The notes beneath the pieces were generated by a model, which did no database searches, was not told where the DNA came from, and saw only the letters and a list, made by a program, of their open reading frames with translations. Of a stretch of DNA of 64,000 bases, positions 1-64,000 are shown one piece after another (within the stretch, counting starts at the first letter, position 1; every line of letters begins with the position of its first letter). The translations under genes were made by a program, and so were the position numbers. Location: assembly GCA_029212745.1 (NCBI GenBank), contig JARGOL010000004.1:62001-126000 (forward strand), written 5' to 3'. The stretch comes from Alcanivoracaceae bacterium (GTDB lineage Bacteria; Pseudomonadota; Gammaproteobacteria; Pseudomonadales; Alcanivoracaceae).

Positions 1-1456
1 GCATCGGTGACAGGGTCAATGCCACCAGTGACGAGAAGCCCACGGCCGCCGCCATGGTCAGGGCAAACTCGGAAAACAGGCGTCCCACGTCCCCTTGCAG
101 GAACGCGATCGGAACGAATACGGCAATCAGCACCAGTGTCGTGGCAATTACGGCAAAGCCGACCTGCCGGGCGCCCCGGTAGGCGGCAAGCAAAGGGGGC
201 TCGCCGTATTCATGCATGCGCCGGACAATGTTTTCCAGCACCACGATGGCATCGTCCACCACCAGACCGATGGCCAGCACCAGCGCCAGCAAGGTAAACA
301 GGTTGACCGAGAAACCCAGCGCGTACAGGACCAGGAAAGTGGCCACAATGGATACCGGCACGGTCACCGCAGGCACCAGCATGGCACGCATGCTGCCAAG
401 GAACAGGTAGATCACCAGCACCACCAGGACAATGGCGATGCCCAGTGTCTTGTACACCTCGCTGATGGCATTCTCCACGAACACGGACGTGTCGTAGCTC
501 TGCCGCAGGGCAATACCGTCCGGCAATATGCGGTTCACTTCATCCATCTCCGCCTTTGCCGCCCGGGCAACATCGATAATGTTGGCGGTGGACTGGCGTA
601 CGATCCCGATACCCACCATGGGCACCCCGTTGCCCCGGAAGAAGGTACGCAGCTCCTCCACCCCCAGCTCCACCCGGGCCACGTCCGCCAGCCGGACCAG
701 ATAGCCATTGCTGCCACGCCCGATCACCAGCCCGGCAAAATCATCCACGCTACGGAAGGCACGCTCCACCCGTACGGTGAACTGGCGTGTCTCCGACTCG
801 ACGCTGCCGGCCGGCAGTTCCACATTCTGCTGGCGCAGGGCCTGCTCGATGTCATTGACGGTGAGGCCGCGGGCGGCGAGCGCCTTGCGATCCAGCCACA
901 CACGCATGGCATAGGATTGCCCGCCGCCAACCCGTACGCGGGCCACACCATCCAGCACCGAAAACCGGTCGACAAGATAGCGCTCGGCATAATCGGTCAG
1001 CTCCGGCACCGTCATGCCCTCTCCCGCCAGGTTCAGCCACATGATGACGTCATCATTGGCATCCACCTTCTGGATCTCCGGCGGGTCCGCTTCCACGGGC
1101 AGGTTATCGGCAATGCGCGAGACCCGGTCACGGATATCGTTGGCCGCTGCCTCCACGTCACGGCCCACGGCAAACTCGATGGTGATGTTCGACTCACCAT
1201 CCTCACTCACCGACTCGATGAACTCGATGCCCTCGACACCGGCAATGCGTTCCTCGATGACTTCGGTAATACGGCTTTCCACCACGGCCGCAGAGGCACC
1301 CGGATAGGTGGTCTCAATCGACACCACCGGCGGATCAATGTCGGGGTACTCACGCAGGGGCAACCTGTCGAAAGCCACCAAACCGAATGCCAGCAACAGC
1401 AGCGACAATACACTGGCAAGCACCGGTCGCTTGACGGAGACATCAGACAGGAGCAT
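1..1456 (-). CDS. RND efflux transporter, inner-membrane pump subunit (partial)
   Basis: This is the N-terminal 485 residues of an AcrB/MexB-type resistance-nodulation-division pump, a proton-driven exporter; the rest lies beyond the left window edge. The first 30 residues hold the usual first transmembrane helix after a VKRPVLASV start, followed by the RLPLREYPDIDPP segment typical of the family. Near residue 400 the helix carries VVDDAIVV, with the paired aspartates of the proton relay. It starts at an ATG that overlaps the TGA of the adaptor gene (TGATG), so the two are translationally coupled. No outer-membrane channel gene is visible. The substrate cannot be told from the sequence. Confidence 0.93.
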   Translation of the reverse strand, partial: MLLSDVSVKRPVLASVLSLLLLAFGLVAFDRLPLREYPDIDPPVVSIETTYPGASAAVVESRITEVIEERIAGVEGIEFIESVSEDGESNITIEFAVGRDVEAAANDIRDRVSRIADNLPVEADPPEIQKVDANDDVIMWLNLAGEGMTVPELTDYAERYLVDRFSVLDGVARVRVGGGQSYAMRVWLDRKALAARGLTVNDIEQALRQQNVELPAGSVESETRQFTVRVERAFRSVDDFAGLVIGRGSNGYLVRLADVARVELGVEELRTFFRGNGVPMVGIGIVRQSTANIIDVARAAKAEMDEVNRILPDGIALRQSYDTSVFVENAISEVYKTLGIAIVLVVLVIYLFLGSMRAMLVPAVTVPVSIVATFLVLYALGFSVNLFTLLALVLAIGLVVDDAIVVLENIVRRMHEYGEPPLLAAYRGARQVGFAVIATTLVLIAVFVPIAFLQGDVGRLFSEFALTMAAAVGFSSLVALTLSPM

Positions 1457-2526
1457 CAACGTATCTCCGCAGCGCGAATGATGTCCGGAATCGATTCGCC
1501 GTCCTTGCGCTCACGCGGACTCACCGCCGCACCGTCACGGACCTTCTGGTGCCCATGGGTTACCACCTGGTCGCCCTGATCAAGCCCGGACAGGATTTCC
1601 ACCAGCCCCGGCTGCCGTGCACCTACCTGCACCGCCACCTTCTTTACCGACGTGCCCACCGACGTTTGCGCGTCGCCGCGGACCACACGAAACACATAGG
1701 TGCTGTCGCCCTCGGCCAGCACCGCTTCTTCCGGCACCACCAGGGCATCGCGCGGATTGCTCAGCAGTGTCACGGTCATCAGCAAGCCGGGGCGCAGCAG
1801 GTGCGTCGGGTTCTCGATCAGCGCGCGTACCACCACCGTGCGCGATACCGGGTCCACGCGACTGTCCACCGCCGCCACCTCGCCCGAGAAAGGCTGCTCC
1901 GGGTACGCGCGGGCCATAGCCTCGATGGCCAGCCCCGGTTCCAGATGCGGCAGGAACACAGACGGCACGGTGAAATCCAGCTTCATGACGCTGTCGTCGT
2001 CCAGGGTGGTGATCAACTCACCGGGACTGACCAGTGCGCCGGGACTGATCTGGCGCAACCCCACCACGCCAGCGAACGGCGCGGTAATGACCCGGTCGCC
2101 CAGGCGCGACTCGATGGCTGTCAGTCGGGCTTCGGCGGTCTTGTAGGCGCGGCGCTGTTCGTCCAGCTGCGCCTGGGAGGCGGACCCCTGGCGGGCCAGT
2201 GAACGGACCCGCTCCAGCTGGCGCGCAGATTCATCCCGGTCCACCAGCGCCTCCTGCAACAGGGCCTGCTCCTCGGCACTGGTCATTTCCACCAGTAACT
2301 GTCCCGCCTCGACACGCTGGTTGTCGGTGAAATGCACCCGGCTGACCTTTTCCGCCACCAGCGCCGTCAGGGTCACGGATTCATTGGCGCGCAATGTTCC
2401 CAGTGCCTCCACCGGGTCCACCAGGGACGCCTGGCGCACCGGCTCGACGATCACCTGCGGCGCCTGTGCTGCCTGAACCACCGTCGACACCAGAAGCGCC
2501 GCCATTAGCAGTGTGAACCTGATCAT
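1456..2526 (-). CDS. RND efflux periplasmic adaptor (membrane fusion protein)
   Basis: The 356-residue protein has the layout of an HlyD/AcrA-type adaptor that bridges an RND pump to an outer-membrane channel. Residues 1-19 form a signal peptide ending in VQA. A biotinyl-lipoyl-like half follows (about 45-80), then an alpha hairpin rich in Q, E and R (about 85-145), the second lipoyl half (DRVITAPFAGVVGLRQISPG, about 143-162) and a beta-barrel region. It is the first gene of the pair and overlaps the pump start by one base. An ATG at 2526 gives the signal peptide directly. Whether the pump exports drugs, solvents or metals is not visible. Confidence 0.92.
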   Translation of the reverse strand: MIRFTLLMAALLVSTVVQAAQAPQVIVEPVRQASLVDPVEALGTLRANESVTLTALVAEKVSRVHFTDNQRVEAGQLLVEMTSAEEQALLQEALVDRDESARQLERVRSLARQGSASQAQLDEQRRAYKTAEARLTAIESRLGDRVITAPFAGVVGLRQISPGALVSPGELITTLDDDSVMKLDFTVPSVFLPHLEPGLAIEAMARAYPEQPFSGEVAAVDSRVDPVSRTVVVRALIENPTHLLRPGLLMTVTLLSNPRDALVVPEEAVLAEGDSTYVFRVVRGDAQTSVGTSVKKVAVQVGARQPGLVEILSGLDQGDQVVTHGHQKVRDGAAVSPRERKDGESIPDIIRAAEIR

Positions 2527-2635
2527 GGTTACCCCCGTTTACCAGTGTCCCGATAGTACACCAGCGCCGTGCAGACAGGGTGAGTGGCAGCCCCACAAAC
2601 TGCTACACTGCGCGCGCTGCCAACCGGAGTCCTGC

Positions 2636-4516
2636 ATGTCCCTGATCAACCTGCGCAACATCCACCTCAGTTTCGGTGCCGACCCTCTGTTCGATGACCT
2701 GTCGCTGGCCATCGAGCCGGGCGAGCGCCTGTGCCTGGTGGGCCGCAACGGCACCGGCAAGTCCACCCTGATGAAATTGATTGCCGGCGAGATACAGGCA
2801 GACGACGGCGACATCGAGTGCCGGCAGGGCCTGCGTGTGGCCCGCCTGGTGCAGGACGTGCCGGCCGACACCCACGGCAGCGTGTTTGACGTGGTGGCAG
2901 CGGGCCTGGGCAAGGAAGGAGAATTGCTGACACGCTTTACCAGCCTCAGCCAGCAGCTGGACGGCGCTGACGAGCAGACACTGGCACAGTTCGAAGCAGT
3001 GCAGCAGCAGATTGAGGCCGCCGGTGCCTGGGACGTGTCCCAGCGCGTCGATACCGTGCTCTCGCGCCTGTCCCTGGATGGCAGCCAGTCATTCGCCGGT
3101 CTCTCCGGTGGCATGAAACGGCGCGTGCTGCTGGCCCAGGCGCTGGTGCAGGCCCCCGACCTGCTGTTGCTGGACGAGCCCACCAACCACCTGGACATGG
3201 AATCGATCCAGTGGCTGGAGGAGTTCCTGCGCGGCAGCAACCTGACCCTGCTGTTCATCACCCACGACCGGGCCTTCCTGCGCACGCTGGCCACCCGCAT
3301 CATCGAGCTGGATCGTGGCCAGCTCACCAGCTGGCCGGGCAGCTATGACAAATACCTGAGCGGCAAGCAGGCACAACTGGAAGCGGAAGAAAAAGCCAAT
3401 GCCGAGTTCGACCGCAAGCTGTCGCGCGAAGAAGCCTGGATCCGCCAGGGCATCAAGGCGCGCCGGACCCGCAACGAGGGCCGTGTCCGCGCACTGAAAA
3501 AAATGCGCGAGCAGTTTGCCCAGCGGCGCCAGCGCATGGGCACGGCGAAGCTGGACATGCAGGAGGCGACACGTTCCGGCAAGCTGGTGATCAAGGCGGA
3601 ACACCTCGATTACACGGTCGAGGGCAAGGCACTGGTGAAGGACTTCTCCATCACCGTCATGCGCGGTGACCGCATCGGTATCATCGGCCCGAACGGCTGC
3701 GGCAAGTCGACACTGATCCGCCTGCTGCTGGGCAAGCTGGCACCGGATGCGGGCAGCGTGGCCCTGGGCACCAACCTGGAGGTAGCCTACTTCGACCAGT
3801 TGCGTGATGCCCTGGATGAATCACGCACGGTGATGGAGAACGTGGTCGAGGGCAGCGACTTCATTACCCGCAACGGCCAGTCGGTTCACGTCATGAGCTA
3901 CCTGCAGGACTTCCTGTTCGAGCCGGCGCGGGCGCGGCAACCGGTCAGCGCCCTGTCCGGTGGTGAACGCAACCGCCTGTTGCTGGCGCGCCTGTTCACC
4001 CGCGCCTTCAACGTGCTGGTGCTGGATGAGCCCACCAACGATCTTGATGCAGAAACACTGGAGCTGCTGGAAGACCAGCTGATGGAATACCAGGGCACCC
4101 TGCTGCTGGTCAGCCACGACAGGGACTTCCTCGATAATGTGGTGACATCCACCATCGTGTTCGAGCAGGGCACCATCAACCAGTACGTTGGCGGCTACAA
4201 GGACTGGCTGCGCCAGCGCCCGGCGGCGGCCGCGCCCGGCGAACGCAGCACACGCAACGCCCCGGCGACACCGAAACCGGCACCGGCCGCGAAACCGGCA
4301 AAGCTTTCCTACAAGGACAAACGGGAGCTGGAGGAACTGCCGGCCCTGATCGAGAGCCTGGAGAGCGAGATTGCGGCACTGCATGAGACCCTCGGCAACC
4401 CCGATTTCTTCCGCGACAGCCCGGCCGACGTGATCAGCAACACCACGGAGACCCTGCAACAACGGGAACAGGCACTGGAGCAGGCCTACCAGCGCTGGAG
4501 CGAACTGGAGCCCTGA
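2636..4516 (+). CDS. uup: ABC-F family ATPase Uup
   Basis: This soluble 626-residue ABC-F protein has two nucleotide-binding domains and no membrane segments. Walker A motifs are GRNGTGKS (about 37-44) and GPNGCGKS in the second half; the signature sequences are LSGGMKRR and LSGGERNR, and both Walker B sites end in LDEPTN. A proline/alanine-rich linker leads to a C-terminal charged coiled coil (from KLSYKDKRELEEL), the DNA-binding region characteristic of Uup, a protein linked to transposon excision control and ribosome function. I chose the ATG at 2636 (MSLINLRNIHLSFG) because CCGGAG precedes it and it matches the family start; an in-frame ATG further upstream overlaps the divergent efflux gene. 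Confidence 0.95.
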   Translation: MSLINLRNIHLSFGADPLFDDLSLAIEPGERLCLVGRNGTGKSTLMKLIAGEIQADDGDIECRQGLRVARLVQDVPADTHGSVFDVVAAGLGKEGELLTRFTSLSQQLDGADEQTLAQFEAVQQQIEAAGAWDVSQRVDTVLSRLSLDGSQSFAGLSGGMKRRVLLAQALVQAPDLLLLDEPTNHLDMESIQWLEEFLRGSNLTLLFITHDRAFLRTLATRIIELDRGQLTSWPGSYDKYLSGKQAQLEAEEKANAEFDRKLSREEAWIRQGIKARRTRNEGRVRALKKMREQFAQRRQRMGTAKLDMQEATRSGKLVIKAEHLDYTVEGKALVKDFSITVMRGDRIGIIGPNGCGKSTLIRLLLGKLAPDAGSVALGTNLEVAYFDQLRDALDESRTVMENVVEGSDFITRNGQSVHVMSYLQDFLFEPARARQPVSALSGGERNRLLLARLFTRAFNVLVLDEPTNDLDAETLELLEDQLMEYQGTLLLVSHDRDFLDNVVTSTIVFEQGTINQYVGGYKDWLRQRPAAAAPGERSTRNAPATPKPAPAAKPAKLSYKDKRELEELPALIESLESEIAALHETLGNPDFFRDSPADVISNTTETLQQREQALEQAYQRWSELEP

Positions 4517-4644
4517 CACCGCACCAACCATCGTCATGGCAGGCCAATCGCCGGTCCTGCGTTGCAGCCCCTGCACCAGCGCCGTATAACAACGGGTATC
4601 ACGCCCGGGGACCCGGGCATCCCAAAAAGACAGACGGACAGGCA

Positions 4645-5889
4645 ATGACGGTAGACAACAGGCAAGTGCTGGTCAGCGGCGGCGTACAACCCGGTTTTGA
4701 GAAAGTGGCGCAGCTGTTCCAGCAGGAACTGGCCCGCAACCCGGGCGGTGGCGCCGTGTGTGTCTATCACCAGGGCAAGCCGGTGGTGGACCTGTGGGGT
4801 GGCGTGCGTGACCGCGCCGGCACGCCGTGGGCGCAGGACACCCTGTCGGTATCCTTTTCCACCAGCAAGGGCGTGGCCGCGACGCTGCTGCACCAGCTGG
4901 TGGCCGCCGGCGATGTCCAGTACGACAAACCGGTACGCCATTACTGGCCGGAATTTGCCGCCCGCGGCAAGGGCAACATTACGGTGGAAGACCTGCTCAC
5001 CCACCGCGCCGGCATGCACAATATCCGCGACCTCGGCCTGCATTTCGATGACCTGCACGACTGGGATACGGTTACCCGCAAGCTGGCCGGCGCACCGGCC
5101 GAGCCGCGCGACAACCACAGCATCTATCATGCGCTGACCTTTGGCTGGCTGGTGGGCGAAATTATCCGCCGGGTAACCGGTGAACCCTTCGCTGAACGGG
5201 TGCAATCGGCATTGGCCACGCCGCTGAATGCCGACGGTCTGTTTATCGGTGTGCCCTCCGCCGAGCACCACCGGGTGGCGGACCTGCTCATGGGACGGGC
5301 ACCGGACGCACCCCGGCGCAAGCCCGGTGCCGGCAAGCGTGCGCAAAAGGCACTGCAGCGTGAGCTGTTCCGCAATATCAGCCGGCTTGCCCGTGTCGGC
5401 CTGGCACCGGACTTCAGTGCCTTCGAGAAGTCAGTGGCCGTGCCCGGCTTCAATGCCGCCCGTCTCACCGAACCGCGCCAGCTGAGTGCCGCCATGCCGG
5501 CGTTCAACGGTGCCTTTACGGCACGTTCCCTGGCGCGCCTGTACGCCGCCCTGGCCAACGACGGCGAGCTGGACGGGCAGCGCATCCTGGCGCCCGGTAT
5601 TGCCGCCAGCCTGGGCGAGCAGAAGGTATCAACGCTTGACCGCAGCCTGTACACACCCATGCGCTGGCGGCTGGGTTACCACCAGCCGTTTGTGCTGCGC
5701 CGGCGGCGGCCAAGGCAGGCCTTCGGCCATTTCGGTTTCGGTGGCTCCGGCGCCTGGGCCGACCCGGCACGCAAGCTGTCGGTGGCACTGACGGTCAACG
5801 CCGGCACCGGCACGCCCTGGGGTGACATGCGTATCCTGCGGATCGGGGCCGCCGCGCTGGACGCTGCCGAGAAGCAGCGCCCGGCCTGA
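4645..5889 (+). CDS. Serine hydrolase, beta-lactamase/EstB-like
   Basis: The 414-residue protein belongs to the penicillin-binding-protein-like serine hydrolases (class C beta-lactamase fold; EstB-type esterases and similar). The SxxK catalytic motif is STSK, with Ser72 and Lys75. The second catalytic tyrosine is probably in SIYHALTFGWLVGE near residue 160, as in EstB-like enzymes. GHFGFGGS near the C terminus fits the third motif. There is no signal peptide, so it is likely cytoplasmic and more likely an esterase or amidase than an antibiotic-degrading enzyme. The substrate is unknown. It follows uup by 128 bases on the same strand and probably has its own promoter. Confidence 0.9.
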   Translation: MTVDNRQVLVSGGVQPGFEKVAQLFQQELARNPGGGAVCVYHQGKPVVDLWGGVRDRAGTPWAQDTLSVSFSTSKGVAATLLHQLVAAGDVQYDKPVRHYWPEFAARGKGNITVEDLLTHRAGMHNIRDLGLHFDDLHDWDTVTRKLAGAPAEPRDNHSIYHALTFGWLVGEIIRRVTGEPFAERVQSALATPLNADGLFIGVPSAEHHRVADLLMGRAPDAPRRKPGAGKRAQKALQRELFRNISRLARVGLAPDFSAFEKSVAVPGFNAARLTEPRQLSAAMPAFNGAFTARSLARLYAALANDGELDGQRILAPGIAASLGEQKVSTLDRSLYTPMRWRLGYHQPFVLRRRRPRQAFGHFGFGGSGAWADPARKLSVALTVNAGTGTPWGDMRILRIGAAALDAAEKQRPA

Positions 5890-5909
5890 CGTCACTGGCC
5901 GGTTTGACC

Positions 5910-8003
5910 TCACTGGGTGGTGGCGCCTGTCACCTGCAGGTAGCCCAGGTAGCGCTCGCGGATCTCACGCACATACTTCACCGGCTCGGTGCCGCGCACG
6001 TAGCCATAGCGCGCCTTGCGGGCGTACTCGGGCTGCGACAGCAGCAGCATGGCCTGCTCCACCTCACCGAACCACTTGTCCGGGTTCTTGCCCAACTGGC
6101 GGGCCAGGCGCCGGGCATCGTGCACATGGCCGTGGCCGGCGTTATAGGCCGCCAGGGTGAAGTAAAGCCGTTCCTCCAGCGGCAGGCGCGCCGGGAACCG
6201 GTGCTCCAGCCACTCCTGGAATGCCAGGCCCGCACGGATGTTGGTGCGCGGGTCATGCAGGTCGCCGTCGATGTCGAACTGCCGGGCCGTGCGTGGCAGC
6301 ACCTGCATCAGGCCCAGGGCGCCGGCAAAGGAACGGGCGTCGGGATCAAACCGGCTTTCCTGGTACATCTGCGACACCAGCAGGCGCCAGTCGAAATCGG
6401 TATCGAATGACAGCTCGCGTACCAGCTCGTCATACGGTGATACCGGCTTGCCTGGCTCCACCCGGAATTCCTTGTAGCGGGCAATGGTCTTCGGTTCGCT
6501 GAAATAGCGCTTGTAGAGAATGTTGTAGTGCAACCCGCGGTACGCCTTGCGGATAAAGCTGTTCAGGGCATTGGTGAGTGCCGGCTGGTCGTCACGCACC
6601 ACCCAGGCAATCTTCTTCTGCTCGCCCATATCCAGCACTTCCTGGATGTCGTCGCGCAGGGTCAGCTCCAGCGCCGCCAGATGGCTGTCGGCCATGACAT
6701 AGTCGTGCTCGCCATCCGCCAGCCCCTGCACCAGCATCTCCGTGGTGGTGCCAGGCATGGGCTTGATACGTACATCGATGCCGCGTGCCTGCAAAGCTTC
6801 CAGTGTTTCAAGAAAACTGTGCTGGGGATTGACCGCCACCGTCTTGCCGGCCAGGTCTTCCACACTGGCCAGCGGCTTGGCCGGGTGTCGGGCAAGCACT
6901 TTCTCGGTCACCAGCAGATAGCGGCTGGAGAAATTCCAGCCGGCGCTTTCACGGCGCGGCGTACGCGTGAGCGACGCGGCAATGACGTCACCCACACCCT
7001 GCTCCAGTGCCGCCTTCATGTCCTCCGGCTCGTTGCGCACCACCACCGCCACGCGCAAGCCGTGCTTTTCGGCAAAGCGGCGCATCAGGTCGTAATCAAA
7101 GCCCATCAGCTCGCCACGCCAGAGGAAATAACTGGACGGGCTGTTGCTGGTGATGACCCGCAGCACGCCACTCTCGCGGATTTCGGTCCAGCTGCGCAGC
7201 ACCCGCTTCTGGCGCGACAGGGCCACCTGTGTGGCAGTGAGGAATTCGTTCAGGCGCCGGCGCAGCTCGGTATTGTCCGTGCGGGTGGCCCAGGCAATTT
7301 CCCGGTCACCTGCAACCACCGGGCCCAGCACGGCGCCACTGGCGTTCCTCACCAGCACCTCGGCCAGATTGCTGTCGACAATGGCGGCCTGGTACTCACC
7401 GGCGGCGACGCCATCCACCAGCTCGACGTCGGCGGTATTCGGCGGCACCTGCTTTATCGTGATACCCGGATTGGCCTCCGCCAGGTCCCGGGCTGTCTCG
7501 GCGTAGGAGGTACCGGGCGGTACGGCAATGGCAAGCCGTTCTACCGTCTCCACATCCACATCTGCCAGGGCCGGCGGCACCACAAGCACTTCATCGACAA
7601 TACGTACCGGCACGGAAAAGCCCACGCGCTCACTGCGCGCCTCGGTACGGGTCAGGTTGGTGACGATGATATCGGCTCGTCCCTCTTCGAGGGCAGGGAT
7701 CAACTCGTCATAGCCATCCACCACCACCCACTGCGGCTCCAGTCCCAGCACCCGCACGAACGCTTCGGCAATTTCCCTGTACCGATCCAGCGGCAGGCCG
7801 TCGCGGGGCAGCGCCGGGTCATCGTCAAAACGCGGTGCCACAAGACGCACCAGGCCACGCCGTTCCAGCGCATCCAGGTCGCCGGTCTCGGTGTAGTTAC
7901 GAAACTCTTCCGGCTTTACCGCACTGACCTTCTCACTGTCGCTGCATGCTGACAGCAACAGCATCGCCAGGGTCAGGCAAAGTGCTCTTGTCCATACTGA
8001 CAT
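5910..8003 (-). CDS. MltF-like lytic transglycosylase lipoprotein with two solute-binding domains
   Basis: The 697-residue lipoprotein starts with a signal sequence ending in the lipobox LLSAC. Two successive SBP_bac_3-like domains follow (about 45-270 and 275-510): each has the LVRLVAP or VLRVIT opening and the LEEGRADIIVTNLTRT or LEQGVGDVIAASLTRT segment. A C-terminal SLT (GH23) domain covers about 530-690, with the catalytic glutamate in QMYQESRFDP and downstream GALGLMQVLP and AYNAGHGHV motifs. MltF cleaves peptidoglycan at the outer membrane and normally has one such sensor domain and about 500 residues, so this protein is enlarged by a duplicated module. AGGAGGG precedes the ATG at 8003. 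Confidence 0.9.
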   Translation of the reverse strand: MSVWTRALCLTLAMLLLSACSDSEKVSAVKPEEFRNYTETGDLDALERRGLVRLVAPRFDDDPALPRDGLPLDRYREIAEAFVRVLGLEPQWVVVDGYDELIPALEEGRADIIVTNLTRTEARSERVGFSVPVRIVDEVLVVPPALADVDVETVERLAIAVPPGTSYAETARDLAEANPGITIKQVPPNTADVELVDGVAAGEYQAAIVDSNLAEVLVRNASGAVLGPVVAGDREIAWATRTDNTELRRRLNEFLTATQVALSRQKRVLRSWTEIRESGVLRVITSNSPSSYFLWRGELMGFDYDLMRRFAEKHGLRVAVVVRNEPEDMKAALEQGVGDVIAASLTRTPRRESAGWNFSSRYLLVTEKVLARHPAKPLASVEDLAGKTVAVNPQHSFLETLEALQARGIDVRIKPMPGTTTEMLVQGLADGEHDYVMADSHLAALELTLRDDIQEVLDMGEQKKIAWVVRDDQPALTNALNSFIRKAYRGLHYNILYKRYFSEPKTIARYKEFRVEPGKPVSPYDELVRELSFDTDFDWRLLVSQMYQESRFDPDARSFAGALGLMQVLPRTARQFDIDGDLHDPRTNIRAGLAFQEWLEHRFPARLPLEERLYFTLAAYNAGHGHVHDARRLARQLGKNPDKWFGEVEQAMLLLSQPEYARKARYGYVRGTEPVKYVREIRERYLGYLQVTGATTQ

Positions 8004-8014
8004 GGTCCCTCCTG

Positions 8015-8527
8015 TTACCAGCCACCGGTACCCGCTTCACCCTTGAACGGACCGACAATTTCCGGCGTTATCCAGCCGCCGTAGAACCCCCCGGTCTGGG
8101 CACGCACGGGCACGCCACCCACATAACACTGAAGCGCGCGGGGGTAGAAGGCAACATGACCGGCAATGTCGGCAAAACGCGGATAGGGACGCGCGTAGTA
8201 CCAGGCCACCGCCGTGCCGGAGGGATCATCCGCCAGGGCATAGTAATGCGCCGTGCCCTTCCACTCGCAGAACGTGGTCAGGGTCACCGGCCGCAGCAGG
8301 CCGGTATTGACGCTCTCGGGCGGCAGGTAAAACGTGGGCGGACTGGCCGTTTCGAGCACCCGGATGGACCGGTCAGCCCGCGCCAGGCAGCGCTCGCCGT
8401 GATGAACACTGACGGTGCGGTAATCCGGGCTGAGGGCCGGCGGGCGCGGATAGTCCCAGACCGATTCCTGGCCATCGCCGGGCGCGATGGCGAATGGCGG
8501 GCGCTGATCGCCGCGATAGTTCCACAT
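8015..8527 (-). CDS. DUF427 domain-containing protein
   Basis: The 170-residue soluble protein matches the DUF427 pattern. It has a short N-terminal segment with DYPRPPALSPDYRTVSVHHG, then a core with RVLETASPPTFYLPPESV, TTFCEWKGTAHYYAL and AWYYARPYPRFADIAGHVAFYP. The FCEWKG and AWYYxxP motifs are the family's strongest signature. No biochemical role is established for most members. It begins at an ATG preceded by GGAGG and lies between ilvD and the MltF-like gene on the same strand, 11 bases from the latter, so the two may share a transcript. Confidence 0.9.
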   Translation of the reverse strand: MWNYRGDQRPPFAIAPGDGQESVWDYPRPPALSPDYRTVSVHHGERCLARADRSIRVLETASPPTFYLPPESVNTGLLRPVTLTTFCEWKGTAHYYALADDPSGTAVAWYYARPYPRFADIAGHVAFYPRALQCYVGGVPVRAQTGGFYGGWITPEIVGPFKGEAGTGGW

Positions 8528-8593
8528 AGACGTACCTCCACCGTCAGGCTGCCTTGGCCGGGGAGAACGGTTTGTGAAACCGGGTGCCGCGCC

Positions 8594-10267
8594 TCAGTCG
8601 TACAGGTCGGTGACAGCGCCGCGCGAGGCAGACGCCACGGTACGGGCATACTTGGCCAGCACGCCACGGCGCACGGCCGGCGGCGGTGCCTGCCAGCGGT
8701 CGCGGCGCGCTGCCAGCTGCGCATCATCCACCTCCAGGGTAATAGTCTGGGCCTGGGCGTCGATGACGATACGGTCGCCATCCTCCACCAGCGCCAGGGG
8801 CCCGCCCTGCATGGCTTCCGGGGTAATATGGCCGACCACGAAGCCGTGGCTGCCCCCGGAAAAGCGCCCATCGGTGATCAAGGCCACGTCCTTGCCCAGG
8901 CCACGGCCCATGACCGCCGACGTGGGGCTGAGCATTTCGCGCATGCCGGGGCCACCACGAGGCCCTTCGTAACGAATGACAATGACGTCGCCCTTGTTGA
9001 TCGCACCGCCGAGAATCGCCGCCTGGGCCTGTTCTTCCGAGTGGAACACGCGCGCGTTGCCGGCAAAGGCCAGCCCTTCCTTGCCGGTGATTTTCGCCAC
9101 CGCGCCCTCGGGCGCCAGGTTGCCCTTGAGGATCACCAGGTGGCTGCTCGCTTTCACCGGCTTGTCCATGGGCAGGATGATGGCCTGGTCCGCCGGGTAA
9201 TCCGCCACATTGGCGAGGTTCTCCGCCAGCGTACGGCCGGTGACCGTGATGCATTCACCGTGCAGCAGCCCGGCCTCCAGCAGCCGCTTCATCAGCGGCT
9301 GGATGCCGCCAATGGCCACCAGCTCACTCATCATGTACTGGCCACTGGGTCGCAGGTCCGCCAGCACCGGCACCCGCTCACCGATGCGGCTGAAGTCGTC
9401 GATGTCCAGCGGCACATCCACCGCGTGGGCCATGGCCAGCAGGTGCAATACTGCATTGGTAGAGCCGCCCAGGGCGATCACCACGGTGATGGCATTCTCG
9501 AAGGCCTTGCGGGTCATGATGTCGCGCGGGCACAGGTTCTTTTCCAGCAACGCCATCACCGCCTCACCGGCACGCTGGCAATCCAGTGACTTGTCCGCCG
9601 ACACGGCATCCTGGGACGAACTGCCCGGCAGGCTCATGCCCAACGCCTCGATGGCCGAGGCCATGGTATTGGCCGTGTACATACCGCCGCAGGAACCGGG
9701 CCCCGGGATGGCGGTTTCCTCGATCTGCTTGACCGCAATCAGGTCCATGTCACCACGCGCGTGCTGGCCCACCGCCTCGAACACGGAAATGATGTCGGTG
9801 TGATTGGCTCCCGGTGCGATGGTACCGCCGTAGACGAACACGCTGGGCCGGTTCAGCCGAGCCAGCCCGATCAGGCAGCCGGGCATGTTCTTGTCGCAAC
9901 CGCCGATGGCAACAATGCCGTCAAAGCCCTCGCAACCGGCCACCGTTTCGATGGAATCGGCAATCACCTCGCGTGATACCAGCGAATACTTCATCCCTTC
10001 GGTGCCGTTGGCGATGCCGTCGGAAATGGTAATGGTGTTGAACACCACGCCCTTGCCCCCGGCACCATCAATACCGTCGCGGGCGCGGTCCGCAAGCTGG
10101 TCGATATGCATGTTGCAGGGCGTCACCATGCTCCAGGTGGATGCCACACCGACCTGGGGCCGGCGGAAGTCGTCGTCGGTAAAACCGGTGGCACGCAGCA
10201 TCGCCCGTGCGGGCGCCTTGCCTACCCCATCAACCACCACCGACGAATACTTGCGCTTGCTGCTCAT
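8594..10267 (-). CDS. ilvD: Dihydroxy-acid dehydratase
   Basis: This 557-residue enzyme converts 2,3-dihydroxy-isovalerate and 2,3-dihydroxy-3-methylvalerate to the 2-keto acids in valine, isoleucine and leucine synthesis. The iron-sulfur cysteines are visible in TPCNMH (near 51), [11 protein letters not shown] (near 121) and [14 protein letters not shown] (near 195). [15 protein letters not shown] near the C terminus is also typical. The length fits the shorter IlvD class (about 560 residues) and not the 616-residue E. coli type. I set the start at the ATG at 10267 (MSSKRKYSS), where GGAGAAAGG precedes it; a longer reading would add 21 non-conserved residues. No other branched-chain genes are adjacent. 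Confidence 0.96.
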
Positions 10268-10362
10268 GCCTTTCTCCGGATTACGTCTGCCAGTGCGCTC
10301 AGGGTATGGCAGAGGCACACCGGGTGTCATTCAAAGGCACACCACAGGCAGGGACTTGCTGT

Positions 10363-10965
10363 TCAGTCACGGACGGCAAAAGCACCGACGATGGTGTCCA
10401 CCAGCGCGTCCACCACTGCCCGTTCGCGCATCATCGGCGGGTCCTGGCCAAGGAACCGGGCCAGGGTGAAGACCGTACTGTTGATCAACACGTACAGCCG
10501 CGCCGGCAGGTTGTCCACCGGGTGCTCACGGAACTGCTCAAGGAAATACAGCCGCCCGGCGGTGAGAAAATACTGCTCCAGCTGGTCCAGCGGGCCACTT
10601 ACCGGCAACCGGTGCCAGTTGCGGATCAGCTCCAGGTGCAACGGATTGGCACGCAGCGCTGCCAGGCCGACGGTGATGGCGTTGCGCGCCAGTTCATCCA
10701 GCGCCATGTGGCCCGGGTTCATTTCCCCGAGGGTGCGATTGAAGGTGCGTGTGACGTCACGAATCATGCGCTCCAGCAACGCCTCCACCAGGGCTTCCTT
10801 GTCGGGGAAATACTGGTACAGGGAGCCCACACTGACGCCGGCGGCCTCGGCAATATGGTTGGTGGTGGTGTGATCCAGGCCGCGCTCCGCCAGCACCGTG
10901 GCGGTGGCATCCACCAGTGCCTCCACCATCTCCCTGGAACGTTTCTGCCGTGGCTGCTTGCGCAT
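10363..10965 (-). CDS. TetR-family transcriptional regulator
   Basis: The 200-residue protein has an N-terminal TetR helix-turn-helix (about 10-57): ATVLAERGLDHTTTNHIAEAAGVSVGSLYQYFPDKEALVEALL. The C-terminal ligand-binding part resembles the AefR-like C-terminal class. The ATG at 10965 is preceded by GAGGAGG with a five-base spacer, better than the GTG codons just upstream. It is divergent from the MpaB-like oxygenase gene across a 111-base gap that holds nested inverted repeats. Local repression of itself and the oxygenase is therefore the likely role, relieved by an unknown small molecule. Confidence 0.93.
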   Translation of the reverse strand: MRKQPRQKRSREMVEALVDATATVLAERGLDHTTTNHIAEAAGVSVGSLYQYFPDKEALVEALLERMIRDVTRTFNRTLGEMNPGHMALDELARNAITVGLAALRANPLHLELIRNWHRLPVSGPLDQLEQYFLTAGRLYFLEQFREHPVDNLPARLYVLINSTVFTLARFLGQDPPMMRERAVVDALVDTIVGAFAVRD

Positions 10966-11011
10966 CACCACCTCCTCACCCTGGCCACCGGAACCGTCTC
11001 AGGCTGGCACA

Positions 11012-11044
11012 AATGCGAGTTGAATACGAGCAGATATTCGCATT
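11012..11044. promoter_or_regulatory. Candidate TetR operator in the divergent promoter
   Basis: Two nested inverted repeats lie between the TetR gene and the oxygenase gene: AATGCGA (11012-11018) pairs with TCGCATT (11038-11044), and GAATA (11022-11026) pairs with TATTC (11035-11039). Position and symmetry suit a TetR-dimer operator covering both promoters. This is an inference from symmetry only. Confidence 0.45.
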
Positions 11045-11076
11045 AATGTGGCGCCATTGTCACAGGAGTATCGACC

Positions 11077-12351
11077 ATGACCATGGCCATCACCCCGCCC
11101 TCCGGGGCCTCCCGCCCCATTCCCGCGCGCGTGCGTCCATTCGAGGGCACCCGGCTGCGTCGCAACCCGTTCATGCGCCTGATGATGGGCCGTGATCCGT
11201 CCCCGAGCCGGGCCGAGTACGATGCCCTGGTGGACGCGCTCTGGGCCGGTGATGCGCCCATGGATGCCCTGCTGGACTGGATGTATGACATCGGCCCGGC
11301 CCAGGCGCGCAAACTCTATGAGCAGGCCATCGAAAACGGCATCGACAGTGTGGCGGATGCGCCACAACCGTTGCGCGATTTCTTCGCACTGGTGGATCGC
11401 GATCCACACTGGCTGGACCGCGACCTGCTCGAGGAGGGTGTCAGCTTCATCCACCGTACCGGCCTGGTGGGCCCCTACGTGCTGCGTGACTTTGCCCTGA
11501 TGGGCGGCTACCTGCTGTCCGGCTTCAACCATGCCCTGGTCATGACCGGCGCGCTCAACAAGGGCGCCGCCCAGCGCATTGCCGAAACCGGCAAGTGGTG
11601 GATCGACTGCACCGAACATCATGGACTGGACCGTTTCGGCGCCGGCTTCCGCACCACCCTGCGCGTGCGCATGGTGCACGGCATGGTGCGCCGGCACCTG
11701 CCGGCCCGCCCGGAGTGGGACAACGACCAGTGGGGACTGCCGGTGAACCAGACCGACATGCTCGCCACTTACCTCGCCTTCGGCCCGATCATGATGGTGG
11801 GCATGCGCGCCATGGGCATTCCGGTGACGCCACACGAATCAAAAGCGGTCATGCACCTGTGGAAGTACGCCGGCTGGCTGATGGGGGTGGACGAACAGTG
11901 GCTGGTGGACAGGGAGCAGGATGGCCTGGTGCTGCTTTTCCAGACCTTCATGACACAGAGCCAGGCAGACTGGACCAGCAAGGAACTCGGGCGCGCCCTG
12001 TCTGAAGAGCCGCTGGCACGGCAGTTCGGCTGGCACAAATACGCGCCGTGGCTGGAGCGGCTGCGCAAACAGCTGTATTACCACCAGCACCTGAGCAACA
12101 GCAGCCTGTTCCTTAACCGCAAGCAGATGCACCGGCTCGGCTTACCGGACAACATCCTGCCCTGGTTCCCGGTGAGCATGCTGGTACCGCGGTTCGCCAG
12201 TTACACCGCACAGCGTTTCAATCCGCTGTTGAAAAAGCGGCTGGAGCGACGCGGCCGCAGGGCACAGCTGGACGCCCTGAAAAGCATGTTTGGTGACCGT
12301 ACCCACGACATCATCAGGCCCGGCGACAACCACCCGGCCCACGTGCGCTAG
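11077..12351 (+). CDS. MpaB-family oxygenase (DUF2236-like)
   Basis: The 424-residue protein resembles the oxygenase MpaB / latex-clearing-protein group of heme b proteins. Supporting segments are LRDFALMGGYLLSGFNHALVMTGAL, the His-containing TEHHGLDRFGAGFRTTLRVRMVHGMVRRHL and the later DMLATYLAFGPIMMVGMRAMG. Family members cleave or oxidise lipids, rubber or meroterpenoid side chains; the substrate here is unknown. CAGGAG precedes the ATG at 11077. It is divergent from a TetR gene, its probable regulator, and overlaps the convergent hypothetical gene by four bases at its 3' end. No signal peptide is seen. Confidence 0.82.
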   Translation: MTMAITPPSGASRPIPARVRPFEGTRLRRNPFMRLMMGRDPSPSRAEYDALVDALWAGDAPMDALLDWMYDIGPAQARKLYEQAIENGIDSVADAPQPLRDFFALVDRDPHWLDRDLLEEGVSFIHRTGLVGPYVLRDFALMGGYLLSGFNHALVMTGALNKGAAQRIAETGKWWIDCTEHHGLDRFGAGFRTTLRVRMVHGMVRRHLPARPEWDNDQWGLPVNQTDMLATYLAFGPIMMVGMRAMGIPVTPHESKAVMHLWKYAGWLMGVDEQWLVDREQDGLVLLFQTFMTQSQADWTSKELGRALSEEPLARQFGWHKYAPWLERLRKQLYYHQHLSNSSLFLNRKQMHRLGLPDNILPWFPVSMLVPRFASYTAQRFNPLLKKRLERRGRRAQLDALKSMFGDRTHDIIRPGDNHPAHVR

Positions 12352-12977
12352 TGACTGCCCGGCTGCGGCATGCGCAGGCGCAGCTCCACCGGTGGTCGCC
12401 GCACACGGCGCACGCCAGTGACCAGTGCTGCCGCACCCGCAACCGCACAGAGCATGCCGGGCAGTTGCGTATCCAGTGATGTCAGCGTGCGCAACGGATG
12501 GAACAGCGGTTCGCTGGCCAGCAGATCGGCAGAGGCGGCTGGCCACCAGAAAAACACCCCGGCCATGACGCTGGCACAGGCGGCGGCCAGTGGCACCAGC
12601 ACGGCCCGCGCCGGGCCGGGTTCATGGCGGGTTTCCTGCAACAGTGGCAGCCGCTGGCGCAACTGCGTGTAGAAACAGCTGCAGGCCGCACTGGTTTCGA
12701 AGGCGATATTCAATTGCTGCCGGCCAAGACCGCCACTGAAAAACAGGTCCAGGTCCCGGCTGCCCAGGGTGTGACGCACTGCAGTCACTTCGTCCATGCT
12801 GACCATCTGGATGCGTGCACCCGGTACGATGTCCGGCAACAGCCCCTGCTCCACCCGTGCCTGCAACAGCGGCAACAGGTGCACACCGGCATTCGCCACC
12901 AGCACCAGGTCGTCCATCAATGCCACCAGCCGATCGGCTGTGGCACACTTGCTCGTCCATATTTGCGCAGCAGACAT
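12348..12977 (-). CDS. Hypothetical protein with two C-terminal membrane helices
   Basis: I do not recognise this 209-residue protein. The N-terminal 120 residues look soluble, with alternating hydrophobic segments (LVALMDDLVLVANAGVHLLPL) and a cysteine pair in SAACSCFYTQL. Two hydrophobic stretches follow, about 140-160 (VLVPLAAACASVMAGVFFWW) and 178-193 (LPGMLCAVAGAAALVTG), which probably anchor it in the inner membrane. The start at 12977 (MSAAQIWTSK) is chosen because GGGGAAG lies just upstream; a longer reading adds 44 low-complexity residues. It ends four bases into the oxygenase gene, tail to tail. Confidence 0.7.
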   Translation of the reverse strand: MSAAQIWTSKCATADRLVALMDDLVLVANAGVHLLPLLQARVEQGLLPDIVPGARIQMVSMDEVTAVRHTLGSRDLDLFFSGGLGRQQLNIAFETSAACSCFYTQLRQRLPLLQETRHEPGPARAVLVPLAAACASVMAGVFFWWPAASADLLASEPLFHPLRTLTSLDTQLPGMLCAVAGAAALVTGVRRVRRPPVELRLRMPQPGSH

Positions 12978-13152
12978 TGTCTTCCCCTGGTCCGTGCTGA
13001 TTGCGCCAGTGCATCCTGCAAGCGGCCCGTCCGACATCGGCAATCGGGCCGGAGTGGCTGCTAGGTTAGTCAACAAAACCCACCGCAGGCCAATACCTTT
13101 TGCGATCACACCGTCACGCCATCATGCTGATGTTGGATTGGCAGCAGCCGCG

Positions 13153-14232
13153 TCAGAGGCTCACGGGCATGCGTGAAAACGCCCACCAGAGCCCGGTGGC
13201 GGCCACCGCCAGCACTGCCAGCGGCTGCCCCACTCGATGCCAGACCGAGTAACGCATAAAGAAAAACAGCAACGGCATGGCCAGCACCACCACCACGATC
13301 TGCGCCAGTTCAAGGCCAAGGTTGAAGCTCGCCAGTGGCAACCACGGCAGGGTCTGCTCGGGCACCAGGTCAGCAAGTACGCTGGCAAAGCCGAAGCCAT
13401 GCACCAGGCCAAACGCAAATGCCAGCAACCAGGGGTGCACACGCACCAGTGGCCAACGCACCTGGATGGCGGCAAACGTGATCGACAGGGCAATAACGAC
13501 TTCGACCAGCGATATGGGCAGCCGTACCGTGCCAGTGGCGGCCAACACCAGGGTGATGGAATGAGCCACGGTAAACGCCGTCACCACGGCCACGGTATCA
13601 ATGATATAGCGGTGTGCCCGATGCTCGGTACGCCGGCCACTTGCCAGTACCGCCAGCATCAATGTCAGCAGGAACAGCAGATGATCATATCCCAGCCACA
13701 GGTGAACCATGCCCTGCCAGCCAAAGCGGAGAAATGTGCCAGGCCCGGATGCATCCGGCGTCAGCGCCAGCGTGCCCTGACCGGGAGACAACACCTGGTA
13801 GACCGGCTCGTCGGACCCGAGTGTGACCAGTGCCCTGTGCAGGGGATCCTGATCAAACAGCAGGCCGTAACCCAGTGTGGCCGGCGCCGTGCACCCAGTC
13901 TGAACGGCGAATGACACATAGGCGTCGCTGCCATACCGGGTCAGTCCCGCCAGGGTCACCGTCAAGGGGCAGGGCTCGCCAGTCGCGTCGGTAGCATTGA
14001 GACCAGCGGCCACACGCTGCTGCAACGGCTGCGCAGCTTTCTCCACCTGCCCCCAGGTCAGCGGCCGCTGCGCATCGAGCCACGGCGCAACATCCGCCAC
14101 GGCAAGATCGACACGGCCGCTGTCCGCGCCGGGGGTCCAGTAAATAAAGCTGTTGCTGCCGGCGTGTGCCACGCCGTGACCGCTGGCAACCAGACAGGCA
14201 ATGAGCAGTGCCGCGCGAAGCAATGATCGCAT
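13153..14232 (-). CDS. HupE/UreJ-type membrane protein with periplasmic N-terminal domain
   Basis: The 359-residue protein has a signal peptide (ending near residue 25, VAHA), a roughly 140-residue periplasmic domain, then about seven membrane helices. The membrane half carries HLWLGYDHLLFLLTLMLAV, FTVAHSITLVLAA and FGLVHGFGFASVL, the HxxxGxDH and HxxxGxxF-type motifs of the HupE/UreJ_2 group, whose classic members move nickel or other metals. It starts at an ATG overlapping the TGA of the TPR-like gene (TGATG), so it is the last gene of a coupled operon (DUF4331, lipoprotein, TPR-like, this). The cargo is unknown; a metal is plausible but not shown. Confidence 0.85.
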   Translation of the reverse strand: MRSLLRAALLIACLVASGHGVAHAGSNSFIYWTPGADSGRVDLAVADVAPWLDAQRPLTWGQVEKAAQPLQQRVAAGLNATDATGEPCPLTVTLAGLTRYGSDAYVSFAVQTGCTAPATLGYGLLFDQDPLHRALVTLGSDEPVYQVLSPGQGTLALTPDASGPGTFLRFGWQGMVHLWLGYDHLLFLLTLMLAVLASGRRTEHRAHRYIIDTVAVVTAFTVAHSITLVLAATGTVRLPISLVEVVIALSITFAAIQVRWPLVRVHPWLLAFAFGLVHGFGFASVLADLVPEQTLPWLPLASFNLGLELAQIVVVVLAMPLLFFFMRYSVWHRVGQPLAVLAVAATGLWWAFSRMPVSL

Positions 14233-15350
14233 CAAAATGACGCCTCCCCTGTCTCAGGCCGGGGCTGGCGCACGTCCCTGATCAACGCGGATACCAGCGT
14301 GGTCTTTCCCATCTGGCTGGCAAGCTGCAACAGCACGCGGCGATTTTCCGGCGTCGGTGCTTCCTGCCATCCCTGTCGTGCCAGCGCCAGGGCGGCCGGC
14401 TTGTCATCCAGTACCTGCGCCAGGAAGCGCACGTGCTCGTTGCGATGCAGGCCGTCGCCGCGCCAGCGTGCCAGACGGAATTCCCGCGTCAGGCGCTGCT
14501 GCAAAGGCGTGGCGCGCGGGTCGTCCAGCGCGCGCAGGGCAATCAGTCGACTGACCAGGAGACCCAGAGACTGATGGTCCCGGGTGACACGTTCGGCGTC
14601 TGCATATTGCCGCGCAGCGAGCAGCTGCCGGGCAAGCTGGTCGCGGGCGTAATGGTTTTCCGGCGACCGGCTGAGTACACGCAGCCAGGCCGCAATGGCG
14701 CCGTCGTCTGAGCGGCGAGAGAGGATATCAGCACGGGTAATCAACGCGTCCAGCAAAGCCACCTCATTGGCGCCACGGCCGGCGCTCGCCAGCGCCTTTT
14801 CGATCAATGCCTGCGCCTGCTCGGCCGAAGCAAACTGCAGCTGCCACTGTGCGGCACAGGATGCTGCCAGCAGGGAGGCCGGCAGGGCACCGATGCGATC
14901 ACAATGCACTTTGGCCTGGGTGCTATCACCGCCGGCCAGGGCCACATAAAACTGCTCCAGCAGGTACGACAGGTTGTCCGGCGCAAGGGCGCTGGCCCGT
15001 GCCAGGGCCCTGCTGGCGCTGTCAAAGCGGTGCAGACGCTGTTCGATACGCCCCTGAAGCCACCAGCTGTGGGCATCGCGCTGCGACGCTGGCGTCATGC
15101 GCAGTACTCGCAGGGCGCGGCCCAGCAGACGCGGGTCATCCGGCAGGCCTTCACTATCAATCGCTGCCAGGATCTGCTCACCGGACAGCGTGTCATCGCC
15201 CGGCCCGGCAAGAAGCGGCTGCTCCCCATCCGGCCAGACAACATCAGGTGGCGCCGCCGAGACCGGCAACGCCACCACCAGATTGAGGGCCAGCACCGCC
15301 CACCAGGGGCAGTGCTGGCCAGTCCGCTTACGGCGACAGGACATCGTCAT
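14232..15350 (-). CDS. Secreted tetratricopeptide-like repeat protein
   Basis: The 372-residue protein begins with a charged stretch and a hydrophobic signal segment (WWAVLALNLVVALPVSA). Most of the rest is helical repeats of TPR type, for example LQGRIEQRLHRFDSASRALARASALAPDNLSYLLEQFYVALAGGD and LLAARQYADAERVTRD. TPR proteins usually scaffold other proteins. Two ATGs (15350 and 15344) are possible starts; both overlap the end of the upstream lipoprotein gene by about 20 bases. It lies in the operon between that lipoprotein and the HupE-like gene, so it likely assembles with them in the periplasm or at the membrane. No catalytic motif is seen. Confidence 0.78.
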   Translation of the reverse strand: MTMSCRRKRTGQHCPWWAVLALNLVVALPVSAAPPDVVWPDGEQPLLAGPGDDTLSGEQILAAIDSEGLPDDPRLLGRALRVLRMTPASQRDAHSWWLQGRIEQRLHRFDSASRALARASALAPDNLSYLLEQFYVALAGGDSTQAKVHCDRIGALPASLLAASCAAQWQLQFASAEQAQALIEKALASAGRGANEVALLDALITRADILSRRSDDGAIAAWLRVLSRSPENHYARDQLARQLLAARQYADAERVTRDHQSLGLLVSRLIALRALDDPRATPLQQRLTREFRLARWRGDGLHRNEHVRFLAQVLDDKPAALALARQGWQEAPTPENRRVLLQLASQMGKTTLVSALIRDVRQPRPETGEASF

Positions 15351-15570
15351 ACGCCTGCGGGTTGTTGCGGTCGCGGTCGCGGAAACGCACGCGGTTGATA
15401 GCCACCGGATCAGTGGCATCACTGGTCGCGGCGATCTGCGCCTTGACGAAGAAGGTGTAGTCCGTCGTTGGACGCAGCAGCGGGGCATCGTCACTGTCGC
15501 CCCCACAGCCGGCCAGCAACAGCACCGCACCGGACATGGCGATGACGGCGTAGCTTTTCAGGCGTTTCAT
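15328..15570 (-). CDS. Small lipoprotein
   Basis: The 80-residue protein has a lipoprotein signal peptide with the lipobox LLLAGC (cysteine near residue 21). The mature part is only about 60 residues, including a possible short beta segment (TTDYTFFVKAQIAATSDATDPVAINRVRFRDRDRN). I do not recognise a family. The ATG at 15570 (MKRLKSYAV) has AAGGAG at good spacing. It starts inside the end of the DUF4331 gene (11-base overlap) and ends inside the TPR-like gene, so it is firmly part of that operon and probably a membrane-anchored partner of the DUF4331 protein. Confidence 0.8.
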   Translation of the reverse strand: MKRLKSYAVIAMSGAVLLLAGCGGDSDDAPLLRPTTDYTFFVKAQIAATSDATDPVAINRVRFRDRDRNNPQAYDDVLSP

Positions 15571-15580
15571 GAACATCTCC

Positions 15581-17053
15581 TTACGGCGTGCCATTGGGCG
15601 AACCCGGCAGCGGCGTGGTCAGGTACGGGAAGGTGATATCGAAGTCGGTCTCATCCACGTAGGCCCCATCGGTAAATGCCAGGTCACGATTCGGCGCTGG
15701 ATCGTCACCGGATTCCGGTGCCGGGATAAGTGCACCCATCACCACGCGCAGGGCAATATCAACAACGTCATCCCCAGGGCGACGGCCATTGGGGAAGCCG
15801 GCTGTATCACCGCCAAGGGCACCCAGTTCACTCTGGCCACCTGAAGCGGTCACCGCCGTGGACGTGTCCAGACGCAGCATTTCCGAGGCCTGCACCGACG
15901 CAGGCTGGTTGATGCCGTCAATCCCGGTCAGGAAAGTCGCCACCAGATCGGTACGCGGGAACAGGTTCGGCGCTACCGCACCGGCATCCCCGAACAGGAT
16001 CTCCAGAAGCTCTGGCAGCGTCGGGTTGGTGACATAGGTGGCAAACTGGCCATCATCTTTCGGCTCACTGGCGTTGAACTGGTCCTTGTCCTTCAGGCCA
16101 ATGACCACCTCGTTGACCAGCGGCATACCCAGACGGGATACCTGTGTCCAGGCACCACCGTGAACGGCATCACCCTTGGCTCCGGACGGCGCCGGATTGA
16201 GCACCCGCGCCTGGCGCAGGCTGGCAGAGGTCCACGCACCAATCACCGGGTCGCTTTCGCTGGTCAGGCAGCTGATGGGAACCTCCAGCGCCAGCGAGGT
16301 CACGTTCTTGTCGGCCGTGTCACTGGCTTCTGCCATGGGGCTGCCGAGCGGATTGGTGTTGACCAGGTCGAAGATCTCGCCAAGGTTCACCGCGAAGCCT
16401 TCCTTGCGTTGGCCCACGAAAACGCGGCCGTCGGCACAGCCGGGAATGCCGGCATCAAACACGTGAGCGCCAGCGTAAGTGGGATAGTCCGGGATCGACT
16501 TCTCGCCGATATTGTCCACCGGTTTATCGAAGGTAGAGCCGCCGGCAGTCAGGTTCGTTACCGTCTGGTCCATGCCAGTGCGGCGGTCGCCGCGGACAAT
16601 TTTCAGGGTGTACTGCTGGCGAACGTTGAGCGCAGCCGTGTCGTCAGCACCGGGGCCGATACCACCAATGTTTTTCAGCGGCACCGCCACGTCAACACCG
16701 TTCACGGGGACAGTCAGGTCTTGCTGTACGTCGGCAAAGCGGAACTGGAAGGTAATGTCTTCTACAGCATCGCCGTCATTATCAACATGGATCTCATACA
16801 GCGCGTCGCTGTCGAGATCAAAGTAGTTGGGGCCACCGTAGGGGTCTTGCAGGGGCAGGTAATTGGCAATCAGCGTAACGAAGCCATCCCGACCTGCCTC
16901 GTAACTGCGGAACATGTAGAAATCAGTGGCATCAACCTTGGGACGCTCGGTGATCGCCGGCGCCTCCCGGTGACTGGATGCCATGCTGCCGGCACTTACC
17001 AGGCACCCGGCAGTTGCCACCGCCAGCATCGTGCGTTTCAGGGGAACACTCAT
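15581..17053 (-). CDS. DUF4331 domain-containing secreted protein
   Basis: The 490-residue exported protein has a signal peptide ending near residue 25 (AGSMA), followed immediately by SSHREAPAITERPKVDATDFYMFRSYE, the hallmark opening of DUF4331. The body is rich in Asp, Gly and Asn with segments such as GGPNYFDLDSDALYEIHVDNDGD, suggesting a calcium-binding beta-rich fold; that is inference. No enzyme activity is known to me for the family. It is the first gene of a four-gene operon and is divergent from an ECF sigma gene. GAGAGG precedes the ATG at 17053. Confidence 0.9.
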   Translation of the reverse strand: MSVPLKRTMLAVATAGCLVSAGSMASSHREAPAITERPKVDATDFYMFRSYEAGRDGFVTLIANYLPLQDPYGGPNYFDLDSDALYEIHVDNDGDAVEDITFQFRFADVQQDLTVPVNGVDVAVPLKNIGGIGPGADDTAALNVRQQYTLKIVRGDRRTGMDQTVTNLTAGGSTFDKPVDNIGEKSIPDYPTYAGAHVFDAGIPGCADGRVFVGQRKEGFAVNLGEIFDLVNTNPLGSPMAEASDTADKNVTSLALEVPISCLTSESDPVIGAWTSASLRQARVLNPAPSGAKGDAVHGGAWTQVSRLGMPLVNEVVIGLKDKDQFNASEPKDDGQFATYVTNPTLPELLEILFGDAGAVAPNLFPRTDLVATFLTGIDGINQPASVQASEMLRLDTSTAVTASGGQSELGALGGDTAGFPNGRRPGDDVVDIALRVVMGALIPAPESGDDPAPNRDLAFTDGAYVDETDFDITFPYLTTPLPGSPNGTP

Positions 17054-17255
17054 AACTCATCCTCTCTTCCGTCAGGTTCTGGCTTCGCCGTGTGCGAAGA
17101 ACAATGTCACTTACCTGTACGGACGGGAGAGCGCGGCGGATGCAGTTACATCGTAGCAAAATGTAAAGCCGTGATGGGTTTGTGCAACGCCAGAGGGATT
17201 TTCACCCCACCGTTATCGCAATGGGCACATCGTTCAGAAAAACGGGGACGGGTTT
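17054..17255. promoter_or_regulatory. Divergent promoter region, DUF4331 operon and ECF sigma gene
   Basis: This 202-base noncoding stretch separates the two divergent starts and must hold promoters for both. It is less GC-rich than its surroundings around 17145-17200. I see no strong sigma-70 box; a GTTACA at 17145-17150 (TGTAAC on the minus strand) resembles an ECF -35 element, but the matching -10 spacing is poor. Confidence 0.5.
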
Positions 17256-17831
17256 ATGGAAGAAGAAAAGCACGAGCATTCTTTGGTACGACTGATCGAG
17301 CGCGTGAAGACAGGTGATCACTCGGCCTTCACGCGGCTGTACTCCGTCACCAACAAGAAAGTACTGATTGCCTGCCAGCGCGTACTTGTCATGCCATCGC
17401 TTGCCGAAGACGCTATGCAGGAAACCTTTCTCAAGGTCTGGACGCATGCGCATCAGTTCGATTCCTCAAAGAGCTCAGGATCTGCGTGGCTGGAGACGAT
17501 TGCCCGTCATACCGCACTTGATGAACTGCGGCGCCAGCGCCTGGTGCCATACAGTGACTCGGCAGACATGACCTCTCAGCGGGATCACATCGTCACCGAG
17601 GGCCCGGCTCACCAGTTGCAGACACAGCAGCGATGCAGCGCTGTGCGTGAAGGCATTTCACGGCTGGGAAAATATGAAAGGGATAGCCTGCAGCTGGCCT
17701 TCTTTTATGACTTCAGTCACGTCCAGCTGGCAGAGCGCATGGACCGGCCACTGGGCACCGTGAAATCATGGATTCGTCGCGGCATGCACCAGTTACGACA
17801 GGACCTGGGTGCCGTGCACGGCCAACCATGA
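17256..17831 (+). CDS. ECF-type RNA polymerase sigma factor
   Basis: The 191-residue protein has the sigma-70 region 2 (about 20-90: LYSVTNKKVLIACQRVL, EDAMQETFLKVWTHAHQFD, SAWLETIARHTALDELRR) and region 4 (about 130-182: LGKYERDSLQLAFFYDFSHVQLAERMDRPLGTVKSWIRRGMHQLRQDL). It resembles the SigK-like ECF group, which directs transcription of small extracytoplasmic-response regulons. Such genes are normally followed by an anti-sigma gene, but here the next gene is convergent and no anti-sigma is visible. Its divergent position next to the DUF4331 operon makes that operon the first candidate target. Confidence 0.93.
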   Translation: MEEEKHEHSLVRLIERVKTGDHSAFTRLYSVTNKKVLIACQRVLVMPSLAEDAMQETFLKVWTHAHQFDSSKSSGSAWLETIARHTALDELRRQRLVPYSDSADMTSQRDHIVTEGPAHQLQTQQRCSAVREGISRLGKYERDSLQLAFFYDFSHVQLAERMDRPLGTVKSWIRRGMHQLRQDLGAVHGQP

Positions 17832-17867
17832 CCGTGTACGACATGCTACCGGTGGAGCCGGCACTGC

Positions 17868-19238
17868 TCAGGGCCGCACGGGGCCTACCCAGACCTGCTG
17901 TGCATTGACGAACTCCCGGATGCCATGGGGGCCCAATTCACGGCCATAACCGGAGCGTTTGATGCCACCACTGGGCAGGCGCGGGTCGGTCTTGACGATG
18001 CCATTCACCGATACCTGCCCGACCTGCATGCGGCGCGCCATGGCTTCAGCCGTCTCGGCATTGCCCCAGACGCTGCCAGCGAGGCCATACGGTGAGTCGT
18101 TGGCAATCGCCAGGGCCTGCTCAGCATCATCTGCTTTCATCACCACCGCCACGGGGCCGAAGGTTTCCTCGCAGCTCGCCGTCATGTCGGGTGTCACATC
18201 CGTAAGCAAGGTGGGCGGGTAAAAGAAACCATCACCGTCGGGCATCTCACCGCCCAACAGGCAACGCGCGCCGGCATCGATGCTGGCCTGGACCTGGCGG
18301 TGCAGGTTGTCGCGCAAATCCGGCCGTGCAATCGGGCCGACATCAGTGCTCTCTTCACGCGGGTCGCCCATCTTCAGAGCCGCCAGCTGGGCATGAAACG
18401 CATCCACAAAGCGGTCATAAACAGGCGCCTCGACGATGATGCGCTTGGCGGCAATACAGCTCTGCCCGGCATTGATGATGCGTGACAGGCACAGGGTCTT
18501 TGCCGCCGCCTCGATATCGGCATCCGCCAGAACAATACTGGGATCCGATCCGCCCAGCTCAAGGACGGCTGGCTTGATTTCGCTCGCCGCCATGGCCGCC
18601 ACCTTCGCGCCACCGGCGCTGGAGCCGGTGAATGACACCGCCTGGACGCGATCGTCGCGAATCACCTTTTCTACCTGCGGTGTCATCAACGCCAGGTTCT
18701 GGAAAATGGCCGGCGGCGCACCCACGGCATCGAAGATCCCGGCAATGGCTGTGGCACAGGCCTGTACATGCGGATCATGTTTCATCAGGCAGGTATTGCC
18801 GGCCATCAGTGCCGGCGCCGAAAAACGAAACGCCAGCCAGAACGGCGCATTCCACGGCAGTATGCCGAGCACTACCCCCAAAGGCAGATACTGCACGTAA
18901 CTGTGATGGGCATCCGAGTTGATCGACTCGTCTGCCAGGTAGCGCTGCGCATGCGCCGCGTAATGCTCGGCACACCAGGCCGCCTTGTTCACCTCGCCGC
19001 GCGCTTCCTTGATCGGCTTGCCCATCTCCTCGGTCATCAAGGGGGCAAGGGTTTCTACATTGGTGCGCATGTAGTCTGCCGCTGCCTGAAGCACACGGGC
19101 ACGTTCGGCAAATGACAGCACACCCCAGCCCTCGGCCGCCGCCTGGGCCTGGGCGATGGTGTTGTCGATACCGGCATCGTTCAACGGTTCCGTTTCACGA
19201 ATGACCTTGCCCGTGCTCGGGTCCGTGGTAATCAGCAT
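17868..19238 (-). CDS. NAD(P)-dependent aldehyde dehydrogenase, probable DoeC-type or succinate-semialdehyde type
   Basis: The 456-residue enzyme has the ALDH-superfamily cofactor and catalytic motifs: GILPWNAPFW, FTGSSAGG, the general base Glu227 in LELGGSDP and the nucleophile Cys261 in NAGQSCIAAKR. The sequence is closest in style to succinate-semialdehyde dehydrogenases. As the last gene of the ectoine-type operon it most likely oxidises aspartate 4-semialdehyde, made by the transaminase, to aspartate. That assignment is from context; a GABA pathway role cannot be excluded. The ATG at 19238 has GGAG just upstream, and the gap to the preceding gene is 23 bases. Confidence 0.88.
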   Translation of the reverse strand: MLITTDPSTGKVIRETEPLNDAGIDNTIAQAQAAAEGWGVLSFAERARVLQAAADYMRTNVETLAPLMTEEMGKPIKEARGEVNKAAWCAEHYAAHAQRYLADESINSDAHHSYVQYLPLGVVLGILPWNAPFWLAFRFSAPALMAGNTCLMKHDPHVQACATAIAGIFDAVGAPPAIFQNLALMTPQVEKVIRDDRVQAVSFTGSSAGGAKVAAMAASEIKPAVLELGGSDPSIVLADADIEAAAKTLCLSRIINAGQSCIAAKRIIVEAPVYDRFVDAFHAQLAALKMGDPREESTDVGPIARPDLRDNLHRQVQASIDAGARCLLGGEMPDGDGFFYPPTLLTDVTPDMTASCEETFGPVAVVMKADDAEQALAIANDSPYGLAGSVWGNAETAEAMARRMQVGQVSVNGIVKTDPRLPSGGIKRSGYGRELGPHGIREFVNAQQVWVGPVRP

Positions 19239-19261
19239 GCATTACTCTCCGTCTGTCTGTC

Positions 19262-20530
19262 TCAATCGCTCTTGTCGGCTTTCTTTTTGGCATCACGGGC
19301 CTTGGAAAGATCGCTGGTGGCTGTCACCTTGGCCACCGTATCCGCCGATACCATGCTGCTGGACTCCTCCGGCTTGCTGACAATGTCCTGGTCCATGTCG
19401 AAGAAGGACTTGCAGCCGTCCGCGGTCACGTAGATGGTGTCGGAAATACCTACTGTCTTGTCACCGTCCACCGCCCACATCCACGGGATCAGGTGGAACG
19501 TCATGCCCTCACGCAGGATGGCTGAATTGCCCTGCTTGAGACTGATCATGTAGCCCTCGTCCCAGCTCGGCGGGAACGCAATGCCGATGGAATACCCAGA
19601 GCGGGTGATCAGGCGAGCGCCCACATCATTGTCCGTGATGATCTGGCGAATCAGGTTGTCGGCGTCCGACACTGTCAATCCGGGCCGAATGGCGCGATGC
19701 GCTTCTTTCAGCGCCAGCTTCATGCGCTCCTGCGCCTTCACCAGTGAGGACGAAAGGCCGTCCAGCACCACCGTTCGCATCATCGCCGTGTGGTAGCGTC
19801 GGTAGCAGCCGCCCACCTCAAGAAAGACATGCTCACCGGGCTGGACCACACGCCCCTCCCAGGTGGCATGGCCAATCAGGCTGCGCGGCCCGGAGACCAC
19901 ATACGGCATCACCGCAGGCGCCTCGCCGCCAGCCTTGAACATGGCCGAGCTGATTTCGGCCGCGATATCGTTCTCGCTGACACCGGCCCGACAGGCATCA
20001 ATACCGGCGCGCATGCCCGCTTCGGTAGCACGGGCCGCTTTTTTCATCACTTCCAGTTCGGCCTGCGACTTGCACACCCGGCCCTCTTCCACGATGCCAA
20101 AGCAGTCCAGCAACCGCCCTTCGGTGAAGGTGGTATGGATGGCATCCTGGTGGTACGCCGGGAAGAAATAGCTGTTTCGCTCATAGCCGATGCACTTGTC
20201 CTTGAGCCCGAACTCGCGAAGGCTCTGCACCAGCATCTGGATAGCGTCACCGGTATCCGGGTAGGGCCGCGCAATCTCCAGCCAGGTGCGATGGTAGACG
20301 TTGGTCGCCTCCAGCTCCCGCGTGATCATGAACGGCTCACCTTCCAGTGGCACCACCAGACACTGGAAGAACGAGTAACCGGTGGTCTGGTAATCGGTCA
20401 GGTACATGAGGTTTTCCGGGTCGGTGATCACCACCGCATCCAGTAACCGCTCCTTCATCCGTTCGCGCAGGCCGTTGATACGGCGCTGGTATTCCTCGAA
20501 CGGGAACGTCATGTCATCACGTTCTTTCAT
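19262..20530 (-). CDS. doeA: Peptidase M24-fold hydrolase, probable ectoine hydrolase
   Basis: The 422-residue protein has a creatinase-like N-terminal domain and a C-terminal pita-bread (M24) domain. The normal M24 metal ligands appear replaced: the sequence reads FLEVGGCYRRYHTAMMRTV and YSIGIAFPPSWDEGYMISL, close to ectoine hydrolase DoeA/EutD, a metal-free member that opens the ectoine ring to N-acetyl-diaminobutyrate. The C-terminal 35 residues are a lysine/serine-rich tail. The operon partners (deacetylase, EctB-type transaminase, aldehyde dehydrogenase) supply the next steps. It overlaps the transaminase gene by four bases. Creatinase or Xaa-Pro peptidase activity is the main alternative. 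Confidence 0.75.
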   Translation of the reverse strand: MKERDDMTFPFEEYQRRINGLRERMKERLLDAVVITDPENLMYLTDYQTTGYSFFQCLVVPLEGEPFMITRELEATNVYHRTWLEIARPYPDTGDAIQMLVQSLREFGLKDKCIGYERNSYFFPAYHQDAIHTTFTEGRLLDCFGIVEEGRVCKSQAELEVMKKAARATEAGMRAGIDACRAGVSENDIAAEISSAMFKAGGEAPAVMPYVVSGPRSLIGHATWEGRVVQPGEHVFLEVGGCYRRYHTAMMRTVVLDGLSSSLVKAQERMKLALKEAHRAIRPGLTVSDADNLIRQIITDNDVGARLITRSGYSIGIAFPPSWDEGYMISLKQGNSAILREGMTFHLIPWMWAVDGDKTVGISDTIYVTADGCKSFFDMDQDIVSKPEESSSMVSADTVAKVTATSDLSKARDAKKKADKSD

Positions 20531-21804
20531 GAGGCCTCCACGGCGTCATTGATCGCCTTTTCCAGCAATCCCAGGCCCTCGCTCAGGTCGTCGTCCGGAA
20601 TGGTCAGCGGCGGGATCACCTTGATCACCTTGCCACCGGTTCCGCAGGGGCCAATGATCAGCCCCAGGGTGTAGCAGTTGCCTGCCACCGCCTTCGCGAG
20701 TGCACCATCACGCATGTCCAGGGCCTGCATCATGCCCTTTCCACGCACCTGCATGCCGAGACTCGAGTGCTTGTCCGCAAGGCCCTGCAGGCACTCGCGG
20801 ATAATCTCACCCTTGCGGGCCACCTCTTTCATCAGCGCATCATCACGGAAGTAGTCCAGACCGATGCGCCCGGCGATAAAGGAGAAGTTCTGGCCACGAA
20901 ACGTGCCGGTGTGTTCACCCGGCGACCAGAGCTTGTCGTGTTCCGGCTTCACCAGGTTCATTGCAATGGGCGTGCCAAAACCACCCAGACCCTTGGCCAG
21001 ACAGACAATATCCGGGTCCAGCCCCATGCCATCAAAGCTGAAGTAGTTGCCGGTACGGCCGCAGCCCGCCTGGATATCGTCAATGATCAGCAGCGCACCG
21101 AGATCCCGTGCCAGCTGCTGGACACCATGCAGCCATTCCTTGCTGGCCACGTTGACCCCGCCTTCGGCCTGGATCGCCTCCACCAGGAACGCGGCCGGCG
21201 GCTTCAGGCCGGACGAACTGTCCTCGAAACGAGCACGCAGCTGGGAGAGCTGGTCAAGGCCACAGCCGAGCTTGCAGCCGGCACAGGTCTTTTCGCAGCC
21301 GAACGGCTCGTGCATGACATGCTCCAGCGGCACACCTGCGGCATTACGGAAGTAACTGTTGGCCGTTGCTGACAGCGAGCCCAGGGTCATGCCGTGGAAG
21401 CCATGATGGAACGCCACCACGTTGGTGCGCCCGGTGGCCCGCCGCGCCAGTTTCAGCGCCACTTCCACCGCGTTGGTGCCGGTGGGGCCCATGAACTGCA
21501 GGCGGTAGTCCATCTTGCGCGGTTTGAGAATGACGTCGACGAAGGTCTGGATGAACTCGGCCTTGGGCTTGGTGTACATGTCCAGGCTGTGGGCAATCCC
21601 ATCCGCCTCGATATGTTCAATCAGGGCCTTTTTCATTGCCGGGTTGTTGTGCCCGAAATTGAGCACGCCCGCGCCGGCAAAGAAGTCGATGAAGGACTTG
21701 CCGGATTCATCCACCTGGCGCGCATTGGACGCTGACACAAACACGGTGGGATAGGCACGGCAGTAACCACGGATTTCAGATTCCCACTGTTCAAACACAT
21801 TCAT
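20527..21804 (-). CDS. Class III aminotransferase, diaminobutyrate--2-oxoglutarate type (DoeD/EctB-like)
   Basis: This 425-residue PLP enzyme has the class III fold motifs FMGPTGTNAVEVALKLAR, AFHHGFHGMTLGSL, LLIIDDIQAGCGRTG and the lysine site CLAKGLGGFGTPIA (Lys271). GEHTGTFRGQN after the lysine is typical of EctB-like 2,4-diaminobutyrate transaminases. Used in reverse of synthesis, it would convert diaminobutyrate to aspartate 4-semialdehyde. It carries an unusual four-cysteine cluster at 170, 174, 177 and 181, which I do not associate with EctB. No ectA or ectC is adjacent, which supports catabolism. AAGGAG precedes the ATG. Confidence 0.85.
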   Translation of the reverse strand: MNVFEQWESEIRGYCRAYPTVFVSASNARQVDESGKSFIDFFAGAGVLNFGHNNPAMKKALIEHIEADGIAHSLDMYTKPKAEFIQTFVDVILKPRKMDYRLQFMGPTGTNAVEVALKLARRATGRTNVVAFHHGFHGMTLGSLSATANSYFRNAAGVPLEHVMHEPFGCEKTCAGCKLGCGLDQLSQLRARFEDSSSGLKPPAAFLVEAIQAEGGVNVASKEWLHGVQQLARDLGALLIIDDIQAGCGRTGNYFSFDGMGLDPDIVCLAKGLGGFGTPIAMNLVKPEHDKLWSPGEHTGTFRGQNFSFIAGRIGLDYFRDDALMKEVARKGEIIRECLQGLADKHSSLGMQVRGKGMMQALDMRDGALAKAVAGNCYTLGLIIGPCGTGGKVIKVIPPLTIPDDDLSEGLGLLEKAINDAVEAS

Positions 21805-21876
21805 CCTGCAATCTCCTTGATCAAGAGTAATGGCCAGCGTGTTACCGGCCGCACGGCTCTCCCCGTTGAAAACGCC

Positions 21877-23064
21877 CTACTCCGGTACCGGCGCCCCGGC
21901 CAGACGGGCATAGATGCGACCCATATGACGGATCAGCTTGTCGTTGAAATCGTAGCGCGGGCTGTGGCACGGCTCATGATGCCCATGGCCGTCGTCCGCC
22001 CCCACCAGTGCAAAAGCACCAGGCACTTCCTTGAGGTAATAACTGAAATCCTCGGAGGCCATGATCGGCACGTGCACGTCGTTGCAGTGCCAGTCACTGC
22101 CGAATTCGTCATACAGGGCTTGCCGGTAGTCAGCGGCCGGGCCGGCGTGGTTGATGGTGGCGCCGTAGCGGGGAAACAGTTCCACCTCTGCCTCCACGCC
22201 GTAGGCCTTTGCCGTATCGCGGGCGGTTTCCACAATCAGTGACTCGACCACCGGACGGCTGCTGTCCCGGGCCAGACGAATGCTGCCGGCCAGCACGGCC
22301 TGGTCTGGAATGACGGTGTCGGCGCTGATTGCATCAATACTGGTGACACTGACCACAGCGGCTTCCTGCGGCGGCAGCCGGCGGCTGACCAGTTGCTGCA
22401 ATGACAGGGTGATGGCCGACGCGGCGAGCACCGGGTCACGGCACTTCTCCGGTTGGCTGGCATGACCTCCGCGGCCTTTGACCGTGATACGGAAGGTGCC
22501 ATTGGCGGCCATCACAGGGCCGTCGGGACACACCGCCTGGCCATACGGAATAGCCGGCCAGTTGTGCCAGCCATACACGCGCGAGACGCCGGCAAGAGCG
22601 CCGTCAGCAATCATTTCCCGGGCACCATGCCCGCCCTCTTCAGCCGGTTGGAACAGCAGCGTCACCGGCTGCGGCAGCGATGCCTCATGCTTTTTCAGCC
22701 ACCACAGGGCGGCGAACAGGGTGGCAGTATGACCGTCATGCCCACAGGCATGCATGCAGCCATCGATGGTGGAGGTGTAGTCCGCACCGCTGGCTTCGAC
22801 AATGGGCAGCGCATCGATATCGGCGCGCAGGGCAATGGCATCGCCGGCGGCATCGGCGGCCAGTGTGGCCACGGTGCCGGTCTCGGCACAGACGCGCCAG
22901 CTGATACCGGCGGCATCCAGCTGCTGGCGAATGACATCGGCGGTGCGTCGTTCCTGCCAGGGCAGCTCCGGATGCCGGTGAAGGTCATGCCGCAGCCGCA
23001 CAGCGGAATCCACCAGCGCGCTCCACTGGGCGGAAGAAATCGTATCCCGGTTAATCTCTGTCAT
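21877..23064 (-). CDS. doeB2: M20-family amidohydrolase, probable N-acetyl-diaminobutyrate deacetylase (DoeB2-like)
   Basis: The 395-residue enzyme is an M20/amidohydrolase-type metallopeptidase. It has RHDLHRHPELPWQE, ALRADIDALPIVE, MHACGHDGHTATLFA (metal-binding Cys/His), FQPAEEGGHGAREMI (catalytic Glu pair) and GRGGHASQPEKCRDPV in the lid domain. In this operon it most likely removes the acetyl group from N-acetyl-2,4-diaminobutyrate, the product of ectoine hydrolase. The better-known DoeB belongs to a different (M14/AstE-like) family, so this is the alternative type. The start at 23064 (MTEINRD) is chosen over a longer reading with 20 non-conserved residues. It leads the four-gene operon. 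Confidence 0.78.
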   Translation of the reverse strand: MTEINRDTISSAQWSALVDSAVRLRHDLHRHPELPWQERRTADVIRQQLDAAGISWRVCAETGTVATLAADAAGDAIALRADIDALPIVEASGADYTSTIDGCMHACGHDGHTATLFAALWWLKKHEASLPQPVTLLFQPAEEGGHGAREMIADGALAGVSRVYGWHNWPAIPYGQAVCPDGPVMAANGTFRITVKGRGGHASQPEKCRDPVLAASAITLSLQQLVSRRLPPQEAAVVSVTSIDAISADTVIPDQAVLAGSIRLARDSSRPVVESLIVETARDTAKAYGVEAEVELFPRYGATINHAGPAADYRQALYDEFGSDWHCNDVHVPIMASEDFSYYLKEVPGAFALVGADDGHGHHEPCHSPRYDFNDKLIRHMGRIYARLAGAPVPE

Positions 23065-23212
23065 GCCGACATGATGGACACAGCCACCAGCCAGACACAA
23101 GGGCTGGCGCGGGATGCAAGGCAAACAGGCGTTTGAATTCCGCCGTGATGGTTTGATGCCAAAAGGGTTGTCGCCGGCATGGCTTGGCGTTGGCGCACGC
23201 GCAGCACGCAGC

Positions 23213-23226
23213 GGGAAAACATTCCC
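23213..23226. promoter_or_regulatory. Inverted repeat GGGAA-N4-TTCCC
   Basis: This short palindrome lies in the 302-base gap between the divergent doeB2-type operon and the second serine hydrolase gene, about 150 bases upstream of each start. It may be an operator for the ectoine operon, whose usual regulators are not in the window. Otherwise the gap holds an AT-richer stretch near 23230-23262 that could contain promoters and a GC-rich hairpin near 23268-23291. Confidence 0.3.
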
Positions 23227-23366
23227 TTCAGCGATGAAATAAATAAGCGGATGAAAAAAAAGTGGCTGGCGGGCAGCCTCAGGCCCGCTATGCCATCATT
23301 ATGGGCAGGCCGGGCCTGTCAGCACCGCATCAGCGCCCTTCTTTCTTGCCGTAAGGAACGCAATCC

Positions 23367-24596
23367 ATGACAACAAAGCGCATCTGGATAGTTGTGGCAC
23401 TGGTGCCACTGGCACTGCTGCTGGTCACCGCGTCGCTGTGGTACTACCGACCCTGGTCGGATTACTCGCCGGCACGCATTGCCTCGCTGACGAAACCGGA
23501 GGCGCTGCCGGAGAACTTCCGTCACATGGACCGCTTCTTTCCGTCACGCCCGGTGACAGCACCGCAACAGACACGTGCCCTGCCGGGGCAGTCACAACCG
23601 CTGTCACTGAGCTACCGGTTCGGGGGCACGGAAAAGACACTGGCACAGTTTCTTGAGGAGTCCCGCACCATGGGCCTGCTGGTGCTCAAGGACGGAGAGA
23701 TCGTTCATGAGCGTTACCTGATGGGCTCTGATGAACGCTCCTATTTCACCTCCTGGTCCGTGGCCAAGAGCGTGGTGGCCACCGCCATCAACATGGCACT
23801 GAAAGAAGGCCGCATTCACAGCCTGGATGATCCGGTCCAGCGCTATGCACCGCAGTTCACCGGCAGTGGTTTTGCCGATGTCAGCCTGCGTGCGCTGCTG
23901 CAGATGTCATCGGGCGTGGCGTTCAACGAGGATTACAACGCCGATAATTCCGACATCCGTCCATATTTCTTCAACACCTTCATCCTCGGCAAGAACGCCG
24001 ACCAGCTGCTGCTGCCGTTCCAGCGCAGCCGCGACCCGTTCACCGATTTCGATTACCTCAGCCCCAACAGCCACGTGCTGTCGTCCGTATTGCGTGGCGT
24101 GTACCAGAAGCCGCTGGCCGAGATCATCACTGAAAAGGTGTGGCAGCCGCTGGGCATGGAGTTCGACGCCTACTGGCTGCAGAACCGCCCCGGTGATGCC
24201 GGCCTGGCCCTGGGATACTGCTGCCTCAACGCGCGCCTGCGCGACTATGCGCGGTTTGGCCAGTTCTACCTGGAAGCCTTCCATGGCGAGGGGGTCGGGG
24301 TGAAGCTGTTACCCGCCGAGTGGGCGCCGTCACTGAACAAGCCGGCCAGTGACAGCCATGTCTCCGGCGGCGAAAAATACCAGGGCCGGGGCTACAGCCA
24401 GCACTTCTGGCTGCCGCCAGAGCCACGCGGTGAATTCATGGCGGCGGGCGTTTATGGCCAGTACGTGTTTATCGACCCGGACAAACGGGTGGTGATTGCG
24501 CGCAACTCAGCTGACCCGGAATGGACCGAACGGCAGCAGGAAAGCGCGGTGGTGATGCAGGCCATTGTTGATGCGGTGAGCGAGGAAGCGCCGTGA
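23367..24596 (+). CDS. Membrane-anchored serine hydrolase, beta-lactamase/6-aminohexanoate-dimer hydrolase-like
   Basis: The 409-residue protein begins with one hydrophobic helix (about 5-26), which is probably an uncleaved anchor placing the catalytic domain in the periplasm. The SxxK motif is SVAK (Ser131, Lys134). YLSPNSHVLSSVLRG fits the YxN-type second motif region, and the style (RALLQMSSGVAFNEDY) is that of 6-aminohexanoate-dimer hydrolase (NylB)-like esterases. It is not closely similar to the other serine hydrolase in this window. AAGGAA precedes the ATG. The natural substrate is unknown. Confidence 0.88.
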   Translation: MTTKRIWIVVALVPLALLLVTASLWYYRPWSDYSPARIASLTKPEALPENFRHMDRFFPSRPVTAPQQTRALPGQSQPLSLSYRFGGTEKTLAQFLEESRTMGLLVLKDGEIVHERYLMGSDERSYFTSWSVAKSVVATAINMALKEGRIHSLDDPVQRYAPQFTGSGFADVSLRALLQMSSGVAFNEDYNADNSDIRPYFFNTFILGKNADQLLLPFQRSRDPFTDFDYLSPNSHVLSSVLRGVYQKPLAEIITEKVWQPLGMEFDAYWLQNRPGDAGLALGYCCLNARLRDYARFGQFYLEAFHGEGVGVKLLPAEWAPSLNKPASDSHVSGGEKYQGRGYSQHFWLPPEPRGEFMAAGVYGQYVFIDPDKRVVIARNSADPEWTERQQESAVVMQAIVDAVSEEAP

Positions 24597-24619
24597 GGGG
24601 AATCCCGGCTCTGGGAAAA

Positions 24620-24775
24620 CCCTCACCCCAATCATTGCCCTCACCCCAACCCCTCTCCCAAAGGGAGAGGGGCTAGACAAGCCCCGCCAGTGGGTCCCCT
24701 CTCTCGGAGGGAGAGGGGCTAGACAGGCCCTGCCAGTGGGTCCCCTCTCCCTCCGGGAGAGGGACAGGGTGAGGG
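24620..24775. repeat. Three tandem 46-bp hairpin repeats
   Basis: Three units start at 24650, 24696 and 24742 with a period of 46 bases. Each opens with a CCCCTCTC...GAGAGGGG hairpin; the first two are followed by a GCTAGACA-to-CCAGTGGGT spacer. The array is flanked by CCCTCACCCC at 24620 and GGGTGAGGG at 24767-24775, which together form an outer stem. It sits between two convergent genes, so it may act as a bidirectional transcription terminator or an mRNA-end structure. It resembles dispersed intergenic repeats of gamma-proteobacteria. Confidence 0.85.
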
Positions 24776-24794
24776 CCAACCACCGTCACGGCAG

Positions 24795-26180
24795 TTAGTT
24801 AGCCGAAGAAGCCGGCGATTCAGCCACGGAATCTACCGGTCCAGCCACGTCATCATCCCGAATCCAGCGCTCCATCAGCCGGCAGGCCACCAGATCGCCG
24901 GCCACATTGATGGCCGTGCGCGACATGTCGAGGATGCGATCCACGCCCATGATCAGGGCGATGCCCGCCGCCGGAATGCCCACGCTGCCGAGCACCATGG
25001 ACAGGATGACGATGCCCACGCCCGGTGTCGCCGGTGACCCGATGGACGCCCCCACCGCCACGGCCACCACCAGCGCCATGCTCGCCCAGCCCAGCTCGAT
25101 GCCATACACCTGGGCCAGGAATACCGTGGCCACGGCCTGGTAAAGGGCGGTGCCATTCATGTTGATGGTGGCGCCCAGGGGGATGACGAACTGGGAAATG
25201 GACGGGCGCACACCGAGGCTGTCCTCGGCCGTGCGGATGGACAACGGCATCACCGCCGCCGAACTGGAGGTGGAAAACGCCAGCAGCAGGACATCCCGGC
25301 TGTCGCGCAGGAACGCCAGTGGCGCGGCCCCGGCGAATACACGCAGCATCACCAGGTATACCACCAGCATCAGCAACAGGCCGGTGAGCACGGTCACCAC
25401 ATAAAACGCCATGCCCATCAGGGCTGACAGGCCCACGGTGCTGGCCAGTTGCGCCATCAGGCCAAACACCGCGTATGGCGCCAGCCGCATGGCCCAGCGC
25501 ACCACCGTCATGCAGATCTGCTGCAGGGAGCCAAGCAGGTCCAGCATCGGCCGTGCCTGCGCCGGCGCCATGGTCACCAGGGCAATGCCGATGACGATGG
25601 AGAAAATGACGATCTGCAGCATTTCCCCCTGCACCATGGCATCCAGCGGATTGCCGGGAATCAGGCGAATCATGGCGCCGGGTAATTCCTGCACACCGGG
25701 CAACGAAGGGGACGCCGCCGCAGCCGGCGGCAGATCCGCCGTGGCCACTGCCATGTCCGGCATCAGGCGTCCCGGGCGCATCAGCCCGGCCACCCACAGG
25801 CCCAGCGATGCCGCCACGGCCGTGGTACCGGCGAAGAACAGTGACACCCGCACACCCAGCCGGCGCAGCTGCTCCAGGTTTTCACTGGCGGCCAGGCCCC
25901 GCACCACCGAGGCGATCACCAGCGGGATGACGATCATCTGGATCGAGGCGATGAAGAGCTGGCCGGGAAACGCCAGCCAGCTGCCCACCATGGCCCCGGT
26001 GTGCGGATCCACCAGCCCGGCCGACGGCCCCAGCAGCACGCCCGCCAGCAGCCCCAGTGCCATGCCGATCAATACCTTCAACCACAGCCGGCCGCGCACC
26101 AGTCCGGACAGGTATCCACTGAGCGAACGCAACGAACCGGGTCCGATGCCGGTAATGATGGAGCGATACGGCGCTTTCAT
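24795..26180 (-). CDS. Dicarboxylate/amino acid:cation symporter (DAACS family)
   Basis: The 461-residue membrane protein has about eight helices and two re-entrant loops of the GltP/DctA family. Diagnostic segments are LAFSTSSSAAVMPLS (the serine-rich re-entrant hairpin), IPLGATINMNGTALYQAVATVF (helix 7 NMDGT-like motif) and GSPATPGVGIVILSMVLGS. It would import glutamate, aspartate or C4-dicarboxylates with sodium or protons. I chose the ATG at 26180 (MKAPYRS); a longer reading would run into the upstream membrane-protein gene. Aspartate is the end product of the nearby ectoine operon, but no direct link is shown. Confidence 0.92.
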   Translation of the reverse strand: MKAPYRSIITGIGPGSLRSLSGYLSGLVRGRLWLKVLIGMALGLLAGVLLGPSAGLVDPHTGAMVGSWLAFPGQLFIASIQMIVIPLVIASVVRGLAASENLEQLRRLGVRVSLFFAGTTAVAASLGLWVAGLMRPGRLMPDMAVATADLPPAAAASPSLPGVQELPGAMIRLIPGNPLDAMVQGEMLQIVIFSIVIGIALVTMAPAQARPMLDLLGSLQQICMTVVRWAMRLAPYAVFGLMAQLASTVGLSALMGMAFYVVTVLTGLLLMLVVYLVMLRVFAGAAPLAFLRDSRDVLLLAFSTSSSAAVMPLSIRTAEDSLGVRPSISQFVIPLGATINMNGTALYQAVATVFLAQVYGIELGWASMALVVAVAVGASIGSPATPGVGIVILSMVLGSVGIPAAGIALIMGVDRILDMSRTAINVAGDLVACRLMERWIRDDDVAGPVDSVAESPASSAN

Positions 26181-26214
26181 GACGGCAATCCTGTGCTTGT
26201 GGCCAACGGGTACA

Positions 26215-26613
26215 TTATGAATCGGCGGCAAACAGTGACCGCCGTTGTCGCACGACAATGATCATCTGCCACACGGCAGGGGGCCATGATGCCACGATTA
26301 TCGCCATGGAAACCGGTGTGTTGAACTGGGTGTACCCGGCCAGCGCAAAGCCGGCATGAATGGGCAGGACCAGTGAGCACCCCGTGGCAATCACCAGCGC
26401 GCCGGCATAGCCGGACGGTTGCCGACGTATCACCGGCACGGCGCAGCCCAGCAGCACCAGGAAAATGACCAGATTGAGCAGGTTGAAAAGCTGGATGCCG
26501 CCCGGCAGGCCAAACATGTCCCACTCGTGCCAGTAGGCCGCATCGATCTGGTGGGCAATCAGTAACGCCAGATTCAGGACCAGCAGGCGATCAAGCACGG
26601 TTGCGTCTTTCAC
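26215..26613 (-). CDS. Four-helix integral membrane protein (possibly DUF6713)
   Basis: The 132-residue protein has four hydrophobic segments. Near residues 20-40 it has [27 protein letters not shown], which recalls a small bacterial membrane family (DUF6713) that I recognise only tentatively. Function is unknown. It begins with a GTG that overlaps the TGA of the hybrid kinase gene (GTGA), so the two are translationally coupled. A role in the kinase's signalling is possible, but nothing else supports it. Confidence 0.75.
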
Positions 26614-28721
26614 TGGTCCCGCCCCAGCAACCGGGCGAGCTGGCTGTACAGCTTCACCGGCCGGATCGGCTTGGCGACAAAGTCATCCATGCCGGCATTC
26701 AGGCAGCGCTGGCGATCTTCTTCCGACGCGTTCGCCGTCATGGCGATGACATGGGTGCCGCGCAGGGACGGGTTCATGCGCAGGCGGCGGGTGGCCTCGA
26801 AACCGTCCATTTCCGGCATCTGCACATCCATCAGCACACAGTCATAGCTCTGCTGTTCCAGCATCTGCAGGGCTTCGGCACCGTTGTTGGCCACATCCAC
26901 CTGCACACCCACCAGCTTCAGCACTTCCAGTGCCACCATCTGGTTGACCACGTTGTCTTCGGCCAACAGCACCCGCGCACCGTCCAGGCACTCGCGCCAT
27001 TGCAGGGGCTCCGGCTCCGGCACCCGGTCCTGGTCGGACCCCAGCCGCACCGGCCAGGTAAACGAGAAGCAACTGCCCTCCCCCGGCGTGCTCTCCAGCT
27101 GCATGTCACCACCGGCAATGGCGACCAGACGATGACTGATGGACAGGCCCAGCCCGGTACCACCGAAACGGCGGGTGGTGGAGGTATCGGCCTGGCGAAA
27201 CGGGTCGAACAGGCGCTTCTGCTCGCTTGGTGACATGCCGATACCGGTATCCTGCACTGACACCTGCAGCACACCACCGCCGTCGTCCAGGTCCTTGTAG
27301 GCGAACGAGACGTTGATCTCCCCGGCCTCGGTAAACTTCACCGCATTGCCCACCAGGTTGATCAGCACCTGCCCCAGGCGTAGCGGATCACTCACCATCA
27401 CGTCCGGCAGCTCGCCACGATAGCCCACATGCAAGGTGACGCCTTTCTGTTCGGCCCGGTCGGCAAACTGGCTGCGCACGGACTGGATCACCTGTTCAGG
27501 GTCAAAGGGCGTGTATTCCAGCTCCAGTCGCCCCGCTTCAATGCGGGAGAGATCGAGAATATTGTCGACGATGGCCAGCAGGTGCTGGGCGGCGGAATCA
27601 ATCTTGCTGACGTAATCGAGCTGGCGCTGGTCCAGCGTGGTATTCATCATCAAATGGGCCAGCCCGGTAATGCTGTGCATCGGGGTGCGAATCTCGTGGC
27701 TCATGTTGGAGACGAAATCACTCTTCGCCTGGCTGGCCTCCTCGGCCCGTTCCTTCGCCTCCACCAGCTCGATGGTGCGGTGCTGCACCTGCTGCTCAAG
27801 GCTGGCGTTCAGTGCCAGCAGCTGGCGGCGGTCATGGACGCGCTCGATAGCGATGGAGGCAAGGCTGGCCATGGAGGTAATGGTTTCCAGCTGCTGTTGC
27901 ACCGGTGCGTGCGGGTAGCGGTGATAGACAGCAAATGAACCCAGCACACCACCGTGGGCGTTCTTGATCGGCTCCGACCAGCAGCTGCGCAGACCCGCCT
28001 TGATAGCCAGTTCGCGGTAGTCCACCCACAGTGGATCAGTAGCGATGTCCTCACTGATAACTCGCTCCCCGCGATACATGGCCGTGCCGCAGGAACCGGC
28101 ACAGGGGCCGATGGGCGCACCCTCCACGGCATCGTTGAAGAACGACGGCATGCCAGAGGCCGCACCCAGCGTCACATGCACACCGTCCTCGCCAAGCAGC
28201 AGGATGGTACACAGGGCCTCGGGAAACCACAGGTGGACTCCGTCGGCAATGGATTCGAGCACCGCCTGCAGCGGCGCGTCGGTGGCAATCAGGTACAGGG
28301 TATGGGAGCGCAACGCTTCATGCTGGTCCTGGCGCACGCGCAAGGAGATGTCGTTGACCACAGCCAGGGCGCCCATGTAGTTGCCCTGCTCATCATTCAG
28401 CGGCGACGTGCCCATGGTGACATACAGCTCATTGCCATCGCGGCAACGCAGGCGGAAGTCATGCTGTTCGGCAATACCCTGGCGGCGACGGTCAATATTC
28501 CTGTCAACCTGCTCACGCTCATCCGCAAAGATGAAATCGTCCATGGGCCGGCCAACCATCTGCGCCGGCGTATAGCCAAGCATCTCAGCCATTTTCGGAT
28601 TGACGTAGCTGGTTACCGCCTGGGCATCAATGCACCAGATGCCCTGGTTGGCCAGCTCCACCAGCGTACGAAAGAAGGCTTCCCCGTCCTTGGATTTTTT
28701 TATGATTTCCTGCAGCGTCAT
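26610..28721 (-). CDS. PAS-GAF hybrid histidine kinase with receiver domain
   Basis: The 703-residue protein has no membrane segments and reads in order: PAS domain (about 12-135, [28 protein letters not shown]), GAF domain (about 150-300), a short coiled coil, HisKA with the phospho-histidine in [11 protein letters not shown] (near 341), HATPase ([43 protein letters not shown]) and a C-terminal receiver with the aspartate in [14 protein letters not shown] (near 632). It is a cytoplasmic sensor, probably of a small molecule or redox state. No dedicated response regulator is adjacent, so it may phosphorylate a distant partner or an HPt protein. Confidence 0.94.
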
Positions 28722-28810
28722 GATTGCCTGCCAGTCCCTGGTTACGCCGGACCATGCTACGCCGCCGTTCCCGGCCTGCCAATGACACCGGTCGTTCCAG
28801 CCCGGTCAGG

Positions 28811-29581
28811 CTACCCCGCCGGCTGCTGCCGGTAGAACTGTGCCAGCAGGCGGTAGACGTCCGGCAGGCCCTGCTGCAGCCGCTCCGGGGCCTCGAAGAA
28901 GGTCTCGCTGCAGACAGCGAAAAACTCCGCCGGACTGGTGAGGGCGTAGTCATCCACCGGCAGCAGGTGATGGTGCGCCTCCGCCTGCTGCAGCCGCTGC
29001 CAGGCGGCACTGAATATGGCGTGCCATTCCCCGGGTGCCATGTCCGGATGCAGCGGCGGCGCGCCGTTGGCGCCGTCGCGCAGCATGTCCAGCTTGTGGG
29101 CCAGCTCATGAATGACCACGTTGCTGGCATGACCGGTATGGCCGTGCGCGCCACTGTGGCAAATGCTCTCCCAGGAAAGAATCACCGGGCCGCGCAACCA
29201 GGCTTCACCACTGAGGCCGGGGCCCCGTTCATGGACCACGCCGTCGTCGCTGTACCAGGGCCCGTGCGGGACAAAATCGGATTCGTACAGGATCACGGTC
29301 TGCCAGCTGTCATACCAGTGCAGCCCCAGGTGCAGGACCGGCACGCAGGCCATGGTGGCGAGCCGAAGACACATGGCATCGGTGTAGGCAAAGTCAGCGC
29401 CGGCAGCAATGGATTTGCGCGCCAGGAACCGGAATGCCATGTCACGCAGCTTCGCCCGTTCCTCGCCCTGGAACCGCGCCATCACCGGCCAGTCAGCGAC
29501 AGCGGCTTCCCATTCCACACTGGTGAAACCCATGCGGCGTATCCGGCGGTCTTCGCGCCAGCGGCGGATCAGCGCAAACAT
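28811..29581 (-). CDS. M90-family zinc peptidase, MtfA-like
   Basis: The 256-residue protein matches the MtfA (Mlc titration factor A) peptidase family. The zinc-binding motif is VIHELAHKLDMLRDGANGAPPL, where HELAH is the HExxH site, and LSWESICHSGAHGHTGHASN precedes it. In E. coli MtfA is a cytosolic peptidase that binds the glucose regulator Mlc; no Mlc gene is seen here. I chose the ATG at 29581 (MFALIRRWRED) because a longer reading overlaps the neighbouring glutaredoxin-like gene. It lies 40 bases downstream of that gene on the same strand. Confidence 0.92.
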   Translation of the reverse strand: MFALIRRWREDRRIRRMGFTSVEWEAAVADWPVMARFQGEERAKLRDMAFRFLARKSIAAGADFAYTDAMCLRLATMACVPVLHLGLHWYDSWQTVILYESDFVPHGPWYSDDGVVHERGPGLSGEAWLRGPVILSWESICHSGAHGHTGHASNVVIHELAHKLDMLRDGANGAPPLHPDMAPGEWHAIFSAAWQRLQQAEAHHHLLPVDDYALTSPAEFFAVCSETFFEAPERLQQGLPDVYRLLAQFYRQQPAG

Positions 29582-29621
29582 GCGGGGAGCCCACGTGAGG
29601 CGGACTGGCTGGAGGACATCA

Positions 29622-30062
29622 CTATTTCTTTTCGTACATGCGCTTGAACCCGGCCACACTGAAACCGTTCATACGCTCGCGCCCATACAGGATCACCGGG
29701 ACACCGCGGGCATTGAGACGGTCATAGGCTTTTCTCGCCTTTTCGCTCTTCTCGATGTCGTGCTCGGTGAAGGCAATGTTGTTCTGCTTGAAGTAGCGAC
29801 GCGCCTTCTTGCAGGCACCGCACCAGCTGGTGGAGTACATGATTACGCGACCCTTCCTGGCCTCGGGAAAATCAAACGTCCCTAAACTTTCATAGGTGAC
29901 GTTCTCATAGGTGTTGATCTTCACTTCCACCTTGGTGGCGTTATCGGATTCCCGCGGCGCATCGCCGTAGTGGATCCGGCCGTCATCATCGATCCACTTG
30001 TACACCTCGGCGCCCGCCAGGCCGGCGGCCAGCAACAACAGCAGGGGCAGCAGTTTGAGCAT
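29622..30062 (-). CDS. Exported DUF4124-glutaredoxin fusion protein
   Basis: The 146-residue protein begins with a signal peptide (about 1-18, ending AGA). A DUF4124 segment follows (about 19-60, VYKWIDDDGRIHYGDAP), and a glutaredoxin-like domain covers about 70-146. The redox site is WCGACKKARRYF, and GVPVILYGRERMNGF provides the cis-proline loop. An exported glutaredoxin-like domain suggests a periplasmic thiol-disulfide role, although no partner is visible. DUF4124 alone is common at the N terminus of envelope proteins. Confidence 0.88.
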   Translation of the reverse strand: MLKLLPLLLLLAAGLAGAEVYKWIDDDGRIHYGDAPRESDNATKVEVKINTYENVTYESLGTFDFPEARKGRVIMYSTSWCGACKKARRYFKQNNIAFTEHDIEKSEKARKAYDRLNARGVPVILYGRERMNGFSVAGFKRMYEKK

Positions 30063-30170
30063 GTGTGTTCTCCGTGGTGCAGGCTCTGGCGGCCGTCACC
30101 CCCTAGCCTACCCCAGCCAGCGCCGGCTGGCAGCCTCACATCCGGAAAGGATGGGGCAAGGCAAGGCCCG

Positions 30171-30668
30171 TTACCGGTACACAGTGCCCGTGGCTTCAAT
30201 GTCTGCGCCATCCGCCTGGTCACGGGTCAGGTGCAGGAACAGGGCAAGCGCTGCCAGCAGAAAGGCCGTGGCGCAGATGATCGCCACCGGGTAGTACAGG
30301 TTGCCCGCCAGCTCCAGCTGGCTGTACTTGATCACCATGATCAGCCCTTCCAGTGACAGGGCCACACACACCGTACCGATGAATCCGGGAATGGTGCGCC
30401 GCAGGGTGGCAACCACATTGTCACCGTGGGAGGCATCCCCCGAGTACTCCTTGTTGATCACGAAGGCCAGCTCGAAAACAGCCAGGGCGATGATGCCGGT
30501 ATTGATACTGCTGAGAAAAATCTGCATGACGTTGTCATGATTGAACAAACCGTTGACCACGGTGTTGAGCAGCGAAAAGACAATCGCCAGGGCCAGCCCC
30601 AGGAAAATGCACGCGAACAGTTTCGCGAACAGGGTCCTGACCATCATCGTCGTGTCACCCGAAAACAT
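30171..30668 (-). CDS. Four-helix membrane protein
   Basis: The 165-residue protein has four clear hydrophobic helices, roughly at 14-36, 48-68, 87-110 and 115-150 (for example FACIFLGLALAIVFSLLNTVV and YYPVAIICATAFLLAALALFL). I do not recognise a named family. The start at 30668 (MFSGDTTMMV) has GAGGG at good spacing; ATGs at 30647 and 30644 are possible. It lies between the glutaredoxin fusion gene and another membrane protein gene on the same strand. Confidence 0.78.
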   Translation of the reverse strand: MFSGDTTMMVRTLFAKLFACIFLGLALAIVFSLLNTVVNGLFNHDNVMQIFLSSINTGIIALAVFELAFVINKEYSGDASHGDNVVATLRRTIPGFIGTVCVALSLEGLIMVIKYSQLELAGNLYYPVAIICATAFLLAALALFLHLTRDQADGADIEATGTVYR

Positions 30669-30780
30669 GCCTTGCCCTCTTGTTGCTGCGACAAACTTAC
30701 GGCGGGCGTTTGCATGCCAGCCGTGTGCCTGTGACAGGCCCCTGGGCGATACGATCCCGGCGGGCCCGGGCAAAAATATT

Positions 30781-31257
30781 TCAGGGTGTTTCAGGCTGGC
30801 TGCCGAGCACTGCGGCGATGTGCCGCCGCTGAATGAAATGGCCGGCATACAGGACCAGCGGGTTCTTGAGAGTCACGGCCAGGTCATACCAGAGGTACTC
30901 GCATTTCATCTCCAGCACATGGCCCAGCCCGATGATGCGCAGGGTATTCAGGGTGAATCCCAGCGCGACCAGCCCCACCACAGCCCAGCCGGCACGGTCA
31001 TAGAGGCCGCTGATGTAATAGCCGCCCAGCCCCAGGCAGCCGCTGGACAACAGCAGGTCGAGAACCAGTTCCGGAGTCATGGAAGCGCTCATGGGGAGTA
31101 CATCAAACAAGACCAGGAAATTGAACGCTTCTGCGGACAGGAAGGACACGAATACCCAGCACAGCAGCACGCACATCAGCAGGCGCGCGAGACGGCCCTG
31201 TGCAGAACCGTCGGCAGAGACCGCCAGACGGGCCCGTGGCGACTGGTAGGGCTTCAC
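30781..31257 (-). CDS. Membrane protein of unknown function
   Basis: The 158-residue protein has about three or four hydrophobic segments (LLMCVLLCWVFVSFLSAEAFNFLVLF, VLDLLLSSGCLGLGGYYISG, AGWAVVGLVALGFTLNTLRIIGLG). The C terminus is short and charged. The start is a GTG at 31257 with a weak ribosome site, so the exact N terminus is uncertain. It follows the small lipoprotein gene by six bases and is probably cotranscribed with it. I do not recognise a family. Confidence 0.7.
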   Translation of the reverse strand: MKPYQSPRARLAVSADGSAQGRLARLLMCVLLCWVFVSFLSAEAFNFLVLFDVLPMSASMTPELVLDLLLSSGCLGLGGYYISGLYDRAGWAVVGLVALGFTLNTLRIIGLGHVLEMKCEYLWYDLAVTLKNPLVLYAGHFIQRRHIAAVLGSQPETP

Positions 31258-31263
31258 GGCAAT

Positions 31264-31620
31264 CTACAGCCAGTCAGGGCCAGGCTCGGGTGCTCGGGTC
31301 AGGCGCACGCCGTCCACCACCATCTGCCAGCCATCCCCCACGGCATGCGGGGGTTCACTGACCTCGAAGATGGTGGCCATGGGACCGACGCCCACTTCGA
31401 AACTGTCGCCGTGAAAGGCCTTCAGCGGGCCATTGATGGAGGTGGTCACGCCTTCCTTGAGGCGCTTGTAGGAGACGCTGCCATCGCGGGTGATCAGCAG
31501 TGCCATGCCCTCCGACGTCCAGTAACCGGCATAATCCAGTCGATCATCAGGCAGCGGCTCTGCGCAGGCCACCAACAGCAGGCAGGCCATCACCAGGCCT
31601 GCGAGGCGCGAAATCATCAT
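31264..31620 (-). CDS. Small lipoprotein of unknown function
   Basis: The 118-residue protein has a signal sequence ending in the lipobox LLVAC (cysteine near 19). The mature part looks like a small beta-sheet domain (DYAGYWTSEGMALLITRDGSVSYKRLKEG). AAGGGAG precedes the ATG at 31620. No known family is apparent to me; the opening YAGYWTS recalls small lipocalin-like lipoproteins, but that is a weak impression. Confidence 0.78.
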   Translation of the reverse strand: MMISRLAGLVMACLLLVACAEPLPDDRLDYAGYWTSEGMALLITRDGSVSYKRLKEGVTTSINGPLKAFHGDSFEVGVGPMATIFEVSEPPHAVGDGWQMVVDGVRLTRAPEPGPDWL

Positions 31621-31693
31621 CCAGTCACTCCCTTGAAAACCCCATGCCCGTCATTTCTGAAAGGCCATCGTTGGACAAGGGAGCCATTCTGCC

Positions 31694-32077
31694 TCAACAG
31701 GCGTTATCGATCATCTGTGCAGTCTTTTCCTGCACCTCTTCGGCCACCGCCAGCAAGGATGTGTCATCTGACATGGACGACAGCATCTGCACCGGCTCGA
31801 CCATGCCGATATAGGTCTGGCCCTTCTCGGTATAGACAGAGATACGGCATGGCAGGGCCATGTTCAGGCGCATGTCCACCGACAGCACTTTTGCTGCCTG
31901 CTGCGGGTTGCAGACTTCGAAGACCTTGCAGTCCTCGGCGAAATCCACGCCCTTGCTGCGCATGGTCGCGCCCAGGTCATGGATATGCAGCACCCCGAAA
32001 CCCAGCGCCGTCACTTCCTTCTCCAGATCGGTTGCCGCCTGGTCAAACGCCTTGTCTGTCTTGGCAATGTAGTACAT
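31694..32077 (-). CDS. DUF302 domain-containing protein
   Basis: The 127-residue protein has the DUF302 core: an N-terminal AAKDLEKEVTALGFGVLHIHDLGATM-like region (FDQAATDLEKEVTALGFGV here), then CKVFEVCNPQQAAKVLSVDMRLNMALPCRISVYTEKGQTYIGMV, including the conserved CNP and LPCRISVY motifs. Several DUF302 genes are known in sulfur or redox gene clusters; a function is not established. The start has CAGGGAG at the usual spacing. An inverted repeat of CsoR/CstR-operator style overlaps its likely promoter. Confidence 0.93.
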   Translation of the reverse strand: MYYIAKTDKAFDQAATDLEKEVTALGFGVLHIHDLGATMRSKGVDFAEDCKVFEVCNPQQAAKVLSVDMRLNMALPCRISVYTEKGQTYIGMVEPVQMLSSMSDDTSLLAVAEEVQEKTAQMIDNAC

Positions 32078-32102
32078 GGATGCTCCCTGGTCGGGTAAAT
32101 TT

Positions 32103-32118
32103 ATACCCTACAGGGTAT
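32103..32118. promoter_or_regulatory. ATACCC-N4-GGGTAT inverted repeat upstream of the DUF302 gene
   Basis: A perfect six-base inverted repeat with a four-base centre lies 26-41 bases upstream of the DUF302 start. On the minus strand its right arm runs into TATAAAT, a plausible -10 box, so a bound repressor would block the promoter. The form resembles the ATACC-GGTAT operators of the CsoR/CstR repressor family as I know them. No such regulator gene is in the window. Confidence 0.5.
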
Positions 32119-32164
32119 GCACCCATGCCCCGTCTTTCAAGACAGCCGGCCGCGCCGGTCCCGC

Positions 32165-32818
32165 TCAGGCGTTGGCAGCCTGCCCGGCCTTATTCGAGTG
32201 CGGCACCAGCATGCCTTCACGGCAGATGAAATCGACAATCTGCCCCAGGCCCGATACCTCGGTGCGCAGATTGGTGAACACATAGGGCTTCTCACCGCGC
32301 ATGCGGCGCGTGTCACTGTCCATGATTTCCAGCGAGGCTCCCACCAGTGGCGCCAGGTCAATCTTGTTGATCACCAGCAGGTCTGACTTGGTGATGCCGG
32401 GCCCGCCCTTGCGCGGAATTTTCTCGCCCGAGGCCACGTCGATCACGTAGATGGTGAGGTCGGCCAGCTCCGGACTGAACGTGGCACTGAGGTTATCGCC
32501 GCCACTCTCGATAAACACCACATCCAGGTTACCAAACGTCTCCGCCAGCTGTTCCACAGCGGCAAGGTTCATGGAGGCATCCTCGCGAATAGCCGTATGC
32601 GGGCAGCCACCGGTTTCCACACCGACAATACGCTCCGGCTCCAATGCCTGGGCCTCGGTGAGGATGCGCTGGTCCTCCCGGGTGTAGATATCATTGGTCA
32701 CCACGGCGATGTGGTAGTCATCCCGCATGGCCTTGCACAGCTGCTCCAGCAATGCGGTCTTGCCCGACCCCACCGGGCCACCAACGCCGACGCGCAGGGG
32801 TGATTTGTAATCCGCCAT
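32165..32818 (-). CDS. ureG: Urease accessory GTPase UreG
   Basis: The 217-residue SIMIBI-class GTPase supplies GTP hydrolysis for nickel insertion into urease. The P-loop is [17 protein letters not shown] (near 10-26), followed by [13 protein letters not shown], the metal-binding CPH in [30 protein letters not shown] and [13 protein letters not shown] chose the ATG at 32818 because GGGAG lies at ideal spacing and the family start is [15 protein letters not shown]. It is the last gene of the urease operon, 14 bases after ureF. Confidence 0.97.
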
Positions 32819-32832
32819 TTCCGTTCTCCCGT

Positions 32833-33513
32833 TCAGGATCGAAACAATCGACAATACTGGGTTTCATGCAGGCTGCTGGCGATGGCTGCCGCCGGGGTAA
32901 ACGCCCCGATATGCTCATCGGCGCAGGCCTGTGCGTCAGCAACCACCTGGTCCAGTGACGCACTCAATTGATAGAGCACCTGCTGGCCATCACTCTGGCC
33001 CAGCGGCACCAGCTTCACGGCCACCGTGACCATGTTCTCCAGCCACGACCAGGCCTGGCCGCGCAGCATGTCTTCTGCCGGAATCGACCAGTGATGACAG
33101 GCCAGCGCCAGCGGTGCCAGCTGGGTCTGGGCCAACGCCGGCTGCCAACAGGCCAGGTTCATGGCCTTGCTGTCCGGCAGCTTTTCCAGCACCGCCGTCA
33201 TGGCACGGGCACGCTGGCTTTCTTCCAGGCGCAACTCCCGGGTTTCCCGGTTCGCCAGCAGCAGGTCCGCCCAGTGCTGGAAGCACTCGCGGTCATCGCT
33301 GTCCACCGCAACACGCAGGCGCGCCAGCACCGGCAGCTCCAGCACCGCCAGGCTGTCGTGCAGGCAGCTGTGCAACCAGGCTTCCAGCGAGTCGGCGCTG
33401 GTGATCCAGCCGCACTCCACCGCCCACTCCATGCCCTGGGAGTAGGTGAACGCACCAATCGGCAGGCCGGGACTGATCAGCTGCTGAAGACGGTAGAATG
33501 AAAGGCCCGACAT
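32833..33513 (-). CDS. ureF: Urease accessory protein UreF
   Basis: The 226-residue helical protein belongs to UreF, which binds UreD (UreH) and UreG in the nickel-loading complex of urease. The family opening [29 protein letters not shown] is clear at residues 8-40. The C-terminal [15 protein letters not shown]-like end reads [14 protein letters not shown] here, which also matches the family. It sits between ureJ and ureG on the same strand. Confidence 0.96.
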
Positions 33514-33525
33514 CCAGTAACCACC

Positions 33526-34122
33526 CTAGCCTGCGGCCAGCATGAGCAACGTGGCTGCCGTTCCAGCCACCACCGCGCGCAAGGCGGGCGCCAGTGGCTG
33601 CAGGCCTTTCCCCAGCAGCATGCCTGCCAGCATCAGCAACACGGACGCCGCCATGAATCCAGCACCAAATCCGGCCACCGAACCAATCATCTCTGCACCG
33701 TGTGCCCAGCCATGCGCGGCAAGCACGGCGGCCAAAACGGCGGCCATCCGGCCTCGCAGACTGCCCGGAAAGGCAAGGGCTGCCGCAAACACGACGGCTG
33801 AGGCCGTAATCAGCCATTCCATTGCGCCGGACATCCCCAGGCTCATGCCCGCCACAAAGCCAACCAGCAGGCTGGCGCCTGCGGCGATGAAGCCAAGGCC
33901 CTGTGCTTTCCGGCTGGTGCCAACCAGCAAGGCACCAAACAACATCAGGGCAACCAGGTGATCGAGACCGGTAACGGGGTGCATGAGGCCCGCCATGATG
34001 CCCCCATGCGAATGCGCCAGCTCACCGGTGTGGGCCATGGCCATCGTCGGCATGACGGCAACCAGGACTGATGCTGTGATTGCTGCCCGAAAGCCGGGCA
34101 TGTTGTTGCGGATACTATCCAT
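33526..34122 (-). CDS. ureJ: Urease-cluster HupE/UreJ-family membrane protein, putative nickel transporter
   Basis: The 198-residue protein has an N-terminal leader (about 1-30), then the histidine-rich HTGELAHSHGGIMAGLMHPVTGLDHLVALMLFGALLVG region and about six membrane helices. HPxxGxDH and the later AHGWAHGAEM motif are the hallmarks of HupE/UreJ, thought to bring nickel into the cell for hydrogenase or urease. Its place between ureE and ureF supports a nickel supply role for urease. It is shorter than the other HupE-like protein in the window, which has a large extra periplasmic domain. Confidence 0.92.
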   Translation of the reverse strand: MDSIRNNMPGFRAAITASVLVAVMPTMAMAHTGELAHSHGGIMAGLMHPVTGLDHLVALMLFGALLVGTSRKAQGLGFIAAGASLLVGFVAGMSLGMSGAMEWLITASAVVFAAALAFPGSLRGRMAAVLAAVLAAHGWAHGAEMIGSVAGFGAGFMAASVLLMLAGMLLGKGLQPLAPALRAVVAGTAATLLMLAAG

Positions 34123-34172
34123 GCTGTTCTCCTTTCTCGCCTTTCTCGTCGTTGTTGCTTGCCAGGTTGCGG

Positions 34173-34634
34173 TCAGTGGGCGTGGCCATGTGAATGCCCC
34201 CCTGACTGCAGATAGGCGCCGGCCTCCGGTTCGAAGGGCGCCATCTCTTCGTTCACTTCGATGCCCATCTGGCGCAGCATGTCGTCCAGCACATGGTCAT
34301 GCTGGTAGCGCACAAAATCCGTGGTGATCTGCAATGGCACATGACGGTTACCCAGGTGGTAGGCCGCCTTCGCCAGCATCAGCGGATCGCTGCAGCGCGC
34401 CGTGGAGACCTTCTCGCGGGCGGCGACGATACGCACCCGCTTGCCATCGCGGCTCGCGACGATGTCGCCATCGCGCAGCAGGGTGCCACGCACAAGGAAC
34501 AGACCAGCGTTCTCGCCATTGGTGAGCACCACACGCTGGCGGCTGCGCACGCGCAAATCCATGGGCAGTTCCACGCTCGGCAGCAGCTCACTGCCCGGCA
34601 GGTTATTGCCCACTACATGTACCAGCTGGATCAT
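34173..34634 (-). CDS. ureE: Urease accessory nickel chaperone UreE
   Basis: The 153-residue UreE delivers nickel to the UreD-UreF-UreG assembly complex. The N-terminal peptide-binding half has LRVRSRQRVVLTNGENAGLFLVRGTLLRDGD. The metal-binding half has LMLAKAAYHLGNRHVPLQI with the conserved HLGNRH motif. The C terminus, SGGHSHGHAH, has four histidines that can bind nickel. AGGAGG is found just upstream of the ATG at 34634. A longer reading would overlap ureC and is rejected. Confidence 0.96.
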   Translation of the reverse strand: MIQLVHVVGNNLPGSELLPSVELPMDLRVRSRQRVVLTNGENAGLFLVRGTLLRDGDIVASRDGKRVRIVAAREKVSTARCSDPLMLAKAAYHLGNRHVPLQITTDFVRYQHDHVLDDMLRQMGIEVNEEMAPFEPEAGAYLQSGGHSHGHAH

Positions 34635-34656
34635 CTCCGGCCTCCTAAAACTGCCA

Positions 34657-36360
<1,704 letters not shown>

Positions 36361-36363
36361 GGT

Positions 36364-36684
36364 TCAGTCCCCCTGCCCGTCAAGCGGGCCCATGATGTCT
36401 CCACGGAAGCCATACACGTGGCGCATGCCGGCATAGGCCACCAGCTCCACCGTGCGTGTCTGCCCCGGCTCGATGCGCACCGCCGTGCCGGCAGGCACGT
36501 TGAGACGAAAACCGCGGGTCTTTTCGCGGTCGAACGTCAAGGCAGGATTGGCTTCGAAAAAGTGATAGTGGGAGCCCACCTGGATTGGCCGGTCACCGGT
36601 GTTGGCCACCTCCACCGTGCACGTCTCACGGCCGACATTGATCTCGATGTCACCGTCCATGGGCAGTATTTCACCTGGCGTCAT
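36364..36684 (-). CDS. ureB: Urease subunit beta
   Basis: The 106-residue beta subunit has the family core [39 protein letters not shown] and the end [23 protein letters not shown]. It packs against UreA and UreC in the (alpha-beta-gamma)3 enzyme. I set the start at the ATG at 36684 ([12 protein letters not shown]), the normal family start; a longer reading would overlap ureA. The gap to ureA is 10 bases. Confidence 0.97.
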
Positions 36685-36694
36685 GTGGTCCCCC

Positions 36695-36997
36695 TTACAC
36701 GATCGGTTCATGAACGGTGACCAGCTTGGTCCCGTCCGGGAATGTGGCTTCCACCTGGATTTCGTGAACCATCTCGGGCACGCCATCCATGACCTGGTCG
36801 CGGGTCAGCAAACCGCGGCCTTCATTCATCAGTTCAGCCACCGTCCGGCCATCGCGGGCGCCCTCCATGATGGCGGCACTGATGTAGGCCTTGGCTTCCG
36901 GGTAGTTGAGCTTCAGTCCCCTGGCCAGGCGGCGCTCGGACAACAGTGCGGCGGTAAATACCAGCAACTTGTCCTTTTCCCGTGGGCTCAGTTCCAT
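36695..36997 (-). CDS. ureA: Urease subunit gamma
   Basis: The 100-residue gamma subunit has the full family sequence from [19 protein letters not shown] through [41 protein letters not shown] and the end [11 protein letters not shown]. The ATG at 36997 is the standard family start, preceded by CAGGAGAAACC. It lies 22 bases after ureD in the urease operon. Confidence 0.98.
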
Positions 36998-37019
36998 GTT
37001 GGTTTCTCCTGTTGACGAT

Positions 37020-37874
37020 TCAGGTGGCCCAGATGCGCGGCGCGTGTGCCGGGCGATCAAGCACATGCGGGCGCACCAGCGCCCAGACGCTGGCCATCAG
37101 GGCGCGCACGCGTTCGGCGTTGTGCCCCAGCACACGTACTACCAGCAGACCTTCCAACAGCGTGGTGCCAACCAGCTCCGTGGCACTGCCCGGCACCTGC
37201 TCCTGCACGGCATCCACCAGCGCCGGCTCCACTTTCCAGGCCAGCATCAAACCCTGCACCGGATGATTGCGAAGCCCGGCAGCGGCCGACAGATGCCTCG
37301 CCTCAGTAATGCGCTGGGTTTCCATCAGCAACGGCCGGCCATCCACAAACAGCCGCAGGCGTGACTGCAACTGCCCATCACTGAACAGCTCGTTGATCAC
37401 CGGCCGGCCGAGGCAATTGATCTCCCACGCCACCAGCTGTGCATCCGTATGCAGATGGATATCGGTGCCGATATCCACACGCGCGCCGGGAAAGAAGATG
37501 TTTTCCTGTGGCAGCCACTCCAGGCTGGCACCTGCCTCCACCGTAAGCTGCTGGCGCACCAGGGCGGTGGTGCCGGCGCTGCGGTAGAACTTGGTGGCCC
37601 CCGGCGTGGTCACCAGCGCCCGTGCATCCGGGGCGCAACGGGCCTGCTGGTGCAGGCCGTCGCCCCCCACTACCCCCCCGGGCGGATGCAGGACATACAC
37701 GTGACAGATATCCCCTTCCGGATAGAACGGCCGCTGTATACGCAGCGGGCCAACATGGTTAACGGCTGCCGCCACCGTGCGGGCCTGTGCCGGGCGGTGC
37801 ACAAAACCCAGCGACAGCCGCGCCTGCCACCCGGTGGGCTGTGCTGCCAGCGGAGTGCCCAGCGCCACCGTCAT
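37020..37874 (-). CDS. ureD: Urease accessory protein UreD (UreH)
   Basis: The 284-residue accessory protein forms the base of the nickel-loading complex with UreF and UreG. Recognisable family parts are [43 protein letters not shown] and [20 protein letters not shown]. It opens the urease part of the operon: its ATG overlaps the urtE stop by four bases (ATGA), so urea import and urease maturation genes are translationally coupled. Confidence 0.96.
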
Positions 37875-38572
37875 ACCGTCAGGTACTCCTTGACCAGCGA
37901 CTCGCTCAGTTCCGCCACCGCGCCATCCGCTTTTACCGCCCCACGATCGAGAATGTAGAAGTGATCCGCTGTGCGCCGCACAAACGGCAGCTTCTGCTCC
38001 ACCAGCACCACGGTGACGCCCAGCTCACCGTTGAGCTTCTTGATCACGTCGCCAATGTCGCTGACGATATTCGGCTGGATGCCCTCGGTGGGCTCGTCGA
38101 AGATCAGCAGCTCCGGGTCAATCACCAGGGCCCGGCCGATGGCCAGTTGTTGCTGCTGCCCACCAGACAGGTCACCGCCGCGACGGCCCAGCATTTCTTT
38201 CAGCACCGGGAACATGTCGTAGATGAAGTCGGGAATCTTGCGCGACTTGTCGCGCCGCTGCGGCAAACCAATCTGCAGGTTCTCTTCCACGGTCAGCATG
38301 GGAAAGATCTGCCTTCCCTGCGGCACATAGCCGATGCCCAGGCCGGCGCGTTTTTCCATGGGCAGCTCATGCAGGGCCTGGTCCTTGTATTCGATACGGC
38401 CGCTGCTGATGGGCAGCTGGCCCATGATGCACTGCAGCAGCGTGGTCTTGCCGACACCGTTGCGACCCATGATGCAGGTGCACTTGCCCTTCTCGATGCT
38501 GATGTCCACATCCCAGAGCGTGTGACTCTCACCGTAGAACTGGTTCAGTCCAGCAATGCTCAGCATGGTCAT
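37871..38572 (-). CDS. urtE: Urea ABC transporter ATP-binding protein UrtE
   Basis: The 233-residue ATPase is of the LivF type. It has Walker A GRNGVGKTTLL, the signature LSGGQQQQLAIGRAL, Walker B LLIFDEPTEGIQPNI and the H-loop region. It powers uptake together with UrtD. It starts at 38572 with a four-base overlap with urtD, or six bases further at MLSIAGLNQ where GGGGGA is better placed. It overlaps ureD at its end. Confidence 0.95.
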   Translation of the reverse strand: MTMLSIAGLNQFYGESHTLWDVDISIEKGKCTCIMGRNGVGKTTLLQCIMGQLPISSGRIEYKDQALHELPMEKRAGLGIGYVPQGRQIFPMLTVEENLQIGLPQRRDKSRKIPDFIYDMFPVLKEMLGRRGGDLSGGQQQQLAIGRALVIDPELLIFDEPTEGIQPNIVSDIGDVIKKLNGELGVTVVLVEQKLPFVRRTADHFYILDRGAVKADGAVAELSESLVKEYLTV

Positions 38573-39399
38573 TCCCCCAGGTACACTTGTTTGACGCGGG
38601 CATCGTTCTGCACCTGCTCCATGGAGCCTTCGGCCAGCACCGCGCCCTGATGCAGCACCGTCACCGTGCGGGCAATGGAGCGGACAAAATCCATGTCATG
38701 CTCCACCACCACCACTGAGCGCTCACCGGCCAGGGACGTCAGCAACTCGGCGGTACGATCCATTTCCTGGTGCGTCATGCCCGCCACCGGCTCGTCCACC
38801 AGCAACAGCTTCGGTTGCTGCATCAGCAACATGCCGATCTCCAGCCATTGTTTCTGTCCGTGTGAAAGCTTCGACGCCGGCTCCTGAGCCAGCTCACTGA
38901 GGCCAATGGTTTCCAGCGTGTGGTCGATCCAGTCGCGCTGTTCGGCACTCAGGGACGCGCGCAACAGGGCCAGCACACGCTTGTCCTGGGCCATGGCCAG
39001 CTCCAGGTTCTGGAACACGGTGAGCATCTCGAACACGGTGGGTTTCTGGAACTTGCGGCCAATGCCGGCTTCGGCGATATCCGCCTCGGACATGTTGAGC
39101 AGGTTGATGCTCTGGCCAAACCAGGCCGAGCCACTGTCAGGGCGTGTCTTGCCGGTGATGATGTCCATCATGGTGGACTTACCGGCACCGTTGGGGCCGA
39201 TGATGCAGCGCAGCTCGCCCGCCTCGATGTACAGGTTCAGGTTGTTGATCGCCTTGAAGCCATCAAAGCTCACCGTCAGATCCTCGAGATAGAGAATGGT
39301 CTGGTGGCTCAGGTCCAGGCGCGGTCCGGCATCCGGGATCAGGAAATCGAACACCTGGTCGCGCCGCACGGCATGGCGCAGTGATTCGGTAAAGCTCAT
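38569..39399 (-). CDS. urtD: Urea ABC transporter ATP-binding protein UrtD
   Basis: The 276-residue ATPase is of the LivG type. It has Walker A GPNGAGKSTMMDIITGK, the signature LSHGQKQWLEIGMLLMQ and Walker B LLLVDEPVAGMTHQEM. The N-terminal 45-residue extension before the LTVSFDGFKAINNL core is usual for UrtD. The ATG at 39399 (MSFTESLRHA) overlaps the urtC stop by four bases; a longer reading inside urtC is rejected. Confidence 0.95.
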   Translation of the reverse strand: MSFTESLRHAVRRDQVFDFLIPDAGPRLDLSHQTILYLEDLTVSFDGFKAINNLNLYIEAGELRCIIGPNGAGKSTMMDIITGKTRPDSGSAWFGQSINLLNMSEADIAEAGIGRKFQKPTVFEMLTVFQNLELAMAQDKRVLALLRASLSAEQRDWIDHTLETIGLSELAQEPASKLSHGQKQWLEIGMLLMQQPKLLLVDEPVAGMTHQEMDRTAELLTSLAGERSVVVVEHDMDFVRSIARTVTVLHQGAVLAEGSMEQVQNDARVKQVYLGE

Positions 39400-40484
39400 G
39401 CGCGCGCCCTCCTCATGGCTGCAAGGCCGACGATGCCTTTGGGCAGGTACAGGGTGACCAGCACAAACAACGCACCGAGGGCAAACAACCACACCTCCGG
39501 CAATGCGGCAGTAAACACGGTCTTGCCGTAATTGACCGCCACGGCACCGGCGGCTGCGCCGAACAGCGTCGCGCGTCCGCCCACCGCCACCCAGACGATC
39601 AGCTCGATGGAATGCAATGGCGAGAATTCATTCGGGTTGATGATGCCCACCTGCGGTACATACAGGGCGCCGGCAATGCCAGCGAGCACCGCCGAGAAGG
39701 TAAACAGCCACAACTTGGCATGCTCCACCTTGTAGCCAATGAAACGGGTGCGGCTCTCGGCATCGCGCACGGCCACCGCCAGCAGTCCCAGGCGCGAACG
39801 GACGATGTAGCGACACACCAGGTAGCCCAGCGCCAGGGCAATGGCGGAGGCCAGGAACAGGCCCACACGGGTGGCATCACTCTGCAGGCTGAAGCCGAGC
39901 AGGTCCTTGAAGTCGGTGAGGCCGTTGTTGCCGCCAAACCCCATCTCGTTGCGAAAGAACGCCAGCATCAGGGCATAGGTCAGTGCCTGGGTCATGATCG
40001 ACAGGTAGACCCCGGTGACCCGGGAGCGGAACGCCAGCCAGCCAAACACGAACGCCAGCACGCCAGGCACCAGCGCCACCATGAGCATGGCAAACCAGAA
40101 CTGGTCGAAGCCGTACCAGAACCACGGCAGCGCATCCCAATTCAGGAACACCATGAAGTCCGGCAGGTCAGGGTTGCCATAGACGCCGCGATCGCCGATC
40201 TGGCGCATCAGGTACATGCCCATGCCGTAGCCTCCCAGGGCAAAGAACGCCCCGTGGCCGAGACTGAGAATCCCCAGGTACCCCCAGACCAGGTCGGCGG
40301 CGATGGCCAGCAACGCATAGCACAGGTACTTACCGAGCAGGGTTACCGTGTAGGTGGACATGTGCAGGGCCGAGCTCTCCGGCACCAGCAGGTTGGCACA
40401 GGGCACCACCACGCACAGCACTGCCAGTACCATCAGGAAGATCTTGCCGCCGGTGTCGTCGGCGAAGACGCTTGTACGATTCAT
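39396..40484 (-). CDS. urtC: Urea ABC transporter permease UrtC
   Basis: The 362-residue permease is of the LivM type, with about ten membrane helices and the conserved segments LVWGYLGILSLGHGAFFALGGYGMGMYL and NYGKTVFTAALPEVWLFALGALFVLVTLYLPKGIVGL. It forms the inner-membrane channel with UrtB. GGAGGG precedes the ATG at 40484 with a five-base spacer; a start six codons upstream is possible but lacks a good site. The gap to urtB is one base. Confidence 0.95.
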   Translation of the reverse strand: MNRTSVFADDTGGKIFLMVLAVLCVVVPCANLLVPESSALHMSTYTVTLLGKYLCYALLAIAADLVWGYLGILSLGHGAFFALGGYGMGMYLMRQIGDRGVYGNPDLPDFMVFLNWDALPWFWYGFDQFWFAMLMVALVPGVLAFVFGWLAFRSRVTGVYLSIMTQALTYALMLAFFRNEMGFGGNNGLTDFKDLLGFSLQSDATRVGLFLASAIALALGYLVCRYIVRSRLGLLAVAVRDAESRTRFIGYKVEHAKLWLFTFSAVLAGIAGALYVPQVGIINPNEFSPLHSIELIVWVAVGGRATLFGAAAGAVAVNYGKTVFTAALPEVWLFALGALFVLVTLYLPKGIVGLAAMRRARA

Positions 40485-40485
40485 G

Positions 40486-42108
40486 TCAGCCCTCCGCCGC
40501 ACGGCCGCGCTGCGGGAACAGTCCCTGCGGCCGCTTCTGGATAAACAGGATGATGAACACGAGGATCAGGATCTTAGCCAGCACAGCACCGGCCGACGGC
40601 TCCAGCACCTTGTTCATCACGCCCAGGCTCATACCTGCAAACAAGGTGCCAAGCAGGTTGCCGACGCCGCCAAACACCACCACCATGAACGAATCGATGA
40701 TGTAGGCCTGTCCCAGGTTGGGGCCCACATTGGTGATCAGGCTCAATGCCACCCCGGCGACACCGGCAATGCCCGAGCCGAGGCCAAATGTCAGTGCATC
40801 CACCCATTGGGAACGCACCCCCATGGCGCGGGCCATGTTGCGGTTCTGCGACACGGCACGCACCTGCAGCCCCAGTGGCGTCTTCTTCATCACGAACACC
40901 AGCGCCAGGAACACCATCAGGCAGAACACGATGATGTAGAGGCGGTTCCATGTCAGTGACAGCACCGAGTTCACTTCCAGCAGGCCACTCATCCAGTCAG
41001 GGGTAATCACCGACTTGTTCAGCGGCGAGAAGATGGTGCGCACGGTCTGCTGCAGGATCAGGCTGATACCGAAAGTGGCCAGCAGTGTTTCCAGCGGGTT
41101 GCCGTAGAGGTGGCGTATCACCAGCCGCTCCATGAGGATGCCGGCCAGCGCCGACACCAGGAACGCCGCCGGGATAGCGATGATGATGGAGATGCCGATC
41201 ATGTCCGGCATCAGCTGCTGGATCACATAGGTGGTATAGGCGCCGAGCATGATCAGCTCGCCATGGGCCATGTTGATCACGCCCATGACACCGAAGGTAA
41301 TGGCCAGGCCAATGCCCGCCAGTACCAGCACCGAACCGAAGCTGAGACCGAAGTACAGGGTCTCGATGTTCTCGTACACCGCCACCCGTGCCTCGATGGC
41401 GTCAATGGCATCCTGGGCCTGGCGCGCCAGCAGCGCGCTGTCGGTGCCTTGCATGAACTGTTGCAGGGTATTCAGTGCCACCGGCTCAAGGCTGGTGGAC
41501 AGGGTCTCGATGGCAGCCCCGGCCAGCGCGACATCGCCGGTGCGCAGGTCGCCCACCGCCAGCACCACAGCCATGGCCTCGCGCACCTCGGTATCCTGCT
41601 CGTCCGAGTAATATTCGCGGATGATGGCCACCGAATCGCTGTCCACCTTTTCGATGATCTGGTTGACCGCCGCCAGTCGCATGGCAGGGTCATCGGCGCG
41701 CAACTGCAGTTGCGCAATGGTGCGTCGCAGGATGCGGCGCACGGAATTATTGATGCGAACCCGTTTCAGGTCGCCTTTGCTGTCTGCCAGGGTGACATCG
41801 CCGGAATCCAGGTCGGCGATACGATACTGGTCGTTGTCAGCATCGGTGACCGAGATCAGCTGCCCGCTTTCAGACAGGTACAGGTCACCGCCAAGCATGG
41901 TTTGCAGGACCGGCAACAGGGCCGTGGCGCCGGGTCGATCCGGCAAGGACGTGACCAGCTCACGCTTGTCCGTGTATGAGCCATCGGCCAGAACGGCCAG
42001 ATCCTGCTCATCCATCAGTGCAGCGCGGAGAGGACTACAGAGAAGCAGCAAGATGATTTGGACCAGCAGCAGCTGGATTCCGATACACCCTTTGCGCGGC
42101 AGAAGCAT
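40486..42108 (-). CDS. urtB: Urea ABC transporter permease UrtB
   Basis: The 540-residue LivH-type permease has a signal-like N terminus, a roughly 190-residue extracytoplasmic region (HEAT-like: DDPAMRLAAVNQIIEKVDSDSVAIIREYY, TEVREAMAVVLAVGD) and a C-terminal membrane domain from about 250 onward. GLAITFGVMGVINMAHGELIMLGAYTTYVIQ is the diagnostic permease motif. The long N-terminal extension is usual in proteobacterial UrtB. CGGGAG precedes the ATG. A small hairpin separates it from urtA. Confidence 0.95.
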   Translation of the reverse strand: MLLPRKGCIGIQLLLVQIILLLLCSPLRAALMDEQDLAVLADGSYTDKRELVTSLPDRPGATALLPVLQTMLGGDLYLSESGQLISVTDADNDQYRIADLDSGDVTLADSKGDLKRVRINNSVRRILRRTIAQLQLRADDPAMRLAAVNQIIEKVDSDSVAIIREYYSDEQDTEVREAMAVVLAVGDLRTGDVALAGAAIETLSTSLEPVALNTLQQFMQGTDSALLARQAQDAIDAIEARVAVYENIETLYFGLSFGSVLVLAGIGLAITFGVMGVINMAHGELIMLGAYTTYVIQQLMPDMIGISIIIAIPAAFLVSALAGILMERLVIRHLYGNPLETLLATFGISLILQQTVRTIFSPLNKSVITPDWMSGLLEVNSVLSLTWNRLYIIVFCLMVFLALVFVMKKTPLGLQVRAVSQNRNMARAMGVRSQWVDALTFGLGSGIAGVAGVALSLITNVGPNLGQAYIIDSFMVVVFGGVGNLLGTLFAGMSLGVMNKVLEPSAGAVLAKILILVFIILFIQKRPQGLFPQRGRAAEG

Positions 42109-42146
42109 GCTTCACTCCCGTGGATTGGAAAACCGGAAACAGAATG

Positions 42147-42171
42147 AGGCCCCGCGCCAGGCACGGGGCTC
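42147..42171. promoter_or_regulatory. Intercistronic hairpin between urtA and urtB
   Basis: GAGCCCCG and CGGGGCCTC (minus strand) can pair with one bulge and a nine-base loop in the 88-base gap after urtA. There is no U-run, so it is more likely an mRNA-stabilising or processing hairpin than a full terminator. Such elements often raise the level of the binding protein relative to the permeases. Confidence 0.5.
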
Positions 42172-42196
42172 ATCTGCGTGTTACATCAGCGGATGA

Positions 42197-43477
42197 TCAG
42201 TAGTTCTGGCCGCTGCACTTCTTGGTCTTGGTGTTGTAGTTGCCGCAGCCGAGCTTGTCGGTCCAGTCAGCAACGATGTCCTTGGAACCGGGCAGGTGAT
42301 CGGACCAGGCATCACCCGGTACCAGGTCGTCGGTCTCCCAGACCACGTCGAACTGGCCGTTGTCCTGGATTTCGCCAATCAGCACCGGCTTGGTGATGTG
42401 GTGGTTGGCCAGCATCTTGGCAGTGCCACCGGTGAGGTTCGGCACTTCCACGCCAATGATGGCTTTCTGTACCGCTTCCGGATCGGTGGTACCGGCCTTC
42501 TCGACCGCCTTCACCCACATGTTGAAGCCGATGTAATGGGCTTCCATCGGATCGTTGGAGACACGCTCCTTGGAGCCGATGAACTTCTGCCAGTCCTTGA
42601 TGAATTTCTTGTTGGCCTTGCTGTCCACACTCATGAAGTAGTTCCAGGCGGCCAGGTGACCCACCAGCGGGCCAGTGTCGATACCGGACAGCTCTTCTTC
42701 ACCCACGGAGAACGCCACCACCGGGATGTCCTCGGCGGACAGGCCCTGGTTGCCCAGCTCCTTGTAGAACGGCACGTTGGCATCACCGTTGATGGTGGAA
42801 ACCACAGCGGTCTTCTTGCCGGCACTGCCGAATTTCTTGATGTCAGAGACAATGGACTGCCAGTCAGAGTGACCGAACGGCGTGTAGTTGATCATGATGT
42901 CCGCGTCAGCAACGCCCTTGGCCTTGAGGTAGGCTTCCAGGATCTTGTTGGTGGTACGCGGGTAGACATAGTCCGTGCCGGCCAGCACCCAACGCTCAAC
43001 ACCCACATCGTTCATCAGGTAATCCACGGCCGGAATAGCCTGCTGGTTCGGCGCGGCACCGGTGTAGAAGACGTTCTTGGAGGATTCCTCACCCTCGTAC
43101 TGCACCGGGTAGAACAGGATGTTGTTCAGTTCCTCGAACACCGGCAGCACGGACTTGCGTGATACCGAGGTCCAGCAGCCAAACACGGCGGCAACCTTGT
43201 CTTTCTCGATCAGCTCGCGGGCTTTCTCTGCGAACAGCGGCCAGTTGGAGGCCGGGTCCACCACCACGGGCTCGAGTTTCTTGCCCAGCAGGCCACCCTT
43301 CTTGTTCTGCTCTTCGATGAGCATCAGCATGGTGTCCTTGAGGGTGGTTTCACTGATGGCCATGGTGCCGGACAGTGAGTGCAGCACGCCTACCTTGATC
43401 GAATCGGCGGCGAACGTGATGCTGGAGGCCAGCAGCGCGGCCGGGATGGCCAGCGACTTCAGAATCGACTTTTTCAT
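42197..43477 (-). CDS. urtA: Urea ABC transporter substrate-binding protein UrtA
   Basis: The 426-residue periplasmic protein captures urea for UrtBCDE. A signal peptide (about 1-23, MKKSILKSLAIPAALLASS then ITFA) precedes the mature start ADSIKVGVLHSLSGTMAISE, which is the hallmark of UrtA. Further motifs are VFGCWTSVSRKSVLPVFEELN, YPVQYEGEESSKNVFYTGAAPNQQAIPAVDYL and FNMWVKAVEKAGTTDPEAV. The start at 43477 gives the signal peptide directly; a longer reading adds 19 implausible residues. It follows the porin gene on the same strand. Confidence 0.97.
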   Translation of the reverse strand: MKKSILKSLAIPAALLASSITFAADSIKVGVLHSLSGTMAISETTLKDTMLMLIEEQNKKGGLLGKKLEPVVVDPASNWPLFAEKARELIEKDKVAAVFGCWTSVSRKSVLPVFEELNNILFYPVQYEGEESSKNVFYTGAAPNQQAIPAVDYLMNDVGVERWVLAGTDYVYPRTTNKILEAYLKAKGVADADIMINYTPFGHSDWQSIVSDIKKFGSAGKKTAVVSTINGDANVPFYKELGNQGLSAEDIPVVAFSVGEEELSGIDTGPLVGHLAAWNYFMSVDSKANKKFIKDWQKFIGSKERVSNDPMEAHYIGFNMWVKAVEKAGTTDPEAVQKAIIGVEVPNLTGGTAKMLANHHITKPVLIGEIQDNGQFDVVWETDDLVPGDAWSDHLPGSKDIVADWTDKLGCGNYNTKTKKCSGQNY

Positions 43478-43509
43478 GATGTATCCCCTTGATTGGATCG
43501 GAGTCTGGG

Positions 43510-43532
43510 GCCGCCTGCGTCCTGCAGGCGGC
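43510..43532. promoter_or_regulatory. Perfect hairpin between porin gene and urtA
   Basis: GCCGCCTGC (43510-43518) and GCAGGCGGC (43524-43532) form a nine-base perfect stem with a five-base loop in the 71-base gap. No U-run follows in the direction of transcription, so this may attenuate or protect the transcript and does not look like a strong terminator. It makes partial read-through from the porin into urtA possible. Confidence 0.6.
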
Positions 43533-43548
43533 ACGTTGTCAGGCCAGG

Positions 43549-44643
43549 TCAGAAGGTGACCAGGGCCTCCAGTGCATAGGAATCGGCACTTGCCTCTACC
43601 TGGCCATCGACCGGATCGAGGTACTCGATGTCATCGGTGCGGTACTCGGCCACGATCAGCAGGTTGTCGGTGAGGGCATAGCTCGGCGCCACCGTGATGC
43701 CGCTGACAGCCTCGAACTCGATCCCGTCCTTGGTTTCCAGGGTCCAGTCGTGATAGCGCACGGTGATACCGGCCTTGCCGAAGGCATAGTTGGCCATCAG
43801 CAGGTAACCGCTGGCTTCGTCATCCTTGGCGGTGGCATACACCGGGTTGTCCTCGGACTTGTTGTATTCCGCCGCCAGCAGCAGATCGCCGATGGCGAAG
43901 CTGGTCCAGGCGTTGATCAGCACGATGTCCTCATCCAGGGCTTCGTTCTCGTCCACGGAGTAGAAGAACTTGGCGGTCCAGGCGTCGGTGGGCATCACGG
44001 CAATCATGGTTTCGATGGCCGGCTTCTTGCTGTCGCGGAACTCGCCTTCCAGGTCGCCGAGGTCATTGACCACGGATACGGCGGCGGCAAACATGTCGGT
44101 GCCGTAGAGGGCCGACATACCCTGCTGGTAACCGCCGTAGAAGTAACCGGCATACCCGGCACCGGAGTACTGGAACAGCCCGGTGGGATCTTCCGTCTCC
44201 CAGCCGGCATAGCTGAGGAAACGGCCCGCCTTGACGCTGAAGTTGTCGCTGACGGCGTAGTTCAGGTAGGCCTGCTCGATGTCCGTCTCTTCACCGATGG
44301 GCACTTCCACTTCCACATCGTCGCCGCTGGGCTGTGCGGTGCCGAAACCGGTGACGGTACGGCCATCGTCCTGGTGCTCCAGGTCGACCGTGGCGGAGAG
44401 CTTGTCATCGAAGCTGTACATGAAGTTCAGCTCGAACTGGTCGAGGCCGGAAGAGGTCTCGCTCGACTTGCTGTCCACCGCCAGCGCGGCCGGGCTGTCG
44501 ATCTCGGACTCCACATAGGTTGACGACATGTCGATGAAGCCAGACAGGCTGAGCTTTTCGGTCAGCTCGATTTCAGCCTGGGCCATGGATGAGGCGGCAA
44601 TCAGTGCAACCGCCAGGGACAGCTTGTTTCGGTGAGCTTTCAT
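43549..44643 (-). CDS. Outer-membrane beta-barrel porin of the urea locus
   Basis: The 364-residue protein has a signal peptide (about 1-22, MAQA cleavage) and then alternating beta-strand sequence with many Gly, Tyr and Asp residues, ending in a terminal ALEALVTF with the C-terminal phenylalanine required for barrel assembly. Segments such as AGRFLSYAGWETEDPTGLFQYSGAGYAGYFYGGYQQG suggest a small-solute porin. Its place at the head of the urt genes suggests it admits urea or short amides through the outer membrane; that is context-based. The ATG at 44643 gives the signal peptide; longer readings run into the promoter region. Confidence 0.87.
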   Translation of the reverse strand: MKAHRNKLSLAVALIAASSMAQAEIELTEKLSLSGFIDMSSTYVESEIDSPAALAVDSKSSETSSGLDQFELNFMYSFDDKLSATVDLEHQDDGRTVTGFGTAQPSGDDVEVEVPIGEETDIEQAYLNYAVSDNFSVKAGRFLSYAGWETEDPTGLFQYSGAGYAGYFYGGYQQGMSALYGTDMFAAAVSVVNDLGDLEGEFRDSKKPAIETMIAVMPTDAWTAKFFYSVDENEALDEDIVLINAWTSFAIGDLLLAAEYNKSEDNPVYATAKDDEASGYLLMANYAFGKAGITVRYHDWTLETKDGIEFEAVSGITVAPSYALTDNLLIVAEYRTDDIEYLDPVDGQVEASADSYALEALVTF

Positions 44644-44942
44644 GATCAGGTACCCCCTTGGTAACCGTTGGCAAAACACGTTGTTGCTTGGGACGTTGCT
44701 AGGATTTCCGCCAGAGACCGGACCCGACTGTCGCGGTGTCACTGCCACTTTCTGTCCTTGCTGCCGGACCGGCCTCAAAGCGGAAAACCGTTGACGGGTG
44801 CCATCATTACGGTGGCAGGGGGTCACCACCATTCGGTAATCAGCCATTTCGTATACGTCATATGACGTATGGGGTTGGCCGCGAGGAGTGCGCATCATGG
44901 CGCCGGGCTGCACCGGGCCCGGATATTGCAAGATGGACGTCC
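44644..44942. promoter_or_regulatory. Divergent control region, porin-urt-ure operon and sensor operon
   Basis: This 299-base noncoding region holds promoters for the porin (leftward) and the sensor kinase (rightward). It contains a perfect 18-bp palindrome at 44853-44870 and three CGTTG copies at 44666, 44679 and 44694 close to the porin start, 13 and 15 bases apart. I found no good sigma-54 site with correct spacing. Confidence 0.6.
44853..44870. promoter_or_regulatory. Perfect 18-bp palindrome, candidate response-regulator operator
   Basis: ATACGTCAT is followed directly by its reverse complement ATGACGTAT. It lies 73 bases upstream of the sensor kinase start and about 210 bases upstream of the porin start. 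The adjacent operon encodes a LuxR/NarL-type response regulator, a class that binds short inverted repeats as a dimer, so autoregulation is the simplest reading. Confidence 0.6.
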
Positions 44943-47900
44943 ATGGACAGACAGTTCCCCACAGAGCACCCCATCGACGATGCCCATCGTCAATACAATC
45001 AATGGGTTGCCAATGAGACGCTGGAGGATTTTGCGCTCCGCTTTACGGCCAAGCATGCCCGTCGCTGGTCGCTCAAGCGCATTGCCAATACCGCCCTGGG
45101 CATCGTCTCGTTCCTGGCGCTGGAAGCCATCGGCGGTGCCATTACCCTGAGCTACGGCTTTACCAATGCGCTCTGGGCCATCATCACCGTGTCTGCCATC
45201 ATCTTCCTGAGCGGAATACCCGTGTGCTATCACGCCTCACGCACCGGCGTGGATATCGACCTGCTCACCCGTGGCGCCGGCTTCGGCTATATCGGCTCGA
45301 CGGTCTCGTCGCTGGTGTATGCGTCCTTTACGTTCATCTTTTTCGCCCTGGAAGCGGCGATCATGTCCAGCGCCCTGCAGATGCTGTTCGGCTGGCCGCA
45401 GTTCGTGGCCCATATGCTCTCCGCCCTGGTGGTGATCCCGCTGGTCACCCACGGCATCACCCGCATTTCGTTCTTCCAGCTGATCACCCAGCCGGTATGG
45501 GCGCTGCTGCAGTTCATTCCGCTGGTACTGGTGGTGTGGGCACACATGGACACGGTGCCGCACTGGACCGGCTTTACCGGCTCCGCCCAGGAAGGGCCGG
45601 GCTTTGACCTGTACCTGTTCGGCGCCGCGGCGGCGGTGATCTTCCCGCTGATTGCACAGAATGGCGAACAGGTGGATTACCTGCGCTTCCTGCCGCGCGA
45701 CCGGGAGAACACACCGGCCTGGTGGGCGGCGCTGGTCCTGTCCGGGCCGGGCTGGGTGCTGGTGGGCATGCTCAAGCTGCTGGCCGGCTCGTTTCTCGCT
45801 GTGCTGGCGCTGGAATACGGCACCGACCCGAGCGTGGCGGACGATCCCACCCACATGTACCTGATCGTGTTCGAGTACTTCCTCGGCAACAGCCATGCGG
45901 CCATCATCATTGCTGCGGCATTCGTGATCATTTCCCAGCTCAAGATCAACGTCACCAATGCCTATGCCGGCTCCATCGCCTGGTCCAACTTCTTCTCGCG
46001 GCTCACCAATAACCACCCCGGGCGCATCGTCTGGGTGTTCTTCAACGTCTCCATCGCGTTCCTGCTCATGGAGGTGGGCCTGTACAAGGCGTTCGAGGAA
46101 ATCCTGATCACCTTTTCGGCACTGGTGCTGTCCTGGTTCGGAGCGGTGACAGCAGATCTCGCCATCAACCTGCCCCTGGGCCTGCGCCCGAAGAAGATCG
46201 ACTTCAAGCGTGGCAAGCTCTACGACATCAACCCGGTGGGCTTCTTCTCCATGTTGCTGGCCTCGGTGCTGGGCATCGCTTCGGAGCTGGGTCTGTTCGG
46301 CCCCACCGCCGAGGCACTGGCGCCGTTCCTGGCCTTCTTCCTGCCCTTCATCACCGCACCGCTGCTGGCCTGGTACACCGGCGGGCGCTACTACCTGGTG
46401 GACGAACCCACCCTGGAAGGCCGCCTGGTGGTGACCCAGGGCAGCGATGCCGACGACAACGCCCGCTGCGAGTGCAAGGTGTGCCTGGGCACCTACGACA
46501 AGGAAGACATGCTGTTCTGCCCCTACTACGGCGGCGGCATCTGTTCACTGTGCTGTTCACTGGAATCCCTGTGCCAGGATGCCTGCCGCCCCGGCGCCGA
46601 CATCAAGGACCAGACCGGCCTGTTCCTGGCCAAAGTGCTGCCGCGCTGGCTGGTGGGCCGCGTGCAGTCCAACGTGGGTCACTTCCTGTTTATTTTTTCG
46701 GTGATCGGTGTGCTGATTGCCGGCTTGCTGAGCATCTCTGCCTATACCCTGGGCATCAACGCACCGGAGCTGGCCGAAGCGGCAGACACGGTGTTCTTCC
46801 AGGTGTTCTTCCTGTTCCTGATCGTCGCCGGGGTGCTGGTGTGGCTCTATGTGCTGGCCGACAACACCCGCAAGAAAGCCCTGGTGGAGCTGCAGCACCA
46901 GACAGACGCACTGCAAAAGGAAGTCACCCGTCACCACCAGACCGCCACCCAGCTGGCCGAGGCCAAGGAACAGGCGGACCAGGCCAACATCTACAAGACC
47001 CGGTACCTCTCCGGAGTCAGTCACGAGCTGCGCACGCCGCTGAACACCATCTTCGGCTACGCCCAGATACTGCAGGGCAACAACGAGCTCAATGACAAGA
47101 CGCGCGACATCGCCGAGGTCATTTCACGCAGCTCCGAGCACCTCACCGATGTGATCGAGGGCCTGCTGGAAATTTCCAAGATCGAGGCCAAGCGGCTGGA
47201 ATACCTGCACAACGAGACGGTGAACATCCACGCCCTGGTGGAACAGATCTGCAAGATGTTCGAGCTGCAGGCGCGCAAGAAGCATCTCTCCTTCGAGCAT
47301 GTGGGCCTGCAGAACCTGCCCAAGCACATTCGCGGGGATGGCAAGCGCATCCGCCAGGTGCTGATCAACCTGCTCTCCAATGCCATCAAGTTCACCCCCG
47401 AGGGCAAGGTCCGCCTTAGCATCAGCTACCGTAACCAGGTGGCGCGCTTTGTGGTGGAGGACACCGGCATCGGTATCGACCCGGCGGATGAGCACAAGAT
47501 CTTTGCGCCGTTCGAGCGCATCCGCAACGCGCACACGGAAACCATTCCCGGCACCGGCCTGGGACTGGCCCTGAGCAAACTGATCACGGAACTGATGGGC
47601 GGCGACCTGTCGTTCCAGAGCACACCGTCGGTGGGCACCCGCATGACGCTGACGCTGATGCTGACTGCCGTGTCGGTGCCCGACAGTGCCCAGGAGCGCC
47701 CGTTACCGAAGCTGGTCACGGGTTACCTGGGCCAGCGCAAGATCATCCTCGCGGTGGACGACGAGCTTGATCACCGGCGCCTGCTGATGGACCTGCTCAC
47801 GCCTCTGGGCTTCACCGTCATGGAAGCCGCCAATGCCGAGGCCGCCGAAGAGATCGCCCGGGAATGCCCGGTGGACCTGTTCATCCTCGATATCCGCATG

Positions 47901-48335
47901 CCGGATGTGGATGGCTGGCAACTGGCCGCCCGGCTGCGCGAGACACACCCGGACGTGCCCATCATGATGGCCTCGGGCAATGCCATCGAGATGCAGGAAG
48001 AGCAGATGCGCTCGGTCCTCTACGACGCCTATGTCACCAAGCCGGTGCAGCTGGACCAGATGCTGGAGAAGCTCGGCAGCCTGCTGGAGATCGAGTGGCT
48101 GCACCTGGGCGACACGCCGCTGACCGCACCCGGCGGCGGCGGCACCGTGCAGGCACCCGATAACGATGTCATGGAACAACTGCGCTGGCATGCGCAGACC
48201 GGCAATTTCAACGAGATACAGGCCATCCTCGTGCAGCTTGATGCACGCCATGCGGCCTTTGCGGAAAAGGTGAAACAGTTTTGCAGCAGCTTCCAGTTCT
48301 CCGAACTCACCCACTTCCTGGACCAGTACAAATGA
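44943..48335 (+). CDS. NCS1-permease-like sensor hybrid histidine kinase
   Basis: This 1130-residue protein joins a transporter to a kinase. Residues about 45-480 form a roughly 12-helix NCS1 (cytosine/purine/allantoin permease)-like domain, with LEAIGGAITLSYGFTNALWA and NVTNAYAGSIAWSNFFSRLT. A cysteine-rich module follows (cysteines 509, 511, 514, 526, 534, 537, 538, 544, 548). Two more helices lie near 578-600 and 617-638, then a coiled coil, HisKA (histidine 694 in SHELRTP), HATPase (NLLSNAIKFTPEG, DTGIGIDP, GTGLGLALSKL), a receiver with Asp983 and a C-terminal tail. It resembles CbrA-type transporter-kinases in concept only. The start MDRQFPTEHP is chosen for its position. It is coupled to the response regulator by an ATGA overlap. 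Confidence 0.88.
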   Translation: MDRQFPTEHPIDDAHRQYNQWVANETLEDFALRFTAKHARRWSLKRIANTALGIVSFLALEAIGGAITLSYGFTNALWAIITVSAIIFLSGIPVCYHASRTGVDIDLLTRGAGFGYIGSTVSSLVYASFTFIFFALEAAIMSSALQMLFGWPQFVAHMLSALVVIPLVTHGITRISFFQLITQPVWALLQFIPLVLVVWAHMDTVPHWTGFTGSAQEGPGFDLYLFGAAAAVIFPLIAQNGEQVDYLRFLPRDRENTPAWWAALVLSGPGWVLVGMLKLLAGSFLAVLALEYGTDPSVADDPTHMYLIVFEYFLGNSHAAIIIAAAFVIISQLKINVTNAYAGSIAWSNFFSRLTNNHPGRIVWVFFNVSIAFLLMEVGLYKAFEEILITFSALVLSWFGAVTADLAINLPLGLRPKKIDFKRGKLYDINPVGFFSMLLASVLGIASELGLFGPTAEALAPFLAFFLPFITAPLLAWYTGGRYYLVDEPTLEGRLVVTQGSDADDNARCECKVCLGTYDKEDMLFCPYYGGGICSLCCSLESLCQDACRPGADIKDQTGLFLAKVLPRWLVGRVQSNVGHFLFIFSVIGVLIAGLLSISAYTLGINAPELAEAADTVFFQVFFLFLIVAGVLVWLYVLADNTRKKALVELQHQTDALQKEVTRHHQTATQLAEAKEQADQANIYKTRYLSGVSHELRTPLNTIFGYAQILQGNNELNDKTRDIAEVISRSSEHLTDVIEGLLEISKIEAKRLEYLHNETVNIHALVEQICKMFELQARKKHLSFEHVGLQNLPKHIRGDGKRIRQVLINLLSNAIKFTPEGKVRLSISYRNQVARFVVEDTGIGIDPADEHKIFAPFERIRNAHTETIPGTGLGLALSKLITELMGGDLSFQSTPSVGTRMTLTLMLTAVSVPDSAQERPLPKLVTGYLGQRKIILAVDDELDHRRLLMDLLTPLGFTVMEAANAEAAEEIARECPVDLFILDIRMPDVDGWQLAARLRETHPDVPIMMASGNAIEMQEEQMRSVLYDAYVTKPVQLDQMLEKLGSLLEIEWLHLGDTPLTAPGGGGTVQAPDNDVMEQLRWHAQTGNFNEIQAILVQLDARHAAFAEKVKQFCSSFQFSELTHFLDQYK

Positions 48336-49207
48336 GCAGCCGCGAACCCGTCATCCTGGTGGTAGACGACTCCCCGGACTCGCTGGGCATGATCAACACG
48401 GCCCTGGACGAGGCCGGCTACACCGTGCTGATGTCACTGAACGGCGAGCAGGCGCTCACCATCACCGAACAGATCACCCCGGATGTCATCCTCATGGATG
48501 CCCTGATGCCGCAGATGGACGGCTTCGAGTGCTGCCAGCGCATGCGCGAAAAGCTGCCCTTCACCCCGGTGATCTTCATGACCGGGCTTACCGACAGCGA
48601 GAACATCGTCAAGGCGTTCGAGTGTGGCAGCAGCGACTATGTCAGCAAACCCATCCACCCGGCCGAGCTGATTGCCCGCATCCGCACGCACCTGCTGCAC
48701 GCCAACATGCTCGGCGATGCCTACGAAGCCCTGGACAAGGCGCAGCAGTTCCTTTTCGCCCTGACCCGCGACGGCCACCTGCAGTGGGCCACGCCGGGCG
48801 CACGCCAGGTGCTGGACATGCATGAGGACACCGACGGCCTGATCACCACCATCCTTGATCACCACACCCGTGAGGACAGCACGCCGCTGGAAGCCACGTT
48901 TGGCAAGCGCAGCCTGGCGATCAACTTCTTCAAGGTGGACCCGGCGCAGCACATCCTGTTCAAGCTGGAACAGACCGCCGCCGTGTTCGATGCCGGCAAG
49001 CTGGAAGAAGCGCTGGATGTGACCAAGCGCGAGGCAGAAGTGCTGCTGTGGGTGGCCCAGGGCAAGAGCAACAAGCAGATCGCCGACATCCTCACCCTCA
49101 GCCCGCGCACGGTGAACAAGCACCTGGAGCAGCTGTTTCCCAAGATCGGCGTGGATAATCGGGCAGCGGCCACGTCCGTGGCCATCCGTACCCTGCTGAC
49201 GCGTTAA
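48332..49207 (+). CDS. LuxR-type response regulator
   Basis: The 291-residue protein has an N-terminal receiver (about 5-122; phospho-acceptor Asp56 in DVILMDALMPQMDGF, Lys in YVSKP), a middle region of about 90 residues resembling a PAS-like or linker fold (FLFALTRDGHLQWATPGARQVLDM), and a C-terminal LuxR helix-turn-helix (about 226-286, LDVTKREAEVLLWVAQGKSNKQIADILTLSPRTVNKHLEQLFPKIGV). Its ATG overlaps the kinase stop by four bases. It is the natural output of that kinase and a likely regulator of the porin-urea operon. Confidence 0.94.
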   Translation: MSSREPVILVVDDSPDSLGMINTALDEAGYTVLMSLNGEQALTITEQITPDVILMDALMPQMDGFECCQRMREKLPFTPVIFMTGLTDSENIVKAFECGSSDYVSKPIHPAELIARIRTHLLHANMLGDAYEALDKAQQFLFALTRDGHLQWATPGARQVLDMHEDTDGLITTILDHHTREDSTPLEATFGKRSLAINFFKVDPAQHILFKLEQTAAVFDAGKLEEALDVTKREAEVLLWVAQGKSNKQIADILTLSPRTVNKHLEQLFPKIGVDNRAAATSVAIRTLLTR

Positions 49208-49222
49208 ACAACGACTGTGCCC

Positions 49223-49588
49223 TCAGGGCTCCGGGGTTCGCCACGCCACGTTGGTCTCCCGAATTCCCAACCCACGTTTGAAGTCTGGCGGGAAGGACAG
49301 GTCAGGCTCGTTGGCCCAGCCACGCTCGATGAAAAGGTTGTAGCCGTCCGGCTGCTTCTCATAGCGAACGGCGGAAAGCCACAGCTGGTCCCAGTCACCC
49401 AGATACTGCAGCTGGTCCAGTGACGCCGGGTAGTCCCCTGTTCTTGTCTTGTGCAGTTCGATGAGCGCCACGGCAGACACAAAATTCTGGCGCCCGAACG
49501 TCTCATCCGCCATGGGCACCGGCATGTCGCAGCCAGAAAGCAGCAGCGCACCCGACATGGCCAACGCCATAATGCAGGCCTTCAGCAT
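49223..49588 (-). CDS. Small lipoprotein
   Basis: The 121-residue protein has a signal sequence ending in LLSGC (cysteine near 20). The mature part contains ALIELHKTRTGDYPASLDQLQYLGDWDQLWLSAVRYEKQPDGYNLFIERGW, a pattern seen in pseudopilin-like or small-globular lipoproteins, where a helix is followed by a beta hairpin. AGGAGG precedes the ATG. It has a partial resemblance in layout to the 216-residue lipoprotein at 50069-50719, which also has a TGRYPLQDRL segment. Function is unknown. Confidence 0.8.
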   Translation of the reverse strand: MLKACIMALAMSGALLLSGCDMPVPMADETFGRQNFVSAVALIELHKTRTGDYPASLDQLQYLGDWDQLWLSAVRYEKQPDGYNLFIERGWANEPDLSFPPDFKRGLGIRETNVAWRTPEP

Positions 49589-49621
49589 ATCGTCCTCCTG
49601 ATACCGTCGTTCAACGTCGCA

Positions 49622-50023
49622 TCACCCTGTTGCGTTGTTGGCGTAATGCGGCAGGTCATCCTCAATATCCAGCCAGTTGGCACGGAAATCCCAGTAGATA
49701 TGAAACGCCGGGCGCACCGGCAGGTCGCCATCAAGCGTACCGGCGCGGATACGCACGGTGCCGGGCACGCTGTCGCGGCGACTGAACAACGGCGAGCCAC
49801 AATTGCGGCAGAAGGCCCGCACCTTGCCGGGCGATGACGCGTAGGTCTTGATCAGATCCTCACCAGCGGTGAAGCGCAGCTGGTCCGTACGCACCGGGAT
49901 ATTGGTGACAAAGGCACTGCCCTGCGCCTTGCGGCACTGGATGCAGTGGCAGATCTGGATGGGGGCGAGATCACCGCTGATCTCGAAAGTGACGCCGCCG
50001 CAAAGGCAGGAACCTGTAGTCAT
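49622..50023 (-). CDS. GFA/CENP-V-fold zinc protein
   Basis: The 133-residue protein has the zinc-binding pattern of the glutathione-dependent formaldehyde-activating (GFA) family: GSCLCGGVTFEI, CHCIQCRKAQGSAFVTNIPV and FCRNCGSPLFSR, with paired CxC, CxxC and CxxC motifs. The family name is historical, and most members have no proven activity. The start at 50023 gives the normal short N terminus. Confidence 0.93.
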   Translation of the reverse strand: MTTGSCLCGGVTFEISGDLAPIQICHCIQCRKAQGSAFVTNIPVRTDQLRFTAGEDLIKTYASSPGKVRAFCRNCGSPLFSRRDSVPGTVRIRAGTLDGDLPVRPAFHIYWDFRANWLDIEDDLPHYANNATG

Positions 50024-50068
50024 GGGTTTCCCTTCCCTGTTGATGTGATCTCTTGCTAACGCAGCCGA

Positions 50069-50719
50069 TTATTTGCTGTCACGGGCATTCTCCTCCACAA
50101 GCCCACGGACGTACGCCTCCTTGTTGAAAGGGCGCGACCGCCAGCCCTGATACACAGGGTGAGAAAGCATCTCCTCGCGCGTCAGTGCCTTCACCACCTG
50201 CCCCTTCATACCGGGCGAAACGATGTTCACTGTGGGCGTCACACCGTCCATCAGCAGCGTGGAAATCTCAGTCACCCCGCAGGTCCTGCAGGTTACCCAC
50301 AGCAAGTAGCCATCCTCTGTTGCAAAGTAGTAGTAACCCACCGGGCTTGTGGTGGGCACCTTCTGGATGTCGTATTTTTCGGCAATCTCGCGCTCCAACC
50401 CGGCCTCAAGCTCTGACACAAAGCTGGCCACCGGAACAGACGTGAACTGGCTCATACCCTGTGACAGGTATTTCATCTGCTGCCTGGTCGCGATCTTTAC
50501 CAGGATCACTTCGTTTTCTGGTGTAAGCCTGTCCTGCAGGGGATAGCGCCCTGTCTCGGCCTGGTATTCCTCCACCAGACCGCTCCAGTAGGCCAGATGC
50601 TCAAGCCGGATCAGATCCGCATCCTGCTGATAAGGGCCAGTGCCCGACAGGCTCGCGCAGCCCGCCAAGCCGCCCAACAAGAACAGCACTGCGAAAATCC
50701 GTGCCCCTATTGTCACCAT
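50069..50719 (-). CDS. Lipoprotein of unknown function
   Basis: The 216-residue protein has a lipoprotein signal with LAGC near residue 20. The mature region starts with a helix (DLIRLEHLAYWSGLVEEYQAETGRYPLQDRL) and contains a beta-rich body with the cysteine pair VTCRTCGV. I do not recognise a family. AAGGAG precedes the ATG at 50719 with a six-base spacer, which decides against a longer reading. Confidence 0.8.
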   Translation of the reverse strand: MVTIGARIFAVLFLLGGLAGCASLSGTGPYQQDADLIRLEHLAYWSGLVEEYQAETGRYPLQDRLTPENEVILVKIATRQQMKYLSQGMSQFTSVPVASFVSELEAGLEREIAEKYDIQKVPTTSPVGYYYFATEDGYLLWVTCRTCGVTEISTLLMDGVTPTVNIVSPGMKGQVVKALTREEMLSHPVYQGWRSRPFNKEAYVRGLVEENARDSK

Positions 50720-50788
50720 GGAAAACTCCTTTCGATCTGTTCGCATTCCCTGAGTAGCGGTAGCCACGTTGCGGAGCTGGACACCGAC

Positions 50789-51127
50789 TCAGACTTTCTT
50801 AACAAATTCCGATTTCAGCTTCATCGGCCCGATGCCGTCAATCTTGCAGTCGATATCGTGATCACCGCCCACCAGGCGGATATTCTTCACCTTGGTGCCG
50901 ACCTTGACCACGGATGACGTGCCCTTGATCTTCAGGTCCTTGATGACAGTGACGGTATCGCCATCAGCCAGTGGCGTGCCATTGCTGTCGCGGATAACGC
51001 TGGCTTCTTCTGCGGCCTGGGTATCCGCCGCCGTCCACTCGTGGGCGCATTCCGGGCACACGTACAGGTTGCCATCTTCGTAGGTAAATTCACTGCCGCA
51101 TTTCGGGCAAGGGGGCAGATCGCTCAT
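50789..51127 (-). CDS. yjdM: YjdM/PhnA family zinc-ribbon protein
   Basis: The 112-residue protein has an N-terminal zinc ribbon, [28 protein letters not shown], and a C-terminal beta-barrel domain ([45 protein letters not shown]). This is the PhnA/YjdM family, once named for alkylphosphonate use, whose true role is unclear. The start at 51127 ([11 protein letters not shown]) is the family start; longer readings are rejected. Confidence 0.95.
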
Positions 51128-51511
51128 CGGGGCTCCAGCTGGGTACGGCGAAGGGGAATAATAATGCGGCGAATGGTAACGCAAAACGCCACCGCACGCC
51201 CACGGGCGTAGGGCAGGTGTGCGCGGCGCCGGCCAATGCGATAAACACCGGCACGCCAGGGCCAGGCCCTTTCCAAACCCGACGCATCGCCACCTTTTCG
51301 CCACATTCCCGCCACACGTCCGCCACGATGACGTACCGCTAAAACGACCGTTGCTACCACCAATCCGGAAACCCGGCGTGTTCCATGTCCGGACGACCCC
51401 AAAATGGCTTCACTATGCCAGTATCCTGTCAGGCACCCTGAAAGCAGCGCGCCGCACCGGGAGACGGATAACGGCTGGCCCTGAAGCCCACTTGGCGAAA
51501 GAACAACAACA
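51128..51511. other. 384-base intergenic stretch without a recognised gene
   Basis: This gap separates the yjdM gene (leftward) from the diguanylate cyclase gene (rightward), so it should contain two promoters. I see no clear sigma-70 boxes, terminator, repeat or RNA gene. Open frames here have no family features and run into low-complexity Arg/Pro sequence. Confidence 0.5.
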
Positions 51512-52714
51512 ATGACCCCGAGAGACATCGCAACAGAGAATGAGCCGCCACAACGACTGACCAATCCCATGGACTGGCAGCCAATTGACCGTTTTATCCT
51601 GCTCGGCTTCCTGGTGCTGCTGTCCCCGGGCCTGTTCACCCCGTCGCTTCTGGCGGCCCTGGAATACGCACCGGAATACCTGAACCGGACCATTGCCGAG
51701 CGCATGCTGGTGTTCTGGGCGACCCATTTCCTGCTGCTCTCCGGGTTTATTGCCTGTGCGTTCTGGCGCCGCAAGACGCAAAGCGACTGGCCGCTGTTTG
51801 AGAACTTCATTATCGGCAGCTACACCGTCGTCATCCTGATCAGCAGCTACATGACGGGCTCGCATTTTACCGAGGGACTGCTGCTGCTCTTCCTGGGCGT
51901 CAACATCACCTCGGTGCTGGCCAATGTCAGAAAAATACGAGCCATGTATTGGCTGGTGGCCGTCTCGCTGATCCTGCTGGCGGTGAACGATTTCACCGGC
52001 TTCTTCGAACACGCTCCGCTGCTGGAGCGCTCCGTCTACAGGGAAGATGGCTCACCGGCACCGATCTGGCTGTTTATCGAGGTGCAGACGGCCGTGGTCC
52101 TTTCCGCACTGATCTATCTTTGCCTGATCGCCGTGCAGCGCTGGGTAGAACGGGAGAGCTTGTACAAGGAAATGTCCACCACCGACGGGCTGACCCGACT
52201 CACCAACCGCCGCTGCTTCATCCAGCGCGGCGAGCAGGAAATTGAACGAATGCAGCGCCTGCCCCACAGCCCCGAGACCAACCTGGCCTGCATCATGCTC
52301 GACCTGGACCATTTCAAGAGCATCAACGACACCTGGGGCCACCATGCGGGTGATGCCGCCCTGGTGGCGGCCGCCGAGATCATGATGGCCAATGCGCGTA
52401 AATACGATGAAGTCGCCCGTTACGGCGGGGAGGAATTTGCCGTGCTGTTGCCGGGCGCCGACATGGACCTGGCGGAAACCGTGGCAGAACGGCTGCGCAA
52501 GCGGATCGCCGAAGAGACCATTGACGTGGACGGGCAGACCATACAGTTCACCGCGAGCTTCGGCATCGCCAGCTTCCCCTCCCATGGCCTGAACGATGTG
52601 AATGACCTGCTCAAGGCTGCCGATGCCGCGCTGTACGAGGCCAAGACCAGCGGCCGTAACCGGGTGGTGCGGGCGAAAGCTGACGCATCAGAGCCAGGCC
52701 TGCATCCCGCCTAA
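51512..52714 (+). CDS. Membrane-bound diguanylate cyclase (GGDEF)
   Basis: The 400-residue protein has about six hydrophobic helices in residues 27-215, an unrecognised membrane sensor module, followed by a GGDEF domain from about 230. The catalytic motif is RYGGEEFAVLLPGAD (GGEEF, an active variant), preceded by LMLDLDHFKSINDTWGH in the form IMLDLDHFKSINDTWGHHAGD. An RxxD inhibitory site upstream is not obvious. It makes the second messenger cyclic di-GMP from GTP. The ribosome site at the chosen ATG is weak; an ATG 19 codons later is possible. Confidence 0.93.
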   Translation: MTPRDIATENEPPQRLTNPMDWQPIDRFILLGFLVLLSPGLFTPSLLAALEYAPEYLNRTIAERMLVFWATHFLLLSGFIACAFWRRKTQSDWPLFENFIIGSYTVVILISSYMTGSHFTEGLLLLFLGVNITSVLANVRKIRAMYWLVAVSLILLAVNDFTGFFEHAPLLERSVYREDGSPAPIWLFIEVQTAVVLSALIYLCLIAVQRWVERESLYKEMSTTDGLTRLTNRRCFIQRGEQEIERMQRLPHSPETNLACIMLDLDHFKSINDTWGHHAGDAALVAAAEIMMANARKYDEVARYGGEEFAVLLPGADMDLAETVAERLRKRIAEETIDVDGQTIQFTASFGIASFPSHGLNDVNDLLKAADAALYEAKTSGRNRVVRAKADASEPGLHPA

Positions 52715-52779
52715 CGCCGTCCCACCTGATATCGCCACCTGCACAGAACGCCGCTATTGTGACGTGACCGCTCTCCGTT

Positions 52780-52919
52780 TCGCCTCCCATGGCGAAGGCG
52801 GCAGCGGCCCAGGCCACCGTATCCATATCCAGGTGCGGACATCCCGGACGTCTGGATTGCTCTTGGGCCAACGTGGACTTCCCGAAACCTAACTGTCCAA
52901 AGACAACCATTCGGTTCAT
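52780..52919 (-). pseudogene. Truncated P-loop kinase-like gene
   Basis: From an ATG at 52919 the frame reads MNRMVVFGQLGFGKSTLAQE, then QSRRPGCPHLDMDTVAW, the start of a small adenylate-kinase-fold nucleotide kinase with a Walker A motif (GQLGFGKST). Family similarity ends after about 36 residues; the frame then continues into unrelated Ala/Gly-rich sequence and runs into the end of the cyclase gene. Members are usually about 170-180 residues, so this is a 5' remnant. The following gene is a cupin on the same strand. Confidence 0.55.
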
Positions 52920-52944
52920 GAAACAGGCCAACCTTCCTCGGCCG

Positions 52945-53292
52945 TTAATCCCCTGCCGTCGCCTCACCACCGTCCGGACCGTAAAAGATCACCCAGACAG
53001 CAAAGCCATCGGACATGTTCAGGAAATGGTGCGCCACCCCGGCGGGCACAAACAGAAAGCTGCCTGGGGAGACATCAATCACCCACTCGCCGTTGAAGAA
53101 CTGCCCCTCACCGTGCGCGACGATGTATATCTCATCCCGTGAATGGGGTGTCTGCGGATCAGTGCCTTGCGGGCAATACAGTTCCGCCTCCATGGAACCG
53201 TGGGCAAATACCGGAATGGCCAGATTGCCGGCCGGTGGCGGACCGGCAGCGATGGCTGCCTCAAGGCTCGAATGGTACGCGACTCGGGGCAT
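52945..53292 (-). CDS. Single-domain cupin protein
   Basis: The 115-residue protein is a small cupin barrel. The first cupin motif is visible as PHSRDEIYIVAHGEGQFFNGE and the second as VSPGSFLFVPAGVAHHFLNM, which hold likely metal-binding His and Glu residues. The role is unknown; such proteins can be isomerases, dioxygenases or sensors. The start at 53292 follows the preceding cupin gene's stop by two bases, so they form an operon. Confidence 0.88.
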   Translation of the reverse strand: MPRVAYHSSLEAAIAAGPPPAGNLAIPVFAHGSMEAELYCPQGTDPQTPHSRDEIYIVAHGEGQFFNGEWVIDVSPGSFLFVPAGVAHHFLNMSDGFAVWVIFYGPDGGEATAGD

Positions 53293-53294
53293 GG

Positions 53295-53774
53295 TCACTT
53301 CTTCCCGGCGACAGGCTCTTGTATCGCGTCTATATCCACCAGATTCCACGGCAGCCCCTTGTTACGGTAGATGCGTTTCTTGAGCTGCGGGTAATCGCCC
53401 ACATCATGATCCAGCCGCTGACCCACGACGATACAACGCAGCACGGAATCACCGGTATTCTCTATGGTGTGCGCCTCACCGCCCGCGCGGTAACCCAGAA
53501 AATCCCCCGCCTTGATGGCGAAACGCTGATCGCCGATCGTGGCTGTGGCCGAGCCCTCGAGCACATAGACACACTCATCCTCGTGGTGGTGGCGATGGAA
53601 CTCCGTCGACTCACGCCCGGGCTGCACCTCAATGAGGTGAAAACCGAACCCCGACAGGCCGGTGAGATCGCCCAGCGATTTGTTGATCCGCTGGGCATTG
53701 TCATTGAGGAAATGCACCTTTGATGTGCCCTCAAGCGCTTCAATTTCTTCTCGGGTAACCAGGTACTTGTCCAA
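53295..53774 (-). CDS. Cupin-domain protein
   Basis: The 159-residue cupin has the first motif in FHRHHHEDECVYVLEGSATATIGDQRF (two metal-type histidines and a glutamate) and the second in IKAGDFLGYRAGGEAHTIENTG. The N-terminal part mentions a NDNAQRINKSLGDLTGLSGFGFHLIEVQPG segment found in uncharacterised cupins. The start is a TTG at 53774 supported by AAGGAG six bases upstream. It is cotranscribed with the next cupin gene. The substrate is unknown. Confidence 0.88.
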   Translation of the reverse strand: MDKYLVTREEIEALEGTSKVHFLNDNAQRINKSLGDLTGLSGFGFHLIEVQPGRESTEFHRHHHEDECVYVLEGSATATIGDQRFAIKAGDFLGYRAGGEAHTIENTGDSVLRCIVVGQRLDHDVGDYPQLKKRIYRNKGLPWNLVDIDAIQEPVAGKK

Positions 53775-54056
53775 TCTCCGCTCCTTGGGCAGCCTCTACG
53801 CACACTACCAATGCCTGACCGCGCAGCGCCATGATACGCCGCCCTTGCGCCGCATGCGCGAGTGGGGCCCACTCTCCCGGCAGGGAAACATGCATTGCCC
53901 GCAACGATGATTGTACATATCGGCGCATTTTGTCTCTGCCAGGCAGTGCTACCATCACAGGACATATCCGGCTAAAAGACAACCATTCGTGCCATTGCTG
54001 TCATCCATCGATGGAAAGAGAGAACGCCGCGGCCGGACCTGCGCGCGCCGAGAGGC
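53775..54056. other. 282-base gap with a 15-base echo of the P-loop kinase remnant
   Basis: No gene is recognised here. On the minus strand near 53974-53997 the sequence reads ATGGCACGAATGGTTGTCTTT then TAG, sharing CGAATGGTTGTCTTT (15 bases) with the start of the kinase remnant at 52919. This may be a second, even shorter relic. Confidence 0.35.
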
Positions 54057-54584
54057 TCAAGGCATTACGGTAGAGACCGGCAGCGCTGCCTTGCTGGTGG
54101 CGAGGTACATGATGATCAGAACAGAGAGCGGGATCACCAGCAGCGCTACCTTGGTAAAGGCCCCGTGATACAGCGACAGCCCCCGTTTTTCCCACGGACT
54201 CAGGGGCTTGCCGGCATACAGCTTGCTGGACGCCGTGCTGGCCACCCAGTTGCCCAGAATCACATCCACAATCTCCAGAGGGACGACTACCAGCAACACG
54301 ATTGCCAGCTTCTGTCTTACCCATTCGGTACCCATAAGCCCATACTGCGTCGCCATCAGGAACCCGGTGACCAGAAGAACGATAAAGGCGACATGCTCCA
54401 CAATAACCGTGCGGTAGAAGACCCTGCTGACTTTCTCTGCGACTGAACCCGGCGCGTAAGAGCCATTCTCAACTGTCCTGAGCACCCACCAGGCACCGAG
54501 CGCGGGCCCTAGCCAGAACACCAGGGCGCCGAGATGGACAAGCTTGTTGACACCATACTCGCTCACCGCCGTAACACCTTCCAT
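54057..54584 (-). CDS. Four-helix membrane protein
   Basis: The 175-residue protein has about four hydrophobic helices. The start NKLVHLGALVFWLGPALGAWWVLRTVE resembles small DUF2269/CopD-like proteins with a conserved HxxG...GP opening, but I do not assign it. The ATG at 54584 lies within the end of the upstream membrane-protein gene (22-base overlap), so they are probably coupled. A longer reading is rejected because it would cover most of that gene's end. Confidence 0.75.
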   Translation of the reverse strand: MEGVTAVSEYGVNKLVHLGALVFWLGPALGAWWVLRTVENGSYAPGSVAEKVSRVFYRTVIVEHVAFIVLLVTGFLMATQYGLMGTEWVRQKLAIVLLVVVPLEIVDVILGNWVASTASSKLYAGKPLSPWEKRGLSLYHGAFTKVALLVIPLSVLIIMYLATSKAALPVSTVMP

Positions 54585-55210
54585 GCAAAGACCAGCATCC
54601 AGGCCGTACTGAGCACCATGGACGAAGCAGTGAACAGCTCTGCCGCCTTCAAGGCCCCAATAGCTACAGACAGTGACAGCAGCAACCCCAGTATCCAGGC
54701 CGAGATTCCCCACAAAGCCACCCATGACCGGAACACGCCCTGACTGATCGCCAAACAGGTAAGTAACAAGCCGCCGAGGTTATACAGGCCGTTACCGAGA
54801 AAGCCTGTTAGATGGATGGCGATGATTTCCAGTACCTCCACCGTGTGACTGTCTACCTGCCGGGCAATCACTTCGGGAATAATAAAGGCATAGGTGACCT
54901 CGGCGATCAGGTCAGGCGCAATACCCATACCCACCAACCCAATACCAATGGTGCGATAGACGCCTCTGTTTAGCTCATCAGCCAGAATAGCGCAGAAAAC
55001 AAAAAGCCCGATGGCCGATAACATCCAGACAAACCAGGAAAGGGACCACAACAGCCCGTTACTGGCAATAAATGCCATCCGCTCAGCCACCGTGTTGTCC
55101 AGCGGCAACCCGCCACGCATGGGGCCATTCATCAGTAAACACGCCAGCGTGATGACAGCCACGATCACATGGACGGTGTAAAACTTGATGGAATCGGGGC
55201 GTTGGGTCAT
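54563..55210 (-). CDS. Six-helix membrane protein
   Basis: The 215-residue protein has about six hydrophobic helices (for example FYTVHVIVAVITLACLLMNG, WSLSWFVWMLSAIGLFVFCAILA and GNGLYNLGGLLLTCLAISQGVF). The order of features is typical of DUF4386-like bacterial membrane proteins, though I am unsure. I chose the ATG at 55210 (MTQRPDSIKFYTVH). It is followed by and overlaps the four-helix protein gene, a likely functional pair. Confidence 0.75.
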   Translation of the reverse strand: MTQRPDSIKFYTVHVIVAVITLACLLMNGPMRGGLPLDNTVAERMAFIASNGLLWSLSWFVWMLSAIGLFVFCAILADELNRGVYRTIGIGLVGMGIAPDLIAEVTYAFIIPEVIARQVDSHTVEVLEIIAIHLTGFLGNGLYNLGGLLLTCLAISQGVFRSWVALWGISAWILGLLLSLSVAIGALKAAELFTASSMVLSTAWMLVFAWKVLRR

Positions 55211-55376
55211 GTAGATGCCACCCGGTGGTAAGGCGTTTGATTGGGCCTCAATGTACAAGAGCCCTCAGGGACTGACAACGAAGCCGGCGTCAGGACGGCT
55301 GTGGCCCGTACCCATGGCTGGCGGTATGCTGGTCTGATGCACTTCGCGCCATAACAACAACGCCGGGAGCGCCAGC

Positions 55377-56966
55377 ATGACCAATTCCTACGACTACATC
55401 GTCATCGGCGGCGGCTCCGCCGGCTGTGTCATGGCCGGGCGCCTGAGTGAAGACCCGAACACCTCCGTCTGCGTGCTGGAAGCCGGCGGCAACGGCGACA
55501 GCCTCACCATCAACGTGCCCGCCGGCGGCGTGGCGCTGCTCACCAAGCCGAAGAACAACTGGATGATGGAGACGGTGCCGCAGAAGGGCCTGAACGGGCG
55601 CATCGGCTACCAGCCGCGCGGCAAGTGCCTGGGCGGCTCATCGGCCATCAATGCCATGGTGTACATCCGCGGGCACCAGTGGGATTACGACCACTGGGCC
55701 GAGCTGGGCTGCGAGGGCTGGTCATACAACGACGTGCTGCCCTACTTCCGCAAGAGCGAGCACAACGAGCGCATCCACAATGAGTACCACGGCACCGACG
55801 GCCCGCTGTGGGTGAGCGACAGCCGCACAGACAACCCCTTCCACGGCTACTTTGTGGAGGCCGCCAGGGAGTGCGGCATCCCCATCATTGATGATTTCAA
55901 CGACGCCGAGCAGGAAGGCGCCGGCATCTACCAGGTGACCCAGAAAGACGGCGAGCGCTGGAGCGCGGCGCGCGCCTACCTGTTCCCGCACATGCACCAG
56001 CCCAACCTGCGGGTGGAAATTGATGCCCAGGTGCAGCGCATCCTGTTTGAGGGCAAGCGCGCCGTGGGCGTGGAATACAAGCAGGGCAAGCAGGTGCACA
56101 CCCTCAAGGCCAACAAGGAAGTGATCCTCAGTGCCGGGGCGTTCCAATCGCCACAATTGTTGATGCTCTCGGGCATTGGCGATGAAGCGGAGCTGAAACA
56201 GCACGGCATCGACGTGGTGCACCACCTGCCCGGCGTGGGCAAGAACCTGCAGGACCACCCGGATTTCATCTTCGGCTACACCACCCCGAGCCCGGCCACC
56301 TTCAACCTCTCCCTGCCCGGCCTGGTGCGCGCACTGATGGCCACCGGCCAGTACCGCAAGGAGCGCCGCGGCCTGTGGACCTCCAACTTCGCCGAGGCCG
56401 GTGCCTTCCTGAAAACAAACCCCGATCTGCCGGCCCCGGATGTACAGATCCACTTCGTCACAGCACTCGTGGATGACCACGGCCGAAAGAAACACTTCAC
56501 CGGCGGCTTCAGCTGCCACGTGTGCCTGCTGCGCCCGCGCAGCCGCGGCACGGTGAAACTGGCCAGCAACAACCCGGCGGACATGCCCCTGATCGACCCG
56601 GCGTTTCTCGCGCACGAGCAGGACGTGGAAGACCTGGTGCAGGGCTACAAGCTCACCCACCAGATCATGGAGGCGCCGAGCATCAAGCGCTGGATCAAGG
56701 AAGACAAGTTCACGGCGGATGTGAAAACGGATGATGATATCCGCGCCATCCTGCGCGAGCGCTCAGATACGGTCTACCACCCGGTGGGCACCTGCAAGAT
56801 GGGTGTGGATGACATGGCCGTGGTGGACCCGCAGCTCAAGGTGCATGGCGTGGAAGGCCTGCGGGTGGTGGATGCGTCCATCATGCCGACGTTGATTGGG
56901 GGGAATACCAATGCGCCGGCGATGATGATTGGGGAGAAGGGGGTGGAATATCTGCGAAGCACCTAG
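55377..56966 (+). CDS. GMC-family alcohol/choline-type dehydrogenase (AlkJ-like)
   Basis: The 529-residue flavoprotein has the FAD-binding DYIVIGGGSAGCVMAGRLSED at the N terminus, the GMC signature RGKCLGGSSAINAMVYIRGH, and the catalytic histidine in YHPVGTCKMG followed by GGNTNAPAMMIGEKG. It resembles AlkJ, which passes electrons from medium-chain alcohols to the respiratory chain, and choline dehydrogenase BetA. No alkane or betaine genes are adjacent, so the substrate is not settled. CGGGAG precedes the ATG. It marks the left edge of the AT-rich island. Confidence 0.92.
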   Translation: MTNSYDYIVIGGGSAGCVMAGRLSEDPNTSVCVLEAGGNGDSLTINVPAGGVALLTKPKNNWMMETVPQKGLNGRIGYQPRGKCLGGSSAINAMVYIRGHQWDYDHWAELGCEGWSYNDVLPYFRKSEHNERIHNEYHGTDGPLWVSDSRTDNPFHGYFVEAARECGIPIIDDFNDAEQEGAGIYQVTQKDGERWSAARAYLFPHMHQPNLRVEIDAQVQRILFEGKRAVGVEYKQGKQVHTLKANKEVILSAGAFQSPQLLMLSGIGDEAELKQHGIDVVHHLPGVGKNLQDHPDFIFGYTTPSPATFNLSLPGLVRALMATGQYRKERRGLWTSNFAEAGAFLKTNPDLPAPDVQIHFVTALVDDHGRKKHFTGGFSCHVCLLRPRSRGTVKLASNNPADMPLIDPAFLAHEQDVEDLVQGYKLTHQIMEAPSIKRWIKEDKFTADVKTDDDIRAILRERSDTVYHPVGTCKMGVDDMAVVDPQLKVHGVEGLRVVDASIMPTLIGGNTNAPAMMIGEKGVEYLRST

Positions 56967-57009
56967 CAAGATTCAAAAAAAACCAACCTTAGAGAGCACT
57001 GCAGAAATG

Positions 57010-58284
57010 CTATTCCGAGGAGTCCTCGTTACTCCGCTTTACCTCAGAAAGAAAGGTATAACCGTAGACCTCCTGATAGCCAGATAGAAATTCCTCAGAC
57101 CTTCTAAAATCTCTAAAGATTGGCCAATCATGGTACGCATATTCGTTAAAATAATCGCCGCTTTCCCCTAGCCGAAGCATTAGTTCTTTGCTTGCTTCAT
57201 AATCTTCGCGTAGCACCCTTTCTGCCATTCTGAAGTCAAGGCAAGCCGCACTCCAATCAGTTGAATCCAAGATCTCCATCGCCCGCTCATCACTTCCAGA
57301 AAACTTATAGGCAATGGCGGCGTTAATTGTGAAAAGCATCCGACTTGATTCAGCTGAGATCTTAGGGAGAGAGAGTGCAAAATCAGAAAAAACCATAGCC
57401 CAACGCCAATTACCTAACCTTAAGCATTCAAAAATAATTTCATTCAAGTAATCATCAGACTGCTGAATCTCAAAATCAATAAGCTTTCGCCATAGAACAT
57501 GGGTCAGCTTTACTGCCACCTCCGACATCAAGTCGAAGATCGAAAATATATAGTCGTCCTCAAAGAAAAGCTTATCACCGGGGCAAATACCTAAAATCCC
57601 TCTGACACGGTGCCTTGTGCATATATCTATATATTGCTGGCTAACCTCTCCATTGCAATGCATAAAAAGGTTACGCCTTTGAGTTGCCTCAACAAAATCT
57701 GGCCATTTCTCAAAATTTGTTAATGAAACCCCAAATCGCTTCTCCAAATCCTGGAATTGCTCTACATAGCTCTTTCTACGAAAACCCTCAATTTCATTTG
57801 CAAGAACCATGTTCTTCAGGTCATCGATGCTAGATACATTCAGAACGTCAGATAAATCTATAGTCTTGTTAATGCCGCTGTATAAATCAGGCCTTTTTTT
57901 GTAGAGATTTAAAAGAAGATCTCCAGTAAAGGTATCGAAATCACTGAATAAGTTTAAGAACAAGGCCTTTTCTAATGTTTCTGGGACATTAGCATTCTCA
58001 ACACGCTCCAATCCCAAAAGGGATTCGGAAATAAGCTTTATCCCTTGAGCTTGAGTCTGATTATCGTTTTCCTCAGAAGCTAATTTCTGCCCTTCCTCAA
58101 GCCTCCTTTCAAGATCTTCGAGTTTCTTGTTATGAATACTCACCGCATCGTCAATAAAAGACGATGCCTCCTCTGCATCACGTAGACAATGCAAAAACCG
58201 GGACAAAACCTTTGCTATTGGGTTCTGATCGCTTTCCCCTTCACCAGCAGAGACTTCAACCTCTTTTTCTTCGTTTTCTGACAT
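57010..58284 (-). CDS. HEPN-motif protein of unknown function
   Basis: The 424-residue protein is mostly helical. An N-terminal acidic region and coiled coil (about 40-85) lead to a helical domain with the RX4H motif R204-NLFM-H209 within TQRRNLFMHCNGE, the pattern of HEPN domains that often act as RNases in defence and toxin-antitoxin systems; the Tyr seen two residues after His in HepT-type toxins is absent. The C-terminal half has helical repeat-like segments (WRWAMVFSDFALSLPK). It lies 237 bases from the nucleotidyltransferase gene on the same strand. I do not recognise the full-length family. AGAGA precedes the chosen ATG at 58284. Confidence 0.7.
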   Translation of the reverse strand: MSENEEKEVEVSAGEGESDQNPIAKVLSRFLHCLRDAEEASSFIDDAVSIHNKKLEDLERRLEEGQKLASEENDNQTQAQGIKLISESLLGLERVENANVPETLEKALFLNLFSDFDTFTGDLLLNLYKKRPDLYSGINKTIDLSDVLNVSSIDDLKNMVLANEIEGFRRKSYVEQFQDLEKRFGVSLTNFEKWPDFVEATQRRNLFMHCNGEVSQQYIDICTRHRVRGILGICPGDKLFFEDDYIFSIFDLMSEVAVKLTHVLWRKLIDFEIQQSDDYLNEIIFECLRLGNWRWAMVFSDFALSLPKISAESSRMLFTINAAIAYKFSGSDERAMEILDSTDWSAACLDFRMAERVLREDYEASKELMLRLGESGDYFNEYAYHDWPIFRDFRRSEEFLSGYQEVYGYTFLSEVKRSNEDSSE

Positions 58285-58497
58285 GCAAAAATCTCTATAA
58301 ACAATCATCTGTAAGATTAATTCATTAATCTATCAGGCGCCTAATATTGATATTACTCAAGCCAAACAGAAATTAACTCTTTTAAATAAATTAGCCCAGG
58401 CATACGGGTCAGGACTCACAATTCAAAGAAGACGGCGTAAAATGTCAGGCCCGAACCTGCCTTTCTATAGCCGCATAAAATGCTGGATCCGGAATCT

Positions 58498-58534
58498 ACT
58501 AGTGCGATAACCCAGCATGCCTCAGTTATCTAGT
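58498..58534. terminator. Possible hairpin at the end of the nucleotidyltransferase gene
   Basis: ACTA...GATAAC (58498-58511) can pair with GTTATC-TAGT (58525-58534), with a four-base bulge and a 13-base loop, overlapping the stop codon. There is no strong U-run, so it is a weak candidate for ending the HNH operon. The rest of the 237-base gap is AT-rich and without a gene. Confidence 0.3.
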
Positions 58535-58821
58535 GGGTAAATTTTCTCGCTGCTCTGTAGCTTAATGGCATCTATATCAGCAGCCTCCTGAAATGTTAAA
58601 AGCATTAGATCTAAAGGCAGACTGAGAGAGTCGCAATCTATTTTGCTCCGCAAATCGTCAGCTTGAATGTCACTTTCGCAGATAATCATCAAATCTATAT
58701 CAGCAGCGGAGTCTTTATTCCTGGCTACTGAGCCAAAAAGATGCCACTCACTCCCTTCCGCTGTCTTCCCTAGCGAGAAAGCAAGCTCTCGAATATTTGA
58801 GATCACGGTTTCTCGAATCAC
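58522..58821 (-). CDS. Minimal nucleotidyltransferase (MNT)-domain protein
   Basis: The 99-residue protein is a small polymerase-beta-fold nucleotidyltransferase. The motif LFGSVARNKDSAADIDLMII gives Gly30-Ser31 and the metal-binding Asp41 and Asp43; a third acidic residue, Asp71 in LPLDLMLL, completes the catalytic triad. Members called MntA transfer AMP to HEPN toxins. It starts with a GTG that overlaps the stop of the previous gene by four bases (GTGA), so it is translated as part of the HNH operon. The triad looks intact. Confidence 0.88.
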   Translation of the reverse strand: MIRETVISNIRELAFSLGKTAEGSEWHLFGSVARNKDSAADIDLMIICESDIQADDLRSKIDCDSLSLPLDLMLLTFQEAADIDAIKLQSSEKIYPLDN

Positions 58822-59462
58822 CTCGCAAGGCGCCCCATTAAAGCCTTAAAGGTAAGCGCCTCAGCACCCATTGATTTCGCAGCATCTTCTGCTTGATTTG
58901 TAATTGAACCATAGCTCGAGGATTTTACTACGATATCAAAATTTCCGAATGAATCTCTTGCATGACGAACATCCTCAGCACTCATGTTATATGCATCGAT
59001 AACCGCGACTTTTAACGTTTTCCCGTTATACTGGGTTACTTCAAAAACTCTGTCATATACGTATGAAATTCTTGAAACATTAGAATGCTGTCTTATCGCA
59101 TTTATAAAGAAACCCATGTTCTTGTCACGAAACGAGCTCGCATCACCAGTAGATGCGGCCCGAGCCACATCTCCAAGCCTTCCAAACGCTGCAGACGCAT
59201 CATGAACGCAATCAATGGCCGACCCACTCCATAATGTCTTAGACGGAACACTTATAACAAGGCTTGGTTGTTTCTTGCCTTCAAAAAGCGGCGAAACATC
59301 CGTACGCTTCACCACACCAGAAACCCCAATTACTGCCACCAAAAAAACATACCCATCATTACTGGTGACATTCAGGAAGCCCTCACCCGTTATTTCGACG
59401 CTGCTTATTCCATGGCTTGATTCCAACTTCTCAGCAGCCCACCGCAAAACATCCCTACTCAT
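58818..59462 (-). CDS. Unknown middle protein of the HNH-MNT operon
   Basis: I do not recognise this 214-residue protein. It has two parts of similar character: a first region with GEGFLNVTSNDGYVFLVAVIG and a second with VFEVTQYNGKTLKVAVIDAY (about 138-158), each a beta hairpin with central hydrophobic strands. The C-terminal segment, FDIVVKSSSYGSITNQAEDAA then KSMGAEALTFKALMGRLAR, has a pattern compatible with a nuclease-like alpha/beta core; this is speculation. Its ATG overlaps the HNH stop and its stop overlaps the nucleotidyltransferase start, each by four bases. Tight coupling suggests the three proteins act together. Confidence 0.75.
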   Translation of the reverse strand: MSRDVLRWAAEKLESSHGISSVEITGEGFLNVTSNDGYVFLVAVIGVSGVVKRTDVSPLFEGKKQPSLVISVPSKTLWSGSAIDCVHDASAAFGRLGDVARAASTGDASSFRDKNMGFFINAIRQHSNVSRISYVYDRVFEVTQYNGKTLKVAVIDAYNMSAEDVRHARDSFGNFDIVVKSSSYGSITNQAEDAAKSMGAEALTFKALMGRLAR

Positions 59463-60160
59463 AATCTGCCTATTAGTATATTTTTCATCGAAGCAGGAAA
59501 TTGAGAGGCATCCTCTCTGACCCCAGCAATATGAAAGGCCTCCAAGTCATCAACATGCTGACGGAACCGCTCCAACGTTACCCTTTCTTCATCAGATAAA
59601 AGGTGGCGATTAAGATCAATAATCGCCATAATTTTCTTGTTATTGGGCAATATTCGGCAAATAACCTTTCGTTTCCATTTTTCAGCCGCACCACTTTCGG
59701 GATTATCTGCCAGGGCAATGTGGGGGCCAAAGTCAGAAAATATCGCGCTATTTTCCTCTAAAATTGGCTCTATCGCCTGCCTGGCTTGCGACCGCTCTGA
59801 AAAGGATCTTGCCCCAAAAAGCGTCAACAGTTTTTCTTCATGACTGCGCTTCCATTGAAGCATAATATCATCCGAATATGATTCTGGAGCCTTATCAACC
59901 ATGGTATGACAATTAGCACAAAGCATGATGAGATTATTGAAGGAACCACGCTCCTCTTCACTTAACTCCGGGTTTCCTCTTGGCCCACCATCATTGGCAG
60001 CAAAAACATGAGCCATCTCCGCAATATGAATTGATCCTTCTGGCGTCTCAATGAAAAGCTCTTTAGAACATCCAGGATTTTGACAATACCCAGCAGAGGC
60101 AGCAAAGAGCCTACGCTGAGTATGAGCATTTGGGCTGGCAGCGCCCCTTGAGCATGCCAT
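59459..60160 (-). CDS. HNH endonuclease-domain protein
   Basis: The 233-residue protein has an N-terminal HNH nuclease domain: GYCQNPGC (Cys26, Cys31), HIAEMAHVFA (His51), GSFNNLIMLCANCHTMVDK (Asn, Cys81, Cys84, His85). The cysteines likely hold zinc, and the histidines are catalytic or metal-binding. The C-terminal about 130 residues are helical and unknown (LNRHLLSDEERVTLERFRQHVDDLEAFHIAGV), possibly a partner-binding part. It is the first gene of the three-gene operon. No methyltransferase is adjacent, so it is not an ordinary restriction enzyme. The ATG at 60160 begins the family-like start. Confidence 0.88.
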   Translation of the reverse strand: MACSRGAASPNAHTQRRLFAASAGYCQNPGCSKELFIETPEGSIHIAEMAHVFAANDGGPRGNPELSEEERGSFNNLIMLCANCHTMVDKAPESYSDDIMLQWKRSHEEKLLTLFGARSFSERSQARQAIEPILEENSAIFSDFGPHIALADNPESGAAEKWKRKVICRILPNNKKIMAIIDLNRHLLSDEERVTLERFRQHVDDLEAFHIAGVREDASQFPASMKNILIGRL

Positions 60161-60217
60161 AACTCTTCTCGCACTTAACTTCAGAAATTTTCGTTCAATC
60201 TTTTTCGCTTATCTGAG

Positions 60218-60231
60218 CCTTGGATCCAAGG
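60218..60231. promoter_or_regulatory. 14-bp perfect palindrome upstream of the HNH operon
   Basis: CCTTGGATCCAAGG is a perfect palindrome 58 bases upstream of the HNH gene start, in the 194-base gap after the LysE gene. It is a candidate operator for this operon. No regulator gene lies in the operon. The rest of the gap is AT-rich, with no confident promoter boxes. Confidence 0.4.
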
Positions 60232-60354
60232 TCTCGTGAACCGGCTATATGTCTGCTATGAAATTCTAATCACAAAGCTCTGCTTTATTCTTTAGGCAAG
60301 TGTTCCACACCCTAAGCAACCTCTCAAAGCTGGCATTTAGCCATCACTTTCTTC

Positions 60355-61053
60355 TCAAACACTCCGCCCAATCACCACCACCCCAGCCCCCACAGCCAAT
60401 CCCCCCACCAATTTGCGCACCACACCCCCACTGCCCTGCCCCCAGTCCACCGCCCGGCTCGCCAGCCACGCATAGCCCAGCTTCACCCCACCCACCGTCA
60501 CCACGGTGAGTAACGCGATCACGGCCATGTCCGCGCCGGTGAGCGCCGGCACATCCACAAAAGCCGGGAACAGGCTGGCGTAGAACAGGATGGCCTTGAT
60601 GTCCCCCAGGGTGAGCAACAGGCCGGCGCCGAAGGAGACCACGGCCGAGGCGGGTGCCGTGGTGTGGGTGGTGGGTGTGTCGGCGGTTTGGCTTGCCGCG
60701 TGCTCGCCAGGCTTATCCGGGTGCAGGGGTGGGTGCTTGCTTTCGGTTATCGACCGGCGCATTGACGGGCGCAGCAGCAGCTGGCTGCCCAGAATGATCA
60801 GGTAGGCGCCGCCCATCAGCTTGATCCACAGAAAGGTCTCGCCCAGCAGGTCCGCCAGCGCCAGCAGGCCGAGCAGGGCCAGCCCCACAAACAGCAGATC
60901 CCCCGCGACGATGCCCAGCGCCACCCAGGCGCCCTGGCGCAGGCCGGCGGTAGCGGCGCGGCTCACCACCAGCGCCACACTGGCACTGGGCAGCGCGGCC
61001 AGTGCCAGCAGGATGGCGGCCAGTGAGAGGATGGAAAGGAAGGTGAGGGTCAT
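60355..61053 (-). CDS. LysE/RhtB-family exporter
   Basis: The 232-residue membrane protein has about six helices of the LysE superfamily, exporters of amino acids or similar metabolites. SLAAILLALAALPSASVALVVSRAATAGLRQGAWVALGIVAGDLLFVGLAL fits the N-terminal half, including the PSAS... segment corresponding to PGP. A 40-residue loop rich in Pro, His and Thr (KHPPLHPDKPGEHAASQTAD) separates helices 3 and 4. I chose the ATG at 61053 because AAGG lies at good distance; an ATG two codons earlier is possible. High GC resumes here, so it lies outside the AT-rich island. Confidence 0.88.
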   Translation of the reverse strand: MTLTFLSILSLAAILLALAALPSASVALVVSRAATAGLRQGAWVALGIVAGDLLFVGLALLGLLALADLLGETFLWIKLMGGAYLIILGSQLLLRPSMRRSITESKHPPLHPDKPGEHAASQTADTPTTHTTAPASAVVSFGAGLLLTLGDIKAILFYASLFPAFVDVPALTGADMAVIALLTVVTVGGVKLGYAWLASRAVDWGQGSGGVVRKLVGGLAVGAGVVVIGRSV

Positions 61054-61254
61054 GGGCATCCTTGCGTGAGACCTGGCGTGTAACTTAAGGGTCAGGTCAG
61101 TGTGCCCGGCTCGTCTGGCGTTGGCCATACCCCACAAAGCGGCGGTGTGTGGCGCGCCACACTGGTCACAGCAAGCGTGCGGCTGCGCGGCTGCATCCGC
61201 GTGCGGGCTCAGATACCCTGATAGCTCGCCCTTTCGCCTTCCCGGTAGCGCCCG

Positions 61255-61827
61255 ATGCAGGCAGACACGATGAATCGCTACAACACGGTGCAGCTGGCCC
61301 TGCAGGCCGTGATCGCGGTGGTGCTGGTGATGGCCGCCACCGACACGGTGCCGTTCACGGCCCTGGTGATCGCCATTGCCCTGTCGCAGGCGCTGGCCGT
61401 GGTGGAAGTGGCCGGGGCTGCCAGGGGCAAAACCGGGTCAACACTGGCCGCCAGCATCACCCAGGTGGGGGCGCGCATAGGCATTGCGGCGCTGCTGTTC
61501 CTGTTTCTGCCGTTCGGGCCGCACTGGATGATTGCCCTGCTGGGCATCGCCTGGGCGGGGGCGGATGCCCTGCGGTATCTGTACTACCTCAACAAGGCCA
61601 ACCCGGCGCTGGCCTGGGCGCGCTATCACGGCTTTATCGTGCTGTATCCACTGGGCATGACGCTGGAGAACGTCATCGTCTGGAAGGTGATGCAGCACTT
61701 TCTGGAGGCGCCGCTCTGGTTCTTCCTGCCGTTCCTGGCGATCTATGCGCCCCTCGCGGTGCAGATGTACCGTTACATGCTGGGCCAGCGGCGCCGCTTT
61801 CTGGCGCGGCGCGCGGCGGTGCATTGA
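61255..61827 (+). CDS. PTPLA/HACD-like membrane protein
   Basis: The 190-residue protein has about six membrane helices and the PTPLA (3-hydroxyacyl-CoA dehydratase, HACD) signature near its centre: WARYHGFIVLYPLGMTLEN, with the catalytic-type Tyr in VLYPLG and the Glu of TLEN. Eukaryotic HACD enzymes remove water in very-long-chain fatty acid elongation; bacterial members are little studied. The start is either at 61255 (MQADTMNRYN) or at 61270 (MNRYNTVQL). A neighbouring LysE gene points away from it. Confidence 0.82.
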   Translation: MQADTMNRYNTVQLALQAVIAVVLVMAATDTVPFTALVIAIALSQALAVVEVAGAARGKTGSTLAASITQVGARIGIAALLFLFLPFGPHWMIALLGIAWAGADALRYLYYLNKANPALAWARYHGFIVLYPLGMTLENVIVWKVMQHFLEAPLWFFLPFLAIYAPLAVQMYRYMLGQRRRFLARRAAVH

Positions 61828-61908
61828 CGGGCAGGTGGATGACCTGAGGCGCCCGCAGTCAGCGCCGGGCTGGCGCACTGCACTGGCCACCCGGTTACCG
61901 GGCCCGCG

Positions 61909-62187
61909 TCAGCGCGGCACAATCAGGAAGTCAGTAAACACCGCCTCCACCACGTTGGCATCGCGATCGCCGGTGATGGAATAGATATCGATACGGGCCA
62001 GGGCGGCGCCGTCGTCTTGCAGCTGCGGCCAGACTTTCAGGGCGGCGAGTTCCAGTTGCTGGTAAATGCCGGCGCAGTCGTCTTCGTCCAGGCCATCGAG
62101 GCCGTAGATCACACCCACCTCCGCAGCAACCCGCACACGCGCCGAAGGCGTGAGTCGCAGGCAGTGCGTATCCGGTGTGTGGGCCAT
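61909..62187 (-). CDS. Hypothetical protein divergent from imuA
   Basis: The 92-residue protein is soluble with no recognised domain. It has a beta-strand-like core (CLRLTPSARVRVAAEVGVIYGLDGLDEDDCAGIYQQLELAALKVWPQL) and ends in FTDFLIVPR. It is divergent from imuA, with two LexA boxes in the gap, so it may be part of the DNA-damage response. The ATG at 62187 is chosen; a longer reading would enter the LexA-box region. Confidence 0.65.
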   Translation of the reverse strand: MAHTPDTHCLRLTPSARVRVAAEVGVIYGLDGLDEDDCAGIYQQLELAALKVWPQLQDDGAALARIDIYSITGDRDANVVEAVFTDFLIVPR

Positions 62188-62242
62188 GCAAGGTTCCTTT
62201 TGCTCAACTCCAAAGTCTGCCCACCACAGAAATGCTTGACCA

Positions 62243-62258
62243 CTGTCCGGAAGGACAG
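62243..62258. promoter_or_regulatory. LexA box 1
   Basis: CTGTCCGGAAGGACAG matches the gamma-proteobacterial LexA consensus CTGT-N8-ACAG exactly. It is itself a perfect palindrome and lies 76-91 bases upstream of the imuA start. LexA would repress imuA and perhaps the divergent small gene until DNA damage. Confidence 0.8.
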
Positions 62259-62272
62259 TACAGTGACAAACA

Positions 62273-62288
62273 CTGTACAAACGAACAG
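62273..62288. promoter_or_regulatory. LexA box 2
   Basis: CTGTACAAACGAACAG also matches CTGT-N8-ACAG exactly and lies 46-61 bases upstream of the imuA start. The two boxes have centres 30 bases apart, about three helical turns, which allows binding of two LexA dimers on the same face. Confidence 0.85.
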
Positions 62289-62333
62289 GTGCCACTGGGC
62301 TCTCCCATCGGCACCGCCGCATCGAGGTGCTCT

Positions 62334-63197
62334 ATGGACAGCGTACTGCCCCTGCAAGCCAACACCGGCGCTTCTGCCGCTGCCGTTCCTGCTGCGATTG
62401 GCGACCTGCTCGCCCGCCAGGACCTGTGGCGTGCCCGCGATGGCCGCCCCGCCGACAGCGATGCCCTGGCCACCGGCCATGCGGCACTGGACGGCGTGCT
62501 CCAGCAAGGCGGCTGGCCGCGCCAGGGCATGACCGAGCTGCTCACCGAGGGCCCCTGCCCGCAGGCACTGCGCCTGCTGATGCCGGCCCTGGGCAAATGC
62601 GATGACGGCCTGATCGTGCTGGTGAACCCGCCGGCACGGCCCAACGCCGCCCTGCTGCAGCGCCACGGCATTGCCAGTGGCCGGCTGCTGGTGCTGCGCA
62701 GCGACAACCCGCGCACCCTGCTGCAGGCCTCCCTGGAAGCGGCCAGTTCACAGACGGTGAGTGCCATGGTGGTGTGGCTGCCGGAAGGAAAAGACGACGC
62801 CACCAGCCTGCGCCGTCTGCACCTGGCTGCCCAGCAGGGCCGCTGCTGGCTGAGCCTGGTACGCGATGCGCGCCACGCCGAGCAGGCCTCGCCCGCCCCG
62901 CTACGGATGACAGTAAAGACCCAGCCCGGCGGTGACCTGGCCCTGAATATTCTCAAGCAACCCGGCGGCTGGGGCGGCCAGACCGTCACCGTGGCCGTGC
63001 TGCCGAAAAGTGTGCGCGAGCTGTACCCGATGACGGCGGCCATGCCGGCACCGAATCACCAGCGCCAGCCACACGATGGCCGCTACCCGGTGCCGGATCT
63101 GAACAGCCGCTTTACGCGCAAACCGTTGCGCCAGCCAGGCAGCCCGCCGCCAGGCACGTTTCCCCAACCCGGCGACAGCCTGCCGCTGCCGTTTTGA
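62334..63197 (+). CDS. imuA: SOS mutasome protein ImuA
   Basis: The 287-residue protein is a RecA/SulA-fold-like ImuA, part of the error-prone translesion synthesis system with ImuB and DnaE2. The family pattern is TGHAALDGVLQQGGWPRQGMTELLTEGP, LIVLVNPPARPNAALLQRHGI and RRLHLAAQQGRCWLSLVRDARHAEQASPAPLRM, with a Pro/Arg-rich tail. The ATG at 62334 (MDSVLPLQAN) follows GAGG at good spacing. Two LexA boxes lie upstream. No imuB or dnaE2 follows; a terminator ends the unit. Confidence 0.88.
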   Translation: MDSVLPLQANTGASAAAVPAAIGDLLARQDLWRARDGRPADSDALATGHAALDGVLQQGGWPRQGMTELLTEGPCPQALRLLMPALGKCDDGLIVLVNPPARPNAALLQRHGIASGRLLVLRSDNPRTLLQASLEAASSQTVSAMVVWLPEGKDDATSLRRLHLAAQQGRCWLSLVRDARHAEQASPAPLRMTVKTQPGGDLALNILKQPGGWGGQTVTVAVLPKSVRELYPMTAAMPAPNHQRQPHDGRYPVPDLNSRFTRKPLRQPGSPPPGTFPQPGDSLPLPF

Positions 63198-63248
63198 AGG
63201 TGCGTCTAAAAAAACAGTAACCCGTTTTCACAACCCCTAGCCTGCTTA

Positions 63249-63274
63249 CGGGGCCTCCCGGCCCCGCTTTTTTT
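63249..63274 (+). terminator. Rho-independent terminator after imuA
   Basis: CGGGGCC and GGCCCCG pair with a TCCC loop, and a run of seven T residues follows one base later. This ends the imuA transcript about 50 bases after its stop codon. Confidence 0.88.
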
Positions 63275-63307
63275 CGCAGGTTTTGCTGGCAAGGTCTGAT
63301 GGGATTC

Positions 63308-63323
63308 GCGGCGTGCACGCCGC
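63308..63323. repeat. REP-like palindromic element
   Basis: GCGGCGTGCACGCCGC is a perfect palindrome set in GATTC...TCCTACG, the form of common repetitive extragenic elements of Pseudomonas-like bacteria. It lies in the 265-base gap between imuA and the last gene. Only one copy was seen in this window. Confidence 0.7.
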
Positions 63324-63462
63324 TCCTACGGGCCGAGGCATCTTGCTTGGGGTTGCCCCGAATGCGGGGGCGCTGTGTCCGTGCTGCCCACATCCCTCGT
63401 GTCGGCACGGCACGGCGCTTCCGCAACGATCTTCGTCTCAGTCAGGCGGCGTCAGGCCGCCG

Positions 63463-64000
63463 TCATGCGCTGTCCAGCACGTTCTGCCATGCCTTTCTCG
63501 CCACTGCCCTGGCATCGGCGCCTATCAGATTGCCGTGGGCAAGAATGATGCGCTCAAAATCCCAGCCCATGATCGTTTCCAGCCCTTTCTTGACTATCTG
63601 TTTGTCGCCCCAGCCCATCTGGTACTCCGGCGCGGGCTTGGGGTTGTTCCACATATGGAACACCGCCTTCCACCAGAACTTCAGCAGCAAGCCGGCCTCA
63701 TGGGTGTAGTCATCGCCGATGTTCTCGAGCAGGTCCACAAGGATCAATGTGCCCGAAGGTTTATGCAGGAACGCCACTTCATTGATAAACCGGGTGCCCT
63801 GGATCAGCACCTGCTCGAACACCCCCTGCCAGCGTGGGTCAGGGCGATTGCCCAGCATCCAGTCAAACGCCAGGTCGGCGCGTTTTTTCTCAAGGCCGGG
63901 GCACAGGAAAGTTTCCGCATCAGGATACAGCGCCTGGAAATCGGCTACCCCCAGATGATGGAAGTTGCCCGGCGCCACGATGTAGGCCACCTCGCCCAGC
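63463..64000 (-). CDS. DUF4336-like protein (partial)
   Basis: At least 178 residues of a protein resembling the DUF4336 group (metallo-beta-lactamase-related) are visible; the start lies beyond the right window edge, since the frame stays open upstream of the apparent GTG. Typical parts are YIVAPGNFHHLGV, TFLCPGLEKKR, FLHKPSGTLILVDLLENIG and RIILAHGNLIG, where the His residues match the metallo-hydrolase-like positions. Function is unknown. Confidence 0.8.
   Translation of the reverse strand, partial: LGEVAYIVAPGNFHHLGVADFQALYPDAETFLCPGLEKKRADLAFDWMLGNRPDPRWQGVFEQVLIQGTRFINEVAFLHKPSGTLILVDLLENIGDDYTHEAGLLLKFWWKAVFHMWNNPKPAPEYQMGWGDKQIVKKGLETIMGWDFERIILAHGNLIGADARAVARKAWQNVLDSA

Follow-up and report, generated by a model that had tools for sequence, protein, structure and literature searches.

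A widespread family of NCS1-fold hybrid histidine kinases with an eight-cysteine module, probable sensors of urea and short-chain amides

Several bacterial histidine kinases are headed by a transporter; CbrA, CrbS/MxtR and RpuS carry an SLC5 transporter coupled to a STAC domain (PMC13022988, PMC7096432, PMC5715377, PMC9100948). The kinase described here, encoded in a 64-kb stretch of DNA from an Alcanivoracaceae bacterium (the window), resembles these proteins in joining a transporter of the LeuT fold to a cytoplasmic linker module and a histidine kinase, in what would again be a system controlling the use of a solute. Unlike the CbrA type, it has an NCS1-like (CodB/Mhp1) transporter rather than an SLC5/PutP one, an eight-cysteine module (not a STAC domain) and two membrane helices in the position occupied by STAC (PMC13022988), a fused receiver and a LuxR-type output regulator. 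Ks-Amt5, an ammonium transporter–histidine kinase (PMC5764959), is another case in which an uptake protein for a nitrogen nutrient has come to serve as the sensor of a kinase, but it has the Amt fold, forms a trimer, lacks a cysteine module, and binds its ammonium ligand without transporting it. CodB and Mhp1 share their fold with the permease domain considered here, whereas this domain scores below the PF02133 cut-off, has a leucine in place of the TM6 aromatic residue and is fused to a kinase.

The genes accompanying the kinase also have described counterparts. In Methylophilus methylotrophus, the fmdCABDEF genes encode a porin, a formamidase and an amide/urea ABC transporter, are inducible by formamide and urea, and have been recorded as subject to ammonium repression (PMC10781810). 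The putative regulon described here contains the same kinds of gene, but the description of fmdCABDEF names no kinase (PMC10781810). Aliphatic amidase genes are likewise controlled in response to amides by AmiC–AmiR, in which a sensor resembling binding proteins (AmiC) acts with an antiterminator (AmiR) (PMC13209695), whereas the system considered here pairs a membrane-bound kinase with a DNA-binding regulator, for which a palindrome is the candidate site. A Pseudomonas urt-fmd-ami locus has been noted as lacking amiC and amiR (PMC13209695), and in a figure legend for Ectopseudomonas, a hybrid kinase, left unnamed, and a LuxR regulator are listed with the urea genes (PMC13296017). The ‘UTS’ cluster, whose urt-formamidase gene order recurs in the Klebsiella plasmid example examined here, has been discussed in connection with the urinary-tract fitness of the Klebsiella lineage CG307 (PMC13060141). 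A search of open-access papers gave no functional description of an NCS1-headed kinase or its regulon.

As the initial annotation had indicated, the kinase gene is divergent from a porin–urtABC…–ure cluster on the opposite strand. The features of the locus, in window positions, are as follows.

32165–37874, − strand: urease genes ureD, ureA–C, UreJ-type, ureF and ureG (UreC TIGR01792, HupE/UreJ, open reading frame map, orthologues elsewhere)
38569–42108, − strand: urtBC and the following Urt ATPase gene (conserved order beside related kinases)
42197–43477, − strand: UrtA, urea-type substrate-binding protein (TIGR03407, 575 bits against a cut-off of 492.75)
43549–44643, − strand: BBP2/OmpL-type outer-membrane porin (PF07642, E 1.2e-20)
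44853–44870, no strand: 18-bp palindrome ATACGTCATATGACGTAT, candidate operator of the response regulator (perfect copy of the regulon-wide motif)
44943–48335, + strand: NCS1-Cys hybrid histidine kinase, 1130 aa (open frame; HisKA, HATPase_c and receiver)
44943–46440, + strand: predicted NCS1-fold permease domain, residues 1–499 (AlphaFold2 model, Foldseek, hhalign)
46467–46586, + strand: cysteine module, residues 509–548, eight invariant cysteines (alignment; predicted beta-hairpin fold)
46671–46862, + strand: two extra predicted transmembrane helices, residues ~577–603 and ~608–640, then a coiled coil (DSSP of the model)
46995–47189, + strand: HisKA (DHp), residues 685–749, phosphoacceptor H694 (Pfam)
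47334–47663, + strand: HATPase_c, residues 798–907 (Pfam)
47745–48074, + strand: receiver, residues 935–1044, D983 (Pfam)
48332–49207, + strand: response regulator, receiver and LuxR/GerE HTH, 291 aa (PF00072, PF00196)

The 1130-residue open frame does end in a hybrid histidine kinase, as first proposed: Pfam recognizes a HisKA domain with its histidine, an HATPase_c domain and a receiver with its aspartate, and these domains only, with residues 1–500 unrecognized. Neither a STAC domain, the place of which is taken by the cysteine module, nor an SSS domain was matched by Pfam. H694 is invariant among the kinase representatives. Two relatives are shorter (885–894 aa). The start codon of the regulator gene overlaps the stop codon of the kinase gene (ATGA, 48332), and its product has the receiver and GerE HTH of NarL/LuxR-type response regulators. 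UrtA from the window exceeds the TIGR03407 cut-off, as a component of a urea ABC transporter should, and this model is also passed by the amide-type UrtA encoded beside FmdA (537 bits).

Residues 1–500 gave no match in Pfam, NCBIfam or PDB sequence searches, and PF02133 (cytosine/purine/allantoin permeases) was absent at E ≤ 1 from all 36 kinase-family members, its gathering cut-off not being reached. With direct profile searches failing in this way, the assignment of the domain is based on structure, profile–profile comparison and stand-alone relatives. An AlphaFold2 model of residues 1–690, built from 36 relatives, had a pLDDT of 81, and its five best PDB matches in Foldseek were all CodB or Mhp1 (CodB, 7qoa: E 5.5e-9, target TM 0.76; Mhp1: E 7.1e-9, target TM 0.65), above Nramp and SSS structures, at only 14–19% identity to the permease domain. 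Other genomes encode stand-alone proteins of about 500 residues with 27% identity to the kinase over its residues 24–487; two of the four tested (L149 and L154) match PF02133, and an hhalign comparison with six such NCS1 relatives gave a probability of 99.9% (E 4e-37, 430 columns). That the permease part is conserved, with about 53% identity in many of the at least 241 loci, excludes chance. As judged from the model and the profile comparison, the domain has an NCS1 fold, yet lies outside the curated NCS1 family. The initial annotation had identified an NCS1-type permease here, distinct from the SSS/PutP-type domain of CbrA, and had made this identification depend on structure prediction; the predicted structure upholds it on both counts.

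Between the permease and the kinase, nine cysteines are indeed found within residues 509–548, in a conserved module, as had been reported, but the conserved set numbers eight rather than nine. C511, C514, C526, C534, C537, C538, C544 and C548 are invariant in 36 diverse relatives, in the pattern CxxC-x11-C-x7-CxxCC-x5-C-x3-C, whereas C509 is not. Along the chain, the last helix of the permease comes before the module, and two predicted membrane helices and a long coiled coil come after it. The module is predicted to form beta-hairpins and a short helix (pLDDT ~90 over the cysteine part), and in 274 genomes searched with its profile it occurred only in this family. The best Foldseek matches were RING and PHD domains, at scores that were not significant (E 0.28 or worse), and the assignment was not adopted. 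The module most likely constitutes a structural zinc site, zinc being the metal that we infer. A kinase at another locus (L195) has a different cysteine-rich head and no permease.

The kinase with its NCS1-Cys head is not a one-off, but a member of a family widespread in proteobacteria, with at least 241 relatives in the genome collection. In a sample of 398 genomes from across the phylum, 67 had a match at E ≤ 0.001; strong matches were full-length proteins, and the weakest were stand-alone permeases. In addition, 530 plasmid records matched the sensor head, 342 of them from Klebsiella. Neighbouring genes were counted over 45 kinase clusters with less than 75% identity between them. A LuxR-type regulator is adjacent in 40 of these clusters, a divergent urtA lies within 3 kb in 32, and FmdA, AmiE or AmiF (formamidase/amidase) is encoded in 30 and urease in five; UrtA is encoded somewhere in the stretch examined in five of the 10 clusters with none of the listed hydrolases, and five of the 45 have no recognizable urea or amide gene in the stretch examined. 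NCBI models confirm the presence of FmdA, aliphatic amidase, UreC and UrtA at these loci, and annotated plasmid loci have the order formamidase-urtEDCBA / kinase-regulator. Two types of UrtA are found, one like that of the window, beside urease or porin genes, and the other about 40% identical to it, beside formamidase or amidase genes. Urea and amide contexts switch at least five times on the kinase tree, and a ligand class common to the urea and amide systems is therefore probable.

The strongest new evidence for the function of the kinase–regulator pair is a cis-element that it has in common with the urea and amide genes. A dyad search upstream of the 45 kinases gave a single signal, a palindrome with the consensus ATACGTCA-NN-TGACGTAT, the core dyad of which was found in 23 loci (0–1 in shuffles); with up to three mismatches, the motif lies within 450 bp upstream of 24 of the 45 kinases, against 0.055 expected. 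The copy in the window, 72 bp before the kinase gene and 210 bp before the start of the porin gene, is the only match with up to three mismatches in the 64 kb, and the only one with up to two mismatches in a pattern scan of the source genome. Over 3.4 Mb of locus DNA, all 51 distinct sites with up to two mismatches precede urtA, the kinase or the porin (40 sites) or fmdA (11 sites). The motif was derived by scanning the loci in which it was counted; the fmdA sites, and those before urtA genes 6–10 kb away from the kinase (L188 and L222), provide an independent check. The palindrome is absent from L164, L165, L185 and L186, four clusters in which the kinase has no regulator next to it, and about half the 45 clusters, including most of the urease-only ones, have no palindrome with up to three mismatches near the kinase. 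Among 57 related genomes, the motif was present in 18 of the 24 with the kinase versus eight of the 33 without it (Fisher p 1.9e-4), the 24% rate in the kinase-less genomes being that of the reversed-pattern background. In one genome (G018), the palindrome precedes fmdA although the kinase was not detected. Sigma-54 (−24/−12) sites were found only sporadically in the divergent gaps and were discarded as candidates. Control of the neighbouring porin-urt genes, suggested at the outset from gene position, thus gains cis-regulatory support from a palindrome common to the kinase, urt and fmd loci.

Binding-site residues were compared with those of NCS1 structures by mapping onto CodB, with the FG..GS motif of TM3 and the D..RF motif after TM6 as anchors. 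CodB W108 and F204 and Mhp1 Q121, which line the ligand site of these carriers, correspond to F133, L236 and E137, respectively. The TM3 aromatic residue is retained as Phe in 32 of 36 relatives, and the TM6 stacking position is Leu in 35 and Met in one; the pair of nucleobase-stacking aromatics of NCS1 carriers is thus broken by an aliphatic TM6 residue in 36 of 36. The polar residues invariant in the membrane helices of the kinases are E61, E137, Q239, E242, Q243, D245 and K334; in six stand-alone relatives, E61 and E242 are never present and Q239 and Q243 are inconsistently so. A replacement of Na2-site residues by K334, like K196 of CbrA, was also considered and dropped, the alignment of TM8 with CodB being ambiguous (three-residue gap in MAFFT). 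A pocket with no second aromatic residue and with additional polar groups would fit urea and small amides better than nucleobases. The sensor might nevertheless detect a nucleobase, hydantoin or allantoin, urea uptake being controlled as the end of purine breakdown, given that its closest folds are those of CodB (cytosine) and Mhp1 (hydantoin) and that urea is among the end products of purine catabolism. The TM6 residue argues against this reading, as do the partner genes, which encode formamidase, aliphatic amidase, urease and Urt/amide ABC transporters, with no purine, hydantoin or allantoin genes recognized at the loci examined, and we consider it very unlikely. Of the ligands named in the initial annotation (urea, a purine or allantoin), urea is consequently the one retained; the observation made there was confirmed, but its interpretation is supported only in part, with no support for purine or allantoin and with eight conserved cysteines in place of nine.

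Two other readings concern the part of the protein, or the partner, that does the sensing, and one complete genome (G699) bears on both. It encodes the kinase, a formamidase and an amidase, with no UrtA orthologue (best match 27% identity). Divergent from its kinase gene is that of a kinase-less NCS1-Cys protein with all eight cysteines, ending about 100 bp before the fmdA frame, where the ABC transporter would be. Most simply, formamide uptake in this genome would have been taken over by a copy of the sensor head, and this arrangement hints that NCS1-Cys heads may transport their substrate. If the cysteine module read metal, redox or nitrogen status, the permease would be an anchor or a vestige. 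The eight invariant cysteines between permease and kinase would suit such a role, and urease requires nickel, but the permease part is better conserved than the kinase part and has invariant polar residues in its membrane helices, the module is retained in the kinase-less copy upstream of the formamidase gene, and it is equally present in amide clusters that have no urease, making this reading unlikely. The permease domain could also sense loaded UrtA rather than free ligand, as some kinases read sugar-binding proteins, and no other conserved neighbour lies closer than UrtA. Against this, the kinase and fmdA occur without a UrtA orthologue in at least one complete genome, G699, and the invariant residues sit in the membrane core, which leaves this possibility as improbable as nucleobase sensing.

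The kinase is thus quite probably a transceptor-like sensor of urea and short-chain amides, not purines, activating a porin-urt(-ure or -fmd) regulon. From the computed domains, fold, invariant residues, conserved partner genes and conserved palindrome, we infer the following route. The divergent NCS1-fold domain would bind urea (formamide or acetamide in sister systems) reaching or crossing the inner membrane, and its movement would reach the DHp/CA kinase by way of the cytoplasmic cysteine module and the two extra membrane helices. Phosphate would then pass to the fused receiver and on to the co-encoded LuxR-type regulator, which may bind ATACGTCA-NN-TGACGTAT in the gap separating the divergent genes and, if it activates rather than represses, switch on porin-urtABCDE-(urease), elsewhere urt-fmdA-amiE, together with its own operon. 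Ammonium repression would require an additional input.

The sensing of external urea and simple amides by bacteria for high-affinity uptake is poorly known, and a sensor, a regulator and a DNA site can now be proposed for it. Few transporter folds are known as fusion partners of kinases; NCS1 is now added to them, and its coupling module differs from theirs. The regulation of these genes is of practical interest, because a Klebsiella plasmid example has the ‘UTS’ gene order. On balance, we lean slightly towards the view that these proteins form an undescribed class of transceptor-kinases, in which the NCS1 fold would have been re-purposed from aromatic nucleobases to urea and short-chain amides, with a new eight-cysteine coupling module and a dedicated palindromic operator, and which may provide general inducer sensing for the urea/amide scavenging regulons of bacteria, including mobile copies on Klebsiella plasmids.

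Some loci depart from the usual pattern of the family, in which a permease with an NCS1 fold and a cysteine module (NCS1-Cys) precede a hybrid histidine kinase. The kinases of loci L164 and L165 have only 885–894 aa, lack the C-terminal receiver and a LuxR partner, and lie near fmdA and another response regulator. The kinase at L195 is of the family's type, lacks a permease domain and bears another cysteine-rich head (CCNLDVCCTNNC). The low-GC genome G579 has two diverged copies, with no adjoining regulator, palindrome or urea/amide genes at either locus:

L185 9023-12841, NCS1-Cys kinase
L186 6849-10520, NCS1-Cys kinase

On the IncF conjugative plasmid ps01 of Klebsiella pneumoniae (L189, 7898-17357), the kinase is divergent from amiF-urtEDCBA, a gene order resembling the 'UTS' cluster of lineage CG307, for which the parts of PMC13060141 consulted contain no account of regulation. 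The sensor head matched 342 Klebsiella plasmid records.

In the window, about 110 residues separate the receiver from the HTH of the regulator (48332-49207, +); this stretch has no Pfam match and is possibly a degenerate PAS-like domain. Further along lies:

window 57010-60160, -, low-GC3 stretch of four ORFs

GC3 is about 0.4 here, versus about 0.8 in the surroundings, and one ORF resembles a small nucleotidyltransferase. The stretch has the look of a recently inserted segment and may be a defence island.

No kinase was detected in G018, the genome carrying:

L261 2887-2904, palindrome, 37 bp ahead of the fmdA frame

It may be an orphan operator, or the kinase may have been lost. Genome G699, which has no UrtA orthologue, encodes:

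L196 1093-2943 (G699:C6:941592-943442), +, kinase-less NCS1-Cys protein

Located directly upstream of formamidase, this protein is possibly a new formamide transporter.
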